Origin: a virus | Length of the DNA stretch: 52,588 bases | IMG/VR virus record: IMGVR_UViG_3300037234_000222 | Coordinates: 1-52,588 of that record | Reading direction: 5' to 3' (one strand) | Shown: positions 1 to 52,588 of the stretch, piece after piece | How the letters are laid out: each line of letters opens with the position of its first letter | Position numbering within the stretch: position 1 is the stretch's first letter | Program-made: the position numbers and the translations under genes | The notes under the pieces: generated by a model | Database searches by the model: none | Seen by the model: the letters and a program-made list of their open reading frames with translations, nothing else | Told to the model about the DNA's origin: nothing

Positions 1-1095
1 TTCAAAGTTATCTTCTTTGTACTCATGAGTAGGTGACTTTCTGGAAGCTTTTTGTGCTACATACTGATCAAAACCAGCATCCAGATAAGAAGAATCAGAA
101 TCAAATCTTGCTTGGTCGTATCCTTCAGCACCTTTAAGAACTGCCTTCTTGATAACTTCAAGAGGTTCGTTTTTGATCTCTTCGAACTCTTTTGAATCCA
201 TCCGACTCTTTGCGCCTTCCCAAACCTTTAAGGTTTCTTTGGCAATAACTAGAGCCTTTTCATCAATAGTTTTTGAATCGTTTCTTTCTTCAAGTTCTTT
301 TTTAGCGGTGGACAATTCGCCCGACATGCTATCAAACTTGGCATCTCTTGAAGATAAAAGATTCTTAGCCGTATGGCCAATATCTTCCATCCTGTTTCTT
401 AGCAGTTGAACTGCCGCCTCTGCACCTTCGGGAATCTCAGTATGAAAAGAATCAAACTTCTTTTCCCCAATGGTAAAGGCTGGAATTTCAATTTTCATTC
501 TCGATTCCCCTTGCTGTTGTTTATTGCCTTGCGGCTGTGATTGCTCGTTTTCATCTACTTGCCAAGCCCCGTTGTCTAGGCGGATAGAGCAACCTTCCCC
601 CCTTCCTTTAATGGTGCTTGTGAGATGGTTGTAAACTATGTTTCTTTGGATTCTGTCGTACTTGCCGAACTCTGGATCAATGCCTGATTTGTCTTCGATG
701 TCGCATTCATAGCCAGCCGATACGTCAAGTGCATCTTGTTTTGTGATCTTGGAAACGCCAGCTTCATCATGTACCGCCACGGATACTTCGAGAAATAGAC
801 CGTCTTCCCTAACGCTTTCACCTGTCGAGCCAACTGAATGTGCTTTTACGGTCTTTGAGGTGAGAAGCCCGCCTTTGTGTTCTAGGCTGAATGGCTTCAT
901 AGTTAAAGTATTCATTGAGTCTTGCTTGAATACTTCTTCTCTTGGCCTCAATTCTCTAGTCACCTTGCCAGACTTATCTCGATAGATAAAGACTCCGGCT
1001 CTGGTCGCACGAACACGATCAAGACGAAGAAACCCGTTCTTGTCTGGCGTGAGCTTGCCTAATTTATGAGTATGTTTGTCTAGTCTTAAAACCAT
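1..1095 (-). CDS. DUF2213-type prohead protease/scaffold protein (C-terminus cut by window edge)
   Basis: 365 codons are open from the ATG at 1095 to the window edge with no stop. The N-terminal ~200 residues resemble the DUF2213 family, which sits just before the cement and capsid genes in many tailed phages and is thought to act as prohead protease and scaffold. The segment HSVGSTGES and the later DVSAGYECDIE fit its core. Residues ~200-365 are charged and helical, suitable for a scaffold. An internal ATG (MKIEIPAF) could give a scaffold-only product, as in protease/scaffold nested genes; that is inference. There is no Shine-Dalgarno before the ATG; a sigma70 promoter lies directly upstream instead. 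Confidence 0.75.
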   Translation of the reverse strand, partial: MVLRLDKHTHKLGKLTPDKNGFLRLDRVRATRAGVFIYRDKSGKVTRELRPREEVFKQDSMNTLTMKPFSLEHKGGLLTSKTVKAHSVGSTGESVREDGLFLEVSVAVHDEAGVSKITKQDALDVSAGYECDIEDKSGIDPEFGKYDRIQRNIVYNHLTSTIKGRGEGCSIRLDNGAWQVDENEQSQPQGNKQQQGESRMKIEIPAFTIGEKKFDSFHTEIPEGAEAAVQLLRNRMEDIGHTAKNLLSSRDAKFDSMSGELSTAKKELEERNDSKTIDEKALVIAKETLKVWEGAKSRMDSKEFEEIKNEPLEVIKKAVLKGAEGYDQARFDSDSSYLDAGFDQYVAQKASRKSPTHEYKEDNFE

Positions 1096-1100
1096 AGCGA

Positions 1101-1130
1101 ATTATAAACAATCTTTTAAGTATTCGTCAA
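1101..1130 (-). promoter_or_regulatory. Sigma70 promoter giving a probably leaderless DUF2213 transcript
   Basis: On the minus strand, TTGACG (1125-1130), an 18-base spacer and a perfect TATAAT (1101-1106). Only five bases (TCGCT) separate the -10 box from the ATG at 1095, so the predicted start of transcription is at or next to the A of the ATG. It probably starts the protease-cement-capsid operon independently of the membrane cassette upstream. Confidence 0.7.
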
Positions 1131-1442
1131 GCGTTCTTTTGCTGTTTTATATATCTCTTGCAACTCTTCATTACCTGAAATATACCATTCAAGAAGTCTA
1201 ACGTGAACCTCGAACCAATAACCTAATGAAACTAAAGAAATAAATAAGGCTAAATAAACCATTCTAATGATAAATCTAGCCTTTAATGATTGAACCCCAT
1301 CTCTTTCAGCATCTGTATTTTCTGCATATGCCATTGTCAATTTATAGGCATACACCAAAGAACCGAAGCATAAAAGCAGGGGCCAGTAAATTCTAATCAG
1401 AGTCGAAAGTCCGAATACGGCTACTAGATCGAATGGATTCAT
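1116..1442 (-). CDS. Small membrane protein, two transmembrane segments
   Basis: 108 residues with hydrophobic segments at roughly 5-33 and 60-78, then a charged C-terminal tail. The start overlaps the stop of the upstream gene (TAATG), so translation is probably coupled. It is the last gene of a cassette of membrane and exported proteins that interrupts the head module. Family not recognised. Confidence 0.7.
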   Translation of the reverse strand: MNPFDLVAVFGLSTLIRIYWPLLLCFGSLVYAYKLTMAYAENTDAERDGVQSLKARFIIRMVYLALFISLVSLGYWFEVHVRLLEWYISGNEELQEIYKTAKERLTNT

Positions 1443-1996
1443 TAGTTATACCCATACTCAATCAGGGTTGATTCTGGAAGCTGCCTCATAAGGTCGAGTG
1501 CTTTCCTCATCTCATCAAGCTCGGCCTGAGTAAACCCAGTAGCAGATGGATCAATATATTCGGTATGCCCACTAAAAGCGAAGATCAAAGAACCAATTAC
1601 GCCCATGCAAAAGATGAATATTCCAAAGCTCTTATCCGCCGCAACGAATGGTTCAAAACCTGTACTTGGGAACCACATAGCCGTAAATTGCCAGAACGCT
1701 GCATACCCAATAAGCCCACCAACAAAAAGCTTTCCTAGATACTTCAAGGTAGGGTTGAATTTTGAGGAAGCAAACAGCATCATTGAAAAGAAGTTCAAGG
1801 CAAACAAGCCCCCTTCAAGACTGAATGGATCAATTGAATCGGACCCCATGTATCCAGTGGTCGCAAGTGAGATAGTCACCCCGATAAATAAAACATACAT
1901 TACAACATGAATTTGCTTTAGCTCGTTCAGTTTATCATAAAGCGACTGTAGCCACTCTTGAATTGTCTGGTCTGCCTTCTCTGTATTAAATGTCAT
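1442..1996 (-). CDS. Polytopic membrane protein, about four transmembrane segments
   Basis: 185 residues from the ATG at 1996 (preceded by GGGGGAC), chosen over an upstream ATG that lacks a ribosome site. The N-terminal ~35 residues are amphipathic (TIQEWLQSLYDKL), followed by hydrophobic segments near 33-52, 63-78, 86-104 and 123-140 and a soluble acidic tail. The start overlaps the preceding gene by 11 bases. Family not recognised; a role as the core membrane part of the cassette is inference. Confidence 0.72.
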   Translation of the reverse strand: MTFNTEKADQTIQEWLQSLYDKLNELKQIHVVMYVLFIGVTISLATTGYMGSDSIDPFSLEGGLFALNFFSMMLFASSKFNPTLKYLGKLFVGGLIGYAAFWQFTAMWFPSTGFEPFVAADKSFGIFIFCMGVIGSLIFAFSGHTEYIDPSATGFTQAELDEMRKALDLMRQLPESTLIEYGYN

Positions 1997-2279
1997 TTTG
2001 TCCCCCACTATAAAAAACTGCAATATTTTTAACCTCTTCGCTCTTAACCACCTTAACTAAAAACGGATAGTTTTTATTTTGATAAAGGCAATAATGATAC
2101 TGAGCATATTTTTTATGGCCGCCCTTATTAAAGCTTTCAAAGTCGATAGCCCTATTAGTTTTTGAAAATGAATACAATTCGCAATATGTTTCCTTGTCAG
2201 TTCTTACCGCACCATCAATATTAACTGCATAAATGCTTGATGGGATAATAAAAAACGCTGCCAATAAAATCAATCTCAT
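1986..2279 (-). CDS. Exported small protein of the membrane cassette
   Basis: 97 residues from the ATG at 2279, which has AGGAGG eleven bases upstream; a longer frame exists but has no ribosome site. The N-terminus (MRLILLAAFF, then SSIYA) is a typical Sec signal peptide with cleavage after residue ~19. The mature part contains two cysteines, which could form a disulfide in the periplasm. No family recognised. Confidence 0.7.
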   Translation of the reverse strand: MRLILLAAFFIIPSSIYAVNIDGAVRTDKETYCELYSFSKTNRAIDFESFNKGGHKKYAQYHYCLYQNKNYPFLVKVVKSEEVKNIAVFYSGGQNDI

Positions 2280-2923
2280 TCTGCACCTCCTAAGTCGATT
2301 ATACATCTAAACATCTTCTTTCCACTCCACCCATCATCACCACCGTCAAAGAATCCCTCTTGTGGTCTTTGGACAACGCTTGCTGATTTAACTTCCTTCT
2401 CTGTAGCTGGATAAGCATTTTGGGAATCACAAAGATCCATTGCATCTTCAGAGATAAGATTTGAGTACTCAATTTCTAACGGCTTCCCATCCCTAAACCA
2501 AACATCTTTCATCACAAAAATATCTTTCTTATCGACAACCGCATATTGATAAACATCCCGCATTGGCACACCAACTGTTTCTTGGAAGTCCTTTGCAGAT
2601 AATGTTTGATAGATTGGGTGCCGATTCAATACCGTACTCTTAAAGGCCACCTTTGTGATCTTCTCAGTAACAGGCTCTAACCCCCCACTTGCAAGGTGGG
2701 TCGATACCTCTTTAATATCCTTTACAGTCCATGAGTAAATACCAAGCGTACTGACTAAAACTAAGATGGTCCCATAGAAAAGGAATTTCCAAATATACCA
2801 CTGGAAGGTAAGGATCAACAAACTTCTCAGAGTTCCAATAAATCCGCTTTTAGTCGCCCAACTATCAGCCTCATGTGATTCACTTAAGCTTGGCTGACTG
2901 TTATATTCGTTTGGGTCAAACAT
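2276..2923 (-). CDS. Membrane-anchored protein of the patatin-like cassette
   Basis: 215 residues: a soluble polar N-terminus (~1-25), one long or two short hydrophobic stretches at ~29-67, then a ~145-residue domain with two cysteines (DLCDSQ and FRCIIDL) that is probably periplasmic. The gene overlaps the patatin-like gene upstream by 8 bases and the exported gene downstream by 4, so the products are likely made together. No family recognised. Confidence 0.7.
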   Translation of the reverse strand: MFDPNEYNSQPSLSESHEADSWATKSGFIGTLRSLLILTFQWYIWKFLFYGTILVLVSTLGIYSWTVKDIKEVSTHLASGGLEPVTEKITKVAFKSTVLNRHPIYQTLSAKDFQETVGVPMRDVYQYAVVDKKDIFVMKDVWFRDGKPLEIEYSNLISEDAMDLCDSQNAYPATEKEVKSASVVQRPQEGFFDGGDDGWSGKKMFRCIIDLGGAE

Positions 2924-4025
2924 TGACTACCTCCTTTCCGCTCATGATTGCCGCTTCAATGTATTTCTTTCTTGAATCGAAGCGTTTTACTGCATCAATT
3001 GGCTTGGCCTCATATGCAACTAGGTTATTGCTTGGCCTTCTACCGCTTCCCAATAAATGCTCTTTCATGATCACAGCTATATTTTGAAGTGATCTTGTTC
3101 TTTGGTTGTGGTTGTAAATCCTTTGGGGGCAAGTAATATTTGTAACCAGCCCCGTATTATTGATCAAGAAACTAACAGATGACCTTGTAAAATCCCCGGC
3201 CATAATACTATATCCCTTTGCAATTGGTTTTGTATCAAAATCAATTGGGTCAAGTACGGTACACATCAAAGCTTGATATACTGGCATTACTGGAAGTTCT
3301 TTCTTTGTGATCAGCAATGTTCGCCCTGAAATATCCATTGCTGGAATGAAAAGCTCTTTGGACAATTGACCCATTAGCATATCCCGCCCGTTTACCTTGA
3401 ACGCTTTTCTTAATGCCCTTTCAACCTTCTTTGGGTTTCTCTGACCTGTTCTAAGGTACTTTAAACCGCCTCTAGTAGCCTTTCTTAGCTCTTTACCCCA
3501 CCATAAGGATAGATCATAAGTAGACCGCCCGGCTGCATACCAAGCGGCGATAATGGCCCCAAAGCCAACACCTGAAAACAAGTCGTAAGTTCCAGCCAAG
3601 TTTGCTTGTTCTTTCGCTTCCAAGTCTCTGGCAATCTCGATGAACCCAAAACCCCTTGTGTAAAAGCACTGGTCAAAGCAGATAGCCCTCTTGTAATTAT
3701 GCCGAATGAAAAGCTTTTTCCGGCCTTCAATGATGGACTCTCTGAAATCTTGGCTGCTCTTTTGCTCAATCATATAATTGGCAATTGGATGCCCATCCTC
3801 ATGAATCACAAGCTTTAGAGTATCATTTGGCTGAAATGAATTAAGATCAAGTTTTAAGGCTTGCTCAGTCATTTGATCAACGATGATCTCTTTTTTTGTC
3901 GGGTTGCTGTTTAGTAGCTGGACCTCTACCCTTGGCGCACGTTCGCCTGACAGATTGATTTCAACCAGCTTCTTTTTGCCGTTTGGCACTTTGATCGTGA
4001 ATGGTCTTCCTACTACCTGTTCCAT
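2916..4025 (-). CDS. Patatin-fold protein lacking the catalytic dyad (pseudo-phospholipase)
   Basis: 369 residues. Residues ~1-105 form a beta-rich N-terminal domain; ~112 onward match the patatin fold. Known patatins have an oxyanion loop DGGGxRG, a nucleophile elbow GxSxG and a DG[GA] aspartate. Here the equivalents are FDQCFYTRG (117-125), SGVGFGAIIAA (151-161, serine replaced by glycine) and SIMAGDF (273-279, no aspartate at the dyad position). The surrounding residues (TYDLF before the elbow, AAG after it, VYQALMCT before the last motif) still align, so the fold appears kept while catalysis is lost. It could be a structural, lipid-binding or regulatory protein. Neighbours are exported and membrane proteins. 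The fold call is fairly secure; the role is unknown. Confidence 0.72.
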   Translation of the reverse strand: MEQVVGRPFTIKVPNGKKKLVEINLSGERAPRVEVQLLNSNPTKKEIIVDQMTEQALKLDLNSFQPNDTLKLVIHEDGHPIANYMIEQKSSQDFRESIIEGRKKLFIRHNYKRAICFDQCFYTRGFGFIEIARDLEAKEQANLAGTYDLFSGVGFGAIIAAWYAAGRSTYDLSLWWGKELRKATRGGLKYLRTGQRNPKKVERALRKAFKVNGRDMLMGQLSKELFIPAMDISGRTLLITKKELPVMPVYQALMCTVLDPIDFDTKPIAKGYSIMAGDFTRSSVSFLINNTGLVTNITCPQRIYNHNQRTRSLQNIAVIMKEHLLGSGRRPSNNLVAYEAKPIDAVKRFDSRKKYIEAAIMSGKEVVNV

Positions 4026-4026
4026 A

Positions 4027-4302
4027 TCAGTCTTCTATTCTAACGGTTATGTTTTGCCCCGGCATTGATCGAATCAAGGCGATGGTTAACTCTTGAGCGT
4101 CCTTCTCAGATGCCCCTTGTGCTATTAATTCTTTCTTGTACGACATAATAAACCCAGCTAGAGCCTTTGGAATCTTTTCATTCTCTAAAGTGCTAATGAT
4201 CATCTCTGTCATTATCTTGCTCTCTATCTCATCCATAAATGGAAGTGAGAAGGCGTTTGTTGTGATTAGGATGAACCCGATTATTAAGCTAAATTTTTTC
4301 AT
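4027..4302 (-). CDS. Small exported protein preceding the patatin-like gene
   Basis: 91 residues with a clear signal peptide (MKKFSLIIGFILI, then TNAFS) and a helical mature part. The ATG follows directly on the stop of the preceding gene (TAAATG) and the next gene starts one base after its stop. It looks like the first gene of the membrane cassette. No family recognised. Confidence 0.68.
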   Translation of the reverse strand: MKKFSLIIGFILITTNAFSLPFMDEIESKIMTEMIISTLENEKIPKALAGFIMSYKKELIAQGASEKDAQELTIALIRSMPGQNITVRIED

Positions 4303-4557
4303 TTAACCCTTGTTGTTCATATTTTGAAGCATCATATACTTGACGAACTCCATTTCACCAATAAGCGCATTTGACACTTTCCCATAAAAAGTTTGACCTG
4401 TTAGACCGTTCTCTTCACGAATAATGCTCAAGCCAGAAACACGCCCGCTCTTTACCTTTTCGATTTCACCTTCAAGGCATTTAATCATTCCTTCCTTAAG
4501 ATGTTCCCATTTCTCTTTTTTCTCTTTCTTAGGTAAAACGTGAATTTTATCACTCAT
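4303..4557 (-). CDS. Small hypothetical protein of the head module
   Basis: 84 residues, lysine- and glutamate-rich at the N-terminus (KKEKKEKWEHLKEG), soluble and without motifs I recognise. It sits tightly between the head morphogenesis gene and the exported protein, with start and stop codons almost touching on both sides, so it is probably translated as part of the head operon. Confidence 0.6.
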   Translation of the reverse strand: MSDKIHVLPKKEKKEKWEHLKEGMIKCLEGEIEKVKSGRVSGLSIIREENGLTGQTFYGKVSNALIGEMEFVKYMMLQNMNNKG

Positions 4558-5385
4558 TTAATCCTCATATACGTTTTCAGCATAACACCGACATTGAATA
4601 TCTTCCCCCGGATGATTTCTCTCACCCGCTCGTTTTCCTGTGGTAACTGTTACAGGCGGTTTATTCCAATCCTGCTCAGTTCCGTTTAATTCTTCGTGCC
4701 TATCTCGCTCCCTTCCATCAATGTTGGTGTGCCAGATATATTTTGTAACCCCGTTTCCTGTGGCCAATTGTCTTTCAAGCTGGCCGTTAATGCTGGATAC
4801 CTGATCCCTTGCGATTAGTTGCGCCCGTTGCTTTGATACTCCGAACTCTGCCTTGATCTTTGTGGCAATCGTGCTGTTTAAATCACCCCCTTGGAATCCA
4901 TCAGATACGATCCGATAAACATCATCGAAGTATCCTTGGCCTAGACTTGTGATCATTTCCACGTTTGATGCCGTTGCTGTATCAATGTAATCACTCAAGC
5001 CCGGTACATTCTTAATTGGGTCTACACCCTGAATCTTTTTGTGGCTCCGTTTGAACTTTGACCATTGAGCCGCTTGCACACCTCGAATCATTAGATTGAC
5101 AATATTCCTCTCAACAAACCCAGAATATCGGATCATGTTTGGCTGTTCACCTGCTTTTAACCTTTGACCGAAGAAAGTACCCATTGCAAAAGCAAAAGCG
5201 TCTTGTAAGCGGTCTAAAAGTGATTTCGTTGCATCAAGCCTTGTGTTACCTCTTATCTCCTCTAGGTTCGCAATTATAAGCTCATCAATGATCTTTTTAA
5301 GCCTTCGCATCTCTTTTGTTATGTTGCTTGCATAACTTTGGGTCTTCGTTTTGATGTATCTTGGCTCTGAGCTTTTCTTGGTCAT
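4558..5385 (-). CDS. Phage head morphogenesis protein (Mu gpF-like)
   Basis: 275 residues. The C-terminal ~110 residues carry the Mu F-like head morphogenesis domain: RAQLIARDQVSSINGQL, then YIWHTNIDGRERDRHEELNG and a closing HPGEDIQCRCYAE. This family is a minor capsid protein found next to the portal, needed for head assembly and possibly DNA ejection. Here it is separated from portal by three virion-protein genes. It overlaps the upstream Tad2-like gene by 4 bases. Confidence 0.9.
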   Translation of the reverse strand: MTKKSSEPRYIKTKTQSYASNITKEMRRLKKIIDELIIANLEEIRGNTRLDATKSLLDRLQDAFAFAMGTFFGQRLKAGEQPNMIRYSGFVERNIVNLMIRGVQAAQWSKFKRSHKKIQGVDPIKNVPGLSDYIDTATASNVEMITSLGQGYFDDVYRIVSDGFQGGDLNSTIATKIKAEFGVSKQRAQLIARDQVSSINGQLERQLATGNGVTKYIWHTNIDGRERDRHEELNGTEQDWNKPPVTVTTGKRAGERNHPGEDIQCRCYAENVYED

Positions 5386-5594
5386 TCAGATACAACCCAA
5401 TCTTCAGAAAAAAGTTCGATCATTGTTTCTTTCCATGGGACTAGGCCAAATCGTGACTCAACATATAAATATGGGGCTGTCATTTTGCTGTGTGCATCTG
5501 GAAATTGTGCCTTGATAACTACATCTTCAGACCATTGAGGCAACCTCATACATTTTCCATTTTTTACTTCTTCAAGTGCTTGCCCAAAATTCAT
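5382..5594 (-). CDS. Tad2-like (DUF2829) anti-Thoeris protein
   Basis: 70 residues matching the DUF2829/Tad2 pattern: start MNFGQALEEVKNGK, the basic-aromatic MRLPQW, and the end LVPWKETMIELFSEDWVV. Tad2 proteins of other phages bind and sequester the cyclic ADP-ribose signal of Thoeris defence in the cytoplasm. The length is near the low end of the family. It is wedged inside the head operon between a structural gene and the Mu F-like gene. Family assignment is from pattern memory; activity is inference. Confidence 0.75.
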   Translation of the reverse strand: MNFGQALEEVKNGKCMRLPQWSEDVVIKAQFPDAHSKMTAPYLYVESRFGLVPWKETMIELFSEDWVVSE

Positions 5595-5602
5595 CCTTCC
5601 TC

Positions 5603-6481
5603 CTATCGAATATCTAAATCATTCAAACTTGCGGCTGCTTGGGGTGGTACTGAGATAATACCATTTGCAAGTCCAACCACTCGACTGTTCAATTTGACCA
5701 CTGCGTTGTAAGGTAAATCCCAATAGAACATTCCTGTTGTTGCATTAAATGTTGCGAGAACTTCTTGCCCTTCATAAAAGATATTATCAATATTGAAAGG
5801 CAAATTCTTGATTGTCGCTTTCCCATCAAAGCTTGGAACCGCCCCGGTTGAATCCTGAACAAATGCGAAGCCAGATACACGGCAAACATTAGCTGTAGCT
5901 GGAACCGGGATAGTTAAGACCTCCCCATTATAAGTATCTGAGGTTGCGCCTGATACCACCAGTGTTTCTGTTGGGTCAAAATTAACCTGATTCTTGGTAA
6001 GCACTACGGTATAAGAGGCATCATCCAAATTCAAGATCACTTGTCCACTTGCATCTGTAACGGCTGTTCTTAGAAGGACGGTCTGCATTAAGTTCCATAC
6101 CGCCATCCCAACATCTGGGATAGGGGTTGTGTCTGTTTCTTCAACTGTGATGGTAACTACACTAGCCCCGGCTGCACCGCCAATTAGGTTGATAATCGTG
6201 TCTGGGTAGCCCCCGAATAAGACAGCCTCCCTTTGTGTAATAACACCATTGGTCATGATGTATAGATATTCTGAAAAGGCAGTCGGTGCGGTTGTAAGAT
6301 TTGACCACGCCCACCTAAAAACACCAGTTGTCCCGATCTCTAAACATGCGCCCGTTGTTAGTGATTCAAGAGTTCCACCGAATACTTTATAAACCGTAAC
6401 CGTTACCGTGTCACCTGTTCCAAAGTTGCCGACTGCATAGGCATTTGAAGCCTCATCTGCAGTATATCTGAAAGCTGTCAT
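5603..6481 (-). CDS. Beta-rich virion or fibre-like protein
   Basis: 292 residues, rich in Thr, Val and Gly with no membrane segment. Residues ~105-200 look like an Ig-like or carboxypeptidase-regulatory-like fold (TPIPDVGMAVWN, then VTDASGQVILNLDDASYTVV). Such domains decorate phage capsids and fibres. It overlaps the preceding gene by 4 bases. Decoration or fibre protein is inference; the exact role is unknown. Confidence 0.68.
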   Translation of the reverse strand: MTAFRYTADEASNAYAVGNFGTGDTVTVTVYKVFGGTLESLTTGACLEIGTTGVFRWAWSNLTTAPTAFSEYLYIMTNGVITQREAVLFGGYPDTIINLIGGAAGASVVTITVEETDTTPIPDVGMAVWNLMQTVLLRTAVTDASGQVILNLDDASYTVVLTKNQVNFDPTETLVVSGATSDTYNGEVLTIPVPATANVCRVSGFAFVQDSTGAVPSFDGKATIKNLPFNIDNIFYEGQEVLATFNATTGMFYWDLPYNAVVKLNSRVVGLANGIISVPPQAAASLNDLDIR

Positions 6482-7041
6482 TTTAAGAATTCCTCTTGTG
6501 AGCCTAAGCTATCTTGTTGAAAATGGAAATCGATCTCATAAAGAAACGCACCAGAGCCATAATCATCAGCCCCATCAGCTACGTCTCGGAATACACGGCA
6601 TAGAAATAGCTGTGATAGTTCCCATCCCGTTGTATCTATCATTGCGAGATCAAAATATTGATTCTGCTTTGCTGTTCCGCTTGCGGTTGCCGCATTTGTA
6701 ACTATTGTAGTGGTCGATAAGTCCCCATCAATAGCAGCCGCTACATATTCAAGCCCCCATACAACACCGCCCGCACCCGCATCTGAAGCACCCCAATGAA
6801 CATGGCAATCTAAATCAGTACCGATCAGCCAACTATGAGGCATCTGAGCTACAAAGTATAATTCCTGTTCTTGATTCTGGCTAAACGAATAAGTGAATAC
6901 CCCTTGAGATCCAGCCCCATTATCCCCTACCTTTGTAAATGTTGGGTCTTTAGTTCCACCCACCTTTGTCGAAGTGATTGGGAACCTGAGATCGGTCCAG
7001 TTTGTCCCACGACTTACTGGTATTTTTAAAGGATCACCCAT
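6478..7041 (-). CDS. Virion protein, jelly-roll-like
   Basis: 187 residues. The opening WTDLRFPITSTKVGG and the later LYFVAQMPHSWLIGTDLDCHVHW resemble uncharacterised phage virion proteins with a beta-sandwich fold that often accompany the DAFGRxR-type protein encoded just upstream. Its start overlaps the upstream stop (TAATG). Receptor or head-decoration role is inference. Confidence 0.68.
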   Translation of the reverse strand: MGDPLKIPVSRGTNWTDLRFPITSTKVGGTKDPTFTKVGDNGAGSQGVFTYSFSQNQEQELYFVAQMPHSWLIGTDLDCHVHWGASDAGAGGVVWGLEYVAAAIDGDLSTTTIVTNAATASGTAKQNQYFDLAMIDTTGWELSQLFLCRVFRDVADGADDYGSGAFLYEIDFHFQQDSLGSQEEFLK

Positions 7042-8324
7042 TATTCAAACTCCGTAAAATCAATGGTTGATTGAACATCAGAAGTAGTGCTTTCTGCATT
7101 GGCATAAACTACAAACAGCTCTGAGTTGGTTGAATCAAGATTTTGAGAAATAAAACTATGCTTGCTTGTCTCAGAAGTTGAAGAGTCTGTGGAATCGCCT
7201 TTCGCCCCTGCTACAATGAAATCGCTTGTAAACCTGTGGATGTCACCACCTACGATTACAATTGGGCCTGTCTGTCCAGCGTTCTCAACTGCTTGCTCAA
7301 TTCCACTCTCCGCCGTGTCAATGTCTTCCCAATTCGCATCAATAGAAGTTATCCCCCTTACCTGAGCAACTTGGAATAGAACATCTTTCCCGACTGCCTT
7401 AAAGGTGGCATGGTTGAAATGCGCCGTCCTTCTATTCTCTTTGGATTTAAATGTATTCTTAAGCCTCATTACCAAGATAGGGGTAATCGCATGCTTTTCT
7501 GTTACTGGCGATGTAACTGGTACTGTTCTTGCCAATAGCCCGTTTGTTGCCGTAAATTCAAATCCTAATGGTGTTCCTTCACCTTCGGTATAAACAGCCG
7601 AACAGATTTGCTTGATTGAGTCGCCTGTAGTGCTTCCAAAGTCTCTTATTTCATAGCTTACAGGTAGCGTAGGAGTTCGCATATAAACAATATCAAGCTC
7701 ATTTGAGTGGCTCTCTTCATGGCAAATAATACTTATCCCGCCAATATTTAAATAAAACCTAACCCTTCCAGCCCCTAACCATTGAATATCAAAAGAAAGG
7801 ATTTGTGACTTCGTAATATCTAAGGTAAGTTTACTAGGCCCTGTTCCATCCAGCTTATCTTTATTCCATGCGGATTGGAGAATCTCGTTTTCAACTGCCG
7901 ATCCAGATGCATCCGATCTAATGACGAACTTTAAATCAGCTCCGTCATCTTCAAAATAAACACCGTTTAGATGATCAAAATACCCGGCTCGCTTGGTTAC
8001 ATTTGCCGTACTCGCACCAAATATTGTAGTAAGATCGATTAAATGACTTTGCCCTGAAACGTATGTGAAATACCTTGATGATCTTCTAATGGCATAAGAA
8101 CCATTAGTTCCATTAGTTGACATCTGAACAGATGATTCATCCGAAAGATAAGTGATCGCTCCACCCACCGCAAAGTCCTCATTCCAGAAATCAGACCCAC
8201 TATCAAATAAATGCTTACTTTCAAAAAGCATCTTTGGTTTTGATTGTCGGAATCTTCCGAACGCATCTACCGCCGGACTATCGGCTGGTATAGTTTGAAT
8301 TACAGTTGGGTCAAGGCTGCTCAT
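7041..8324 (-). CDS. Virion structural protein of the DAFGRxR type
   Basis: 427 residues. Residues ~20-36 (DAFGRFRQSKPKMLFES) match the N-terminal signature of a widespread group of phage structural proteins, often annotated only as virion protein. The rest is beta-rich and without membrane segments. It starts two codons after the 20-residue KPKP peptide ends (TAGATG). Together with the next two genes it makes a fibre-like block in the head module, an unusual place for receptor-binding genes. Confidence 0.75.
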   Translation of the reverse strand: MSSLDPTVIQTIPADSPAVDAFGRFRQSKPKMLFESKHLFDSGSDFWNEDFAVGGAITYLSDESSVQMSTNGTNGSYAIRRSSRYFTYVSGQSHLIDLTTIFGASTANVTKRAGYFDHLNGVYFEDDGADLKFVIRSDASGSAVENEILQSAWNKDKLDGTGPSKLTLDITKSQILSFDIQWLGAGRVRFYLNIGGISIICHEESHSNELDIVYMRTPTLPVSYEIRDFGSTTGDSIKQICSAVYTEGEGTPLGFEFTATNGLLARTVPVTSPVTEKHAITPILVMRLKNTFKSKENRRTAHFNHATFKAVGKDVLFQVAQVRGITSIDANWEDIDTAESGIEQAVENAGQTGPIVIVGGDIHRFTSDFIVAGAKGDSTDSSTSETSKHSFISQNLDSTNSELFVVYANAESTTSDVQSTIDFTEFE

Positions 8325-8387
8325 CTACTTACCTTTAGGCTTTGGTTTAGGTGCTGGCTTTCCACCGTATCCTTTATTTTTCGGCAT
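8325..8387 (-). CDS. 20-residue Gly/Lys/Pro-rich microprotein
   Basis: ATG at 8387 with AAAAGGAAAAG directly upstream. The peptide is MPKNKGYGGKPAPKPKPKGK: basic, no hydrophobic segment. It overlaps the 3' end of portal by 14 bases and abuts the next start. Similar Lys/Gly/Pro peptides follow portal genes in other phages. A related PKPGPKPKAK tail closes the protein at 50506-50838. It may act only to couple translation. Confidence 0.5.
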   Translation of the reverse strand: MPKNKGYGGKPAPKPKPKGK

Positions 8388-9798
8388 CTTTTCCTTTTAT
8401 ATTATTCTGTTTTAGAGCTTCAGTTTTCTTTTCCATTTCTTCTTGCTCCATTTCGTCAATCTCTTCCAGACTCTTCCTATCGCCCTCTTCAAGTCTCATA
8501 GATGTGTAATCAGGTACACGCCCTGCAAATCTTGCGTTAGAAACCTCATTTGGGCTAAGGTTTCCCTCTTGTTGATAAATTTGATCAGCTTGGGCTACTT
8601 TAAGCCGCATCTCAGCTTCCTGTAGCGGGTCAAGTTGCTCAAGTGACCTAAACCTAAACCCAACCTTATCAGGGTCAAACCCCATGTAGGTTGAAATAAT
8701 CTTAAGCCATTGCCTAATAGCCGGGGCATAGTTCATCTTTTGGCGAGCTAGAATCCAGTCTTGAAAGTTTTTCCTACTCCCTTCAATAATATCTGCACCC
8801 ATTGACCCGCTTTCGCCCGTGTATAGCTTGTCATAAGGAACCCTTGATGAACTAGATACTCGCTTAGGGTAAGAGTCCATAAGTTCGACTAGGCCAGCTA
8901 TAGGGATGCTTGTCACCTCGAATTCCTCACCAGCCCCATATACTGCAACATTATTGATCCCCATCCTTTGGAAGAGATTTGACATCCTCTTACGGATTGC
9001 CCCAAGGATAGAGTCGTCTTTTGCCCCCTTCCATTTTTCCATGTTGGGGGATTTAAATTTGTATTGCCAGAACTTTTGAAAGGCTTCTGAACCCGTATCG
9101 CTCCCTACCGTATCTTTTCGAATGTCGTTGAAGATATGGGTCAATGTAGGTTCGCTCCAACCATGGTTAAAGGCTTGGTTTTGAATTCCTGTGAATGGAC
9201 CTGTGAACCTGATCACTCTTGAGAAGTGAACCGTTTCAGAGAATGCAGTTGAATAGTATGGGATAGCCGCCCGGTATTTCCTTGGCTTGCTGTAGTTCTC
9301 ATTGAACATATCGTTTTCAATGTCGAGTGGGGTCATTTGCCACCTATCCCCAACCTGAATATTGATTACCCCCTTTGAATTATTTAGCTCTTGATCATAT
9401 TGGTCTGAGCCATCATCCATTGTGAATATAAGGCCCCCACCACCTGACTTTCCAGCTTCGATCAGGGCTTTATAGTTCCATACTTCCCAATCAAGCCGCT
9501 CTAGTTCTTCCTCAATCTCATCAATCAGGGTTTCATCTTGTTCATCAGAGACAAAGAAATCAACCCCGCCCTTGATCATTTCCCATGCTGGAATGTCAAT
9601 TACGTTTCTAGCGGTTCCATTCTCTTGATATAACGCCTCAATTGTGTTCCTGCCAAGGAATAGACGTTGGGTCACCCCTGTTTGCTGAATAGTTGACCTC
9701 TCCCCACCAAATCCATTTGTGGAGTTGTAGAAATTATCTAATCTTTCAGCTTGCTTGTTCAATTCTTCAACCCAGTCATTTTTATCTTTTTTGGCCAT
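8374..9798 (-). CDS. Portal protein (DUF1073-like)
   Basis: 474 residues, typical portal length. The N-terminal part (FLGRNTIEALYQENGTARNVIDIPAWEM) fits the DUF1073 portal group: entry into a ring forming the DNA gate of the capsid. The C-terminus is charged and helical (LEEIDEMEQEEMEKKTEAL). The ATG at 9798 lacks a Shine-Dalgarno, and a promoter with its -10 six bases upstream makes a leaderless message likely. It is separated from terminase by the plus-strand island. Confidence 0.85.
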   Translation of the reverse strand: MAKKDKNDWVEELNKQAERLDNFYNSTNGFGGERSTIQQTGVTQRLFLGRNTIEALYQENGTARNVIDIPAWEMIKGGVDFFVSDEQDETLIDEIEEELERLDWEVWNYKALIEAGKSGGGGLIFTMDDGSDQYDQELNNSKGVINIQVGDRWQMTPLDIENDMFNENYSKPRKYRAAIPYYSTAFSETVHFSRVIRFTGPFTGIQNQAFNHGWSEPTLTHIFNDIRKDTVGSDTGSEAFQKFWQYKFKSPNMEKWKGAKDDSILGAIRKRMSNLFQRMGINNVAVYGAGEEFEVTSIPIAGLVELMDSYPKRVSSSSRVPYDKLYTGESGSMGADIIEGSRKNFQDWILARQKMNYAPAIRQWLKIISTYMGFDPDKVGFRFRSLEQLDPLQEAEMRLKVAQADQIYQQEGNLSPNEVSNARFAGRVPDYTSMRLEEGDRKSLEEIDEMEQEEMEKKTEALKQNNIKGKDAEK

Positions 9799-9804
9799 GC
9801 AAAT

Positions 9805-9833
9805 ATGCTAGATTGTTTTAATGAATAAATCAA
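9805..9833 (-). promoter_or_regulatory. Promoter for portal, probably leaderless
   Basis: Minus strand TTGATT (9828-9833), 17-base spacer, TAGCAT (9805-9810), then six bases to the portal ATG. The geometry equals that of the DUF2213 promoter at 1101-1130. It drives the head genes away from the divergent plus-strand promoter at 9871. Confidence 0.5.
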
Positions 9834-9870
9834 GAGGTAAAAAGAATATTGCAGAAAGATTATTATTTAG

Positions 9871-9899
9871 TTGACAATTGTTCCTCTATGGTAGAGTAT
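9871..9899 (+). promoter_or_regulatory. Early-type promoter of the plus-strand gene island
   Basis: TTGACA (9871-9876), 17-base spacer, GAGTAT (9894-9899), with an AT-rich tract upstream like that of the early promoters at 21066 and 35655 (TTAGTTGACA shared with the 21066 copy). The first gene starts 27 bases further on after AAAGAGGA. Confidence 0.65.
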
Positions 9900-9926
9900 G
9901 AACTATAACTTTTAAAAGAGGATTAA

Positions 9927-10151
9927 ATGAAAGAGTTGAAATGGGTTAGTGTTAAGGATCGGTTGCCTGATAAGTTCACCCCTGTCCTTGTGGCGGTTTG
10001 TCCAAAACTCAGCATGTCACAAGTCAATATTGCGGTTTTAGATAATAAAAGCATTTTCGAGGTACTGGATGAGAAGGGGAATCATGCTGACTTCATAACC
10101 CACTGGAAAGATCTTCCAGAACTGCCAAAAGAGGACGAATGCAAATCCTAG
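9927..10151 (+). CDS. DUF551-like small protein
   Basis: 74 residues. The pattern WVSVKDRLPDKFTPVLVA ... ITHWKDLPELP is the DUF551 signature (W...LP......V.......THW..LP). These proteins are common in phage early regions; function unknown. AGAGGA precedes the ATG. First of nine plus-strand genes. Confidence 0.72.
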   Translation: MKELKWVSVKDRLPDKFTPVLVAVCPKLSMSQVNIAVLDNKSIFEVLDEKGNHADFITHWKDLPELPKEDECKS

Positions 10152-10372
10152 AACACCACCCCAACAAAACAAACGGCCTAAAGAGAACCAGAATCATCAT
10201 TAAGTCACTTGGAAAGGTGGTGGATGATTTCACAATACCAAAGTATCAGGCTGTCAAATATTGCCGGGCGCATCCTAATGGGAAGTACGGTAAAAGATTC
10301 GCATTAGCTGAGGAGATCGCTAAGAAGCGGGATGAATGGCTTAAGGAGATGGAGAAGAATGAGAAAATTTAG
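10139..10372 (+). CDS. Small basic hypothetical protein
   Basis: 77 residues, overlapping the previous gene by 13 bases. Basic, with a central KSLGKVVDDFTIPKYQAVKYC and a helical charged C-terminus (EEIAKKRDEWLKEME). Soluble, no motif recognised. Position in a tightly overlapping cluster supports it being real. Confidence 0.6.
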   Translation: MQILEHHPNKTNGLKRTRIIIKSLGKVVDDFTIPKYQAVKYCRAHPNGKYGKRFALAEEIAKKRDEWLKEMEKNEKI

Positions 10373-10529
10373 AACTGAGGAGTCGCCTACGCCTTGTGGG
10401 GAGTGTGAGTGTTACCATAATCACCACCTAGCATATTATTATCAGTGCAAAGCTGGGAGATGTCTTGTTCTTTTCAAGGGCGAAACCATTAGGTTATGCA
10501 AAGACTTTAGGAGGAAAGATGGAAATTAA
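10359..10529 (+). CDS. Cysteine-rich small protein
   Basis: 56 residues from the ATG at 10359, chosen over an upstream ATG because it follows GGAGAAG and shortens the overlap. Five cysteines (PCGECEC, QCKAGRC, LCKDF) suggest a small zinc-binding or disulfide protein. It belongs to a loose family of Cys-pair proteins in this genome (10710, 17653, 33157). Confidence 0.58.
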   Translation: MRKFRTEESPTPCGECECYHNHHLAYYYQCKAGRCLVLFKGETIRLCKDFRRKDGN

Positions 10530-10713
10530 ATGGAAAAGACAAGAAAACGACCTACCAGAACATTGTGAAGAAGTCTGGGTTCTGCGTGTAGATGGAAGCG
10601 TTGATACAGATTGCTTTTATAATTATAACGGGTGGAGAGAGTACAGTAAATCAAAAGTAATCGCATGGGCCAGCATCCCAAAGAAAGAAGACATTATACA
10701 GGATATTTCATGA
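10519..10713 (+). CDS. DUF551-like small protein
   Basis: 64 residues from the ATG at 10519, which has TTTAGGAGG upstream. WKRQENDLPEHCEEVWVLRVDG ends with VIAWASIPKKE, the same plan as 9927 and 26182; LPEHC is shared word for word with the product at 26182-26385. Function unknown. Confidence 0.7.
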   Translation: MEIKWKRQENDLPEHCEEVWVLRVDGSVDTDCFYNYNGWREYSKSKVIAWASIPKKEDIIQDIS

Positions 10714-10913
10714 AAGCAAAACTAACAATTGAGCCGGGGTGTGAAGCTGGCAGTTTGTATTGTGGGGAGTGTCGGAATCTAGGGGATATTGGATATTTCT
10801 CTTGTGATCAGTTTTCAACAAAACAAAGCATGATGAGAGTTCTTCGTTCAAAACAAGGAAAACCTAAACGCTGCCAACCCTGCCTAGATGCAGAACAAAA
10901 GGAGGAGAAATGA
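10710..10913 (+). CDS. Cys-pair small protein, paralogue of 33157-33477
   Basis: 67 residues. Contains SLYCGEC and CQPCLDAEQ; the plan K(L)TxxxxCExxSLYCGxC ... RCxxCLDxEQ is shared with the protein at 33157-33477, so they are paralogues. The four paired cysteines suggest one zinc site. The ATG overlaps the preceding stop (ATGA). Confidence 0.65.
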   Translation: MKAKLTIEPGCEAGSLYCGECRNLGDIGYFSCDQFSTKQSMMRVLRSKQGKPKRCQPCLDAEQKEEK

Positions 10914-11161
10914 TTGACCCAACTACTGCGTGGACTATAATTATTTGTGGAGTGCTTTTTTGCTTACTCGTTTTCTTATTCCAATGTAGTTACGGACTTG
11001 GGCTATCGTATATACTCGTATGTTTTATTGTTATGGTATCTCTTATTTTTTCCTTTGCAGATTATTCAAAGCAAAAAACAGGTAGTTATATTACAATAAC
11101 TTGTTCTCAGAAATGCGTTTCTAAAATTCTTTCTAACTTGGAGAAATCACATGAAAATTAA
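10910..11161 (+). CDS. Small membrane protein, two transmembrane segments
   Basis: 83 residues with hydrophobic segments at ~8-25 and ~30-50 and a polar C-terminus with two cysteines. GGAGGAG lies just before the ATG and it overlaps its neighbour by 4 bases. Could be a holin-like or exclusion protein; nothing in the sequence decides. Confidence 0.62.
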   Translation: MIDPTTAWTIIICGVLFCLLVFLFQCSYGLGLSYILVCFIVMVSLIFSFADYSKQKTGSYITITCSQKCVSKILSNLEKSHEN

Positions 11162-11420
11162 ATTACTAACCGCAATCCTGCTCTTGTGGGGTTGTGTTGC
11201 TTTTGGGGGTGAGGTTCAAGACAAGGTGGCCTCTTTTACTCTTGAATGTATTAAAAACGGAAATCCAATGTCAGATGAGGAACCTGAAGATTTAATTAAG
11301 GAATGCAAAAGAACAGCATTTGCTATCTATTGTGTTGTAAACTGGGCTGGCGTGCCTGATTGTGCATACAAAAAGAAGGCAGTTGTACCTAAGACCTGTG
11401 GGGGTAAAGATGGCAACTGA
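11151..11420 (+). CDS. Small exported protein with six cysteines
   Basis: 89 residues. Signal peptide MKIKLLTAILLLWGCVAFG, with cleavage after AFG likely; a lipobox reading (LLWGC) is also possible. The mature part holds LECIK, KECK, AIYC, PDCAY and KTCGG, suggesting disulfides in the periplasm. Superinfection exclusion or envelope role is inference. Confidence 0.62.
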   Translation: MKIKLLTAILLLWGCVAFGGEVQDKVASFTLECIKNGNPMSDEEPEDLIKECKRTAFAIYCVVNWAGVPDCAYKKKAVVPKTCGGKDGN

Positions 11421-11562
11421 CCACGCAAAAAGACAGCTCAAATCAATGGCTGCAAAGAACAAATATTGGAATTACCAAGATAAGCCCTATAGAGGGTTTA
11501 AAATTACTCGTGAGGCGTTGAATGAGCGGGTTGAAGAATTTAAACTTAGGAAGGGGAAGTAG
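11410..11562 (+). CDS. Small basic hypothetical protein
   Basis: 50 residues from the ATG at 11410 after GGGGGTAAAG. Basic and soluble (MATDHAKRQLKSMAAKNKYW ... ITREALNERVEEF). The tail looks like the start of a DNA-binding helix but no family is recognised. It overlaps the exported gene by 11 bases. Confidence 0.55.
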   Translation: MATDHAKRQLKSMAAKNKYWNYQDKPYRGFKITREALNERVEEFKLRKGK

Positions 11563-11563
11563 G

Positions 11564-12013
11564 ATGAAAATTTATTGTTGTGATTGTGGGAAGAAAGTAT
11601 CTGCAAGGCTAACGGATGGAAAAGAAGTATATCCGCACAGGAAAGACCTCTGCAAATTGCCTTTCTGGAAATGCGATTCATGTGGTAACTTTGTTGGATG
11701 CCACCATAAAACAGGAAACAGAACGGCCCCGCTTGGTGTAATTCCAAGCCAAGAAATCAAAGAGATTAGAAAAGAGATTCATACTATTATTGATCCTCTT
11801 TGGCAGGAAATGGATATTGACAGGTCTGATATTTACTCTAAAATTAGTGACAAATTAGGCTACGAGTATCACACAGCAAACATTAGAACCGCCAAAGAAG
11901 GTGAGAAAATATTAAGTATTGTAAATGAACTGTGTAGGCAAGATTTCACAAGTAATTCAATGAAAAGATTAACCTCATACGCAATGCTAGGGTCAGCTTT
12001 CTTAGGCGATTAA
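11564..12013 (+). CDS. Zinc-finger-containing protein (DUF3268-like)
   Basis: 149 residues from the ATG at 11564, preceded by AGGAAGGGGAAGTAGG. The order IYCCDCGKKV, EVYPHRKDLCKLPFWKCDSC, FVGCH, PLGVIPSQEIKEIRKEIH and IDPLW matches the zinc-finger-containing DUF3268 family of phages. Four CxxC cysteines form the zinc knuckle. Its stop codon overlaps the stop of the convergent terminase gene (12010-12013), leaving no room for a terminator. Confidence 0.78.
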   Translation: MKIYCCDCGKKVSARLTDGKEVYPHRKDLCKLPFWKCDSCGNFVGCHHKTGNRTAPLGVIPSQEIKEIRKEIHTIIDPLWQEMDIDRSDIYSKISDKLGYEYHTANIRTAKEGEKILSIVNELCRQDFTSNSMKRLTSYAMLGSAFLGD

Positions 12014-13719
12014 TCCCACCCCGCAAGCTCAACAGCATAATACCTAGCCAAATTTGCGAGGGCAAGTGAATCCCCATCATCAGGGGAGCCTTGCCCGGTT
12101 CTATCCTTGTATTCCTTTTTGGATTCAATCATCATTTTAGAATCGTTCTTTGAATGCACCATCATGATTGTTGGTAGCTGTTCAAGGTAAATTGTGTACT
12201 CAGGATTCAAGCAGAGCTGGCCCATTTCTTTACCGCCGCCCTTGGCCATGAATCTGCCTAGACCATATCCTTTTAGATCGGTTGATAGCTGGTCAAACAT
12301 CTTGGCCTTGATGTTTTGATAGTGCGCCCGGTCCTGTTCAACTGCCCTGTCTTCTTCATGTGTCTTATCCTTTAATGCAAAGTCATCAGCCCACCCAAAA
12401 TAGTACTTATCAAATGAAGTAGACCCGAAAGGAACATCAAAAACCATACATTCATCTAAAAGGCCCTCATACCGCTCTATATACTCTTTGAATAGCTCGG
12501 CCTGTTCAGGGTATCGCCAAGGCTCAATAATTGCCCTCAGAGCATCGTAAACGCCGGGGTTATATCCGGGGTCGACTGCAATTCTCGTTTTCCTTAGTTT
12601 TGGCCACTTGTCACCCTCTAGCCTGTGATAATCGCTTTCAACCAAGAATTCAAAGAACGCCTTTACAACTTGAAAGGTATCATTCCCGTGGAGGGTTTCT
12701 TTTGCCGATTGTTGCCAGCCTAGAATATCTGTGAAGACGGTGCTATCTGATCCGTACCGGGCAACATCCACCCCGATATATCTTAAATCGTCATTATCGA
12801 TCTCATAGGTGTTAGCCATGGAATCACGAACCACTGATTCAGGAATTAGAACGGTTGCATCCTCATCAGGGAATCGGCCTAGAACTTTGGACTGGAAGTC
12901 AGGGTGTTCAGCCCCCTTATCAATCAAAAGCTCAATGCCGAACTGGACGGTAATCAAATGGTGATTATCCACCTTATAATTATTCATCCGCTCAAGAGCA
13001 TCATCCTGATTCAAGGTCGTCAAATAGTCACGCTCTGCAATCAAGTCTTCAAGGCAGGTCATGTTGTTTGCAATGTAGTTTGGAGTATCAAAGCAGGTGA
13101 TAAAGATAGTGTGGTATCCAAGCTGTTTTGATCGGCGGTAGGCTTCACAGTTTCTTGTAGTGGGGTTTCCGATCCCGATCAGCTTATCCCTTGAGTTGGA
13201 CAGGATGCCGTCAACCATTCCCCATACTACAGGTTCAATACCTACACACTCATCTAAGATAGCTACTACCCGGTGCTTAGCGTGATACCCCTGCAATGCA
13301 GAGTTGGCACCTTGGCCTAGCCCGGTTGTTACCTTGCGCTGAACTGAGAACCCTTTGGCAAAGGTTTCGTCGTTAATATCCCATTTTGTGTTGGTGAGTT
13401 TTCCTAATTGCCATTCGGGGGGCATGCCGTTATATCTGGCCGCAATCTCTCTCCACAATAAATCTTCAACCTGCCTATGAGTTGGGGCCGTGGTAATGAT
13501 CTTTGAACCGGGGTGGCAAGTGATATACTTGGGAACCAGTGCCCCTAGCCCGTGGGTCTTCCCTACAGCATGGCAAGCGAAGACAAGTACCTTCCTATAC
13601 TTATCGATGGCATGAAAGACTTTCTGCATATATGGTTCAAGCTCTACCCCTTGGATCAATTCGGCGTGGAGGGCTGAATCTTCTATAATTTCGTGTAGGA
13701 CTTGCTCAGGTATTTGCAT
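12010..13719 (-). CDS. terL: Terminase large subunit
   Basis: 569 residues. ATPase: Walker A CHAVGKTHG (49-57), an adenine-type motif TTAPTHRQ (76-83) and Walker B VVAILDE (151-157). Nuclease: GVDVARYGSD (316-325) and AVDPGYNPG (381-389), with a C-terminal SPDDGDSLALA (~545-555). It cuts concatemeric DNA and pumps it into the prohead through portal. Length and motif order are normal. It is unusually far from the small subunit (2 kb) and separated from portal by the plus-strand island. Confidence 0.92.
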   Translation of the reverse strand: MQIPEQVLHEIIEDSALHAELIQGVELEPYMQKVFHAIDKYRKVLVFACHAVGKTHGLGALVPKYITCHPGSKIITTAPTHRQVEDLLWREIAARYNGMPPEWQLGKLTNTKWDINDETFAKGFSVQRKVTTGLGQGANSALQGYHAKHRVVAILDECVGIEPVVWGMVDGILSNSRDKLIGIGNPTTRNCEAYRRSKQLGYHTIFITCFDTPNYIANNMTCLEDLIAERDYLTTLNQDDALERMNNYKVDNHHLITVQFGIELLIDKGAEHPDFQSKVLGRFPDEDATVLIPESVVRDSMANTYEIDNDDLRYIGVDVARYGSDSTVFTDILGWQQSAKETLHGNDTFQVVKAFFEFLVESDYHRLEGDKWPKLRKTRIAVDPGYNPGVYDALRAIIEPWRYPEQAELFKEYIERYEGLLDECMVFDVPFGSTSFDKYYFGWADDFALKDKTHEEDRAVEQDRAHYQNIKAKMFDQLSTDLKGYGLGRFMAKGGGKEMGQLCLNPEYTIYLEQLPTIMMVHSKNDSKMMIESKKEYKDRTGQGSPDDGDSLALANLARYYAVELAGWD

Positions 13720-14007
13720 CTATCTTTTTCTTTTTCGTTTGTACTCAGCCTTTAAAGCTCGTTCAAGATTCTCTTTCACAGCCCTTGCAAGTTCTTGGTT
13801 TTGAGCCTCCAAAGCTACCAGCTTTAAATCCACCGCCCTTTTATTCCACGCTTCAAGTGCCTTCTCTGTAGTCAACTCTGAAACAGCTTGGGCATCGCAT
13901 TTATCGCAGCTATAGAAATACCCATCTGGGGCGTAATCCCCGCCGCTTTCACTATAGCACCCTATCTTTTCAAACCCACAGAATGGGCAAGGTTTGATCT
14001 CTTCCAT
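13720..14007 (-). CDS. Lar-like restriction alleviation protein
   Basis: 95 residues from the ATG at 14007, which has GGAGG and overlaps the HNH stop (TAATG). Pattern EEIKPCPFCG ... YSCDKCDAQ ... ALEAWNKRA is typical of the Lar family (CPFCG zinc knuckle plus C-terminal WN.R). Lar of Rac prophage protects DNA from type I restriction; whether this member does is inference. The C-terminal ~40 residues are basic and helical. Confidence 0.75.
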   Translation of the reverse strand: MEEIKPCPFCGFEKIGCYSESGGDYAPDGYFYSCDKCDAQAVSELTTEKALEAWNKRAVDLKLVALEAQNQELARAVKENLERALKAEYKRKRKR

Positions 14008-14588
14008 TACTTCCTCCCATGCAATATGTAGTGCATTGACCCCTTGCTTTTGCCGAACTGCTCGCAAAGTGCTTTAAGGCTCACACCTTCTTTAAATAGT
14101 TTCTTGGCCCTATCCTTGTCAGTTTCGCTCAATGACTTTTGATGTCTTTTAGGTGGGGGTGTATAGCTTGGGTCGTTCCAGCTTACATTCTGGATAATTG
14201 AATAAACTGTTTGGTTTCCAAGTTCATAGTCAAACATGATCCTTGATACCGCATGACCTTTTGAATAAGCCCGTCTTATTTGGCCAGCAATCTTCATTGT
14301 AATCTTGGCTTTTGCACTATTCTGGATATTTACGGCACAAGTTACAAAGCGACAATTACTAGGCTCATAGTTTCCATCGTTATCAATGCGGTCAATCTGT
14401 AAGTCTTCCTTATAATGCTTTACAGCCCATTCAGAGAATGATTCAAAGGATAGCCATTCTTTACAGATGGAGATCCCCCTTCCCCCGTACCTATGAAACA
14501 TCTTATCATTGGGGTTATAGCACCGCTTCTTCATGCCAGACCATACTTGGTAGATAGGTCTATGCCTTGCGCTTGATCTTTCGCTCAT
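14007..14588 (-). CDS. HNH homing-type endonuclease with C-terminal HTH
   Basis: 193 residues. YQVWSGMKKRCYNPND, YGGRGISICKEW and IDRIDNDGNYEPSNCRFVT are the hallmark blocks of a phage HNH nuclease family. The C-terminal part has two HTH-like stretches (SRIMFDYELGNQTVYSII and SLKALCEQFGKSKGSMHYIL), probably for target recognition. It lies between the terminase subunits, a common place for homing nucleases, and may explain their separation. Confidence 0.85.
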   Translation of the reverse strand: MSERSSARHRPIYQVWSGMKKRCYNPNDKMFHRYGGRGISICKEWLSFESFSEWAVKHYKEDLQIDRIDNDGNYEPSNCRFVTCAVNIQNSAKAKITMKIAGQIRRAYSKGHAVSRIMFDYELGNQTVYSIIQNVSWNDPSYTPPPKRHQKSLSETDKDRAKKLFKEGVSLKALCEQFGKSKGSMHYILHGRK

Positions 14589-14776
14589 TTTGGGAGTTCC
14601 TCATTAAACTCTTTTTCAAAATCTATTGCCGCTTTCATTGGGCTGTTCCCGAATCCAGCAATCCCCACTTGAAGATTATCGCCATACAGATAACACCATT
14701 GGTCACCATCTTGGGAAGGTTTTATACTAAGAATGGAAACTAGCTCAAGGGCTTTCTTTTCTAGTTCTTCCATCAT
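14585..14776 (-). CDS. Small hypothetical protein
   Basis: 63 residues, acidic, with LYGDNLQVGIAGFGNSPMKAAIDFEKEF. This resembles small phage proteins that end in an AxxxFxxEF helix; no function known. Overlaps both neighbours by 4 bases. Confidence 0.6.
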   Translation of the reverse strand: MMEELEKKALELVSILSIKPSQDGDQWCYLYGDNLQVGIAGFGNSPMKAAIDFEKEFNEELPK

Positions 14777-14931
14777 TCCCCCCTCATGCTACAGCCCAAC
14801 TTATAAGCCCCGTTATGCGCCTTTAAATGCTCGCTATTACACTCTGAATACCCAATGTAGGTAGTATAGCCGATCACTGAGCTTAGGAACATTAAGAAGG
14901 CTAGGGCTGTGATTATTTCTGATTTAGTCAT
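14773..14931 (-). CDS. Small single-pass membrane protein
   Basis: 52 residues from the ATG at 14931 (overlapping the previous stop, TAATG). One hydrophobic segment, ~5-25 (IITALAFLMFLSSVIGY), then a short tail with two cysteines. Holin-like size, but no positive evidence for a lysis role. Confidence 0.58.
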   Translation of the reverse strand: MTKSEIITALAFLMFLSSVIGYTTYIGYSECNSEHLKAHNGAYKLGCSMRGE

Positions 14932-15347
14932 TAGCTGATTTCGATTGGTGGGTACTGGTCTTCTGGGAGCCATTTGATGAAATTTTCAAGACACATGGCA
15001 TCAGCCTTAATCTCTTCACGCCAATATGTCACAGTATGCCCATCACCTTGACTGTATTTGAATAGGGAGGCATAAAGCTTCTTGGCCTTTGGCTTGTTGC
15101 CGATCCATTCTACAATATGGGCAGGTCCGCAAACTACACTATCACCACCTAGAGGTAAATCTATATTATTATTATCCCATGAAACGCAAATTCCAAATTC
15201 CAATGAATTGACGGCTGCAACTATATGTTTGCTATAAAAACAACCTGTTATTGTGCCTAATCCTGCTGTTTCTGATTTAACCCTTGCCTTATCTGTTCCC
15301 AACTCTTCCTTGGTCAGTTGGTCGTAAACTTCTTTAATCGTTATCAT
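14931..15347 (-). CDS. Hypothetical protein
   Basis: 138 residues, soluble, mixed alpha/beta. Blocks SAGLGTITGCFYSKHIVAAVNSLEFGICVSWD and FSRWLP-like ends are not family markers I know. It overlaps the upstream gene by one base and the downstream TM gene by one. Confidence 0.6.
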   Translation of the reverse strand: MITIKEVYDQLTKEELGTDKARVKSETAGLGTITGCFYSKHIVAAVNSLEFGICVSWDNNNIDLPLGGDSVVCGPAHIVEWIGNKPKAKKLYASLFKYSQGDGHTVTYWREEIKADAMCLENFIKWLPEDQYPPIEIS

Positions 15348-15535
15348 TATTCTCCTCTAGATTCTGGCATACCAATCCAATATCTTACTGGACTTCTAAA
15401 TGGTCGCATTTTTTCATCAAGAAATTCTTTACCATCAAAGTACGACTGAAGTGTAATTTTTCTGTCACACTTCCACACATGCTTATTATTTGGAAGAACC
15501 ACATAAAGCCCTGCCTTGGTTGGGGGGGGGGTCAT
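15347..15535 (-). CDS. DUF551-like small protein whose natural start is shifted by a C10 tract
   Basis: 62 residues from an ATG at 15535 that has no clear ribosome site. The strong site GAGGAGGAGG lies before another ATG at 15569 (MEKNNNGWNCGND), whose frame enters the C10 tract and runs out of frame after 27 residues. With nine C residues the two frames would join into one ~73-residue protein. The body (PPTKAGLYVVLPNN ... FRSPVRYWIGMP) matches DUF551-type proteins that begin with a short W segment before PP. So the start given here is probably not the full gene. Confidence 0.6.
   Translation of the reverse strand: MTPPPTKAGLYVVLPNNKHVWKCDRKITLQSYFDGKEFLDEKMRPFRSPVRYWIGMPESRGE
15522..15531. 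repeat. Homopolymer G10/C10 tract
   Basis: Ten consecutive G on the plus strand near the 5' end of the small DUF551-like gene. Tracts of this length slip during replication and can switch genes on and off; they are also a common sequencing error. Confidence 0.9.
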
Positions 15536-15601
15536 TCCCGCAATTCCAACCGTTGTTATTTTTCTCCATTTTCCTCCTCCTCTAATTAGTTCCGCTAAAA
15601 T

Positions 15602-15630
15602 AGTGTACCAAGTATTGGGGGATTAATCAA
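15602..15630 (-). promoter_or_regulatory. Sigma70-like promoter
   Basis: Minus strand TTGATT (15625-15630), 17-base spacer, TACACT (15602-15607). It lies 33 bases before the ATG at 15569 with the GAGGAGGAGG ribosome site, supporting 15569 as the real start of the C10-tract gene. Confidence 0.5.
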
Positions 15631-15785
15631 TCATTATTGACATCCTCTTTTTGATAACGTCCTTTAATGGCTGAATAAATAGCAATAGCTTCAAGAAAGA
15701 TCGCCCTTTCATAGTCTCCGCTTGCGGCCATAATACATGCAAAAATAACTGATACCGTTTCAGTACCCACCCAAATATAAATCAT
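15627..15785 (-). CDS. 52-residue protein with a hydrophobic N-terminal half
   Basis: ATG at 15785 with GAGGAGAAGC upstream. Residues ~1-20 (MIYIWVGTETVSVIFACIMA) are hydrophobic and the remainder is polar. No family recognised. It directly follows the small terminase gene. Confidence 0.62.
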   Translation of the reverse strand: MIYIWVGTETVSVIFACIMAASGDYERAIFLEAIAIYSAIKGRYQKEDVNND

Positions 15786-15810
15786 GCTTCTTCTCCTCTA
15801 GTTTAGTGTA

Positions 15811-16524
15811 TTAGTTAATCTCCACACCATGCTTCTCTTTAGCATAGCTTTTAAGTTTGCCGTAAAGATCGGTTTGATCCTTTTGGTTATCGGTTTCTTT
15901 GGCCTTGTTCATGGCGATCGCTTTATGCTCAATGGCCCTCAGTTTGTACTGCTCATCAAGGGTTACTAGGGCTTTGACCTGTTCGCTGTCTACCACTGCA
16001 ACCTGTTTGAATATCTTTAGGGCCTTCTCTGTTGCGCCTACTAGGGTGGATATAGCGTTAGCCTCTTCCATGGTGATACCTTCATCATCAGCTTGCTTAT
16101 CGATGCGCTCTAGCTGCTTTCGGGTAATGTTGGACATGTAAAGAAATATCTTAGAACCGTTCTCAAAGCCCTTAAGCCCATCCTGCATACACTCGTTAAT
16201 GATCTTGGTTGCCTCTTCGGGTCTTTCCGTTCCACCCCTTCCAGATAGGACTATTACCTGATTGGCCTGTTTGATCTCCTTCTTAACCTCTTCAAGTTTC
16301 TTCTTTGCCTTGCCTATGTTTTGGCGGTCTACATGCTCTTGAGCTAGGTCTCTCCACTTGGATGCTTCTTGCCTAAACCGACCGAATGAGAAAGGTAGTC
16401 TCTTCTCCTCAAAGAAGGCTTTTGCGTTAACCTCGTTCCTTTCCTTGCACCACTTATAGAAAGTTAATTCTAAGGCTCTCCAATCCCCTTGGTTGTATCG
16501 TTTCTTCTTCTTTTTCTCTGCCAA
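15811..16524 (-). CDS. terS: Probable terminase small subunit
   Basis: 237 residues starting with TTG at 16524, six bases after GAGGT; no better start is available. The N-terminus is very basic (KKKKKRYNQGDW) and followed by a DNA-binding-like helical region (ALELTFYKWCKERNEVNAKAFFEEK), a long coiled stretch and a helical C-terminus (LYGKLKSYAKEKHG). This plan fits phage small terminases that recognise the packaging site. No diagnostic motif, so the call rests on plan and position. It has its own strong, operator-laden promoter. Confidence 0.6.
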   Translation of the reverse strand: MAEKKKKKRYNQGDWRALELTFYKWCKERNEVNAKAFFEEKRLPFSFGRFRQEASKWRDLAQEHVDRQNIGKAKKKLEEVKKEIKQANQVIVLSGRGGTERPEEATKIINECMQDGLKGFENGSKIFLYMSNITRKQLERIDKQADDEGITMEEANAISTLVGATEKALKIFKQVAVVDSEQVKALVTLDEQYKLRAIEHKAIAMNKAKETDNQKDQTDLYGKLKSYAKEKHGVEIN

Positions 16525-16592
16525 ACTAGCACCTCAGTTTATAAAACTAGCATATTTGTGCTAATTATAAATGGCCGTGCTAGTTTTGTCAA
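16523..16592 (-). promoter_or_regulatory. Consensus sigma70 promoter with tandem operator-like repeats
   Basis: Minus strand TTGACA (16587-16592), 17-base spacer, TATAAT (16564-16569), both perfect. Four copies of a GTGCTAGTTT-like element overlap it: plus-strand AAACTAGCAC (16523-16532), AAACTAGCAT (16544-16553), TTGTGCTAAT (16556-16565) and CGTGCTAGTTTT (16576-16587). They cover spacer, -10 and the ribosome site, as expected for a tightly repressed promoter. Confidence 0.75.
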
Positions 16593-16630
16593 TTGGGTAA
16601 TATTGCTTTCGATTGATATGCAAGTTTATT

Positions 16631-16954
16631 TTACCCTTCTTTTGTGCTAATTTGGGATACAGCCTTATCCATAAAGTCTTTTACTGAGTTCAAAACAAAC
16701 TTATCAGCCTTGTCAAATTCACCTACCCCACATATAAGAGTCCCAATTCCTTTACTGGGCTTCCTTGAGTAAGCGGAAACGTGAACCCTTATCTGCCCGT
16801 CATCTTTTGAGTCAATCGTCACCATAAACGGCCCCATGGACCCAAGGTAAGCAGGCCATAGACCGCAAATGTTATTCATCCTCATTCCGAACCCAGCAAT
16901 CTTCCTATTCTTGCCTTTGAATTTAACTAAGTCTTCCTTTGCATTCTCATTCAT
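16631..16954 (-). CDS. Hypothetical protein
   Basis: 107 residues, soluble, basic N-terminus (VKFKGKNRKIAGFGMRMN) followed by a beta-rich centre and a helical end. No family recognised. It has its own promoter and a palindrome upstream, which sets it apart from the neighbouring overlapping genes; a regulatory protein is possible but there is no HTH I can see. Confidence 0.6.
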   Translation of the reverse strand: MNENAKEDLVKFKGKNRKIAGFGMRMNNICGLWPAYLGSMGPFMVTIDSKDDGQIRVHVSAYSRKPSKGIGTLICGVGEFDKADKFVLNSVKDFMDKAVSQISTKEG

Positions 16955-16965
16955 CTATTTACCTT

Positions 16966-17013
16966 ATTTTACAGTACAAATTCATTAAAATCAAGTGTAA
17001 TAAAGTCATTACA
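16966..17013 (-). promoter_or_regulatory. Promoter with adjacent perfect palindrome
   Basis: Minus strand TTGATT (16989-16994), 17-base spacer, TAAAAT (16966-16971). Directly upstream of the -35 lies TGTAATAAAGTCATTACA (16996-17013), a perfect 6+6 inverted repeat with a 6-base centre. Position suggests an activator or repressor site. Confidence 0.6.
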
Positions 17014-17021
17014 GCAAGCTA

Positions 17022-17357
17022 TCATCCCTTTGCCAGTGCAATAAGAGCTAGGGCGAAGGCTTGATCTACATCTTCTTTTAGTTCTTTCTCTTCCATGATT
17101 TTGGATACCATATTGAAGCATTGATTTACGGATACCATATCAAGTAGCTGGCAATTGCAGCGTAACATTTCCGGCCAGCATTCTTGGGCTGTGGGTTTGG
17201 GACCGACCTCTTCCCAATTTGATTCTGGCTTCGATCTCCCACCACTATGGATTCCTAACATGGGGTGTTTTCTGATCCACTCCTTAGCCCCCTGACAAAG
17301 CCCAAGGCTCTGGAGTTTTTCTGCAATATCGATGTCGATTTGTTCTGGCTGGATCAT
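17022..17357 (-). CDS. Hypothetical protein
   Basis: 111 residues; N-terminus acidic and helical (PEQIDIDIAEKLQSLGL), centre with CWPEMLRCNCQLL, and a C-terminal helix rich in Ala and Leu. Overlaps the upstream gene by 4 bases. No family recognised. Confidence 0.58.
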   Translation of the reverse strand: MIQPEQIDIDIAEKLQSLGLCQGAKEWIRKHPMLGIHSGGRSKPESNWEEVGPKPTAQECWPEMLRCNCQLLDMVSVNQCFNMVSKIMEEKELKEDVDQAFALALIALAKG

Positions 17358-17656
17358 AGCAATGGCTCCATTGAATTAGGTTTTGTAAATTTCCAATCTT
17401 TAAATTGAGCGTTCCACTCTTCGATTGGTGTGAATAGGCCATGGTCACATTCAATATTGTTTTCAAACCACGTAATGGATGAACCCCCTCCCATAGCCTC
17501 AAGTATTTCGTTACCGTTTTTTATTGTAAACTGCCCAACTGCATCTTTGTCTTCATTAAAGATCGTGCAGCCTTGAGATTGAAGTATCATAACTTTTCTG
17601 GCAAATGTTTCGGCGTTATTCCATCTCTCTTTTATTTGTTCTGGTGTTGGGGTCAT
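17354..17656 (-). CDS. Hypothetical protein
   Basis: 100 residues, soluble. N-terminus PTPEQIKERWNNAETFARKV looks like an ordered helix pair. C-terminus ends in a W-rich EWNAQFKDWKF. Overlaps both neighbours by 4 bases, which supports it as real. Function unknown. Confidence 0.58.
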   Translation of the reverse strand: MTPTPEQIKERWNNAETFARKVMILQSQGCTIFNEDKDAVGQFTIKNGNEILEAMGGGSSITWFENNIECDHGLFTPIEEWNAQFKDWKFTKPNSMEPLL

Positions 17657-17979
17657 GGTTCCTCTAAATGTTTTAATATGATTGCAGATGCAGCTATAAC
17701 GTGGGTTCCACCAATCTTGATGAATTCTCTCAACGCCTTTTTGGCTCCCTCTATTTTGGCATCTAACTCTTTTGCCTTCGCTTCATCCTCTAGGCATTGG
17801 GAGAGGCGTTTAATTCCCTCCCAGTCTTCACTCTCATAAATCTCACAAGAATAGACCAGACTTTTCTTTGGATCAAGGTATTGTGTTTCGTGTTCAAGAT
17901 GGAACTCACAATCCCCACACTCAGTATCCCCACAGTTGATGGTGAGCAGGATTTGGTGGGGTTTGGATTCTTTGGTCAT
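17653..17979 (-). CDS. Cys-pair hypothetical protein
   Basis: 108 residues. CGDTECGDCEFH near residues 16-27 plus CEIYES form a possible zinc site similar to the Cys-pair proteins at 10710 and 33157. The C-terminal half is helical (LEDEAKAKELDAKIEGAKK). Function unknown. Confidence 0.58.
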   Translation of the reverse strand: MTKESKPHQILLTINCGDTECGDCEFHLEHETQYLDPKKSLVYSCEIYESEDWEGIKRLSQCLEDEAKAKELDAKIEGAKKALREFIKIGGTHVIAASAIILKHLEEP

Positions 17980-18209
17980 TTTGGGCCTTCCATTTTTACA
18001 GTCAATCTTGCATTGGCAGATAGCCTAATCTTTCCAGATGTTGCACCATGTCTTCCATCTTCCCAATAAAAATGCACATCACTGACATTAAAATCTTCTC
18101 TACCTGTAAGCTTACCAGACACCTCGATGAGTTCGTATTTTTTTACAAGGTTAATAAGTTCTCTTGAAAACTCAATATATTTTTCTGGTATTTCAATACG
18201 CTCGTTCAT
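17976..18209 (-). CDS. Hypothetical protein
   Basis: 77 residues, soluble, with a helical first half (YIEFSRELINLVKKYELIEV) and a beta-rich second half (NVSDVHFYWEDGRHGATSG). GTAGGAGGATGAT precedes the ATG. No family recognised. Confidence 0.58.
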   Translation of the reverse strand: MNERIEIPEKYIEFSRELINLVKKYELIEVSGKLTGREDFNVSDVHFYWEDGRHGATSGKIRLSANARLTVKMEGPK

Positions 18210-18218
18210 ATCATCCTC

Positions 18219-18308
18219 CTACGGTACAATTATCTTGAATCCTGTTACATAGCTTATTACGGATATAGTTCCTGTTTTTGTTTTGATTAGGCGGTAGTAG
18301 TAGATCAC
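18219..18308 (-). CDS. 29-residue candidate peptide with GTG start
   Basis: A GTG start at 18308 overlaps the stop of the upstream gene (GAGTGA). The peptide IYYYRLIKTKTGTISVISY is compact and beta-prone with no internal stop and ends just before the next ribosome site. It fills an otherwise empty gap in a chain of overlapping genes. The support is context only. Confidence 0.4.
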   Translation of the reverse strand: MIYYYRLIKTKTGTISVISYVTGFKIIVP

Positions 18309-18535
18309 TCTTTTGTCTCTATGAATAAGCCAGTGTCTGTGTACCCTGTAACCTTGTGAGTTACGCCATCCAAATCAAAAGAAAGAGTAATGTCACCGGG
18401 ATAATACAGATGCTTCCCAACAACCGTATCCACAAGCCCAAGGTATGCACAAATGCTATCGGCTATCCATTGGATAAAACCACCACCGTTGTGCATTCTT
18501 TGGAGCCTGTAATAAATCTTTGCTGATCTACTCAC
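18305..18535 (-). CDS. Hypothetical protein (GTG start preferred)
   Basis: About 76 residues from the GTG at 18535, which overlaps the lipoprotein stop (GTGAGTAG) and follows GAGGTCAGG. A longer ATG-initiated frame would overlap the upstream gene by 47 bases. The protein has a basic N-terminus and the stretch HLYYPGDITLSFDLDGVTH, which suggests a small beta fold. No family recognised. Confidence 0.5.
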   Translation of the reverse strand: MSRSAKIYYRLQRMHNGGGFIQWIADSICAYLGLVDTVVGKHLYYPGDITLSFDLDGVTHKVTGYTDTGLFIETKE

Positions 18536-18986
18536 CCCTGACCTCATAAATCTTACAGGCGTTCTCAGCCCCAATAGTTGACATCCCCCGCTTTTTTAAG
18601 AGGGGTAGCTTGTTGCAATCAATAAACTTTGCTTTGTCGGTATTCCTGAAGGGTACTGGCTCCCAAACATCCCCGCATTCACGAATCATTACCCGTTGAA
18701 CGCAAGTGTGGAGCGCAATGTCTAAGGCTTCCCCTGCATAGGTATCAAGGGCATCCTTTTCAATTTGGGAAAAGGCTCTTGATTTGTCGCTAATGATCCG
18801 CTTCTCTTGAAGTACCGGGGCGTTTTGGATTGCATCAAGTTCATCATAACACCTTGCAATCCCTGCCTTAAGCTTCTTTGCCGCCTTTAAATCACATACA
18901 GGGGCTAGCTTGATTAGGTTTGGGGTTGTTGGCTCTAGTGCTGTGCAGCTTGATAGGATGATTGCTAAAATTAGTAGTTTTTTCAT
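18528..18986 (-). CDS. Lipoprotein, possible outer-spanin-like
   Basis: 152 residues. Signal peptide MKKLLILAIILSSC with lipobox LSSC at residues 11-14, so the mature protein would be lipid-anchored. Six more cysteines occur in the mature part. It is next to a small membrane protein (18983-19204), a layout seen for spanin or lysis genes, but the protein is longer than usual outer spanins and not proline-rich. Lysis role is only a possibility. Confidence 0.65.
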   Translation of the reverse strand: MKKLLILAIILSSCTALEPTTPNLIKLAPVCDLKAAKKLKAGIARCYDELDAIQNAPVLQEKRIISDKSRAFSQIEKDALDTYAGEALDIALHTCVQRVMIRECGDVWEPVPFRNTDKAKFIDCNKLPLLKKRGMSTIGAENACKIYEVRGE

Positions 18987-19204
18987 TCTTCAACCCCTTT
19001 TACTTTGATACCGATGATTTTATCATATAACGACCTAGTAACAAGGCTGTGAACCATTACGATTAAAAAAGCATCCCAATAACCAATTTCTGGAAGGCCC
19101 AAGTGAACTAATTTATTCCAAGCCCAGCTAATAACAAAAGGCCGAATAAGAACTAATGCCCAAAATACAGTGAATTCCGATAGGCTATCTGTTGTTTTTT
19201 TCAT
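18983..19204 (-). CDS. Small membrane protein, two hydrophobic segments
   Basis: 73 residues; hydrophobic segments at ~11-30 (FTVFWALVLIRPFVISWAW) and ~44-57 (AFLIVMVHSLVT), basic C-terminus (KIIGIKVKG). GAGGATGAA precedes the ATG. Overlaps the lipoprotein start by 4 bases. Size and topology would suit a holin; not proven. Confidence 0.6.
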   Translation of the reverse strand: MKKTTDSLSEFTVFWALVLIRPFVISWAWNKLVHLGLPEIGYWDAFLIVMVHSLVTRSLYDKIIGIKVKGVEE

Positions 19205-19406
19205 TTCATCCTCTTTAAAGTGATGCCCAGAGCTACTGAGAATAACCTACAAACGACAACCTAGGATGCCGTTCTGGCGACTATTGCTCATGAAGTGCAA
19301 TAATACTTGAGGCCATCGTTGCCATTGCCTTGCTATGCCGGGTCTGGCCGGGCTATGCATTATAAGCCTTGACATTGGCTATTCTTTCCCGCTCTGAGCT
19401 TTGTTT
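19205..19406. other. Intergenic stretch without a convincing gene
   Basis: About 200 bases between two minus-strand genes. It is richer in G and C than its surroundings and has GCTATGC twice around a GC-rich core (plus strand GCTATGCCGGGTC, then GGCCGGGCTATGC, near 19334-19360). A 42-codon frame from 19370 exists on the minus strand but has only a weak ribosome site. No tRNA or clear terminator seen. Confidence 0.4.
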
Positions 19407-19850
19407 TTATGAATACCCTTCCTCAAGGGTGATTTTTTCTTTTACCGCTTCCTCAAGTGATTCTTTGAGGCATTTTGTATCAAGTGGATTGCCTAAATTA
19501 AATACGCAAAACACCTGTTCGATTGTCATGCCTTCACGGTATTCATCGTTGCCACCGTTCTCGAACAAAACAAACTTTCCATCTTGTAATCTAAAGGAAA
19601 TCTCCCCCCAAGTTTGGTTGCTGATTCTAACATTTAATGATTGTAAAGTATAGCTATTCAAGGTGATTTCTTCCAAATAATCACGCCCCATTCCACCGCA
19701 TCCAGAGGCGTATTCATCGAACCCAATATCAAGATCGTAATCTTCGTCACAAGTTTCAATGACCATTTCAAGAGGTTTTCCGTAAACTGGAACGTGATTG
19801 TATTTCCCTATCCAGTAAACTGGTTCTTTGTAATTTAGGTTGATAATCAT
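19407..19850 (-). CDS. Hypothetical protein
   Basis: 147 residues, acidic and beta-rich (VYGKPLEMVIETCDEDYDLDIG). It contains SGCGGMGRDYLEEI and RLQDGKFVLFENGG. Soluble, no membrane segment. It follows the YopX-like gene by 4 bases. No family recognised. Confidence 0.6.
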   Translation of the reverse strand: MIINLNYKEPVYWIGKYNHVPVYGKPLEMVIETCDEDYDLDIGFDEYASGCGGMGRDYLEEITLNSYTLQSLNVRISNQTWGEISFRLQDGKFVLFENGGNDEYREGMTIEQVFCVFNLGNPLDTKCLKESLEEAVKEKITLEEGYS

Positions 19851-19854
19851 GGCT

Positions 19855-20220
19855 TTAAAAATTTAAGGTTTGATGAACATTACCCGCAACTGTAAAATTA
19901 AACATAGACAAGGGCCTGTCACCATTTAAACAGAAAACTCCATTTAAATACTCAACTACATTCCCGAACTGATCATTATCACCTTCATAAATATCTTGGC
20001 CATTCTGGTCTTTTATCTCTGTGAATTGCCCCACAGTACCATCCAACACATGAAACCTCCGCCTAATATTGAACCACCCGCCATTGCCGAAGCTGTCAGT
20101 TACGATCCAATATTTTGTATGTTGCTTTGGCTTGTGCTTTACCCATGAAGTTGTAACGACAAGGCTTCCATATACAAACACGCCGTCTTTTGTCATTCCT
20201 CTAAACTTGTAATCTCTCAT
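19855..20220 (-). CDS. YopX-family protein
   Basis: 121 residues. The opening MRDYKFRGMTKDG, the core IYEGDNDQFGNVVEY and the end FTVAGNVHQ follow the YopX fold pattern (KFRAW ... G..IYEGDI ... IGNIHE). YopX proteins are common in phage early regions with unknown role. One of three YopX-like genes in this genome (also 25524 and 33784), the most divergent of them. Confidence 0.8.
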   Translation of the reverse strand: MRDYKFRGMTKDGVFVYGSLVVTTSWVKHKPKQHTKYWIVTDSFGNGGWFNIRRRFHVLDGTVGQFTEIKDQNGQDIYEGDNDQFGNVVEYLNGVFCLNGDRPLSMFNFTVAGNVHQTLNF

Positions 20221-20363
20221 AGCTTAATCCCTCTCTTTCGCCTTCCAAAAATACGTTTCCAAATGAACTTGACAATGCTCTTCAAAACTCGAAAGAAGCC
20301 GTAAAACATGAGTAGCCACATCCCAATTACAATGATCCAGAAAGCTATTGGTTCTCCGTACAT
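20217..20363 (-). CDS. 48-residue single-pass membrane protein with basic tail
   Basis: ATG at 20363, three bases after the preceding stop, with AGGATT upstream. Residues 4-24 (EPIAFWIIVIGMWLLMFYGF) form one membrane segment. Residues 28-48 carry about ten lysines and arginines (KFIWKRIFGRRKRGIK). The stop overlaps the YopX start (ATGA). Topology resembles small holins or membrane toxins; role unproven. Confidence 0.62.
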   Translation of the reverse strand: MYGEPIAFWIIVIGMWLLMFYGFFRVLKSIVKFIWKRIFGRRKRGIKL

Positions 20364-20365
20364 TT

Positions 20366-20677
20366 TTAATCCTGTCTTGAATATTTCTTCCTAGCGACAC
20401 CGCCAAGAAATTTAATTTTCTGTTTGCTCCTGCCCCATAAATATTTGGCTTGAGCCTTTTGCAAAGCTTCAGAAATGCAATCAGCGTCAACCTCTTCGGT
20501 TATAACCTGATTCTGGTCATCAACTGAAACATTGAGTGTTACAGTCCAAACCCTAGCTCTAGCTGCGTTGAATCTCTTTACTGACTCCATTAGGCTGTCC
20601 ATGTCTTCGAATATTGTGGTTTGCTGGATCTCTGTATTCTGGGTTGTGGAGTCTGTTTGGCAATTCTTGTCGCTCAT
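20366..20677 (-). CDS. Hypothetical protein
   Basis: 103 residues with AGGAGGAAGAT before the ATG. N-terminus polar and Thr/Gln-rich (TDSTTQNTEIQQTTIFED). Core VWTVTLNVSVDDQNQVITEEVDAD is beta-rich, then a helix (EALQKAQAKYLWG) and a basic end. No family recognised. Confidence 0.62.
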   Translation of the reverse strand: MSDKNCQTDSTTQNTEIQQTTIFEDMDSLMESVKRFNAARARVWTVTLNVSVDDQNQVITEEVDADCISEALQKAQAKYLWGRSKQKIKFLGGVARKKYSRQD

Positions 20678-20808
20678 ATCTTCCTCCTAGCTTGAGGCAT
20701 GCTTCTTCGTTGGTGTAGCCTTGGTTTAGTAGGCTTCTGTGTTTATTTAGGTGGTTCATTCTGTTTTGGCTGTTAGGTCTTGGTTTATTTTGAATCAATC
20801 ACATATGT

Positions 20809-21000
20809 TTAAACTTCTTCTGGAAAAAGCTGCTTATTGACGGATTCAAGCTGAGTTTTCCAGTCAAAAGATTCATGGAGCAATTTTAATTCATTGTGGT
20901 TTGCTGGCTGAGATTTAGAAAGTTTTTTTGCAGCAGCCTTGAGGTTGCTTGGCATTTTTTCAAACTTGTTTGGGCCTTGAACTTTTACTTGGTTTTTCAT
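20809..21000 (-). CDS. 63-residue early protein
   Basis: Lysine-rich, soluble protein (KNLKAAAKKL-type helix, then HESFDWKTQLESVNKQLF). It is the first gene after one of the two near-identical early promoter-leader elements, so it is probably made early and strongly. CGGAGAATATT precedes the ATG. No family recognised; a host-takeover or anti-defence role would be speculation. Confidence 0.62.
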   Translation of the reverse strand: MKNQVKVQGPNKFEKMPSNLKAAAKKLSKSQPANHNELKLLHESFDWKTQLESVNKQLFPEEV

Positions 21001-21014
21001 AATATTCTCCGTTT

Positions 21015-21090
21015 AAGTTAGTGTTGCGTTGTTGTTGATTAGATATTCTCAGAATGGATTTATTTTGTCAACTAATAAAAAGATTATTTT
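21015..21090 (-). promoter_or_regulatory. Early promoter-leader element, copy A
   Basis: Minus strand TTGACA (21066-21071), 17-base spacer, GAATAT (21043-21048), flanked by an AT-rich upstream tract and an A/C-rich leader (TCAACAACAACG). The whole 76-base element is repeated with about eleven differences at 35604-35679. Confidence 0.8.
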
Positions 21091-21103
21091 AGAACTATTC
21101 TTC

Positions 21104-21448
21104 TTACACCTGATTTAGCATTCTTTTCTTAACTTCCTTGGTTCGCCTGATCAGCTCAATCCATATCTCATGTTCTTTCCATTTCTCCGCATAGGTCATT
21201 ATACCTTTGTACTTCTTGTATTGATCCCTTTCAGCATGGCATACATGGCACAAGAAAGCAGTTTCTTCATCATCCCCTTTGCTTCCCATGCATTTGCCGT
21301 ATTCATGCTGTAGGGGGCCAGTATAATGCGCTGAACAGATTGTGCCATCATTCACCCCGCACGAAACACAGCTCTGATTTCTAGCATCAAGCTCTTTTTT
21401 ATCCCTTTTGCTCTTCTTCTCCTTTCGTCCGGGCTTAGCCAGTTTCAT
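21104..21448 (-). CDS. HNH-type nuclease of the DUF968/YbcO-like group
   Basis: 114 residues. Very basic start (GRKEKKSKRDKKELDARN), CVSCGVNDGTICSAHYTG, then GSKGDDEETAFLCHVCHAERD. The two CxxC pairs and the AHYTG ... CHxxxD arrangement match small phage HNH nucleases tied to recombination (YbcO, DUF968, NinG-like). It may resolve recombination intermediates. The ATG overlaps the preceding stop (ATGA). Confidence 0.78.
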   Translation of the reverse strand: MKLAKPGRKEKKSKRDKKELDARNQSCVSCGVNDGTICSAHYTGPLQHEYGKCMGSKGDDEETAFLCHVCHAERDQYKKYKGIMTYAEKWKEHEIWIELIRRTKEVKKRMLNQV

Positions 21449-22143
21449 ATAGGTAAACTCATTTGAAACTCATCGTATTTTGCCGCTTTCTGCAAATTCT
21501 CTTTTGCTGGCAATAGTCTTAAATTATCTAAACCCCAGCACCGCTGAAAATCTATGCAATAATAAGACGTTATGTTAAAAACTGAAACAGGTATAATATG
21601 ATCTATGTGCAATTTATCAAAATCATCCCAAGTGTAGCCATCTGGCATTGTCTTTGTTAAATAAGCTACCAAGTCATTCCTCGTATACCCTACTAATTTT
21701 TCCCAAGAGCTGCCATCTTTTTTATTTCGTAAAGATTGCCTTACGAGATTAGACATCCTTCTCTTTAAAATATAAGAAGGTTTTTTCTTGTTCTTCTCGT
21801 GTCTTTTTTTATTTTTTTTTGATATATTTTTAGCGTTAAGTATTGAATATTCTTTATTTCTTTTTGTTATTTTTTCTTTATTTTTTTCGCTATACTCTCT
21901 ATCATATTTTGATTTTCTCTCTTTATTTTCCTTATACCACATCTTAGCCCTCTCACGATTTTCTATTTTATTTTTTGAATTCATTAACTTTGAGCACTCT
22001 TTGCAAGAATTACTTTTTGCATACCTTGGCGACTCATGCCCACGATTACACTTTTCAAGAGGAACAAATGTTGCTTCACCATCACTAATAGCTTTTAATC
22101 TTCTTCTGTGGGACTCTTCTGAAAGTACTTTTAAATTAGGCAT
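21445..22143 (-). CDS. HNH endonuclease, probable homing-type
   Basis: 232 residues from the ATG at 22143 (MPNLKVLSEESHRR). A CxxC zinc site (HESPRYAKSNSCKECSK), a long basic helix of Lys/Glu/Asn (MWYKENKERKSKYDREYSEK), and the C-terminal HNH block LHIDHIIPVSVFN ... CWGLDNLRLLPAKENL. Base use is more AT-rich than its neighbours, which suggests recent arrival. It sits just after a terminator structure. Confidence 0.85.
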   Translation of the reverse strand: MPNLKVLSEESHRRRLKAISDGEATFVPLEKCNRGHESPRYAKSNSCKECSKLMNSKNKIENRERAKMWYKENKERKSKYDREYSEKNKEKITKRNKEYSILNAKNISKKNKKRHEKNKKKPSYILKRRMSNLVRQSLRNKKDGSSWEKLVGYTRNDLVAYLTKTMPDGYTWDDFDKLHIDHIIPVSVFNITSYYCIDFQRCWGLDNLRLLPAKENLQKAAKYDEFQMSLPI

Positions 22144-22149
22144 AACTAT

Positions 22150-22231
22150 AAAATAAAAAACCCCCACCTAAAACCGAGTTTGCGAGAACCAGTGGCCTTA
22201 AATGGGGGCATTAAATCTTTTTGGTTCTCGC
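22150..22231 (-). terminator. Terminator with two interlocked stems
   Basis: In minus-strand RNA order: GCGAGAACC (22223-22231), CCCCCA (22203-22208), GGTTCTCGC (22182-22190), TGGGGG (22161-22166), then T6 (22155-22160). The second and fourth segments pair as a terminator hairpin ending in the T run. The first and third pair over 9 bases. The stems interlock, so they form either a pseudoknot or alternative folds. Confidence 0.6.
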
Positions 22232-22267
22232 TCAATTATGATAACTTAAATGGCTCAGTTTTGCAAG

Positions 22268-22444
22268 CTATAAATCATCCTTAAACCTTTCTATCTGTTC
22301 GTCATCAACCTCGATAATAAAAATCCTATCATCTTTTGTGAATTGAAACCTCGCTAATGCTTTGAATGGGTCAAGTTCTGTTTTGATTACCGCCTTGATT
22401 TCTGATCCATCCGCTAGAACTACGGCTAAGATATATTGTTTCAT
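22268..22444 (-). CDS. 58-residue hypothetical protein
   Basis: ATG at 22444. Two beta-rich halves (KQYILAVVLADGSEIKAVI and RIFIIEVDDEQIERF) around a helix FKALARF. Acidic and soluble. Base use and the lack of stops support coding. The ribosome site is weak (AATTAAGCT). It is followed by the interlocked terminator. Confidence 0.6.
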   Translation of the reverse strand: MKQYILAVVLADGSEIKAVIKTELDPFKALARFQFTKDDRIFIIEVDDEQIERFKDDL

Positions 22445-22447
22445 AGC

Positions 22448-22645
22448 TTAATTACCCCTAATTAACGGTTTAGCAAAAACACTTCCCTTCCTTTGCAGAA
22501 TTGATATGCCACAGCCTGAACACACTACAATATATAGTCCATCCCTTGCAAATGGATCATCTTTCTGGTTCCATTTAACCTTATTTTTGTTAACGCAGCA
22601 AGGGCATTCATAAGGATACTTTGACGGTTTTAATTCCTCATTCAT
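22448..22645 (-). CDS. Zinc-ribbon protein
   Basis: 65 residues with PYECPCCVNK and VVCSGCGISIL, a CxxC-(~24)-CxxC zinc ribbon. Possible nucleic-acid or protein adaptor. The start overlaps the exonuclease stop by 4 bases. Confidence 0.62.
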   Translation of the reverse strand: MNEELKPSKYPYECPCCVNKNKVKWNQKDDPFARDGLYIVVCSGCGISILQRKGSVFAKPLIRGN

Positions 22646-23523
22646 AATTCAATTACCTCCCCCTGCCTAGAATAACCCCGATAGTCATTCCCGTTTTTAA
22701 AATCAATGTACCGATTCCAGCCCTTTAGAATTACCTGCCAGCCTTCATCTAGCATTTTCTCTGTCATTCTATATACTTCAGTATTAAAAGGCTCGCAATT
22801 TTCTGTTGCCACTATGAAAAAATCATTGACGTTTAACCCTAGAGCGTTTGCAACTTTCATATAGAGCGATGCCGAACTGTGGTATCCATATTTCCAAACA
22901 TCCCTCTTAAATTCCCACGGCTCAGAACTTTTAGCTGATTTCAAATCAACGATATACCCGCCGTTTTCATCCTTCATTCTATAATCTGGCCTGATCTTGA
23001 TTAGCAAGTCGCCTTCATAATCTGGAAAGATTTTGCTTGCCTCGATCATTAAGCTCTCTTCCACCTCCCAGCTATCGCCTTTCTTATAGATGTACTGGCT
23101 GGCCTCTGGATGGGCGTAAAAGCTCTTTTTCATGGCTTCTAGCGTGTCTTTTTGGGCTTGGTCGATCAACAATAGCTTTCCTTTTGCCTCCGTTTCTTGT
23201 TTCTCCACAAGTTTTTTTAATTCTGGAAGCTTTAGCTTTTTCAGCTTACCATGGCTGCAAATGTAGCTCAAGAAATATCTCTCTAAGAAAAGGTATAGCT
23301 GCCTATTCCCCTTTAGCGTTGCCCTATTCACCTTCGGCAATACAAGCGAACGGTCAATGTCTTCAAGGATGAAGTCGTGGAAAATTGTTCCAAGGTTCAT
23401 TTCCTTTGAATCTTTGCGCTCTTTGTTCCAATCGTTGATAGACCTAGCTAGGGCTTTGAAGTCGGAGCTTGAAAGGCTGTTGGCTAAGGCGTGGTATTCT
23501 TCGTTACTTAGGCGTTTTTTCAT
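22642..23523 (-). CDS. PD-(D/E)XK exonuclease, RecE/DUF3799-like
   Basis: 293 residues. Start RLSNEEYHALANSLSSSDFKAL and GTIFHDFILE are the conserved N-terminal blocks of phage PDDEXK exonucleases (exodeoxyribonuclease 8-like). The catalytic pieces are IKIRPDYRM (the D) and GYIVDLKSAKS (D-X-K), followed by KYGYHSSASLYM. It would resect 5' strands for annealing by the ERF protein at 32091. Unusually, nuclease and annealing gene lie 9 kb apart. Confidence 0.85.
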   Translation of the reverse strand: MKKRLSNEEYHALANSLSSSDFKALARSINDWNKERKDSKEMNLGTIFHDFILEDIDRSLVLPKVNRATLKGNRQLYLFLERYFLSYICSHGKLKKLKLPELKKLVEKQETEAKGKLLLIDQAQKDTLEAMKKSFYAHPEASQYIYKKGDSWEVEESLMIEASKIFPDYEGDLLIKIRPDYRMKDENGGYIVDLKSAKSSEPWEFKRDVWKYGYHSSASLYMKVANALGLNVNDFFIVATENCEPFNTEVYRMTEKMLDEGWQVILKGWNRYIDFKNGNDYRGYSRQGEVIEL

Positions 23524-23524
23524 T

Positions 23525-23839
23525 TCAATCCTCTCCTAGCCACCAATTAGGGTGACCGTCAGTATAGTTAATTTCGTCCATTTCCCATTCACTTGTGATA
23601 GCCCCACATTTCCTACAAGCCGATCCATGCCAATATGAGCCGCCACCATAATCATGGGCAAGCTCTACAATTTCATGGCCTCCACAAGTGCATCCTCGAT
23701 TTAGTCCTTTTCTCCAATTCTCACTAAGCTCATCGCTCGTCTTAAAGAGTGGGCGCAATACAATGTCGGATGTGCCATCGTATTCCCACCACCAGATTTC
23801 ACCATCTTCAAATCTGCATTGTCCTTGTGCATGACTCAT
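23525..23839 (-). CDS. Zinc-ribbon hypothetical protein
   Basis: 104 residues; RGCTCGGHEI and ACRKCGAI make a CxC/CxxC zinc site with several nearby histidines. Trp-rich N-terminus (GEIWWWEYDG). Preceded by a CACAAC dyad half-site and AAGGAG. Function unknown. Confidence 0.6.
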   Translation of the reverse strand: MSHAQGQCRFEDGEIWWWEYDGTSDIVLRPLFKTSDELSENWRKGLNRGCTCGGHEIVELAHDYGGGSYWHGSACRKCGAITSEWEMDEINYTDGHPNWWLGED

Positions 23840-23851
23840 ATTTTACTCCTT

Positions 23852-23864
23852 GTTGTGGTTATCA
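23852..23864 (-). promoter_or_regulatory. CACAAC operator-like half-site
   Basis: Minus strand TGATAACCACAAC just upstream of the ribosome site of the 23839 gene. Same element as at 24469, 25221, 25493 and 26396. Confidence 0.5.
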
Positions 23865-23889
23865 GCCCTCTTGGGGCGGGGTTTGTTGG

Positions 23890-24456
23890 TTATCTCCACT
23901 GCTCTTTCATCATGTACCCTTGGATACGATAAGCGGCAGTGGACAAGATTAAGTTTTTCCAATTTTCTTTTGTTTTCTCTTTGTGGAGCTGTGGTGGCTT
24001 GACTACTGTTCTCAATTGCGATTCTTGCACCCAATAGTACAACCCTGCATACTCAGGTAGCAATGGTAAAACCTTATCGACAAGCTCTTTTGGAACTGCA
24101 TATGAGAACCAATTTGGAGACATAATCTGTCCTTCTCGTGAATCAAGACTGCGGCCATTTCGCCCTGAAAGAATCTTATGCTTCCCTTCTTTTTTGAAAT
24201 CCTTTTTGAAGTCGGTTAATGAAATTTTTACCTCTGTTTCTTCAATCAAACCACCTTCTGTCATCGAGATAAAATCGGCTCTCCACATTGGACCACGGCA
24301 CCCAAGTTGGATTTCATGCACACTTAGGTTTCGTCCGTAGAAATTGGAATATAGCGATCCAACAATTGTATCTGCTAACCGGGTAGGGGGTTTCCGTGAA
24401 AGCCTCCCGGTCCCCATGCATTTATCGCAATACGGTTGCTTTTTTATTACTTCCAT
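23890..24456 (-). CDS. PD-(D/E)XK nuclease-like protein (MmcB-like)
   Basis: 188 residues. A CxxC pair (YCDKCMGTGRL) at the N-terminus, then MWRADFISM (D) and EETEVKISLTDFKKDF (E-X-K), which match the D...ExK core of MmcB-like DNA repair nucleases. The end has WVQESQLRTV. Third PDDEXK-type protein of this phage. Role in host DNA breakdown or repair is inference. Confidence 0.68.
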   Translation of the reverse strand: MEVIKKQPYCDKCMGTGRLSRKPPTRLADTIVGSLYSNFYGRNLSVHEIQLGCRGPMWRADFISMTEGGLIEETEVKISLTDFKKDFKKEGKHKILSGRNGRSLDSREGQIMSPNWFSYAVPKELVDKVLPLLPEYAGLYYWVQESQLRTVVKPPQLHKEKTKENWKNLILSTAAYRIQGYMMKEQWR

Positions 24457-24468
24457 GCTTCTTTCTCA

Positions 24469-24497
24469 GTTGTGGTCATAATAAAGGTTATCTACAC
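24469..24497 (-). promoter_or_regulatory. Promoter overlapped by CACAAC dyad
   Basis: Plus strand GTTGTGGTCATAA (24469-24481), six bases, then TTATCTACACAC: a dyad. On the minus strand, TTGAAA, a 16-base spacer and TATTAT overlap it, so the dyad would cover the -10 and spacer of a promoter for the 24456 gene. Confidence 0.55.
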
Positions 24498-25211
24498 ACT
24501 TTCAATTCGTTCTTGCGCAACCTTGAAATACCCCTCATCATTTTCAATTCCAATGAATTTACGATTGAGGTTTTTTGCTGCTACTCCAGTTGATCCGCTG
24601 CCCATTGTGAAATCCAGTACGGTTTCGTTTTCGTTGGTGTAGGTCTTGATTAGGTATTCTAGTAGGGCTACTGGTTTTTGGGTTGGGTGGACTTTGCCTT
24701 TTTGAGAGGCATTACTTACTTCTAAAATTGCCTTCGGGTATTTATGCGTGTATGCCTTGTTTTCAGTAAAGGCATTATTATTTATCTCAGATTTATTCCC
24801 TTTGTTTCCTCCTCTATATTTTACCTTATCCCGTTTAACCATAATCGGGAAGTAGTTGACTTTTTTACCGCTCTTTTCAAATATCAATATATTTTCAAAA
24901 GTTTTAATCGGTTGTATTTTTGATAACAGAGGATTTCCTCCTTTCTTTTTATCCCACACCCAATCGTACTTGTAATTCTTAATATTACTCATTCTCAAAG
25001 CACTACTAAAAGGCTCACTGCCAAACAAAACGATGGCCCCATTAGGCTTGACAACCCGTTTCAACTCAGACCACATAGGCTCAAACGAAATTATGCTATC
25101 CCATTTGCAGGCCGTGGTCCCATAAGGTGGGTCAGTCAAAATCATATCAACCGACCCCGCAGGAATATCTTTCATCTCCTCCAAGCAATCGCCTAGGATT
25201 AGTTCAATCAT
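24492..25211 (-). CDS. DNA methyltransferase (DPPY type)
   Basis: 239 residues. Catalytic DPPY at 27-30 and S-adenosylmethionine-binding FTMGSGSTG at 201-209, so the catalytic motif precedes the cofactor motif. The fold is the small phage adenine-N6 or cytosine-N4 methyltransferase type (HPTQKPVALLEYLI before the cofactor motif). It may protect phage DNA from restriction. No cognate restriction enzyme is adjacent. Confidence 0.9.
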   Translation of the reverse strand: MIELILGDCLEEMKDIPAGSVDMILTDPPYGTTACKWDSIISFEPMWSELKRVVKPNGAIVLFGSEPFSSALRMSNIKNYKYDWVWDKKKGGNPLLSKIQPIKTFENILIFEKSGKKVNYFPIMVKRDKVKYRGGNKGNKSEINNNAFTENKAYTHKYPKAILEVSNASQKGKVHPTQKPVALLEYLIKTYTNENETVLDFTMGSGSTGVAAKNLNRKFIGIENDEGYFKVAQERIESV

Positions 25212-25220
25212 GTCTCTCCT

Positions 25221-25233
25221 GTTGTGTTGATAA
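25221..25233 (-). promoter_or_regulatory. CACAAC operator-like half-site
   Basis: Minus strand TTATCAACACAAC, directly before AGGAGAGAC of the methyltransferase gene. A -10-like TATTAT overlaps its left end. Confidence 0.5.
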
Positions 25234-25241
25234 TAAATATT

Positions 25242-25478
25242 TCAGCTTCTTGTTCCATCACAATACTGCTTCCACAGACCAATCTGCATAAACCCAATAT
25301 TGAATTGAAGCTGAATATCATTGATTAGCTTGTCAAATCCAAGCCAATTTAAGGTAAAAGGTCTATACCATGACATTGAGAAATAAAATTGATTAGTCCC
25401 GCATCGGAAACCCCTTTTGTCATTGTTGAAATAAAATCTTATCCCGCCTTTCTTTTTGTTTTTTATTGCAATTTTCAT
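25242..25478 (-). CDS. Small basic hypothetical protein
   Basis: 78 residues; lysine-rich N-terminus (KIAIKNKKKGGIRFYF), aromatic-rich throughout (FYFSMSWYRPFTLNWLGF). No hydrophobic segment long enough for a membrane. AAAGGAAGT precedes the ATG. No family recognised. Confidence 0.55.
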   Translation of the reverse strand: MKIAIKNKKKGGIRFYFNNDKRGFRCGTNQFYFSMSWYRPFTLNWLGFDKLINDIQLQFNIGFMQIGLWKQYCDGTRS

Positions 25479-25492
25479 ACTTCCTTTAATTG

Positions 25493-25523
25493 GTTGTGTT
25501 GATAAGGTAAATTATGACCACAA
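25493..25523 (-). promoter_or_regulatory. CACAAC dyad operator
   Basis: Plus strand GTTGTGTTGATAA (25493-25505), five bases, then ATTATGACCACAA (25511-25523): an inverted pair of the same half-site, between the YopX stop and the 25478 start. One of the clearest members of the family. Confidence 0.6.
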
Positions 25524-25862
25524 TCACTCAAGTAACTCAGGGTTTTCATGAATGTTGCCGACAATACGAGCCTGTAAAATTTCGTCATTGACAATAGATG
25601 CAAGGTCTACTTGGCTATCAATTGCCCAAAACCCTCCTTCTGCATCAAAATAAACCGCATGAGGTTCTAAGCTGCCATCTTCTGAGGCTAAGATATCACC
25701 GTCATAGACTTCTTTGCCTTCTATGGTTTTAGCTTCGGTGTATTGTTCAAAAATAAAATACTCATTTGGCTGCATTGGGGATAATTCATTGAATATAACA
25801 TCTTTATTATGTAACATCTCCTGACCACAAATATCCCAAGCTCTAAATTTAATCTCTCTCAT
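25524..25862 (-). CDS. YopX-family protein
   Basis: 112 residues from the ATG at 25862 (MREIKFRAWD), which overlaps the upstream stop; an upstream in-frame ATG lies inside the preceding gene. KEVYDGDILA and ARIVGNIHENPELL are the YopX core motifs. Near-identical start and end to the protein at 33784-34182, so a recent paralogue. Confidence 0.88.
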   Translation of the reverse strand: MREIKFRAWDICGQEMLHNKDVIFNELSPMQPNEYFIFEQYTEAKTIEGKEVYDGDILASEDGSLEPHAVYFDAEGGFWAIDSQVDLASIVNDEILQARIVGNIHENPELLE

Positions 25863-26185
25863 TTCCCCTCCTCTACAATTCGCACAGCTTCCATGAGGGC
25901 TTCGATCCAAGAGTTGCCGATCCGTCCGGGTATTCTGTACTGATTAGTACATAGATTAGCTCCACCTAACGGGTTTGGTCGCACTTCATGCCATCCGTTC
26001 TCCCAAAGCCACTCCATAATGTCGATTGCATCTGGGCAGTTGGCTAGAATAAATTTACTTAGCACAGAGTGCCGATAACTTGATTTAGGATAATTCTCTG
26101 AATTCTCAAAAACCAAATCAGTATCCTTAAACAGATGCCCATGCTTCTCACACCAGTCAAGGTTTGGTAGTTTTTCTTGGTTCAT
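25859..26185 (-). CDS. Hypothetical protein
   Basis: 108 residues from the ATG at 26185 (MNQEKLPNLDWCEKHGHLF), overlapping the upstream stop. Contains WLWENGWHEVRPNP and a helical end (SWIEALMEAVRIVEEG). This resembles phage proteins of unknown function that co-occur with YopX and DUF551. No catalytic motif. Confidence 0.6.
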   Translation of the reverse strand: MNQEKLPNLDWCEKHGHLFKDTDLVFENSENYPKSSYRHSVLSKFILANCPDAIDIMEWLWENGWHEVRPNPLGGANLCTNQYRIPGRIGNSWIEALMEAVRIVEEGK

Positions 26186-26385
26186 TTTAACTCCTCTTTT
26201 ACTTGTTCTACTGTCGGGAAAAAGGCCCACCCTAATATTAATTCTTTACCAACATAACATCCACGAATAAACCAACCTTCTCCGTCATAGAAACAACCAT
26301 TTGTGGTTTTTCCTGATTTCATTAGTATGAGAACTTCAAGGCAGTGTTCAGGTAGTTTGTCTGGATTTTTAAATTTTAATTCCAT
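26182..26385 (-). CDS. DUF551-like small protein
   Basis: 67 residues. KFKNPDKLPEHCLEVLILM and ELILGWAFFPTVEQ repeat the plan of the plus-strand protein at 10519 (LPEHC shared). GAGAGGAGAAAT contains its ribosome site. Function unknown. Confidence 0.7.
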   Translation of the reverse strand: MELKFKNPDKLPEHCLEVLILMKSGKTTNGCFYDGEGWFIRGCYVGKELILGWAFFPTVEQVKEELK

Positions 26386-26395
26386 TTCTCCTCTC

Positions 26396-26445
26396 AGTTG
26401 TGGCGATAATGAAGTTTATAGCCACGATTGTTTGTGGTTATAATC
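26396..26445 (-). promoter_or_regulatory. CACAAC dyad region
   Basis: Plus strand GTTGTGGCGATAA (26397-26409), then TTTATAGCCACGATTG and, further on, GTTTGTGGTTATAATCG (to ~26445). Three half-sites of the CACAAC family in alternating orientation lie upstream of the 26385 gene, with a CATTAT -10-like box on the minus strand. Confidence 0.5.
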
Positions 26446-26449
26446 GTAC

Positions 26450-26752
26450 TTATCGTAACCCCTCAAGCCTTTCAGCTTCAATAATTTCCTTTCGGACCTT
26501 TAAATAATGCTCTCTTGTTTCCCTGCTCATCTTGCTTTCAGATAGATATATCCCGATCACAAACATAGGTAAACTTCGCCTTTCGTGGCATACATCCTTT
26601 GAATATCTAGTAGTTATCCCGTTTGGATGTCTGGCCGTTAAACATTCATTTTTAGTTAGTTGGTAAGGGTATCCATGGAATTCTTTATGCTCTTTTGCGG
26701 TAGCTGTAGCCGAAATGATAGATATTGCTATTGTAAGAAAAACCTTATTCAT
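26450..26752 (-). CDS. Small exported protein
   Basis: 100 residues. Signal peptide MNKVFLTIAISIISATATA, cleavage after residue ~19, mature part with two cysteines and a basic helical C-terminus. Probably periplasmic. No family recognised. Confidence 0.6.
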   Translation of the reverse strand: MNKVFLTIAISIISATATAKEHKEFHGYPYQLTKNECLTARHPNGITTRYSKDVCHERRSLPMFVIGIYLSESKMSRETREHYLKVRKEIIEAERLEGLR

Positions 26753-26761
26753 TAGCTCCCC

Positions 26762-27130
26762 CTAAGATAAGTACCCTTCAATTACTTTGATTGCGCTTTC
26801 TGAATTATAGCAGATTGCGGTCATGTAATCAACTGATTTTGCATATTCTAAGAATTCTTTTTGGTCTTTCGTTGGCTTATTATTTTTCCATTTTAGCTCA
26901 ATATAAAGCCCATGATAGCCTTTTGATGGAAACGGTAGGCATAGGTCACTTATCCCGTTTGTCATCCCCTCACGCTTCATTTTGATAGCAATATTCCTGT
27001 TTCTCATAAATGCCCCGTTGGGAATACTGTAAAGCCACTTCAAACAAGGCCACTTTAAAACAGCCCCCTTCCTAAGCCCTGAGCCTCTAGCCCATTTAAT
27101 TACCTCGCATTGCTCTTTGTGTTCAGACAC
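26762..27130 (-). CDS. VRR-NUC domain nuclease
   Basis: 122 residues. SEHKEQCEVIKWA, IPNGAF, GMTNGISDLCLP and GLYIELKWKNNKPTKDQKEFL are the four blocks of VRR-NUC nucleases (PD-(D/E)XK fold; D in GISDL, E and K in IELKW). Phage members act on branched DNA, probably Holliday junctions, during recombination or packaging. Full length for the family. Confidence 0.9.
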   Translation of the reverse strand: MSEHKEQCEVIKWARGSGLRKGAVLKWPCLKWLYSIPNGAFMRNRNIAIKMKREGMTNGISDLCLPFPSKGYHGLYIELKWKNNKPTKDQKEFLEYAKSVDYMTAICYNSESAIKVIEGYLS

Positions 27131-27434
27131 TGTTAATCACCCTCCCAATAGTTGAATTGTTTACACCATATTCCTCCATTAAATGCCTATATCTAAGGCC
27201 ATCTTCGCTGAAATACCTTTTTCTGATTACCTCTTTATCCTTTGCGAAAATCTTTTGTTTCCTTCCCCTGTTTGGCATTTTTCGAATCTTCATGCCGTCC
27301 TCTTTATACGTTTTTCCAGTCAGAATAAACCACATTGCAGATTGACTCATTCCATATTTTCTTTCTAACTCTTTGGGTGAAAGGTCTGAATCTCTAATTT
27401 CTCTTACCTGTTCAATCGTCAATTTTCTAATCAT
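27123..27434 (-). CDS. Double helix-turn-helix protein
   Basis: 103 residues with two HTH-like blocks: VREIRDSDLSPKELERKYGM near the N-terminus and LMEEYGVNNSTIGRVI at the end, joined by a basic linker (KIRKMPNRGRKQKIF). Resembles small phage regulators or resolvase-like DNA binders. It overlaps both neighbours, and the preceding protein is also HTH-like. Confidence 0.65.
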   Translation of the reverse strand: MIRKLTIEQVREIRDSDLSPKELERKYGMSQSAMWFILTGKTYKEDGMKIRKMPNRGRKQKIFAKDKEVIRKRYFSEDGLRYRHLMEEYGVNNSTIGRVINSV

Positions 27435-27637
27435 CCGTTTAACCTCCTTGCAGTTCTCTCACCTTGCCTTTCAAATGAATTTTCAATTGCTCTCTTTATT
27501 GTATCCGCACCTACGCCATATGCCCGGCTAAGGGACGCAGGCGTTACGCTCTTGTCACCTGTCATATAGTCATCTTTTATCGCATCCTCTTGCGCTTCGG
27601 TAAATTTTTTATTATTTCTATTTTCCAGTGCTACCAT
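27431..27637 (-). CDS. Small helix-turn-helix protein
   Basis: 68 residues. FTEAQEDAIKDDY and SLSRAYGVGADTIKRAI form a simple HTH resembling a homeodomain-like DNA binder. Possible regulator; could be paralogous to the next gene. Confidence 0.6.
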   Translation of the reverse strand: MVALENRNNKKFTEAQEDAIKDDYMTGDKSVTPASLSRAYGVGADTIKRAIENSFERQGERTARRLNG

Positions 27638-27646
27638 TTATCCCTC

Positions 27647-28105
27647 CTAGGCATATCCTAAAACAGCGTTTACAAGTTCGTCTTCGCTGTATTGATCTAA
27701 AAAATGCTGCAAAATTGCATCAATCGTTGCAGAATAAAATTGAGCAAATTCAGCCTCCTTCATGCTGCCAAAAGAAATTGACTTTGCAACCTTCTTCACC
27801 CCTTTGCAGCCAGCGACCACTTCATAGTGACCCGCCAAGATAGTTACCTCCTTTCTGAATGTCTCTTTATTCTTTTGGACAATCTGTCCTTTGAACTGAT
27901 TGTTTTCAGTTGGCTCCCAATTATCATAAGCAAAAAGAACCAAGTCCCACCATTTCTTGAAGAATTGATAATTGCGCTTGTTCATCCTTGTACACTTGGC
28001 CTTGATCGGTTCACCAATCTTGTAACTTGCCACCTTCTCCATTTCATTTTCATTGATTGGGATTAGGCTTAGATTCGGACCTCTCATTAGTGTAATTTCT
28101 TCCAT
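27647..28105 (-). CDS. DUF1367-family phage protein
   Basis: 152 residues. IKAKCTRMNKRNYQFFKKWW, LFAYDNW and VAKSISFGSMKEAEFAQFYS match DUF1367, a phage recombination-region family of unknown activity. Length is normal. Linked to recombination genes by context in other phages. Confidence 0.78.
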   Translation of the reverse strand: MEEITLMRGPNLSLIPINENEMEKVASYKIGEPIKAKCTRMNKRNYQFFKKWWDLVLFAYDNWEPTENNQFKGQIVQKNKETFRKEVTILAGHYEVVAGCKGVKKVAKSISFGSMKEAEFAQFYSATIDAILQHFLDQYSEDELVNAVLGYA

Positions 28106-28345
28106 TTACTCTGACCCGGACCGGGGGGTATAACCAGCCCTAGAATAAGCAACACCAGTGTTGAATTCCCAAGCCTCATAGGTTTGATATGTTGTTTTCA
28201 GCTTCTTAATCTCGCCGCCTTTCTTCTTAAACTCTTCGATTTTTCCGGATAGTTCATCTTGGCTGATCTCGAAGCCTCCTTTCTTGTCTAGCATGTTTTG
28301 AATTACTCCTAAATCTTGTGCTTTTTTAAATGGCTTTACTTTCAT
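28106..28345 (-). CDS. Small basic hypothetical protein
   Basis: 79 residues: lysine-rich helices (QDELSGKIEEFKKKGGEIKK) and an aromatic C-terminus (TGVAYSRAGYTPRSG). No family recognised. It overlaps the upstream gene by 20 bases and ends one base before the DUF1367 start. Confidence 0.58.
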   Translation of the reverse strand: MKVKPFKKAQDLGVIQNMLDKKGGFEISQDELSGKIEEFKKKGGEIKKLKTTYQTYEAWEFNTGVAYSRAGYTPRSGSE

Positions 28346-28517
28346 CTGTTACCTCGAACAGTTCTAAAATCTCTTTAACTTTCTTTTCCCTGTACTCTCT
28401 TTGATCGGTTATTCCGTGTTCTGTTTCATATTTTTCACACCTGTCATTTAATTCTTTTATAATTTCAGGCATCATCTCTTTTAACGTAAACGGTTTAGAA
28501 TTCTGTAGGGTCTTCAT
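28326..28517 (-). CDS. Small helical hypothetical protein
   Basis: 63 residues from the ATG at 28517 (MKTLQNSKPFTLKEM), which lies inside the 3' end of the helicase gene. Charged and helical throughout. A longer frame starts upstream but would overlap the helicase further. Function unknown. Confidence 0.55.
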   Translation of the reverse strand: MKTLQNSKPFTLKEMMPEIIKELNDRCEKYETEHGITDQREYREKKVKEILELFEVTDESKAI

Positions 28518-29817
28518 AATTAATCTCTTTAAATTTTCCGTATTTATTTTCGACTTGAAGAAAAGTGTACCCTCTCTTTCCTGCTCTTGCTTTTGCAATG
28601 ATCAATTTATCCCTTACAGTTCCATCTTCACCTTCAATTTTATGAAGGAATAGGACATTGTTTGCATCTTGCTCGATTGATCCGCTTTCTCTCAAATCGC
28701 TTAAAATAGGCTCTTTATCTTTTCTTTGATTTGAAGCCCTGTTAAATTGTGAAAGAGCAATGATATGGATTTTATATTTTTGTGCAATCAGTTTAAGCGT
28801 TCTTGTAATATGTGAAATCTCAGCAACTCTATTCCCTCCAAAGTTGTTTCTCGATCTCATTAATTGCAGGTAATCAACTATGATCAGTTTCACTTGCTGC
28901 TTTTTTACAAGCTGGCTAGCCATTGCTTCAAAGTCCTCTATTGTAACACTTGGGTCATCAAAAAGGAATAAGTTTTTAAGGAATTCAGCATTATTTTCAG
29001 CAGCTAAATTTAATTTCCCCCATTCCTCACCTTCAAGTTTTCCACTTGATAAATGGAGGCTGTCAATCTTTGACTGCATTGAAAAAAGTCTATCCAGCGT
29101 TTCTTCATTCGTCATTTCAAGACCAATAAATCCAACTCGCTCACCATTTAAAACTATATAGTTTAAAATTGACAATGCGAATAATGACTTTCCGCCACCT
29201 GAAAGAGCCGCTAAAACTGTAAGTTGACCACCAATTAACCCAAGTAAATTTTTATTTATGATTGGGATGTTAGTCTCAAGCCCAACAATACCGTCCTCAC
29301 GTTTACTTCTCTCTTCTAACCTTTCCCAGTATTCAGGTAAAATACTATAAGCTGTCTGCAAATCAATATCATTTGCTGGTAAATCTTCAGCCAACTCATT
29401 GATTCTTGCAATCACAGAATCCCATGGTTTTCCACCTGCTAAACTCTGGCTTGCTTTTGCTAGAATCTGGGCTGTTTGCCTATTCTGACTAGATAGTTTT
29501 ACTTCTTTAATGATATTTTTAAGATCAGAAGCAAAACCGACATCCTTAACTTCATCAACTACAGAATACCACCCACCATTAGGATTGTGATCTGAATGTT
29601 TTTCCAACCATGAAGAAATATTAAACTCATCAGCTACACTACTTTCACGATCTAAAATCTTTATACTTTTGTAAATTTCTCTTATTTCAATATTTGTAAA
29701 ATCTTTTTCATTAATCGAGGCAAACTCATCAATCCCCCTGCCCATGAAGGATTCCTGAATCATCGTTGCTATCAGGATCGCCTCTTCGATCTCCTGATTG
29801 CTTTTATTTTTTGTCAT
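28495..29817 (-). CDS. dnaB: Replicative DNA helicase, DnaB family
   Basis: 440 residues. N-terminal domain ~1-110, linker helix region, then the RecA-like motor: Walker A SGGGKS (206-211), switch GFIGLEMTNEE (~229-239), Walker B IIVDYLQLM (312-320), and HIIALSQFNR plus LRESGSIEQDAN in the C-terminal part. It unwinds DNA ahead of host polymerase. Immediately downstream of initiator and loader genes, as in lambda-type phages. Confidence 0.95.
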   Translation of the reverse strand: MTKNKSNQEIEEAILIATMIQESFMGRGIDEFASINEKDFTNIEIREIYKSIKILDRESSVADEFNISSWLEKHSDHNPNGGWYSVVDEVKDVGFASDLKNIIKEVKLSSQNRQTAQILAKASQSLAGGKPWDSVIARINELAEDLPANDIDLQTAYSILPEYWERLEERSKREDGIVGLETNIPIINKNLLGLIGGQLTVLAALSGGGKSLFALSILNYIVLNGERVGFIGLEMTNEETLDRLFSMQSKIDSLHLSSGKLEGEEWGKLNLAAENNAEFLKNLFLFDDPSVTIEDFEAMASQLVKKQQVKLIIVDYLQLMRSRNNFGGNRVAEISHITRTLKLIAQKYKIHIIALSQFNRASNQRKDKEPILSDLRESGSIEQDANNVLFLHKIEGEDGTVRDKLIIAKARAGKRGYTFLQVENKYGKFKEINYEDPTEF

Positions 29818-30212
29818 TAATGGGCCTTATTTTTAGCAAAAAACTCTTCTCTTTTTACTCTGCACAATTCTTTGTACTCCTCAGTTTCCTTGTAGGCTTC
29901 ATCCTTCTCACGCTCTTGCCTCTCTTCTTCGGTTTCTTCTTCGTTCTCATTTTTAACAGCCGCTTTCATCCTGCCTAAAATCTCCTTAAAATGTGAAGGG
30001 AAAGGCATATGATAACCATTATTCCAATCATTAATCAAGATTCTTTTTGCTTCGATTAATTTTGCAAGCGGAATCTCTTTGAAAGTATCAACCCAAAGGG
30101 CTAATAATATTTCTGCTTCTTCTTTGGAATATTTCTTTCCGACCATTAATGACAGTTCCCCTAGAAACTGTACAAAAAAGCCTTCTATGATGTTCTTAGG
30201 TCTGGCCGTCAT
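29817..30212 (-). CDS. Probable helicase loader
   Basis: 131 residues between initiator and helicase. N-terminal helices (ILLALWVDTFKEIPLAKLIEAKRILI) and MPFPSHFKEIL, then a long acidic coiled stretch (ENEEETEEERQEREKDEAY). Position is that of lambda P-like or DnaC-like loaders, but no ATPase motif is present. Assigned mainly by position. Confidence 0.6.
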   Translation of the reverse strand: MTARPKNIIEGFFVQFLGELSLMVGKKYSKEEAEILLALWVDTFKEIPLAKLIEAKRILINDWNNGYHMPFPSHFKEILGRMKAAVKNENEEETEEERQEREKDEAYKETEEYKELCRVKREEFFAKNKAH

Positions 30213-30964
30213 GCTTGCCCTTGCATTTTGAGAAAAGGGTTTCTGTTATCGTTATCTTGCGATTTATGGTATGATTCTAAGTCGTCTTCCCATCGTTTCT
30301 TATTTATCCATGATGCAGGGTGAGGAATGAATTTTCCACCTTCCTTTTCCCATTCTTCACTTTTTTTCATTATCTCTAGGGCTTTCATCATTTCGTTGAT
30401 TGTCTCTTGAGATGGTTTTAACTTAAAAAATGCTTTCTCTGCATCTTGCCTTGATTTCTTCTTTGGGTATTCTTCGTAGAAGGCTTTAAAATTTTTTGCA
30501 CAAGAGTTTTTCTTACCTTCTTTTTCTTCTTTAACATTCTTCCCTTCTTTATTAGGTGTTAGCTCTGTGTTGGGTCTGTGTTGGGTCTGTGTTAGCTCTG
30601 TGTTGGTCTCTGTGTTAGGTAATTCTTCTTTACCTTGGTATATACCCCAATTTACTACAGAAATCAAACTATTTATTCGTGTTGTTTCGTTTGTTAGAAA
30701 TTTCAATTTTACAAAATTTTTTAAAGCAGTCCTAACGTTTTGGCGTGTTACCCCTTTTCCACTTTTCGCTGCTAATGAATCGAGACTTGTGATCACTTGC
30801 CCTTGTTGGACTTCGTACTCTTCACCCTTCCAAACCCACTTGTTTGGCGTATGGTTTACCATGCCTAAAATAGTCATCAAGATTACTTTATGCTCTGGTG
30901 AAGAATTGGCCCAAACAGGGTGATCAAAAAGAGAACGATGAATCTTGATCCATCCGCCAGCCAT
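30209..30964 (-). CDS. Phage replication initiator (lambda O-like, winged helix)
   Basis: 251 residues. N-terminal ~100 residues (GGWIKIHRSLFDHPVW, QQGQVITSLDSLA, TRQNVRTALKNF) are the winged-helix replication domain of phage initiators. The linker (~115-145) is Thr/Asn/Gln-rich and encoded by the iteron array; the C-terminal part (FKAFYEEYPKKKSRQDAEKAFFKL ... FIPHPASWINKKRW) is the helicase or loader-interacting type. Overlaps the XRE gene by one base. Confidence 0.82.
   Translation of the reverse strand: MAGGWIKIHRSLFDHPVWANSSPEHKVILMTILGMVNHTPNKWVWKGEEYEVQQGQVITSLDSLAAKSGKGVTRQNVRTALKNFVKLKFLTNETTRINSLISVVNWGIYQGKEELPNTETNTELTQTQHRPNTELTPNKEGKNVKEEKEGKKNSCAKNFKAFYEEYPKKKSRQDAEKAFFKLKPSQETINEMMKALEIMKKSEEWEKEGGKFIPHPASWINKKRWEDDLESYHKSQDNDNRNPFLKMQGQA
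30556..30620. repeat. Candidate replication origin: six iterons of ~11 bp
   Basis: GTGTT(A/G)G-type repeats begin at 30556, 30567, 30578, 30589, 30600 and 30612: five spacings of 11, 11, 11, 11 and 12. They lie in the linker-coding part of the initiator gene, beside a long pyrimidine/AT-rich stretch at 30480-30550. The arrangement is like the origin inside lambda O. Confidence 0.75.
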
Positions 30965-31167
30965 TAAACAGCCTCATTAAAAATAGTCTTCAAATATGGC
31001 TTAGATTCAATTTCTTTACTTAATAACTTTGATGCTACGTTTGTTATCTCAGAACATGATTTAACCCCGCTTAGAACCTGTCCAACGTATTGTTGGGTAT
31101 ATCCAGATTCCTCCGCAACTCTCACTTGTCTTATTCCTGCAATTCTAAGTTTTTCCTTTAAATCCAT
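30964..31167 (-). CDS. XRE-type helix-turn-helix regulator
   Basis: 67 residues. LRIAGIRQVRVAEESGYTQQ and YVGQVLSGVKSCSE form the two helices of a Cro/XRE DNA-binding domain; no oligomerisation domain follows. It could be a Cro-like repressor. The palindrome in its own promoter suggests autoregulation. Confidence 0.75.
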   Translation of the reverse strand: MDLKEKLRIAGIRQVRVAEESGYTQQYVGQVLSGVKSCSEITNVASKLLSKEIESKPYLKTIFNEAV

Positions 31168-31172
31168 ATTAG

Positions 31173-31186
31173 GTTTAAATATAAAC
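31173..31186. promoter_or_regulatory. Palindromic operator before the XRE gene
   Basis: GTTTAAATATAAAC: perfect 5-base arms around AATA, six bases from the XRE start codon. A repressor here would block both transcription start and ribosome access. Confidence 0.5.
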
Positions 31187-31202
31187 TATTAGTGTTAAAG
31201 AA

Positions 31203-31248
31203 ACCCGCCAATTTGAGGAATGATAGAAATCATCTAGCCTTGGCGGGT
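31203..31248 (-). terminator. Stem-loop terminator after the 31719 gene
   Basis: Nine-base perfect stem ACCCGCCAA (31203-31211) and TTGGCGGGT (31240-31248) with a second 5-base stem ATGAT/ATCAT in the loop. On the minus strand it is followed by a short T-rich tail (TTCTTT). It could also act on the opposite strand. Confidence 0.6.
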
Positions 31249-31272
31249 GTTGTTAAATTGATTATCTACTAT

Positions 31273-31719
31273 CTAATCCGATCCGTCAACCAAATTATAA
31301 TAAATTGTAACACCTTCTTTCTTCCCAAAAATTACATCAAGTTCAACCGCTTCTTGAATTAGTTTCCAAGATGTACCGTTTGCAATCAATAACTTTTCGG
31401 CTACAAATGCAGTGGTCAAGTCTGAGTATTTACCAGCTAAATGGCGGATGTTTTCAATCTTGTCATCTGATACAATTTCGCTTGCTTCAAACTCCAAAAG
31501 TGCTTTCTCACCCTTTCCAGTCACGAAATAGAAGTGTTTGTGATAGCCTTCAATGATCCGAATTGTTTCCTCAGTATAGCCTTGTCGGTTGTGCCACCTT
31601 AGATAATGATAAGCATCTCCGACTTGCGGGAATGCCTCTTTGATCTTTTGCGCTCCCACGGTTCCAGATTGATATTCGGTTTGGATGAATTTTAGAATTT
31701 CGTATTGTGTTTTGTTCAT
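31273..31719 (-). CDS. Winged-helix-like hypothetical protein
   Basis: 148 residues. Residues ~1-70 (EILKFIQTEYQSGTVGAQKI and FYFVTGKGEKALL) look like a winged helix whose wing ends with TxKGxxAL, common in DNA-binding proteins. C-terminal half is helical then beta. It may regulate or bind DNA. It is encoded after SSB in the replication operon and is followed by the terminator. Confidence 0.58.
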   Translation of the reverse strand: MNKTQYEILKFIQTEYQSGTVGAQKIKEAFPQVGDAYHYLRWHNRQGYTEETIRIIEGYHKHFYFVTGKGEKALLEFEASEIVSDDKIENIRHLAGKYSDLTTAFVAEKLLIANGTSWKLIQEAVELDVIFGKKEGVTIYYNLVDGSD

Positions 31720-31735
31720 AATATCAGTTACTTAG

Positions 31736-32098
31736 CTAGAAGGGAATGTCGTCTTCAATGAATTCTTCCTTGCCTTGTGATTGGCTATTCGAGTTTGTTT
31801 GAGACTGCCCACCACCAAGATTAGTTACCTTCTCATAGCTTGCCGATCTAACGGTAAACTGAGGGTATTTTTTGCCCTCATATTCACTTAGGCTGTATTC
31901 TGCAATAACGGCTACTTGCTGGCCTTCTTGAAGTCCGTCCAGCCACTCAGCCGTTTTACCGAAGGCGACTAGATTAAACCATGTGAATTTATCAGGATCA
32001 CCTTGTTTCGTGTATGCTTTCTCGCAAATTGAGAATTTAACAATGTTTCCTTTTTGTTCTACTTTTTTTGCCTTTCCTGCGATTGTTATGCTATGCAT
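31736..32098 (-). CDS. ssb: Single-stranded DNA-binding protein
   Basis: 120 residues. OB fold: SITIAGKAKKVEQ, FTWFNLVAFGKTAEWL, VAVIAEYSLSEYEGKKYPQFTV. Flexible Gln/Ser-rich linker and acidic tip EEFIEDDIPF, the classic end that recruits partner proteins. Immediately downstream of the annealing gene with an 8-base overlap. Confidence 0.92.
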   Translation of the reverse strand: MHSITIAGKAKKVEQKGNIVKFSICEKAYTKQGDPDKFTWFNLVAFGKTAEWLDGLQEGQQVAVIAEYSLSEYEGKKYPQFTVRSASYEKVTNLGGGQSQTNSNSQSQGKEEFIEDDIPF

Positions 32099-32678
32099 TC
32101 ACTACCTTTTGAATCTCGTTATAAATATCTGTACACTTCTTTTGATCACCTGCTTCATATGCGTTTGTATAATTGTCAAATGATTTTTGTTCAATGATTT
32201 TCTTTTCAACCATTGTTCTTAATTCTCCACCCCAGTTTTGAAACTTCTTTGGCATTGGCTTTGGTTTGTTTTTAGACTGGTTGTTATTGTGATCATCTTG
32301 GGCCTTTTGTCCGTCATCATCATCTTGAACAATCCCTAGCATTGCCGCCATTGCATACCGCCTTCCGTATGTCATTGCTGAACCGAACCCGTGCGGTCCC
32401 CCCATTTTGTCGGTTGGCACAAAGATAGTTCCACTAATCCACTGCCCACTTGAGTGCATAAGAGTTGTTACAAGTTCAATCCCATTTTCATTGGGGTTAT
32501 TTGTTTGTGCAACTGCAAGCTCATTTTCTTCTAAAAGGCTTTTTGACACCTCTAAGATTGATCTTAAATCCGCAAATTTACCATATTGGCCTTTGCCGTC
32601 CTTCTTTGCATGCTCTAGCTTCCCCTGTACGATTGATAGGGCTTTTGCTAGATCATTAATTTGTTCACTTTGGTTCAT
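32091..32678 (-). CDS. erf: ERF-family single-strand annealing protein
   Basis: 195 residues from the ATG at 32678, which overlaps the stop of the zinc-ribbon peptide (TAATG). Conserved ERF blocks: LAKALSIVQGKLEHAKKDGKG, YGKFADLRSILE, MHSSGQWISG and GFGSAMTYGRRYAMAAMLGI. It anneals complementary single strands after resection by the exonuclease at 22642. C-terminal ~60 residues are polar then helical. Confidence 0.92.
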   Translation of the reverse strand: MNQSEQINDLAKALSIVQGKLEHAKKDGKGQYGKFADLRSILEVSKSLLEENELAVAQTNNPNENGIELVTTLMHSSGQWISGTIFVPTDKMGGPHGFGSAMTYGRRYAMAAMLGIVQDDDDGQKAQDDHNNNQSKNKPKPMPKKFQNWGGELRTMVEKKIIEQKSFDNYTNAYEAGDQKKCTDIYNEIQKVVNA

Positions 32679-32776
32679 TACGCTTTCCATTGATGTTTAC
32701 ATTCTGGGCATAGCCAAAAGAAAAAATCCATAACTTGTTTTTTGATGCCGTGTGTTCCGCATTTAGGACATTTCAT
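32678..32776 (-). CDS. 32-residue zinc-ribbon peptide
   Basis: ATG at 32776 with CGAGGAGAAAAT upstream. MKCPKCGTHGIKKQVMDFFF followed by WLCPECKHQW: two CPxC pairs 18 residues apart, a full zinc ribbon. Its stop overlaps the ERF start, so it opens the recombination operon and may couple translation. The strict C-P-x-C pattern makes it very likely a real gene. Confidence 0.72.
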   Translation of the reverse strand: MKCPKCGTHGIKKQVMDFFFWLCPECKHQWKA

Positions 32777-32941
32777 ATTTTCTCCTCGTTGGTTCAAAAT
32801 CAGACTAAGCCTTCAACAGTGTTGAAAATTGCAGCGAACAATATGCCTAGCCTGATTTCAATTTGATGCAGCCCGAAGTCAACTCAAACGCCACTTAACT
32901 AATTAAGAAGCTCGAATAATCAGGCTGCAAATCTTATAAAG
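32777..32941 (-). ncRNA. Structured 5' leader with competing pairings
   Basis: About 160 bases between the promoter and the zinc-ribbon ATG. GCAGCCTGATT at 32918-32928 can pair over 9 bases with AATCAGGCT (plus strand AGCCTGATT, 32849-32857) or over 6 bases with GGCTGC (plus strand GCAGCC, 32868-32873), but not both. A further palindrome CAACAGTGTTG lies at 32814-32824 just before the ribosome site. This layout suggests a regulatory leader. Confidence 0.5.
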
Positions 32942-32970
32942 ATAATCTCATTATTACTTTATTTTGTCAA
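32942..32970 (-). promoter_or_regulatory. Early-type promoter of the recombination operon
   Basis: Minus strand TTGACA (32965-32970), 17-base spacer starting AAATAAA, GATTAT (32942-32947) followed by CT. Shares TTGACAAAATAAA and GATTATCT with the element at 35604-35679. The end of the upstream gene (stop at 32959) lies inside it. Confidence 0.75.
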
Positions 32971-33144
32971 TAAAGAACTTCCGCTTTCTTTGAATGGGTC
33001 GTATGATCCTCCGTAGAATCTTTCCTCCCATAGAGTCCAGCTTGGTTCCGACTCTTTGACTTCTTGCTTTGTGATCTTTTTGATCTCGTTTCCTTGGGAA
33101 ATGAAATCTTGGGTTGCCTTTGCTATTTCTTCTCTTATGTTCAT
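32959..33144 (-). CDS. 61-residue hypothetical protein
   Basis: Acidic and basic residues alternate (REEIAKATQDFISQGNEIKK), then W-rich SWTLWEERFYGGS. Soluble. Its 3' end overlaps the promoter of the next operon. No family recognised. Confidence 0.55.
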   Translation of the reverse strand: MNIREEIAKATQDFISQGNEIKKITKQEVKESEPSWTLWEERFYGGSYDPFKESGSSLLTK

Positions 33145-33156
33145 TTTATATCTCCG

Positions 33157-33477
33157 TTAATCATAAATTGATACGTTTGATTTAAACTCTTTCAATAAAC
33201 ATTCTAAGGCACTCCCAAGGTCATGATAAGAAGCGGCCTCTTCTATTTTACTTAAAGGAACCATTATTCCCTCTTGTTCTGAATCTAGGCATTTTTGACA
33301 CCTCAATCTATAATAATAATCGCAATGCCCTAAAAATTCATGATCGTAATCGTGTTTTAAAGATTGATTAAAGACAGTACATGATTCGTATATAAATTCT
33401 TTGATTATCATTTTACAATCGCCGCAATACAAACTTTTTGGCTCGCATTGGATTTTAACTGTTAATTTTGTACCCAT
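33157..33477 (-). CDS. Cys-pair protein, paralogue of 10710-10913
   Basis: 106 residues. KLTVKIQCEPKSLYCGDCK and RCQKCLDSEQ repeat the plan of the plus-strand protein at 10710 with an extra ~40-residue C-terminus (KIEEAASYHDLGSALECLL). Four paired cysteines suggest a zinc site. AAGGATTAT precedes the ATG. Confidence 0.65.
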   Translation of the reverse strand: MGTKLTVKIQCEPKSLYCGDCKMIIKEFIYESCTVFNQSLKHDYDHEFLGHCDYYYRLRCQKCLDSEQEGIMVPLSKIEEAASYHDLGSALECLLKEFKSNVSIYD

Positions 33478-33614
33478 ATAATCCTTTGAGATGCGCCAAC
33501 TTTCTGCCTTGATTGATAGCCGATATTTCAGGATACTTCACCATTAGCAAGTTGAACAAGTTAGATCAACTTTAAAAACCACGCTCATGCACTTTGATCT
33601 ATTAGCGGGCTTAC
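33478..33614 (-). other. Region with two tiny overlapping frames, no firm gene
   Basis: On the minus strand a 14-residue frame (MSVVFKVDLTCSTC) ends in TAA overlapping the ATG of a 29-residue frame (MVKYPEISAINQGRKLAHLK). Together they read like a Cys-pair peptide split by one base. Ribosome sites are weak and the second frame overlaps the next gene by 26 bases. Confidence 0.35.
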
Positions 33615-33782
33615 TTATTCCATTGGCGCAAGTTCCTCCTTCCTCTCTTGTTTATCCGCCTTCTTCTGAACCTTCAAGGCGGCTTGTTTAATGGTTCTTG
33701 ATGCTTTGAATTTCCCTTTTGCATGTAGCTCTTTGGCTTGGGTGAAAAGGGATTCTGCTTTGGTTGTTAGGTCTTGTTTCAT
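33615..33782 (-). CDS. 55-residue basic protein
   Basis: ATG at 33782, immediately after the YopX stop. Helical and basic (AKELHAKGKFKASRTIKQAA, then KVQKKADKQERKEE). Possible nucleic-acid binder by charge only. No family recognised. Confidence 0.6.
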   Translation of the reverse strand: MKQDLTTKAESLFTQAKELHAKGKFKASRTIKQAALKVQKKADKQERKEELAPME

Positions 33783-33783
33783 T

Positions 33784-34182
33784 TTATTGACCCAGCAAAT
33801 TCATAAAGTCGTTAATATCATGCTCATCGCAGTAATCTTCAAAGGATTCATGAATATTACCAATGACTTTTGCGCCATCAATGACCGCTGCCGAAAGATA
33901 ATCTTCTGATTTTCCGCCATACATTGGAATACACATGAAGGCGCATGCTTCTTCACAGTATCTAATTTCTCCACATGAGCCATACCCAGCTATTGGCGAG
34001 ACAATATCTCCCTCGTAAATTTCTTTTCCTGAATCGTCTTTCAGCCCGGTGTATTGCATAGGAACGCACCCAACAATATTTCCTTTTCCAAAATAGCAGA
34101 CTGAATTATCATCTGCCTTTGGGGATACGCCATAAACCATTTGTTCGTCTTTTACCCAAGCTCTAAATTTAATCTCTCTCAT
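33784..34182 (-). CDS. YopX-family protein
   Basis: 132 residues from the ATG at 34182 with GGAGGTGGAA upstream. MREIKFRAWVKDEQMVYG, SGKEIYEGDIVSP and KVIGNIHE are textbook YopX blocks. Paralogue of 25524-25862 and, more distantly, 19855-20220. Confidence 0.9.
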   Translation of the reverse strand: MREIKFRAWVKDEQMVYGVSPKADDNSVCYFGKGNIVGCVPMQYTGLKDDSGKEIYEGDIVSPIAGYGSCGEIRYCEEACAFMCIPMYGGKSEDYLSAAVIDGAKVIGNIHESFEDYCDEHDINDFMNLLGQ

Positions 34183-34259
34183 TTCCACCTCCCATCTTTC
34201 CATAAATAAATCGGGCTATACCGCCAGTTAAGTTTCCAAAATCTTAAAAATTTTATCAT
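34179..34259 (-). CDS. 26-residue basic aromatic peptide
   Basis: ATG at 34259 with a strong AGGAGGGTGCA. Peptide MIKFLRFWKLNWRYSPIYLW plus DGRWK: five tryptophans and seven basic residues. The stop overlaps the YopX start (ATGA). Could be an amphipathic membrane-active peptide or only a coupling peptide. Confidence 0.5.
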   Translation of the reverse strand: MIKFLRFWKLNWRYSPIYLWKDGRWK

Positions 34260-34268
34260 TGCACCCTC

Positions 34269-34445
34269 CTATGCAGGTCTATGATCATCTGTATCTTGGG
34301 CATCATGAATTTGGTCAATGATGATTAATTCTTTCGTGAATTCCTCTTGATCACGCTCTTTAACTTCAACCCAGTCCCAATATGCTTGTTCTGCTAATTG
34401 GTCTTCATCATCTGGGAAGTTAAATAGATCTTCAAAGTCACTCAT
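34269..34445 (-). CDS. 58-residue acidic protein
   Basis: Start ATG at 34445 with GGGGGAGG upstream, chosen over a longer frame that overlaps the membrane peptide. Strongly acidic (FEDLFNFPDDEDQLAEQAYW), helical end. Acidic small proteins in phage early regions are often DNA mimics; no evidence here beyond charge. Confidence 0.6.
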   Translation of the reverse strand: MSDFEDLFNFPDDEDQLAEQAYWDWVEVKERDQEEFTKELIIIDQIHDAQDTDDHRPA

Positions 34446-34533
34446 TCCAATCCTCCCCCATTGAAAAGCCAATGACGTATCCGAAAATAGCTCCGATACA
34501 CAGCAATAAAATCCAAAATTCATGGTCAGTCAT
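34438..34533 (-). CDS. 31-residue single-pass membrane peptide
   Basis: ATG at 34533 with GGAGATGAGAA. MTDHEFWILLLCIGAIFGYV plus IGFSMGEDWNE: one membrane segment at ~6-24 with acidic ends. The stop overlaps the next start (ATGA). No family recognised. Confidence 0.6.
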   Translation of the reverse strand: MTDHEFWILLLCIGAIFGYVIGFSMGEDWNE

Positions 34534-34937
34534 TTCTCATCTCCATTTGGTGGTTCTGGCAGTAATTGGTAATGAGTCGGGGTTCCCACTAATCTTATCG
34601 GCATGTCGTCCATGGAGTCCGCCCACCAATCCGCTTGCCTTTGTTGATAAATAGCGTCTGGCTCGTACCACCCGATACACGTATTTCCATTCGCCCAAAC
34701 AAGCCAGACCTCATTCTTCTCTTCAGGAAATTGAGGATCAAGCTTAATCCATCTACTGACTCTGGTGTTCCATGTTTTGGCCGCCCCCAATTCAGTTTCG
34801 TTTGCTCCAGAGATATAAATATTGCCGCCAATTATACACTCTTCATTTTTGCATTGAGCTTCAAAATATCCGCTTACCTCTTGCATTTCAGCATAACCCC
34901 CACAAAAAGGACAAGGCTTTAGTTCTTCCTGACTCAT
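34530..34937 (-). CDS. Lar-like plus DUF551-like fusion protein
   Basis: 135 residues. Residues ~1-60: ELKPCPFCGG ... FEAQCKNEEC ... AAKTWNTRV, a Lar-type zinc knuckle with terminal WN.R. Residues ~61-135: SRWIKLDPQFPEEKNEVWLV and TPTHYQLLPEPP, a DUF551-type domain with the usual THY..LPEPP end. Fusion of two accessory domains that elsewhere in this phage are separate genes. Restriction alleviation is possible for the first half. Confidence 0.75.
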   Translation of the reverse strand: MSQEELKPCPFCGGYAEMQEVSGYFEAQCKNEECIIGGNIYISGANETELGAAKTWNTRVSRWIKLDPQFPEEKNEVWLVWANGNTCIGWYEPDAIYQQRQADWWADSMDDMPIRLVGTPTHYQLLPEPPNGDEK

Positions 34938-35164
34938 TTCCTTGCCCTCTCTTCATCAGTTCTTGGAATTCCAAGGTTGTCGATAATTTTTCTAAGCTCT
35001 TCAGTGCAAAAATCAAGCTCTTTACATAAAGAACTCGTTATTTGGCTATCAAGTACACTTTTAATCGTTATGGCTCTTTGAAAACAACTAATTAAACTTC
35101 TTTCAATTGCTGGCAATCCGAAAGCTAAATTTTCAATCATTTCTTTTTGTTCTTTTGTGATCAT
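34934..35164 (-). CDS. Small hypothetical protein
   Basis: 76 residues, helical, with three cysteines (ISCFQRAITI, SLCKELDFC). No family recognised. Overlaps the fusion gene start by 4 bases. Confidence 0.58.
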   Translation of the reverse strand: MITKEQKEMIENLAFGLPAIERSLISCFQRAITIKSVLDSQITSSLCKELDFCTEELRKIIDNLGIPRTDEERARK

Positions 35165-35165
35165 C

Positions 35166-35390
35166 TCAACCCCACAAATAATTATTTCTTAACTCATCAG
35201 GCAAAATAGCCGTCTTCCTTAAAATCTTACCGCATGAAGGGCAACGATCACGGCCACCTTCAAAGGCGAACCTTTCACGCTTTGCCCCGTTCTTTGGATT
35301 AGGTGAGAATGATCCTTCGATATACCCAACCCCCTCAAGCAAGGCGATCTCTCGCCCGCACTTGCAGTTTGTATTAAGCGTTTTTAACAT
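35166..35390 (-). CDS. Zinc-ribbon hypothetical protein
   Basis: 74 residues from the ATG at 35390 (MLKTLNTNCKCGREIALLEG), which sits inside the end of the preceding gene. CKCGR and RCPSCGKIL form a zinc ribbon. The long frame upstream has no ribosome site. Function unknown. Confidence 0.58.
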   Translation of the reverse strand: MLKTLNTNCKCGREIALLEGVGYIEGSFSPNPKNGAKRERFAFEGGRDRCPSCGKILRKTAILPDELRNNYLWG

Positions 35391-35589
35391 TGATCCACTC
35401 AGTCTTGGAAGATGCACCGTTGCAATACATGAAGAAGAAAGCACTTGTCTTTTTGTTTTGTCCGATTGTGTAATTTCCTTTCTTTGGACCTTGAAGTTCA
35501 ATTCCGAAGGCTGACTTTCCAATGATTGAATAAGTCTTTCCGTTTAGTTCTACTGTCTTCATTGCTTCGTTGATTGTCGCTGTGTTCAT
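35374..35589 (-). CDS. First early gene: 71-residue protein
   Basis: VELNGKTYSIIGKSAFGIEL and YTIGQNKKTSAFFFMYCNG: beta-rich, soluble. It follows the strong promoter-leader element and is thus probably the first protein of the early operon. Such first genes often act on host functions, but nothing in the sequence says which. Confidence 0.65.
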   Translation of the reverse strand: MNTATINEAMKTVELNGKTYSIIGKSAFGIELQGPKKGNYTIGQNKKTSAFFFMYCNGASSKTEWINVKNA

Positions 35590-35603
35590 GTTTGCCTTGG
35601 TAG

Positions 35604-35679
35604 AAGTTAGTGTTTCGTTGTTGTTGATTAGATAATCGCAAAACTGTTTTATTTTGTCAACAAAGAAAAAGATTATTTT
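35604..35679 (-). promoter_or_regulatory. Early promoter-leader element, copy B
   Basis: Minus strand TTGACA (35655-35660), 17-base spacer, GATTAT (35632-35637), with the same upstream AT tract and A/C-rich leader as 21015-21090. It opens the accessory block and separates it from the late envelope cassette; I see no clear terminator between them. Confidence 0.8.
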
Positions 35680-35691
35680 AAATAAAGTTTG

Positions 35692-36105
35692 TTACTTACT
35701 AAACTTCTTGATCATTTTGCTATCAGAAAAGAGATGAACGTAGCACCCAAACCCAAAGGCTAGCGATTCGTGGAAGTACCCAAGCTTGTACCCGGCAAGG
35801 GCAAGTAAGGGGGGCAATAGAATTGAATGAGTCCAGCCCCTATGCTTATCCGTCTTGGCAAGCATGAATAGAAGGCCTATGAGGGCGGCGGGATAAGGAT
35901 TGTCTGCCAGTAGGAGGAGAAGGGAACCAGCAACACCAAATCTCGCCGCCCATTTAGACGGTGTGGAATGAATATCTAAATCAGGGAAAAGACCACCCAA
36001 GAAAGCGTATGAACCAACAAGTACGCTCAATCCTTGAGTTGCAGCAAGTGAGGAAACTGCAAGCCCCGCTATGATTGATCCTCTTAGGTGGCCTTTAAAG
36101 TTCAA
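35692..36105 (-). CDS. YdjM-like membrane-bound metal-dependent hydrolase
   Basis: 137 residues. Metal-site motifs in order: H6, PDLD (41-44), HRGWTHS (88-94) and HLFSD (124-128), interleaved with hydrophobic segments. This is the YdjM/DUF457 family of inner-membrane hydrolases, some of which are LexA-regulated. Substrate unknown, probably lipid or envelope related. Last gene of the late operon. All expected motif residues are present. Confidence 0.82.
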   Translation of the reverse strand: MNFKGHLRGSIIAGLAVSSLAATQGLSVLVGSYAFLGGLFPDLDIHSTPSKWAARFGVAGSLLLLLADNPYPAALIGLLFMLAKTDKHRGWTHSILLPPLLALAGYKLGYFHESLAFGFGCYVHLFSDSKMIKKFSK

Positions 36106-36911
36106 AACAAGCCTAGCTCAATTCCTGCAAACAGTTCAGCATCGCCTAGGTTGTGATAGGTATTAATGTCTCTTGAGCCGTTAGGTGCATCATTGAATTT
36201 AAGGCCCCCATAGAGCTTATTGGACCCCACGTAATACCCAATACCAAATTCAGCTAAAAATTGATCGTCACCCACTGTATCGGCTTTAGGTGATCCATTT
36301 AGCCAGACTCTTGAAGAATCCATGATCACCATTCCCATTTGGGCATACATTTCGAATCCCGGTGCTACGTCAAAGTGAAAAGTCGCATGGCCCCACCAGC
36401 GCATAATATCCAGAGAGTCAGAACCTTGATCAGCTACAAATGGAGTGCCAGCAAGCTTGTACGCTTGATACTTCGCCCCAATTGAAAACGAAGGGTTGAA
36501 ATAGTAATGGTAGGTAAAAGCAGACGGTGCAAAGTGAGAGGTAAATTGTCTTCGATAGCCTAGCTCATGAGGCATGTAATAAATTCCCCAATTGATTTGA
36601 AGGGAATGGAGCTTGTCGTATCCAATCCGCTTTACATAGTTTTGCTTGCCATCTAATACACTTTCCCAAGCTTGAATTTCACTTGATAGGGTTCCCGGCC
36701 TTTTCGCTTCTGATTTTCTGGATTGCTTTAGGTTGTATCTGTATTTACACTCCTCAACTGATCCTTTAGTAAAAGGTAGATGATTAGCACCCATACAAGC
36801 GGCCCTCGCATTCTCAGTAAAAAACATGATCGCAAAGATCACAACGGCGGCAAATAGCAGGAACTTAACAATCCTTGCTGGCCATGTAAAAGGGTTTAAA
36901 AATCCTAACAT
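36102..36911 (-). CDS. Outer-membrane beta-barrel-like protein
   Basis: 269 residues. A hydrophobic signal segment (~14-33) followed by ENARAAC suggests export. The rest alternates aromatic strands (QINWGIYYM, FTYHYYFNPSFSIGAKYQAY, GFEMYAQMGMVIM, FLAEFGIGYYVG) and ends in ELFAGIELGLF, with the terminal Phe typical of BAM-recognised barrels. About 8 strands fit. It could change the host surface to block other phages or detach progeny. Rare in phages. Confidence 0.7.
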   Translation of the reverse strand: MLGFLNPFTWPARIVKFLLFAAVVIFAIMFFTENARAACMGANHLPFTKGSVEECKYRYNLKQSRKSEAKRPGTLSSEIQAWESVLDGKQNYVKRIGYDKLHSLQINWGIYYMPHELGYRRQFTSHFAPSAFTYHYYFNPSFSIGAKYQAYKLAGTPFVADQGSDSLDIMRWWGHATFHFDVAPGFEMYAQMGMVIMDSSRVWLNGSPKADTVGDDQFLAEFGIGYYVGSNKLYGGLKFNDAPNGSRDINTYHNLGDAELFAGIELGLF

Positions 36912-38126
36912 TTATCCTCCGTATAGAGATAGTTTTGGTGTAGCCGTTCCATATACGGGCCAGCTTGCGTAATCTGAACTTGTATCAAAGCTTCCGTGGG
37001 GTACAGCTTCGTAAAGCGGTAAGTTGCATGATGCCACGTTTCGAGCAACAAAGAAGTAATCACCAGCCCCTAGGGTTACGCCAAAGGTAGCTTGATTTAT
37101 ACCCGGTGTAGCCCCGCCATAATCACGACTTGGCAAGGCCCCGTTGCTTGGGGTTCCTGTGGCTACGATTCCACCGCCTAACTTTGGGTCAACATTGTGA
37201 ATCTCTACAATATCTGAGTCGCAAGTATAGCTTGCGTAGTCGATCAAAGTAGCGGCCCCTAGTGTGAATGGAATCACGATATAAAGAGGAGTTCCCAAAT
37301 TCACCGAAGCGGATTGAGTCATACCCTGATTCAGTACCGTGGATTGAAGCCTTGAAGGGTCGATTGTTGTCATTAGCGGCGTGAAGTCGGTTACAGTACC
37401 GCCACCATGGGTTGCAAGGTAGGCATTGGTGTTTGTGATCACCTGTTGGATGTCTACCGCCTGTGCGCTTGTCTTTAGGGTGTTTTTGTTGGCTGTGGTC
37501 AGGGTTCCATCAGATAAGTCATTTCCTAGATCACCTAAGATAAGCTCAATAGCCTGTTCACTTCGGCCTTGCTGGATGATTGAGGAGATTGCAAGAAGCG
37601 GATCACTCCCAGAGATAGACCATTGGTTTGCACCTGTTGCAGATGGAACCCCAAGGATTTCTTGGGATAACTCAGAGCTTGCTTGATCAATCGCCTGTGC
37701 CATTGTAGACCCAGATTGAACTAAAACTTTAGCCCTTGGCATGATCGCAAAGGTGGCTACGTTTATATTGTTTGGCCCGGTCTCTGGTAGAAGATAAGAC
37801 CATAAATTGATTCGGCTTGAACTTACTGACCCGGTATTTTCGTTGAAGTAAAAACCGTAGGCGTTCACAACTCCGTAAGCCGTACCGGGGTCAAGTGAAA
37901 CAGTGCTAGAATAATTACCTAGGTTGTCGTCAATATAGGCCGTTGCCGTGTTTCCTGTTTGGACTGAAAAGTTTGAATCTGTACCGTAGAAGGTTACAGG
38001 GCTTCCAAATTGAAGAGTCCCTTTCTCTGCCGTGCCATCTACTGTAAAGCTGCTAGGCAATTGGTTACCACCGCCGCATCCAAACAATGCTAGTGCTAGC
38101 GCAATAATTATATAATTCCTCACCAT
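36912..38126 (-). CDS. Large surface lipoprotein
   Basis: 404 residues. Signal peptide with lipobox LFGC at residues ~14-17 followed by GGGN; then a beta-rich domain (GTAEKGTLQFGSPVTFY), a helical middle with INVATFAIMPRAKVLV and a C-terminal beta domain. Starts in the 3' end of the tail gene (TGGTGA). A lipoprotein is not expected in a virion, so host surface alteration is more likely. No enzymatic motif seen. Confidence 0.7.
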   Translation of the reverse strand: MVRNYIIIALALALFGCGGGNQLPSSFTVDGTAEKGTLQFGSPVTFYGTDSNFSVQTGNTATAYIDDNLGNYSSTVSLDPGTAYGVVNAYGFYFNENTGSVSSSRINLWSYLLPETGPNNINVATFAIMPRAKVLVQSGSTMAQAIDQASSELSQEILGVPSATGANQWSISGSDPLLAISSIIQQGRSEQAIELILGDLGNDLSDGTLTTANKNTLKTSAQAVDIQQVITNTNAYLATHGGGTVTDFTPLMTTIDPSRLQSTVLNQGMTQSASVNLGTPLYIVIPFTLGAATLIDYASYTCDSDIVEIHNVDPKLGGGIVATGTPSNGALPSRDYGGATPGINQATFGVTLGAGDYFFVARNVASCNLPLYEAVPHGSFDTSSDYASWPVYGTATPKLSLYGG

Positions 38127-38578
38127 GTTAAAGCCTCCACTTGTGCCGCCGAAGTAGCAGCGTTTACTTGCTCCTCTAATCCCGCAAGTTTGGTTCTGAT
38201 CGAGTCAATATCTTGCCTCATTTTGTCTTGATCCGCAACTAAATAATTTCCACCAGCCGTCTTGTTGTATCCTAAGCCATGGATATTTAATTGCTTTGAG
38301 ATTGGGTAGGCCATCAAGATAGCGGTTTGGGCTTTTTGATCTAATCCAGCAAGATGCAATTCCTTTAATTTGTCGATTTGGAAGTCAAGGTTTGCTGCTA
38401 CAAGTTGGCCGTTCCATGCCCACTTAAACAGTCCACGCTTATCATAAAGATCAAGATTGTATTGGCGTTCTCCGTTTTCGTTAACGCAAATATCACCTTG
38501 AATCGGTTGTTCAAAGTCGGTTGAAAAGCGGTGAATAATCGTTCCGTTTTGATCTAATCTAATATAGTGTTTTGTCAT
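38120..38578 (-). CDS. Tail fibre-associated protein or chaperone
   Basis: 152 residues following the fibre gene. N-terminal part (HYIRLDQNGTIIHRFSTDF) is beta-rich, like short fibre-assembly proteins; the C-terminus is a coiled coil (DKMRQDIDSIRTKLAGLEEQ). Chaperone or fibre tip by position; no diagnostic motif. Confidence 0.6.
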   Translation of the reverse strand: MTKHYIRLDQNGTIIHRFSTDFEQPIQGDICVNENGERQYNLDLYDKRGLFKWAWNGQLVAANLDFQIDKLKELHLAGLDQKAQTAILMAYPISKQLNIHGLGYNKTAGGNYLVADQDKMRQDIDSIRTKLAGLEEQVNAATSAAQVEALTW

Positions 38579-40077
38579 AATTCCGCATCTGAAAAATAAT
38601 CAGTTAGCCAAGTTCCTAGACCTGCCCCTGTTGATATACCTGAAAATGAAAAGCTATTTTCTGTAACATTTGGGTCAGCCACAATTGCAGTTAAATTTGA
38701 ATTTCCTACCAGGCCCGAAATAACTGGAATTCCTCTCATTATACTTGGAAAAAATGATACCCCGCCCCTAGTTAAATTAGTCGTACTATTAAATAATGCT
38801 GGTGCTCTTATTCTTCCATTTGCATAGTCATAAGCATACCTGGATGATTTTTGTAATTCAATATCATAATTTTCAGCAAAAAACCCGGTCTGAACAGTCC
38901 CCGGCCTGATTTTAATCTGATCAATCTCAAGATAATCAGAGGTGTTTGCAGCAATATTAATCCCGCCGCCTGTCTCGGAAATCTTATCGCCAGTCACCCA
39001 AGTTTCAGCCGCCGCCTCAAACCCAGTTCCAGCCGCCAACACGAAGAAGCATCTTAGCCCGGCCCCGTTGATAAAATCCCATGTACCGCCAAGCTCATCA
39101 ATAGGGATTATGAAAGTTTTGGTTTCCTTTGTGGATGCTGAATTGATCGTGTAGGATGAAATATAACTACGGTCATTTCCTGAATTTTGGAAGGCTACGA
39201 AATATTGCCCTGTGATATTTGATTGAACTCTAATTGAAACGGCTGCATATCCATTCTGGTAGTATTTGATTACATTGTATCCCTCAATGATATGCTCCCA
39301 TGCTGCAAAGTCATTCACCCCAAGTGAAGCTTGAGCCGTTGCACAGGTGGCCCTAATAGCTTGCTCACCGAATGATCCTACAGACTGTTGCACTACATTG
39401 AAAGACATAGTTCCAGTCTGCCTATACTTCATCCTATCTAAAGTATAAGTTCCATCCGCAACACCAAGAAAGCTAGTTCCTCTTTGCGCTACATTATTAC
39501 TTGAGTTGATATAATCATTCTCAAAGTTTGGAACGGATTGGATTGCGCTCTTTCCATTCAACCAAAAGTCATTCTCACCTGTGTTTACGATTGCCTCAAA
39601 GTTATCTGATCGAATATCTAAAAGGCTATTTGATCCGCTAAGGATAATGGAATTATCAGGCGCATTCGTGAAGTTCAATCGACCACGACAGCCAGCCCCG
39701 CTTAAAGTGAAAGTAATGCTGGTTAAATCGATTTCTGTATTCGGGTCCATATCGAACCATAGATTCGAAGTGGAAAACGTTACAGCCCCACCGTCAAAGC
39801 TTACAATTGCGATTCTATCACCAGCTATAAATACTACAGGGCTTGCCGCTTCATCTTCAAAGCTTGCCCCGTTCCATTTTACGTTTGCATTGCCCAGAGT
39901 CAAATCAGCCGCAGAGCCAAGAATATAATCTACTCTTTGGGCCTCTTCTAATGCCTGATTGAAATATTCGACCGCAGGAGCTTCCTTTTCAAATCCAGTC
40001 GCTCTTTTAGCTTGAGGGATACTGGCTTTCCATGTAGGCTTTACTGCAAAAAATTTACCGTTCCTAACCCAACTCAT
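38575..40077 (-). CDS. Tail fibre protein
   Basis: 500 residues. N-terminal anchor ~1-60, central beta repeats, and NNVAQRGTSFLGVADGTYTL at ~195-215, which is the typical start of the phage fibre receptor-binding module (N...QRGTSF...GxYTxDR). Ends with a beta-rich tip. Placed after the baseplate genes. Receptor binding is the expected role. Confidence 0.75.
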   Translation of the reverse strand: MSWVRNGKFFAVKPTWKASIPQAKRATGFEKEAPAVEYFNQALEEAQRVDYILGSAADLTLGNANVKWNGASFEDEAASPVVFIAGDRIAIVSFDGGAVTFSTSNLWFDMDPNTEIDLTSITFTLSGAGCRGRLNFTNAPDNSIILSGSNSLLDIRSDNFEAIVNTGENDFWLNGKSAIQSVPNFENDYINSSNNVAQRGTSFLGVADGTYTLDRMKYRQTGTMSFNVVQQSVGSFGEQAIRATCATAQASLGVNDFAAWEHIIEGYNVIKYYQNGYAAVSIRVQSNITGQYFVAFQNSGNDRSYISSYTINSASTKETKTFIIPIDELGGTWDFINGAGLRCFFVLAAGTGFEAAAETWVTGDKISETGGGINIAANTSDYLEIDQIKIRPGTVQTGFFAENYDIELQKSSRYAYDYANGRIRAPALFNSTTNLTRGGVSFFPSIMRGIPVISGLVGNSNLTAIVADPNVTENSFSFSGISTGAGLGTWLTDYFSDAEL

Positions 40078-40676
40078 TTGACTAAACCTCCTAAAATCCC
40101 GCCTGTCGGATCGCTTAAGCTACTAAAGCCTCTACTCGCAGGTGTTGTAAGTGTTGTTGTTGAAAATAAAAAATACGCTTCAGATTCAATAGCAATTGTA
40201 TCAATTTCTACCCCGGCCTGTTTAGCTTGGCGAATTGATTCGGCTATGAGAGGACCATTTGTAATTGTTGAAGGATCAACTACTTCCACGAAAATCAATG
40301 CCGTAGCAGGATAATATTCATCAACCTCAACACTTAACGCCTCTGGGATGTTTACCTTTACTACAGAAATTAAATCCTCAATCCCGCCGTGCTTTGTTTT
40401 TTGGAAGATAGCCGTCTTAAGAGCCGTTCTATAAACTTCATCCCCTTGACCCTGCCTTGGAACGTCTAAGAACTCCCCGATATGATCAAGCTGAATCCCT
40501 GCGCCATCATAGATTCCAGTAAGTAATAAGACTTGCTGAGTTGCATCCTCAAACAATTGAAGTTCAGCCGAATAAACAGCAATCGACTTCTCAAAGTTCG
40601 GCTTTCTCAGATTTGGAATGACTTTTTCTAACCCGTTCTCTAATTGATCAAGAGGGTCGATCATATTATCTGTCAT
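40074..40676 (-). CDS. Baseplate protein, DUF2612-like
   Basis: 200 residues. EDATQQVLLLTGIYDGAGIQLDHIGEFLDVPRQ and EVYRTALKTAIFQKTKHGG fit DUF2612, a baseplate protein encoded between baseplate J and the fibre; it probably links fibre to baseplate. Overlaps both neighbours by 4 bases. Confidence 0.85.
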   Translation of the reverse strand: MTDNMIDPLDQLENGLEKVIPNLRKPNFEKSIAVYSAELQLFEDATQQVLLLTGIYDGAGIQLDHIGEFLDVPRQGQGDEVYRTALKTAIFQKTKHGGIEDLISVVKVNIPEALSVEVDEYYPATALIFVEVVDPSTITNGPLIAESIRQAKQAGVEIDTIAIESEAYFLFSTTTLTTPASRGFSSLSDPTGGILGGLVK

Positions 40677-42064
40677 ATTACAGTAACCGTGATTCTTGAG
40701 GTGTCAAAAGTTGCAATCTCAGTTGCTGAAATAACAATTGGATCATCGCTATCGGGAGGGGTATAATCATCACAGAATAAAATCGTAACGTCCTTAACAC
40801 CTTCTACCGCACCGATTGCCGCCATTACATAAGGATGAACAGGTACATCATTGCCCGGCTCAAGGGTAAGGCCATAGGCAACAATTGCATCCTTGATATT
40901 ATCTGGTCCATTGATCACATCGAAGATTGGGCCTTCATCTGGATCAGTGTTCTTAACGATTGTAGTTTCAACATAGATAAGAACTTCGGATAATCTACTG
41001 AACCCGATTGCATGGGAAAAGCCATCAGAATCAACATATGTTCCATTGGTGTTTCCAAATGCTTGGATTCCACCGCCCTTATTTAAACCAACATCATCAA
41101 TAATATCCTGATCAGCACCACCAGTTACAAAGCACTCAATTGAATATGGGGGCCTACCGCTTACAGTTATCCCGGTTGCATTCTCAAACACAATTGCGCT
41201 TGAAACGCCTGATACATTTAAGAGGTTTGCTTTGATCCCGGCTAGTGTTCCACCTGCCAAGGATGATAAAGTATCAACTCTTCTTTCCCTAAATTCTGAA
41301 TCTGTTTCCTCTTCTTGCCCTAGAGTTGCATCAACCAAGTTCTCGATCTGATCAAGCCCGGAAACGGTTGTTTCAATGGTTGTGATACTTCCAGAAAGGG
41401 CTTGGATTGGGCCTGTCTCTTGAGAGAATACAGTTATTGGCGTTCCATACTTGGCGATAATGGTGCCAGTAGCGGGGCTTGTCCCTGACCCCGCAAAGAT
41501 ATAATCAAAGGTTGTGGCTGTGACGTTTGATATTAAATAGAGGCCGTTGTATTCGGTTTCAGTTGCGCCTTCAATGAAAAGAACATCGCCATCAATATAT
41601 GGGTGACCTGCAAGGGTAGCAGTTGCGGTTGTGCCTACTGAGGTTACGCTCGTTAGAGTGAGATCACCTTGAGCCGAAAGAACAAAGTCGTTTACTGTTT
41701 CGAAGAAGTCGCCCGCATCTGAGGAAGATGTAAAGCCAGTATTGATTGCTGTACTTGGCGTTCCAGCCCCATAAACAATTGCTTCTGAAGAGGTTGCTGG
41801 CTGTCTTGTTGCGCCTGTGATTGCGCTTACTTCGTCAAGCTGTTTGCCTTGGGCTGTGCTTGGGGTCTTTGCATAGTACGCCCCACCTGCACCTTCCCAA
41901 GCGTCGGATAGCTGCTTGGCGAAGATAGCCGCTTGCTGCATGCCAACATTAGATTCATCAAGAATAAATCCAGCCCCATATTGCTCAGTATACCCGGCCC
42001 TAATCCCGTCAAGAATTTCTTGAAGTGTTCGACCTACCCATCCTGTTGCGGTTACTCCACTCAT
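40673..42064 (-). CDS. Baseplate J-like wedge protein
   Basis: 463 residues. TGWVGRTLQEILDGIRAGYTEQYG start and TDSEFRERRVDTLSSLAGGT, ATGITVSGRPPYSIECFVTGG blocks define the baseplate J family, a wedge component that surrounds the hub and transmits contraction. Length is normal. Confidence 0.92.
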   Translation of the reverse strand: MSGVTATGWVGRTLQEILDGIRAGYTEQYGAGFILDESNVGMQQAAIFAKQLSDAWEGAGGAYYAKTPSTAQGKQLDEVSAITGATRQPATSSEAIVYGAGTPSTAINTGFTSSSDAGDFFETVNDFVLSAQGDLTLTSVTSVGTTATATLAGHPYIDGDVLFIEGATETEYNGLYLISNVTATTFDYIFAGSGTSPATGTIIAKYGTPITVFSQETGPIQALSGSITTIETTVSGLDQIENLVDATLGQEEETDSEFRERRVDTLSSLAGGTLAGIKANLLNVSGVSSAIVFENATGITVSGRPPYSIECFVTGGADQDIIDDVGLNKGGGIQAFGNTNGTYVDSDGFSHAIGFSRLSEVLIYVETTIVKNTDPDEGPIFDVINGPDNIKDAIVAYGLTLEPGNDVPVHPYVMAAIGAVEGVKDVTILFCDDYTPPDSDDPIVISATEIATFDTSRITVTVI

Positions 42065-42414
42065 AGCTGAATACTTACGGGTTCAGTAAAAATTGTTTTA
42101 ACAGTTGCATTCAATGTCAATACCCTATCGGTTCCAAGGTTTAAATTATACTCAGTCAATTCAAGAACGCCCGGTGTTTCAAGGATGCCTTGCTTGAACT
42201 CTGCGTTCATTTCAGAATCAATATTAGGTTTTCCAAGAATTGCCGAATTATCGAGTCCAAAATCAAGATTCAAAAAATAAGTATCCTGTCTTGAATCTAA
42301 CCGTAAATACATTGTTGCTTTAATAGCTTCTGAATCTTCGGCCATGTTAACCCTTCCATTAGAAACATCTAAATCACCATCGCCAGTAAGCTTAAACGCC
42401 TTGAGTGTTGCCAT
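42061..42414 (-). CDS. Baseplate gp25/gpW-like protein
   Basis: 117 residues. DGDLDVSNGRVNMAEDSEAI, LRLDSRQDTYFLNLDFGLDN and the closing LNATVKTIF fit the small gp25-like baseplate family that initiates sheath polymerisation. It lies directly before baseplate J as usual. Confidence 0.82.
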   Translation of the reverse strand: MATLKAFKLTGDGDLDVSNGRVNMAEDSEAIKATMYLRLDSRQDTYFLNLDFGLDNSAILGKPNIDSEMNAEFKQGILETPGVLELTEYNLNLGTDRVLTLNATVKTIFTEPVSIQL

Positions 42415-42602
42415 TAGTCAATAAGCTCGTCTTTTCTATCTGCAATCTTTTCTTGCAAATTACCAACTGACTTTTTCACTTTGCAATATGCCTTTGAAAT
42501 TCCTTTCTTACCCCAGCAATATGGAAGCTCCATTTTTGCTGAGGAACAAGAAACAGAGATAAATGCGAAAGCGATCAATACAACTAATTTTTTTAATCCC
42601 AT
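42414..42602 (-). CDS. 62-residue predicted lipoprotein in the baseplate operon
   Basis: Signal peptide MGLKKLVVLIAFAFISVSCS with possible lipobox SVSC at 16-19, then a short basic mature part with three cysteines and a helical end (NLQEKIADRKDEL). A small lipoprotein here is unexpected; it may be an outer spanin or an immunity lipoprotein. It overlaps both baseplate neighbours. Confidence 0.62.
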   Translation of the reverse strand: MGLKKLVVLIAFAFISVSCSSAKMELPYCWGKKGISKAYCKVKKSVGNLQEKIADRKDELID

Positions 42603-43240
42603 GTCGAAACCTTCAGTTTTGCTAGAGCTGCTAAAAGCTCATTGAGTTTTGATATATTGGCACCGCCACCAGCCGTTGGGTCATGGGCCAAAACTATTGT
42701 GGTTAAAGCTACCATCATGTTTATGATGTCTGACACCCCACCGTTTTCAGTCAATTCCTCTTTAGGGTCGCCAAGGAATAAACCTGTGTTGGGGTTAACT
42801 ATAATACTTCTTGCATTCTCTGGCAAGGTGTCAATAAATTTCATCGAGAAAGGATACCCGCCCGGTAAGAAGCTAGCTTGTGATCCCTCCATAATATTTC
42901 TATTCTTCGGATATACTGGTGTTCCTTTTCCAGATAACCATTCTGAAATACTCCTATCTGAAACTATTACTTGTCCAATATCGCCAACCGAAATAGGTAA
43001 TAAATCAAGGCTTGATCCTGATCTTTGAAAAATTATTGGAACATCTTGAATCAAAGCCGGGGTTCTGATTTCCCTTGTCTCAACTATCTTAAACTTGTGG
43101 GCTGGCTGAACGTCTACTTTAGCAGATACCAAGTCAACTTTCTTCACAATAACAGGATAGCTAGTCCTCTTACTTTGCATCTGAGTATCGAAATGGAAAT
43201 CTAATACTTCAATATCTTCTGGAGCTTGTGGGTCACCCAT
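42593..43240 (-). CDS. Gp138-like spike / baseplate assembly protein
   Basis: 215 residues. VDVQPAHKFK, IQDVPIIFQRSG, LPISVGDIGQVIVSDRSI match the Gp138 N-terminal OB-like domain of membrane-puncturing spike proteins. The C-terminus is short and rather helical with few His/Cys. It caps the tube and pierces the outer membrane on contraction. Confidence 0.82.
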   Translation of the reverse strand: MGDPQAPEDIEVLDFHFDTQMQSKRTSYPVIVKKVDLVSAKVDVQPAHKFKIVETREIRTPALIQDVPIIFQRSGSSLDLLPISVGDIGQVIVSDRSISEWLSGKGTPVYPKNRNIMEGSQASFLPGGYPFSMKFIDTLPENARSIIVNPNTGLFLGDPKEELTENGGVSDIINMMVALTTIVLAHDPTAGGGANISKLNELLAALAKLKVSTWD

Positions 43241-44163
43241 TACAAAGCACCTCCTTCATAGATTCCAACTATTTCAGTAGTCCATTCACCACCGGGGTAA
43301 TTATCCCCTAAGTGAGTTATTTTCTCTGCAATGTACCTTCCAACCTTTTTAACCTGATCCCCTCCGACTTGAGCGTTCAATAGGCTCTGAGTCACTTCGC
43401 TATCAACTTCAATAGGGGTTCCATTTCTTAATCCGGGGTTCAGTCTGATTCTCACAGTCGCCCCAATGTCAGTTATAGAAGGGCTTCCCATTAATCCGGT
43501 TTCCTTGCTTACCTCAACTGGAATATCTCCGTTTGATTCGCCCGGTCCTAAAATCTGAGGCCCATTCTCATCAAAGAATATCTTTACCTTGTCTTGAAAC
43601 CGATCAGAAAACGACTTCAATGCAACTACAGCCGACCCTGATAGTGTCTCGCTGTTATCAAGCTCTAATCCATTCAAGGCACTTTTTGCGGCTGCTTTCT
43701 GATCTTTACTTAACCCAACATTAGAGAATTGACCCAATATATATTCAAGAATATTTTCCTGTTTTGTATCTTTTGGAAATGTTCTATCAACAACACCGCC
43801 TGCCATATTCTGAATCAAGTGCATCCCTTGGATATATGTCACCCGGTCACCGCCGCTTGGTGAAGTGTATGCCCTGACAATATCGCCTGAAAAGATTTGC
43901 TTCGCACCGCCCCTGTAACCAGCGTGTAGCGTAACCTTCCCGCCATATTGAACTTGGTTAATATCGTATCTGAAAGCTAACGCCTGTTCATGTTCTTGAT
44001 TCAGGTTATAAATCCTAATCTCTGCCCTGTTCGGGTCAAGTCTAATATCTTTTTGAACCGTGAATGTAATTCTTTGATCAAATTCAGAATCACCACGATT
44101 CAAGGAAAATGGTTGCCCCTCCAATGGTTCAATATCTAAAGTTACTTCATACTGGTTCTTCAT
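43240..44163 (-). CDS. Baseplate hub protein
   Basis: 307 residues. FDQRITFTVQKDIRLDPNRA, ALAFRYDINQVQYGGKVTLHA and IFSGDIVRAYTSPSGGDRVT are typical of the hub (gp27-like/late control D-like) fold of myovirus tails. It connects tube to spike. Directly upstream of the spike gene. Confidence 0.8.
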   Translation of the reverse strand: MKNQYEVTLDIEPLEGQPFSLNRGDSEFDQRITFTVQKDIRLDPNRAEIRIYNLNQEHEQALAFRYDINQVQYGGKVTLHAGYRGGAKQIFSGDIVRAYTSPSGGDRVTYIQGMHLIQNMAGGVVDRTFPKDTKQENILEYILGQFSNVGLSKDQKAAAKSALNGLELDNSETLSGSAVVALKSFSDRFQDKVKIFFDENGPQILGPGESNGDIPVEVSKETGLMGSPSITDIGATVRIRLNPGLRNGTPIEVDSEVTQSLLNAQVGGDQVKKVGRYIAEKITHLGDNYPGGEWTTEIVGIYEGGAL

Positions 44164-44452
44164 AGGTCAAAATAATAGAGTCACCAAAAGTATCAAGAAC
44201 TGCATCCCTATTTTGTCCTTCAAGGTCTACCATTCGCATTTCGCCTTGAGGGATTGAGTAATGCTTAAATTGAGCGAAAATATCTACACCGCCAACTAAT
44301 AGAATCCCCTGTATAACATCCACTACATCCATTGCCCACGCATCAACCCTTCTATTATACTTGATCTTAAAGGTATAGTTAACCCCATCGATATTAGCTT
44401 GAAATGTATAATTCTGTTTTGCCCTTGTTACTGGAATCTTAAAAGTAGCCAT
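44147..44452 (-). CDS. Baseplate plug protein
   Basis: 101 residues. Pattern YNRRVDAWAMDVVD, GILLVGGVDIFAQF, GEMRMVDLEGQ matches the small phage baseplate plug domain that lies between the Dit-like and hub proteins. Overlaps the hub gene by 17 bases. Confidence 0.8.
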   Translation of the reverse strand: MATFKIPVTRAKQNYTFQANIDGVNYTFKIKYNRRVDAWAMDVVDVIQGILLVGGVDIFAQFKHYSIPQGEMRMVDLEGQNRDAVLDTFGDSIILTYEEPV

Positions 44453-45081
44453 TACACCACCAAAGGTAAAAGGGTTAATAGGCCAAGGGCATCACCTACG
44501 CCTACCGTGTTTCTTACATCATCGGTCACTTTAGTGGTGGCCACCGCTCCTTGCTGTCTTACTGTCCTACGTTTCTTGAACCCCATTGAGACATTAATTG
44601 CAAACCCTGTATTGTTATCAATCCGCTCTGTAAAAGAGCGCAATAGCATATCTTTATAGATTCTCGAATCAGTTACAATCGTTACTGTGATATTATTATC
44701 TTTGATCTTCCTTAAATCTGATACAACGTCTGAACTTCGGCCCTTATAGGTGTCTAAAATGCCCCCTAACGGGTTTATAATGTTCGTTGGCGTATCGGTA
44801 ATGATCGCCTCGATTTCGACCTCTTCAGGGCTTTTAACCACGTTATCGCTTAGAAATGTTCCATCTTCAATCGGGAACTCTGCTATAATATGTTGTTCTG
44901 TTGCGGATAGTCTTGTGATTACATCAAGCTCAACTTTAATTGGTGTGTCGTCTTGGTTTCTATAACCAAAGGCGGTAGCCCCTGCCTTTTGTAAAGCAGT
45001 TAATTGGTTGACTTTATCTTCGGGCTTGGGAATGCCTTTGATGAATGCTTTTTTAGTTGGGGTTAAAAATGTCGCTGCCAT
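44452..45081 (-). CDS. Dit-like distal tail protein
   Basis: 209 residues. Block VITRLSATEQHIIAEFPIED and KSPEEVEIEAIITD plus a closing basic segment fits the Dit-like N-terminal domain found in contractile tails, where it joins tube to baseplate. One base overlaps each neighbour. Confidence 0.8.
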   Translation of the reverse strand: MAATFLTPTKKAFIKGIPKPEDKVNQLTALQKAGATAFGYRNQDDTPIKVELDVITRLSATEQHIIAEFPIEDGTFLSDNVVKSPEEVEIEAIITDTPTNIINPLGGILDTYKGRSSDVVSDLRKIKDNNITVTIVTDSRIYKDMLLRSFTERIDNNTGFAINVSMGFKKRRTVRQQGAVATTKVTDDVRNTVGVGDALGLLTLLPLVV

Positions 45082-46370
45082 TATCCACCCGCCTGAGTTG
45101 CACGTCTAGCCTTAAGCTGCTTAAACGTGGTTTCTTGAGATGTAAAGCCAGCTTGTTTCAATTGCTTTCCGACCTCTTGACCAGCCGCTTGCCCGGCCTC
45201 TACCGTGTCTGCATGGATTGTAATGGTTGCTGTTTTGGATTCTGCACCTCCACCGCCGCCATTTCCACCCCCGGCTATATCACGTTGAAGCTTTAAAGTT
45301 GCTTCGCTAAGAAATAAATTTCTAACCTTTTGCCCTACATTAAGCCCTGCGTAAAAATCAGCTATCTTATTTTTTACAATATCAAAAATTTCCCCAAGTT
45401 CCTTTAAATCTCTAACCCATCTTTTAAAATGATTACTCTCTCCAAACCAGATAGCAGCCGAAGGATCATTTAGAGCCGCCCATAGATCATGAACGAACAC
45501 AGCCGCCGCTCCTAATGCAGTTCCGATAGCCCCAATGAAGCCCAAGACTGGACTTATTGCGATGCCAAGCAGCTTAAAAGCAAACCCAAGAAGCTTTACC
45601 CCGGACAAAACAACGGTAAGAAGACCGCCAAGCCCGACCAACTTCCCAATGAATTGACCAAGCCGATTGTTTAAAAAGAAAGCGGCCAAATCATTGAAAA
45701 TTTCAAGCAATGTTGAAAGAATAGGATTTATGAATTCACCAACAATCTGTCCGAAATCTTCAAATATCTTTAATGATCTTGATTGCTGAACGTCTAAATC
45801 TTTAAAGGCTTTTGAAACCTTCTTTTGCCTTTCAAGTCTGGTTGCTTCAAGTCGATTAAGGATTTCTTGTTTGATCGTTGCGGTAGTATAGGCTATGCCT
45901 TGCCTATTGAGGGCTTCTAATTCCTTTTGAACCGTAAGCCCTAATGCTTTAAGAGGTGCCAAGTTCTGACCACTTGCGGCCTGATCAATTAATGCCCTTA
46001 CCTCTTCAACTGATTTACCTGTCAACGCTGCAAAGTCCTCAACATCCTGCATTGTTTTTCTAGTAAATCCAATATCTCCCAACTCCTCAAGAGATTGCTG
46101 AACCGCTCTGGAAGCATCTACAGTTGAAGAAACGATACGATCCATTCCATCAACTATTTTCAAGGCATCAATTTCATTTGCGAACAGGCCAATATTTCGC
46201 CTGATTACATCCATTTCTTGGCCAACGGCGGAAAATGCGCTAAGGAGCTTTCCAACTGCAAACGTACCGATAAGCTGCTTAGTCTTGCCGAATTGTTTAT
46301 TAAACTCTTCGACAGGCTTAGTATCAATATCAAACCCGAATTTTGCTATTAGCTCTCTAACCGTTGCCAT
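45081..46370 (-). CDS. Tape measure protein (short)
   Basis: 429 residues: helical N-terminal domain with VRELIAKFGFDIDTKPVEEFN, a hydrophobic middle (GLGGLLTVVLSGVKLLGFAF, ~240-290) and a Gly-rich linker (GGGNGGGGGAES) before a C-terminal domain. It sets tail length. It is short, so the tail is probably short. The start overlaps the tail chaperone extension. Confidence 0.88.
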   Translation of the reverse strand: MATVRELIAKFGFDIDTKPVEEFNKQFGKTKQLIGTFAVGKLLSAFSAVGQEMDVIRRNIGLFANEIDALKIVDGMDRIVSSTVDASRAVQQSLEELGDIGFTRKTMQDVEDFAALTGKSVEEVRALIDQAASGQNLAPLKALGLTVQKELEALNRQGIAYTTATIKQEILNRLEATRLERQKKVSKAFKDLDVQQSRSLKIFEDFGQIVGEFINPILSTLLEIFNDLAAFFLNNRLGQFIGKLVGLGGLLTVVLSGVKLLGFAFKLLGIAISPVLGFIGAIGTALGAAAVFVHDLWAALNDPSAAIWFGESNHFKRWVRDLKELGEIFDIVKNKIADFYAGLNVGQKVRNLFLSEATLKLQRDIAGGGNGGGGGAESKTATITIHADTVEAGQAAGQEVGKQLKQAGFTSQETTFKQLKARRATQAGG

Positions 46371-46560
46371 TCTTTCTCTTTATCCCTTCTTCGTGTTTAG
46401 CCTGTGCAATGTATTGACTATCAAGAAAATAAATACATTGATAGAGATCAACAATATCCCAATGATTTTCGATTTCATACTTTGTTCCTTTGTCAGCAAA
46501 TACAACCTGCCAAATAAGAGATTCTTCAGTTGTTAACTCTAGGTCAGAGCTTCCAGAAAA
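46357..46560 (-). CDS. Frameshift extension of the tail assembly chaperone
   Basis: A frame with no start codon, in -1 relation to the 47003 gene. It is open from 46560 to TAG at 46357-46359 and encodes ~67 residues including ESLIWQVVFADKGTKYEIEN, HWDIVDLYQ and CIYFLDSQYIAQAK, typical of the T part of G/GT chaperones. A T4 run at 46557-46560 just before the first-frame stop (46539) is a likely slip site. It overlaps the tape measure start by 14 bases. Tape measure protein folding needs a small share of GT product. Confidence 0.75.
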   Translation of the reverse strand, partial: FSGSSDLELTTEESLIWQVVFADKGTKYEIENHWDIVDLYQCIYFLDSQYIAQAKHEEGIKRKNGNG

Positions 46561-47003
46561 GTATCTGCTATTTTCTTTGCGCTGATCCCAAACCTTTTTC
46601 CCACAGCCTCTACGATCCCCTTTTCTTGATAATACACAGAATCCATGAATAGTTTAGCAATAAAAATAAACCCATCATTATCATGTTCAGACTCCCATTC
46701 GTCCATACTTGCCATGAATTCCTTGTAAGTTCTATCACGACTTAATGTTGGTGGGGCAACTACAGATTCCTTTGCGATATTTACCATGAATTCAAGTCCA
46801 CCGCTTCCGGCTAATTTTGTTATAGCCTCTACTGTCATTCTGGCTAGATCAGTATCTAAACTAGAACCTTTTTTTAAAAGACCTAGATCAATAACACCGC
46901 CAACCTTTTCTACTAATCTTGATTTAAAATCGGCCCTTTTAAGCATTGGGAGTCTTTCAAGAGTTAGTTCAGTGTCTAATATTTTTTTTGTTTCTTGCTT
47001 CAT
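46539..47003 (-). CDS. Tail assembly chaperone (G part)
   Basis: 154 residues, soluble and helical, between tube terminator and tape measure, ending ISAKKIADTFLEALT. The size and place are those of lambda gpG-type chaperones. A -1 slip near its end gives a ~220-residue GT product (see 46357-46560). It guides tube assembly around the tape measure. Confidence 0.78.
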   Translation of the reverse strand: MKQETKKILDTELTLERLPMLKRADFKSRLVEKVGGVIDLGLLKKGSSLDTDLARMTVEAITKLAGSGGLEFMVNIAKESVVAPPTLSRDRTYKEFMASMDEWESEHDNDGFIFIAKLFMDSVYYQEKGIVEAVGKRFGISAKKIADTFLEALT

Positions 47004-47033
47004 TGTATTTAGGCGTTCGAGTTATAGGCGTTT

Positions 47034-47100
47034 AAAAAAGGAAGACGGGTAGAACACGGGTACGCCTAAGAACCCGTAGGAATGGAAACGTCTACCCGCC
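47034..47100 (-). terminator. Strong rho-independent terminator after tail tube
   Basis: On the minus strand, GGCGGGTAGA (47091-47100) pairs with TCTACCCGTC (47044-47053) over ten bases with one G-T pair. Inside lies a second stem ACGGGT/ACCCGT, and the structure is followed by T6 (47034-47039). It should make tube, sheath and capsid messages more abundant than the downstream tape measure and baseplate. Confidence 0.8.
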
Positions 47101-47553
47101 TTATAGGGCTTCGTATTCTCCATGGGTCAAGGCTAAGTCTGCACAAAGCATAACCCACTCATTTGTAACAATTTCATTACCTCTTTCCAGAGTTGCATCT
47201 TTCTCAAATTTAGCTACAAGCGCACCAGCAATTGCATTTCCGTTGTGATCTTTTAGCTGGACTGAAAATACACCTTGTCCACTAATATTGTCAGCCGTGG
47301 TGATTTTTGAAAACACAGCGTTAGAGGTTGCCGTATGCTGCAATGAAACTGTGATCGTTCCGCTTTTATCTCTTAGCAAAACAAATGCGGAATCCCCTTG
47401 AGAACCAACATTTAAATCGTTAAGGTTATTTCTCCTTTCAGCAGCCATCATTGTTCCTTCTTGATAGCCACTCACAGTATGAGAGCCAACCCCCGGTAGA
47501 GGGCTTACAATAGTCAATGTTACTGCTTTTGGATCGTATTGATTAACTGCCAT
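47101..47553 (-). CDS. Tail tube protein (DUF3277)
   Basis: 150 residues. NQYDPKAVTLTIVSPLPGVG, SHTVSGYQEGTM, IVTNEWVMLCADLALTHGEY fit the DUF3277 tube family. It polymerises into the tube inside the sheath. Follows the sheath gene and precedes the terminator. Confidence 0.88.
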   Translation of the reverse strand: MAVNQYDPKAVTLTIVSPLPGVGSHTVSGYQEGTMMAAERRNNLNDLNVGSQGDSAFVLLRDKSGTITVSLQHTATSNAVFSKITTADNISGQGVFSVQLKDHNGNAIAGALVAKFEKDATLERGNEIVTNEWVMLCADLALTHGEYEAL

Positions 47554-47557
47554 AATT

Positions 47558-48835
47558 TTACTGTGTTAGGGTTACGTTGACAACTAGAGAATGAACCGAA
47601 CCGCCAATCTTAGCCGTGACTGTGATAGGTGGGATTGCCCGAACTGATTTATAAACATCCGCCGCCGTTGCCGCTCTTGGCATGTCAAGAATGTATTCTG
47701 TTGAATCATCAATCGGTGTAATGACATTCCGGGCCAAGGCTTGAGCTAGAACATCTCTGACCTGATTTTCAACAAGGCCAAAACCTGCGTCATTATAAGG
47801 AACCGAAGCGGGATTCTTAAGCTGTGTAAAGACTTGGGCTTCCATGGTATCCTTCAACCAATCTTTGCCCACGATATTATCAGTAAAATTTCCACCTACG
47901 CTTATACCTTCCTTGTAAATATCAAGCCCTCTTTCCTCAATGTAGATGTTCCCACCTTTATCTTGGATTGCTTGCATTTCACTTGAATTGATAACGGTAG
48001 TGGGGATTACTTGTTGCCCGGTAAGGGTCTTAAACTTTCTTGTGTATGATCCTACTTCACGCCATGCAACCGCCCCGATCATTGCTGATTCTGGAAAGGT
48101 GTATCTTGCGAAATAATCAATTGCATCGGCTGGTGTCGGGTCGTCAATTGCACCGCTTGCAACATAGGTGAATTGATTATCCGTTGGAACCGTGGCAACA
48201 ATGAAGTTTCCGTTAGTAGCTGCATCAGCACCAGCACTTACTGTAATTGGGTCGTTTACTCTTAACCCGTGGCCTGTGTCATCAACTGTAACGACTTCGC
48301 TAAGAATTACACCAATAATCCCAGATGTTGAATCAACCCCGCCTTGGTGGTGCCATTGCAAACTTGTGTATTCGTAATTGAATCCAGCAAGGGTGCTTAA
48401 AACATCGGCGACATCGGCTGAATCGTAAACGTCTGCATCCTCAGAACATCCGTTAAAGTACCTCTTGTTTAGTTCCGCCCATGCGGCGGCTTCAAGAATA
48501 TCAGCTTTAACCCTGCTCAGGATAACCCAATCATACCAAGCATTATCTTCAAGGAAGATCGCATTAAGTGCGGCTGTCATACTTGCATCGCCCGAATCTT
48601 GGCGGATAAACTTGATTGTAGCGGGGGCAGGGTCTTGGGTAAAGAGGGCGGCTGCTGCCTTGTACTCTTTAGTTGTTACTGCAAAATCCGCTACTACATC
48701 AGTGGGCGAAGAATAACTTTTGCTTCTATTGACTGTAAAATTTGCATCTTCAGTCAAGATGGAAGGCGTTGAGAACCCTTGCGTTTGCGCTTGATCCGTT
48801 TGGAGATCAACATTGACTGTGACTGTTTGTGTCAT
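47558..48835 (-). CDS. Tail sheath protein (DUF3383)
   Basis: 425 residues. Start TVTVNVDLQTDQAQTQGFST, YSSPTDVVADFAVTTKEYKAAAALF, and the C-terminal RAATAADVYKSVRAIPPITV match DUF3383, the sheath-like family of contractile phages. Defines the phage as a myovirus. Confidence 0.9.
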   Translation of the reverse strand: MTQTVTVNVDLQTDQAQTQGFSTPSILTEDANFTVNRSKSYSSPTDVVADFAVTTKEYKAAAALFTQDPAPATIKFIRQDSGDASMTAALNAIFLEDNAWYDWVILSRVKADILEAAAWAELNKRYFNGCSEDADVYDSADVADVLSTLAGFNYEYTSLQWHHQGGVDSTSGIIGVILSEVVTVDDTGHGLRVNDPITVSAGADAATNGNFIVATVPTDNQFTYVASGAIDDPTPADAIDYFARYTFPESAMIGAVAWREVGSYTRKFKTLTGQQVIPTTVINSSEMQAIQDKGGNIYIEERGLDIYKEGISVGGNFTDNIVGKDWLKDTMEAQVFTQLKNPASVPYNDAGFGLVENQVRDVLAQALARNVITPIDDSTEYILDMPRAATAADVYKSVRAIPPITVTAKIGGSVHSLVVNVTLTQ

Positions 48836-48837
48836 AA

Positions 48838-49338
48838 TTAAACCAAGTTTAAGGTAATTATTGTTTGATCTCTGTCAATTGTACTAACTGGTAACACAAT
48901 GGACTCTCTTGAAAATACTTGCAGCTCAATTACTGCCCTTCGTTCAAACTCTGTGCTTAGGTACAAATCTTCATTTGCATAGTCCGAATGATTCAAAATC
49001 TTGAAGTCGAACTCGACAACCGCATCAATCCCAGCCGTAGTTGAAAGATAAAGCAAAAAATCATTTGCCAACTCCCTTGCGAGCTTGCCGTTGTTTTCTT
49101 TCTTGTCTGAACTGGTGTAGAATTGAATTTCTACGTTGTACACATACGGTAGAGCGGTTTCTTCATCTACGGTCAATCCTGAGCTTGTTAAACTCGTTTC
49201 TTTTTGCCCCTGCCTAACTTGGCTAATAATATTCCAAGTTGCATATGGTCTAGCTGGTCTTTCCTTCGATTGGTTGGCTCTTATCACTTTGACCCCGGCC
49301 ACCGAAGACACGAATGCTTGAAAATCAGCTAGGTTCAT
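48838..49338 (-). CDS. Tail terminator / neck protein
   Basis: 166 residues. LADFQAFVSSVAGVKVIRAN, RPARPYATWNIIS, VYNVEIQFYTSSDKK fit the neck terminator family (LIC_12616-like) that ends the tail tube and joins it to the head. Overlaps the upstream gene by 14 bases. Confidence 0.82.
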   Translation of the reverse strand: MNLADFQAFVSSVAGVKVIRANQSKERPARPYATWNIISQVRQGQKETSLTSSGLTVDEETALPYVYNVEIQFYTSSDKKENNGKLARELANDFLLYLSTTAGIDAVVEFDFKILNHSDYANEDLYLSTEFERRAVIELQVFSRESIVLPVSTIDRDQTIITLNLV

Positions 49339-49693
49339 TGTTTTCTACCTTTCTTTCACTCTTCCAAAGTGCAACCGCACGATAACCAGCCGTTTCGTTA
49401 TCTCTGAACTCTCTAACTGATTCAGCCGTGTATTCTTGGCCATCCGCAATCAATATATCTTTTTGTTCCATTTTCTCAAGACTATAAAATACCTTTGCCT
49501 TGTCGTTTCTTTCACCTTCGGGCAAACTTTGAAGGTCGCTTGTGGTTGGGCTTTGAATATGGGCTAAAGCTTCTTCTTCAGCCGTTTCAGTCCTTACCGC
49601 ATCGCCTTCATCGTCATACTCAAAAGCCTCGTTATCTCTTTGCCGAATGATTCCAATCGGCCTTTGGTGTCTTTGGATAACATCGCTAATCAT
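49325..49693 (-). CDS. Head-tail joining protein candidate
   Basis: 122 residues. N-terminus SDVIQRHQRPIGIIRQRDN, acidic middle, then REFRDNETAGYRAVALWKSE. Placed between the gp10-like and terminator genes, where a head completion or joining protein is expected. No fold-diagnostic motif seen. Confidence 0.62.
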   Translation of the reverse strand: MISDVIQRHQRPIGIIRQRDNEAFEYDDEGDAVRTETAEEEALAHIQSPTTSDLQSLPEGERNDKAKVFYSLEKMEQKDILIADGQEYTAESVREFRDNETAGYRAVALWKSERKVENNEPS

Positions 49694-50141
49694 TCCTTAT
49701 CTCTACCTTGAGTGATTGAATCATTTTACCTGTATCAATCAATGGAATTGGATTGCCTTTCTTTTTTGCAGTCCTATTCTTTCTTCTTATCGTGAATTCA
49801 GAGTTTGCCTTGAATTCTCTATTTCTAATAGCCTTTCTAATCTCTGACCTGTAAAAGTTTCCGATCCTAGAAAGGACTCTTGAAGGTGAAGCATTATCAA
49901 AGATAATCTGATTCAGCCCTTCCTTCTTTTTCTTTTTAATCTCTGGCTCTACCTTGTCAAAGGTTTGCCGCATGAAAGGCCGTTCAGGGATTTTATCAGT
50001 CCCGAATTCGTTAGCAACCGCCTTTCTCAATTCTTCGCCCCCTCCAATGATTCCTACAACCGCAATTTTAGAACTTGATTCTTTGATATTTTGGTGGATT
50101 TTATCCCACCCTAAATCTAGTTCTTTAAATTGTACGCTCAT
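49686..50141 (-). CDS. Neck protein, HK97 gp10/Mu G-like
   Basis: 151 residues. ANEFGTDKIPERPFMRQTFD is the hallmark (EFGT..IPxRPFxR) of the gp10/virion morphogenesis family; PLIDTGKMIQSLKVEI is its typical end (DTGxMxxSI). Basic middle. Part of the neck between portal ring and tail. Confidence 0.88.
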   Translation of the reverse strand: MSVQFKELDLGWDKIHQNIKESSSKIAVVGIIGGGEELRKAVANEFGTDKIPERPFMRQTFDKVEPEIKKKKKEGLNQIIFDNASPSRVLSRIGNFYRSEIRKAIRNREFKANSEFTIRRKNRTAKKKGNPIPLIDTGKMIQSLKVEIRND

Positions 50142-50506
50142 AAAAAATCAATCGAAGGAATAGCTGTATCTCTTATTTCTGCATAAGTTCTACCGTATTG
50201 GGTAGAATATAACCCTTCTCTTGCTGTTGGGTTATTTACTGGCATAGTGAACCCTTGGGATATTTCACCCAAAGATTCACTTGACAGAGTACCGCTTCCA
50301 GCTACCCTATCTACTGATAGTGCAAAATAGTGAGCGGAGAGATAAAGGAAACCTTCTTTATAAAGGTCGCCCCAATAATCTTCGCCTACTAATTTATCTA
50401 CCATAGTGAAGATAGTCTCTTGCGCTCTGACTGTGATATTCTCAAACTTCGAGAGTTCACCATTCATTACGTCCAAGACCTCTTCAAAGGTGACTGGATA
50501 ATCCAT
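50138..50506 (-). CDS. Head-tail connector protein (DUF4054)
   Basis: 122 residues. YLSAHYFALS, LSSESLGEISQGF and YSTQYGRTYAEIRDT match DUF4054, an adaptor that docks to the portal. Overlaps both neighbours. Confidence 0.85.
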   Translation of the reverse strand: MDYPVTFEEVLDVMNGELSKFENITVRAQETIFTMVDKLVGEDYWGDLYKEGFLYLSAHYFALSVDRVAGSGTLSSESLGEISQGFTMPVNNPTAREGLYSTQYGRTYAEIRDTAIPSIDFL

Positions 50507-50838
50507 TACTTAGCCTTGGGCTTTGGGCCGGGCTTTGGCTTGGTAAAATGATTGACTTGCCCTTGAAGCTTATCAATCTTTTCTTGCATTTTGGCCTTTT
50601 CCTTTTCAAGTTCTGAAACTCGATCATCGGCCTTTTTTTCTTGCTTTGCAGTGTGAACCATGATGTTTTCTGCTTTTACTTCCTTCTCAAAGGCTTTACA
50701 TTCCTTTAAGAGATTGTTGTAAACTTCTTCATCAAGAGGGTTCTTTCCGGGCTTGATCCAGACCTTAGTTTGGTTTTTCAACCAAAAGCCTTGGGGTGCC
50801 TTATAACTGCTATATACAGTAACTTGCTTTGCCATCAT
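50506..50838 (-). CDS. Coiled-coil head-region protein
   Basis: 110 residues. N-terminal part (VTVYSSYKAPQGFWLKNQTK) beta-rich; C-terminal coiled coil (DRVSELEKEKAKMQEKIDK) and a basic tail PKPGPKPKAK. No known family; between capsid and connector genes, so perhaps a head fibre or minor head protein. Confidence 0.6.
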   Translation of the reverse strand: MMAKQVTVYSSYKAPQGFWLKNQTKVWIKPGKNPLDEEVYNNLLKECKAFEKEVKAENIMVHTAKQEKKADDRVSELEKEKAKMQEKIDKLQGQVNHFTKPKPGPKPKAK

Positions 50839-50843
50839 TCCTC

Positions 50844-52079
50844 CTAAATTCCGTAACGGTAAGCGTGAGGTACAGAGTTACGGACAACTAGCCCTGCAAC
50901 TTTCTCGTTAGAGCCGTACTTAAGAATTTCACCTTGCCATTGAGCTGGAATCCACATTCGCTCTTGGGTAATGATGTATTCCATCATTCTGGCCTCTGGC
51001 ATGTAACCAAGCATCAAGTCAGTTGCACCAGTACCAGCACCAGTAAGATCAAGCATTGGCTGAATCTCTTTAAGCCCCGGAGTGTTAAGCAAAAGATAAC
51101 TCAAAATAGTTAAATCAGAACCAGCCGCCAAACTTCTAGCAGTGGTGGCCAATAACATATATTGGGCAATCGGCACTTTAATAATACCGGGGTTTGCATC
51201 GTTCCAATAACGATCCTGTGAAGCAATCCGAAGATCGGTCACAAGGTCTTGAACATCAAACATGATTGCATCATATCCAACTTGAGTTGCAAGGGCCTTT
51301 TTAGCCGCCCAAGTAACAGCCGCACCTGAAGTAGCCACAACCGCATTTGCAAAGTTGGAGTTGTTTAAAAGACCTTCAGTGCCATTCTCCAGCCCATTCA
51401 ATACTGCATTGTAATGGAATCTTGTGTAAGACTCATCAACTGCATTGAGGTACATTGGATCGGGGGTTTCGCCGAATTCCAAGAAAGCTTTCACTTCGTC
51501 ATCAGTAACTTGATAACCAGTTGTGTACTTGGTAATGTCTTGGGTAAAGCTTGCCATGTTGGCGTTAACCATTGGGATGTCAGAAACGCCTTCGGCACTC
51601 TCTTTCCCTTTGGCTGTGAAATCTGACATTTTGTAACGGTAGGTTACAACACCGGGCCGTCTAATATCAGTTCTTACAGGTACGAAGTTTCGCCAAATGC
51701 TTTGATCCTGATACTCGATTGCGTAAGTCTTAGGATCAAGTGCTTCCAAATCTCTTTGGAGAGCAGAGCCTAGACCACCAAAAGCATCAAGCCTCATCTC
51801 TCTATGGCTGTCAAGTGTATCTTTACGCTTGGCCAAGAATAGAGCAAGCTGATTAGATTCAGCCTTCTTTCTATCTTGGTGCATATTGACAATATCTTGA
51901 TCACTCGCATCAGCACGATAATTTACTGCGGCAATATAATCTTTTGCCATGTCGTTCTGAGAGAATGCAGTGTAACGTGCAAACTCCGCAACGCCTTTTG
52001 AATTTACATCAACTCCCATTCTTGATAGGGTGCCATCTTGCGCCCATTGTTTGAGTTGATAATCGCCTGTCCTATCCAT
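50844..52079 (-). CDS. Major capsid protein (DUF2184-like)
   Basis: 411 residues from the ATG at 52079 (MDRTGDYQ), which overlaps the cement stop (TAATG) after GGAG; the next upstream ATG has no ribosome site. SMSIWRNFVPVRTDI-like block QSIWRNFVPVRTDIRRPGVV and a C-terminal GLVVRNSVPHAYRYG fit the DUF2184 HK97-fold capsid group. Forms the shell. Confidence 0.85.
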   Translation of the reverse strand: MDRTGDYQLKQWAQDGTLSRMGVDVNSKGVAEFARYTAFSQNDMAKDYIAAVNYRADASDQDIVNMHQDRKKAESNQLALFLAKRKDTLDSHREMRLDAFGGLGSALQRDLEALDPKTYAIEYQDQSIWRNFVPVRTDIRRPGVVTYRYKMSDFTAKGKESAEGVSDIPMVNANMASFTQDITKYTTGYQVTDDEVKAFLEFGETPDPMYLNAVDESYTRFHYNAVLNGLENGTEGLLNNSNFANAVVATSGAAVTWAAKKALATQVGYDAIMFDVQDLVTDLRIASQDRYWNDANPGIIKVPIAQYMLLATTARSLAAGSDLTILSYLLLNTPGLKEIQPMLDLTGAGTGATDLMLGYMPEARMMEYIITQERMWIPAQWQGEILKYGSNEKVAGLVVRNSVPHAYRYGI

Positions 52080-52570
52080 TATACGCTCCAAGTGAATCTA
52101 ATTGGTACAACATCACCAGTAACTCCATTTTCTTGGAATATAGCTGGAATATCTGAGGCGGCGGCGGTATCCGCATCACCTCTAAAAGTCCAAACTGAAC
52201 TAGCACCTGCGGTATGTACCGCAAATACAGGCTCGCCTTTTGTGACAGTATCCTCAACAAGAACATATACAACGCCTTCAACTGCTACAGGTACACGATC
52301 ATTAGTCGCATATTCAGTCCCTGTTGTAGCAGATGCAAGTGGGATTTCTTTTGCGCTGCCAAATACTGCAATTCCAGCAAATTGATTTGGTGTGAAATCG
52401 GCTACTGGCAACAAGACTTGAGATCCCGGATCAGTGCCACGAACCAAAGGATAACCCGGTTCGATTGCGGTTGTGTCTTCGTTCAATAGAGCTTCGGTCT
52501 TGACAAGATCAAAGTTCGCAGGAACACCCTTCAAAGCAATGGCAGGATTTTTATCCATGGATGTTTGCAT
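52079..52570 (-). CDS. Capsid cement/decoration protein
   Basis: 163 residues. ALKGVPANFDLVKTEALLNE, GYPLVRGTDPGSQVLLPV and GVVYVLVEDTVTKGEPVFAVH have the layout of phage structural cement proteins (DUF2190-like) that stabilise the shell; it precedes the major capsid gene as usual. AAAAGGAG lies before the ATG (52576-52583). Confidence 0.75.
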   Translation of the reverse strand: MQTSMDKNPAIALKGVPANFDLVKTEALLNEDTTAIEPGYPLVRGTDPGSQVLLPVADFTPNQFAGIAVFGSAKEIPLASATTGTEYATNDRVPVAVEGVVYVLVEDTVTKGEPVFAVHTAGASSVWTFRGDADTAAASDIPAIFQENGVTGDVVPIRFTWSV

Positions 52571-52588
52571 TATTTTCTCCTTTTGAGT

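Follow-up and report, generated by a model that had tools for sequence, protein, structure and literature searches.

What are six genes for exported, membrane-bound and patatin-like proteins doing inside the head module of a phage? We addressed this question in a 52,588-nucleotide stretch of DNA (the window), an IMG/VR virus record of a phage known only from environmental DNA. Pfam and PHROGs recognise a tail sheath, baseplate, portal, Mu F-like protein, DUF2213 protease and major head protein, which identifies the carrier of the cassette as a myophage, and it is an unclassified one. Our best explanation, held tentatively (probability about 0.35), is that the cassette is a late envelope-acting module and possibly forms all or part of the lysis machinery.

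Both contig ends (positions 1 and 52588) abut inside the head operon, with the protease gene exiting at position 1; when the ends are joined, the head gene expected next, at 52570, follows the protease. The frame continues across the junction from the protease into that gene without a stop, so the joint has probably lost or gained a few bases, and the genome is probably, if not provably, circular and nearly complete. Scanning for TerL recovered a second contig (L094; 7.7 kb, 99.99%), a copy of the same phage that matches the window over 13518-5782 with one mismatch and ends before reaching the cassette. No RNA families or tRNAs were found.

Envelope-type genes also occur elsewhere in the window. 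After the tail fibre genes, 35692-38126 (minus strand) encodes a lipoprotein, a YdjM-like membrane protein and a barrel-like protein with a membrane segment at its N-terminus, and lysis or envelope functions could reside there instead. At 10910-11420 (plus strand) and 18528-19204 (minus strand), a short hydrophobic protein is encoded beside a signal-peptide or lipoprotein gene, an arrangement that is holin/spanin-like by layout only; between the baseplate genes, 42414-42602 (minus strand) encodes a small lipoprotein of 62 aa whose size recalls an outer-membrane spanin. Two other genes have relatives in distant company. The structural protein of 7041-8324 (minus strand) shares 35-38% identity with proteins from cyanophages and from phage HMO-2011, whose genomes are otherwise unrelated, and on these matches its gene is a putative mobile virion gene; a DNA methylase (24492-25211, minus strand) has relatives of 54-59% identity in MAGs labelled Lokiarchaeota, Flavobacteriaceae, Leptospiraceae and Gammaproteobacteria, which give no host signal.

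The cassette and the head operon

The original prediction described six overlapping genes between a head morphogenesis gene and a DUF2213 protease, and minus-strand ORFs lie at the positions claimed (4302-4027, 4025-2916, 2923-2276, 2306-1986, 2023-1442 and 1442-1116). Their per-codon scores (0.15-0.29) are near those of reference genes (mean 0.27; wrong frames, mean -0.09), so all six are genes; codon usage in the cassette resembles that of the head genes, and GC3 ranges among its members from 0.30 to 0.47. The interval is laid out as follows.

4558-5385, minus strand: Mu F-like head morphogenesis gene, upstream flank (Pfam PF04233, E 1.5e-16; phrog_324, E 1.6e-52)
4303-4557, minus strand: 84-aa soluble protein, joining the Mu F gene to the cassette without a gap
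4027-4302, minus strand: 91-aa protein with a Sec signal peptide, MKKFSLIIGFILITTNAFS; mature part charged and free of Cys
2916-4025, minus strand: 369-aa patatin-fold protein, predicted to be catalytically dead
2276-2923, minus strand: 215-aa protein with one N-terminal membrane segment (residues ~44-62) and a domain of ~150 aa
1986-2279, minus strand: signal-peptide protein (106-aa ORF); the ORF opens at 2306, the better start is 2279
1442-1996, minus strand: membrane protein (193-aa ORF); the ORF opens with TTG at 2023, the better start is ATG at 1996
1116-1442, minus strand: 108-aa two-segment membrane protein, its start overlapping the preceding stop by 1 bp
1101-1130, minus strand: sigma-70-like promoter match, TTGACG-18-TATAAT (11/12), the best in the region; faces the protease
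1-1095, minus strand: DUF2213 head maturation protease, downstream flank, running off the contig (Pfam PF09979, E 3.4e-29; phrog_530, E 1.2e-56)

The cassette is thus shorter than the 1-4302 first assigned to it, since 1-1095 is the protease, and it does not directly follow the head gene: the seventh, 84-aa gene (4557-4303) stands in between and touches both. This soluble protein has a weak full-length match to phrog_796 (E 0.028) and none by tblastn against phages. With starts supported by Shine-Dalgarno sequences, neighbouring cassette genes either overlap by 1-11 bp or lie 1 nt apart. AGGAGG precedes the starts at 2923 and 2279; at 2279 it lies 6 nt upstream, and this start overlaps the preceding stop by 4 bp.

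A signal peptide or membrane segments mark five of the six products, which are predicted to be envelope-targeted. In the 215-aa protein, the ~150-aa domain would be periplasmic if the N-terminus lies inside; it has two Cys, no family and no solved relative. The 193-aa protein had been called a four-segment protein, which is plausible, with two segments alone being strong by hydropathy and two weaker ones probable. The 108-aa protein has the size and segment number of a small holin (1-3 membrane segments) but matches no holin family in Pfam or PHROGs, and the 91-aa protein has no family in the family libraries. As first stated, nothing besides the patatin fold matches a family in Pfam, PHROGs, NCBIfam or PADLOC. 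Translational coupling and the mostly shared destination also agree with the proposal of one functional unit.

It had further been proposed that a strong promoter isolates this unit from the capsid genes, and here the evidence points the other way. The promoter match (1130-1101) stands at the end of the cassette, not upstream of it; its -10 element ends 6 nt short of the protease ATG (1095), and promoter-like sites are at chance level (22, against 20.6 +/- 4.3 in shuffles). From the Mu F gene to the patatin-like gene the minus strand showed no terminator-like site; the cassette itself contains a weak one (1812-1797, 5 pairs), and sites of this kind occur at chance level. Because the junctions of the 84-aa gene are unbroken and the promoter is aimed at the protease, the cassette does not stand apart from the head genes; stop-to-start coupling through the 84-aa gene to the Mu F gene places it in the head operon. 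The simplest reading is that it is transcribed together with the head genes.

Searches for relatives returned nothing credible: not tblastn against phages (four of the six proteins), not tblastn against plasmids and a genome scan for the patatin-like protein, not IMG/VR pattern scans for three cassette proteins, and not whole-genome searches in 296 and 398 genomes. Three patatin hits in the whole-genome search are no more than chance predicts for so many genomes, the sole match of the 193-aa protein runs across a stop and is likewise at chance level, and the 108-aa protein had no match among phages. The exported proteins of 4027-4302 and 1986-2306 were searched against family libraries only, and the pattern scans require near-identical stretches of eight residues. 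Approaching through flanking genes, scans for the MCP, Mu F and protease were empty, and the phrog_1645 protein led to 80 loci that share that gene alone. Within these searches, which were of limited sensitivity and may have missed records very close to the window, no relatives were found, and the cassette appears to be an orphan.

The patatin-like protein

The patatin fold predicted for the 369-aa protein is upheld by several lines of evidence. Pfam PF01734 matches residues 147-256 (E 2.6e-5; 24.9 bits, curated cut-off 27.7), models of CBASS phospholipases match it in PADLOC (E 1.3e-6) and NCBIfam (E 6.5e-5), a profile of 20 patatins gives it 14.3 bits as compared to at most 4.8 in 2000 shuffles, and hhalign assigns a probability of 94.9%. 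The NCBIfam model, NF041079, scores 22.3 bits, below its curated cut-off of 200. A CapV-like profile scores higher than a general patatin profile (21.4 versus 12.9 bits), a weak preference because CapV lies within the broad patatin clade. The protein has an extra N-terminal region of ~100 aa, predicted with low confidence to be beta-rich; its single-sequence AF2 model was uninformative (pLDDT 37), and the quality of such models for two cassette proteins was too poor to use.

Three motifs define the patatin domain: GxSxG, DG[AG] and the oxyanion glycines (PMC9095652). All three are missing here: firstly, the shape of the nucleophile elbow is conserved (DLFSGVGFGAIIAA), and the nucleophile position is occupied by Gly154 (codon GGC, 3564-3566, minus strand), giving GVGFG in place of G-x-S-x-G; secondly, D-G-[A/G] occurs nowhere in the protein by regular expression; thirdly, the oxyanion motif G-G-G-x-[K/R]-G has no counterpart, the region reading DQCFYTRG and the protein containing no GGG. 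Ser occupies the nucleophile position in 22/22 compared patatins, a count that is not independent because most of them, the 20 search-built rows, were picked by a motif containing that Ser; independent support for Ser comes from RssA, phage WO and the curated motif (PMC9095652). The catalytic Asp position reads MAGD in a three-sequence alignment and is a gap in two larger ones, so this pairing is less certain than that of the Ser, but DG[AG] is absent in any alignment. With three motifs lost, a sequencing error is unlikely and the protein is probably not a phospholipase; it is most likely a pseudoenzyme.

The Mu F-protease junction in other phages

We compared the interval between the Mu F gene and the protease in other phages, checking homology to the window's protease, and likewise the Mu F genes, in seven phage records and reading two further Vibrio records from annotation and a Mu F match. 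Nothing lies between the two genes in Rhizobium phage RHph_I65, Faecalibacterium phage FP_Brigit, Tunavirus SH2 and Vibrio phage 1.016.O; the interval contains a single LysM gene in Lactobacillus phage LBR48 and four reverse-strand genes in Edwardsiella phage PEi21, and in Vibrio phages 1.149.O, 455E52-1 and 1.106.O carries larger cargo that includes an M15 peptidase and a TM-helix protein, together with an HNH endonuclease, tRNAs and others; as the records were hand-picked, the proportions of empty and filled intervals mean little. In 455E52-1 and 1.106.O the stretch read stops short of the protease, and the closing flank is taken from the common gene order with 1.149.O.

Pfam confirms the M15 peptidase in 1.149.O and 1.106.O; "TM-helix" is the records' own annotation, and these proteins matched no holin family. 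The Vibrio peptidase and TM-helix genes (L191, 3726-4608; L193, 9781-10723) lie downstream of Mu F and, in 1.149.O, before the protease, a long way from the expected site of lysis genes. The statement that head modules normally lack membrane genes was therefore too strong, and the junction is clearly a variable cargo slot, able to hold lysis-type genes.

Possible functions and known systems

This slot is filled here by a translationally coupled operon of six genes. On the reading we favour, it would be transcribed with the head genes, be expressed late and target the host envelope towards the end of infection, most likely providing all or part of what the phage uses for lysis or egress. Its two multi-segment proteins may have a holin-like action in the inner membrane, the anchored and exported proteins may act in the periplasm, and the inactive patatin domain would serve as a lipid-binding or regulatory scaffold and not as a lipase. 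Envelope targeting and head-operon coupling favour lysis, and the M15 peptidase and TM-helix protein in the Vibrio slots, the LysM protein in that of LBR48 and the patatin-based cassette proposed for phage WO point the same way. No lysis enzyme is recognised elsewhere: outside the cassette, neither Pfam (nearly all of the genome) nor PHROGs (most of it, with one table giving the best 25 of 93 families) revealed a lysozyme, amidase, peptidase, holin or spanin; the Mu F protein's weak match to an Rz-like PHROG (E 0.027) was disregarded. Reaching lysis by elimination in this way argues from absence; lysis genes are often divergent, and the genome may hold an unrecognised endolysin.

Several observations weigh against lysis. 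No cassette member is detectably similar to any holin, endolysin or spanin, no peptidoglycan hydrolase is recognised by Pfam or PHROGs among its members or in the genome, and patatin catalysis is unavailable. Six genes are many for a lysis cassette, and the other membrane, signal-peptide and lipoprotein genes (35692-38126, 10910-11420, 18528-19204 and 42414-42602) could serve instead. The lysis reading leads narrowly, with superinfection exclusion and unrelated accessory genes as close rivals.

Superinfection exclusion or envelope remodelling is possible, if unlikely: exported and membrane proteins would alter the surface or the DNA-entry route and so block injection by other phages, with the patatin-like protein as a membrane-associated scaffold. 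The five envelope-targeted products suit this as well, as do the lipoprotein, barrel-like protein and YdjM of 35692-38126, but a head-operon position is late for such a function, one or two proteins usually suffice, and no similarity to known exclusion proteins was seen. A little more doubtful is a gathering of independent accessory genes, without joint function, in a tolerant slot; the unrelated cargo of PEi21 and the Vibrio phages and the spread of GC3 speak for it, while the single strand, near-zero spacing throughout and common envelope theme do not. Least probable of all, to our judgement, is that one or more products are packaged in or attached to the head. A location within the head operon is all that suggests a virion component; signal peptides and membrane segments are unusual in tailed-phage head proteins, and four phages with homologous head genes have nothing in the interval.

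The lost active site lends itself to an anti-defence role, which we consider improbable. The dead patatin would be a decoy of a CapV-type CBASS effector and would block it through mixed oligomers or ligand binding, and a Tad2-like gene (5382-5594, minus strand; Pfam PF11195, E 3.1e-13), which lies within the head operon immediately before the Mu F gene, would be a second anti-defence gene. Tad2 proteins bind Thoeris and CBASS signals. CBASS phospholipase models are the best family matches of the 369-aa protein and every active-site motif is lost; the preference for CapV is weak, however, the match is confined to a portion of the patatin domain, the N-terminal extension does not resemble CapV, and five envelope proteins are left unexplained. 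Cyclic dinucleotides are ligands of Tad2 proteins (PMC12043709). Hardly more probable is a CapV-like dead patatin acting as decoy or scaffold in a dedicated envelope system of several genes that has no known relatives; it would be either an anti-CBASS pseudo-effector or a lysis system that does not depend on an identifiable peptidoglycan hydrolase.

Together, these results describe a real orphan cassette, directed to the envelope, in a known kind of place and with one unusual member. If it lyses cells, the proteins it uses resemble no known holin, endolysin or spanin and include a patatin fold that has lost its enzyme activity; otherwise, the dead patatin is a candidate means by which the phage counters phospholipase-based immunity. 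In both cases, the Mu F-protease junction is worth inspecting for unrecognised lysis or anti-defence genes.

Among known systems, CapV (NF041079) is by score the patatin subfamily closest to the 369-aa protein, but the latter reaches 22 of 200 bits, lacks any catalytic motif, has a different N-terminus and has no recognised cyclase nearby. In phage WO, a patatin and holin-like cassette has been proposed to replace the endolysin, a precedent that is itself untested (PMC9203015). There, as here, a patatin-family gene stands beside small membrane proteins and no endolysin is recognised, but the patatin of WO reaches 87 bits with PF01734 and retains GTSTG and DGG, whereas these motifs are lost in the 369-aa protein; lysis by an active phospholipase, as proposed for phage WO, was rejected for want of the active site. 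The slot here also differs, being the head module, and no other gene is shown in common. Although their genes have no detected homology to the cassette and much of their cargo is on the other strand, Vibrio phages 1.149.O, 1.106.O and 455E52-1 carry it at the very same Mu F-protease position.

What the first reader, a model, noticed from the sequence alone, without database searches (positions are those of the whole stretch)
2916..4025. Patatin-fold protein with all catalytic positions lost
The oxyanion loop, the GxSxG serine and the DG[GA] aspartate of patatins are replaced by DQCFYTRG, GVGFG and MAGDF while the flanking fold residues remain. Active patatin effectors (phospholipases) act in CBASS-type defence. 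A phage-borne inactive copy could be a decoy, inhibitor, lipid sensor or structural protein.
Basis: partly seen in the sequence, partly recalled or inferred. Interest (0 to 1): 0.8.

Follow-up and report, generated by a model that had tools for sequence, protein, structure and literature searches.

The report
Dead patatin phospholipase in phage operon
An uncultured tailed phage carries, among its head-assembly genes, a protein built like a bacterial membrane-cutting enzyme but missing every catalytic residue and placed next to membrane-protein genes, so the phage probably uses the enzyme's shape rather than its chemistry.

Summary
ORF 2916-4025 (-), 369 aa, is a true patatin homologue over residues ~113-270. 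An HMM of 56 phage-contig patatins scores it 32.7 bits, against at most 2.2 for 200 shuffles. An alignment-guided AlphaFold2 model (pTM 0.75) matches CapV, CapE, iPLA2 and patatin at VIA Z ~20-22.

Arg124 and Gly125 survive. I found no shifted alignment that restores Ser.

No homologue shares these losses, and the closest relatives found keep Ser, GGG and DGG. The proposed test, conservation among phage homologues, therefore cannot be done. A 100-residue, probably Ig-like domain precedes the patatin domain.

The gene lies in an unbroken head-gene operon, inside a block of signal-peptide and transmembrane genes between the MuF head protein and the DUF2213 protease. The near-whole record has no recognisable endolysin, holin or spanin.

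A non-catalytic, basic, membrane-binding part of a late envelope or lysis cassette is my preferred reading (0.4). A CBASS decoy is possible but no closer to CBASS than to patatins in general.

The parts
2916..4025 (-). Patatin-fold pseudoenzyme gene, 369 aa plus stop
   Evidence: Intact ORF; Pfam Patatin 2.6e-5; patatin HMM 32.7 bits vs at most 2.2 in shuffles
3726..4025 (-). N-terminal ~100 aa, probably an Ig/fn3-like beta sandwich
   Evidence: Single-sequence AF2, seven strands, pLDDT about 45-64; best structural match Z 7.8, DUF3244 Ig-like; weak, since this Z is typical of non-specific matches
3216..3698 (-). Patatin core, residues 110-270
   Evidence: AF2 with alignment, mostly pLDDT 85-96 over model residues 11-160; VIA Z ~22 to CapV, CapE and iPLA2-beta for the whole domain model
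3651..3674 (-). Degenerate oxyanion loop DQCFYTRG (D118-G125) in place of DGGGxRG
   Evidence: Alignment A6 columns
3558..3572 (-). Degenerate nucleophile elbow GVGFG; G154 in place of Ser
   Evidence: Alignment A6 columns
3189..3203 (-). Degenerate DG[GA] region MAGDF; A276 at the catalytic Asp column
   Evidence: Alignment A6; global hhalign agrees
4558..5385 (-). MuF minor head protein, upstream in the operon
   Evidence: PF04233 1.5e-16; phrog_324 1.6e-52
4303..4557 (-). 84 aa unknown, abuts MuF
   Evidence: ORF; no family at E<=0.01
4027..4302 (-). 91 aa protein with N-terminal signal/TM segment
   Evidence: Hydropathy segment 4-22
2276..2923 (-). 215 aa single-TM protein, start overlaps the pseudo-patatin by 8 nt; AAGGAGGT ribosome site lies inside its 3' end
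   Evidence: ORFs, upstream sequence and TM 44-62
1986..2279 (-). Small secreted protein, likely ATG at 2279 within ORF 1986-2306
   Evidence: ORF; hydrophobic N-terminus
1442..1996 (-). Multi-pass membrane protein, likely ATG at 1996 within ORF 1442-2023
   Evidence: ORF; at least two strong TM segments, further hydrophobic stretches by eye
1116..1442 (-). 108 aa protein with two TM segments
   Evidence: Segments 6-24 and 53-71
1..1095 (-). DUF2213 head protease gene, runs off the left end
   Evidence: PF09979 3.4e-29

Best explanation
The gene encodes a pseudoenzyme. It is a patatin-like phospholipase domain that kept its fold but lost the nucleophilic Ser, the oxyanion glycines and the catalytic Asp, and gained a ~100-residue, probably Ig-like N-terminal domain. 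It is expressed late with the head genes, coupled to a neighbouring single-TM protein, as the one apparently cytosolic member of a small envelope cassette. The likely mechanism is non-catalytic: the strongly basic patatin domain docks on the anionic inner face of the membrane, while the N-terminal domain and coupled membrane proteins hold or assemble an envelope complex that acts at the end of infection (lysis or egress) or blocks superinfection. Shown: homology, residue losses, operon position, membrane-type neighbours, positive charge. Inferred: membrane binding, partner contacts and the stage of action.
For: Homology and fold. Motif losses. Operon: MuF > p84 > p91 > pseudo-patatin > TM215 > secreted > multi-TM > 2-TM > protease, with gaps of about 20 nt or less and several overlaps. 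The gene just upstream (p91) and the four just downstream are all of signal-peptide or membrane type.

In Rhizobium phage RHph_I65, FP_Brigit and Acinetobacter vB_AbaSI_5 the MuF-to-protease interval lacks such a cassette. No endolysin, holin or spanin family was credibly hit in the ORFs scanned.

Charge: +7.1 per 100 residues in the patatin domain against -0.4 +/- 3.4, maximum 5.6, in 56 phage-contig patatins, in a phage whose median protein is -3.

Precedents: an S64A CapV-Q329R still causes its phenotype, which needs the Arg of GGGx[KR]G, kept here as R124 (PMC9095652). Phage WO has a putative patatin-plus-holin-like lytic cassette (PMC9203015). In L268 a phage-contig patatin is two genes downstream of a peptidase resembling M15 endolysins (my reading).
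Against: No membrane-binding or partner data exist. Basic charge would also suit nucleic-acid binding. CapV-Q329R's catalysis-independent effect also needed the DG[GA] Asp, which is lost here. The WO model relies on an active enzyme. Missing lysis genes may only be too divergent for the libraries. A sigma-70-like match of 11/12 at 1130-1101 lies at the cassette's end, but promoter matches overall are at the chance level. The cassette proteins have no recognisable families.
Confidence: 0.4

Rival explanations
1. Counter-defence decoy. The dead CapV/CapE-like protein either binds the host's cyclic nucleotide signal without effect or enters the host phospholipase's filaments and poisons them, blocking CBASS killing.
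For: The closest solved folds by Foldseek are CBASS phospholipases; CBASS models match at 1e-6 to 6e-5. The phage carries a Tad2-like protein (PF11195 3e-13) upstream in the same operon and a Lar-like protein. The Acb4 study notes that co-option of host proteins may be a common route for anti-CBASS proteins (PMC11722364).
Against: No preference for CBASS over general patatins in score. Identity of about 15-20% makes co-assembly with a host effector unlikely. Expression with head genes is late. CBASS effectors lack an Ig-like N-terminal domain (from general knowledge). The C-terminal third is not recognisable. Whether a signal pocket is kept was not testable.
Confidence: 0.2
2. Virion or head-assembly protein. 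The Ig-like plus patatin fold decorates or scaffolds the head, the position between MuF and protease reflecting a structural role.
For: It lies in an unbroken head operon. Ig-like domains are common in phage virion proteins. Basic charge could suit contact with DNA.
Against: Related phages pass from MuF to the protease with no equivalent. Its neighbours are secreted or membrane proteins, which head proteins are not. No PHROG structural family matches.
Confidence: 0.15
3. Decaying gene, recently captured and losing function by drift.
For: No relatives share the state, so purifying selection cannot be measured.
Against: The 369-codon frame is intact and tightly packed. Fold residues (R124, G125, G152, G156, P260, F263) survive while three separate motifs changed. 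Charge shifted consistently. Divergence is about 80%, so the frame has stayed open over a long time.
Confidence: 0.1
4. An enzyme with a rebuilt, non-serine active site on the patatin scaffold, for example using C120 or D278.
For: A Cys sits in the former oxyanion loop and an Asp lies two residues from the lost one.
Against: No known patatin works this way, and the oxyanion hole is gone. There is no positive evidence.
Confidence: 0.04

Closest known systems
CapV / CapE, CBASS cyclic-nucleotide-activated patatin phospholipases
   Same: Patatin core fold (VIA Z ~22); sequence similarity over residues 124-242; Arg of GGGx[KR]G kept
   Different: Ser, oxyanion Gly and catalytic Asp lost; added N-terminal domain; C-terminal half not recognisable; no CD-NTase hit; phage head operon
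Phage WO patatin-based putative lytic cassette
   Same: Patatin-type gene of a tailed phage beside small membrane protein(s); canonical lysis genes not recognisable (PMC9203015)
   Different: The WO patatin is a phospholipase-type protein upstream of the tail module with ankyrin and holin-like genes; here the domain is dead and sits between MuF and the head protease
Patatins of other phage contigs (L170, L268; phrog_25573 family)
   Same: Nearest sequence relatives, 29% identity in the best tblastn segment; RG-to-GxSxG spacing identical in L170
   Different: Keep GGGxRG, GxSxG and DGG, lack the N-terminal extension; the target does not match phrog_25573
Catalysis-independent CapV-Q329R / S64A (PMC9095652)
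   Same: A patatin without its Ser acting in a bacterial cell
   Different: Laboratory mutant; its effect still needs the DG[GA] Asp, absent here

Membership tests
Patatin-like phospholipase (PF01734) | Patatin alpha/beta fold | tested here: met
   Model pTM 0.75, Z 20.5-22.6 to patatin, CapV and iPLA2-beta; the model was guided by a patatin alignment, and its C-terminal ~90 residues are low-confidence
Patatin-like phospholipase (PF01734) | Whole-protein score above the Pfam gathering cut-off | tested here: not met
   24.9 bits vs 27.7
Patatin-like phospholipase (PF01734) | GxSxG nucleophile serine | tested here: not met
   GVGFG, G154
Patatin-like phospholipase (PF01734) | GGGx[KR]G oxyanion motif | tested here: not met
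   DQCFYTRG: Gly run lost, one-residue insertion; R and final G kept
Patatin-like phospholipase (PF01734) | DG[GA] catalytic aspartate | tested here: not met
   AGD in the DGG columns, A276
CBASS CapV/CapE effector | Above the NCBIfam CBASS_lipase cut-off | tested here: not met
   22.3 bits vs 200
CBASS CapV/CapE effector | Operon with a CD-NTase | tested here: not met
   No nucleotidyltransferase among reported Pfam/PHROG families of window ORFs
CBASS CapV/CapE effector | Cyclic-nucleotide binding | not testable with these tools
   No ligand contacts available for comparison; needs a binding assay
Patatin-based phage lytic cassette (phage WO type) | Active patatin next to a holin-like single-TM protein | tested here: not met
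   Membrane genes adjacent but catalytic residues lost
Anti-CBASS/anti-Thoeris sponge | Sequesters nucleotide signals | not testable with these tools
   Needs a binding assay

The most novel reading that the evidence does not exclude
A phage has turned a phospholipase fold into a catalytically dead membrane or signal-binding protein that either runs a non-enzymatic lysis/egress cassette or disarms CBASS phospholipases as a decoy. I found no described phage pseudo-patatin.
Probability: 0.3. Interest if true: 0.7.

Novelty: new variant of a known kind. Interest (0 to 1): 0.45.

Why it matters
Phage pseudoenzymes of patatin type appear undescribed: literature searches found only active-type phage patatins, such as that of phage WO, and laboratory-made inactive CapV. 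If the protein works without catalysis, it would show what the patatin fold contributes beyond lipid cleavage, namely membrane docking, assembly or signal binding. That bears on how CapV-type effectors work, and on how phages without recognisable endolysin, holin or spanin genes leave their host.

Tried and rejected
Close relatives by tblastn in phages and plasmids: none at E<=1. Single-protein pattern scans of viral and genome contigs: none. A DNA pattern for the protein's own degenerate motifs: no relatives; the 56 matching stretches showed no similarity to it. GVGFGAIIA pattern: 0. Neighbour genes (portal, sheath, MuF) to find sister phages: only one identical 7.7 kb portal contig (L002) that does not reach the gene, and 80 MuF loci without it. 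The six cassette neighbours in phages: no match. Single-sequence AF2 of the whole protein failed for the patatin part (pLDDT 36.6), so an alignment-guided model of residues 104-369 was used.

Rejected: a shifted alignment restoring Ser/Asp (no Ser within the elbow; the nearest, S151, is three residues before the Gly). 'Specifically a CBASS effector' (scores not above general patatins). NCBIfam DS32_1 match (2.7e-4, residues 44-179), treated as chance because it straddles two domains. Structural families missing from the VIA lists are not taken as excluded.

Full report
What the window is. The window is a 52,588-base IMG/VR virus record. It encodes a contractile-tailed phage: tail sheath at 47558-48835, baseplate wedge at 40673-42064, major head protein at 50844-52091, terminase at 12010-13719, portal at 8374-9798 and MuF head protein at 4558-5385. 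The DUF2213 protease gene runs off the left end. The next head gene starts at 52570, near the right end. Rhizobium phage RHph_I65 has the order MuF, putative head precursor, hypothetical protein, capsid, and Acinetobacter phage vB_AbaSI_5 has MuF, HEPN, DUF2213, hypothetical protein, DUF2184 protein. The record therefore reads as a circularly permuted genome with little missing at the join (inference; no terminal repeat was found). The portal's best matches in named phages are 22-27% identical.

The observation. ORF 2916-4025 on the minus strand is 369 codons long and intact. Pfam Patatin matches at 2.6e-5 but below its gathering cut-off, and a CBASS phospholipase model in PADLOC at 1.3e-6. 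I fetched about 80 patatin genes from viral contigs with a degenerate DNA pattern and built a profile of 56. The target scores 32.7 bits, the best of 200 shuffles 2.2. Homology is real over residues ~123-268.

The lost residues. In the alignment of the target with 53 patatins the nucleophile column holds Gly154 and the three oxyanion glycines are replaced by Gln119, Cys120 and Tyr122, with Phe121 inserted. The catalytic Asp column holds Ala276. Asp118, Arg124, Gly125, Gly152 and Gly156 are kept. The 53 comparison sequences were selected for intact DGGGxRG and GxSxG motifs, so those columns are invariant by construction. Seventeen relatives fetched with a pattern that allowed Ser or Gly all have Ser; 16 also have GGG and DGG, while the seventeenth (L278) lacks both. 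No relative shares the target's state, so conservation of the loss could not be tested.

Structure. Without an alignment AlphaFold2 failed on the patatin part (pLDDT 36.6). With the 54-row alignment the domain (residues 104-369) folds with pTM 0.75 and mostly pLDDT 85-96 over the first ~160 residues; the last ~90 are low-confidence. Foldseek's best solved matches are CBASS phospholipases, then patatin and iPLA2-beta, down to E=2e-10. VIA-align gives Z 22.6 for iPLA2-beta, about 22 for CapE and CapV and about 20.5 for patatin. The first three are tied within error, so the fold does not single out CBASS. The first ~100 residues form beta strands resembling Ig-like domains, weakly (Z 7.8).

Surroundings. 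MuF, an 84-aa protein, a 91-aa signal-peptide protein, the pseudo-patatin, a 215-aa single-TM protein, a small secreted protein, a multi-pass protein, a 108-aa two-TM protein and the head protease follow each other with gaps of about 20 nt or less and several overlaps. The single-TM gene's AAGGAGGT ribosome site lies inside the pseudo-patatin's last codons. In the three related phages examined the MuF-to-protease interval holds nothing comparable. Membrane calls rest on a simple hydropathy scan. No endolysin, holin or spanin family was credibly hit in the ORFs scanned; the only such PHROG names were a spanin label on the MuF gene at 0.027 and an endolysin label on the Dit-like tail gene. PHROG output for the pooled scan showed 25 of 38 families, so a hit could be hidden.

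Charge. The patatin domain carries +7.1 net charges per 100 residues, above all 56 comparison patatins (mean -0.4, sd 3.4, maximum 5.6), in a phage whose median protein is at -3. This points to an anionic partner, either membrane or nucleic acid.

Function. Shown: homology, loss of the catalytic residues, position, neighbours, charge. Inferred: a non-catalytic, membrane-docking member of a late envelope cassette, for lysis/egress or superinfection exclusion (0.4). A precedent for non-catalytic action is CapV-Q329R, which keeps its effect without Ser64 but needs the Arg kept here and also the Asp lost here (PMC9095652). A precedent for phage patatins near lysis genes is the putative WO lytic cassette (PMC9203015) and L268, where a patatin is two genes downstream of a peptidase resembling M15 endolysins. 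The decoy idea (0.2) gains a little from the Tad2-like gene upstream, but nothing ties the protein to CBASS beyond the general fold.

Verdict. The interpretation as pseudoenzyme is supported; its role is open. It is a singleton in every collection searched, which limits both novelty claims and tests.

Noticed in passing
window 5382-5594 (-): Tad2-like (PF11195, 3.1e-13) 70-aa protein inside the head operon, immediately upstream of MuF: a candidate anti-Thoeris-type sponge.
   Followed up: no
window 36102-38126 (-): Two envelope-type genes after the tail-fibre genes: a 269-aa protein with an N-terminal hydrophobic segment and a sequence resembling an outer-membrane barrel, and a 404-aa predicted lipoprotein; no family match.
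   Followed up: partly
whole window: No endolysin, holin or spanin recognised by Pfam or PHROGs in the ORFs scanned of a nearly whole phage genome.
   Followed up: partly
window 1101-1130 (-): Near-consensus sigma-70-like site (TTGACG-18-TATAAT, 11/12) overlapping the end of the last cassette gene, just before the head protease; overall promoter matches are at the chance level.
   Followed up: no
L278 about 7001-7760 (+): A bacterial (Flavobacteriales MAG) patatin-like ORF keeps GTSFG but has ECGARG in place of GGGxRG and no DGG: another, unrelated, partly degenerate patatin.
   Followed up: no
window 13720-14067 and 24492-25211 (-): Lar-like restriction-alleviation protein and an N6/N4 DNA methyltransferase.
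   Followed up: no
L268 643-2944 (+): Viral contig with an intact patatin gene two genes downstream of a peptidase that resembles M15 endolysins (my reading, no family scan).
   Followed up: partly
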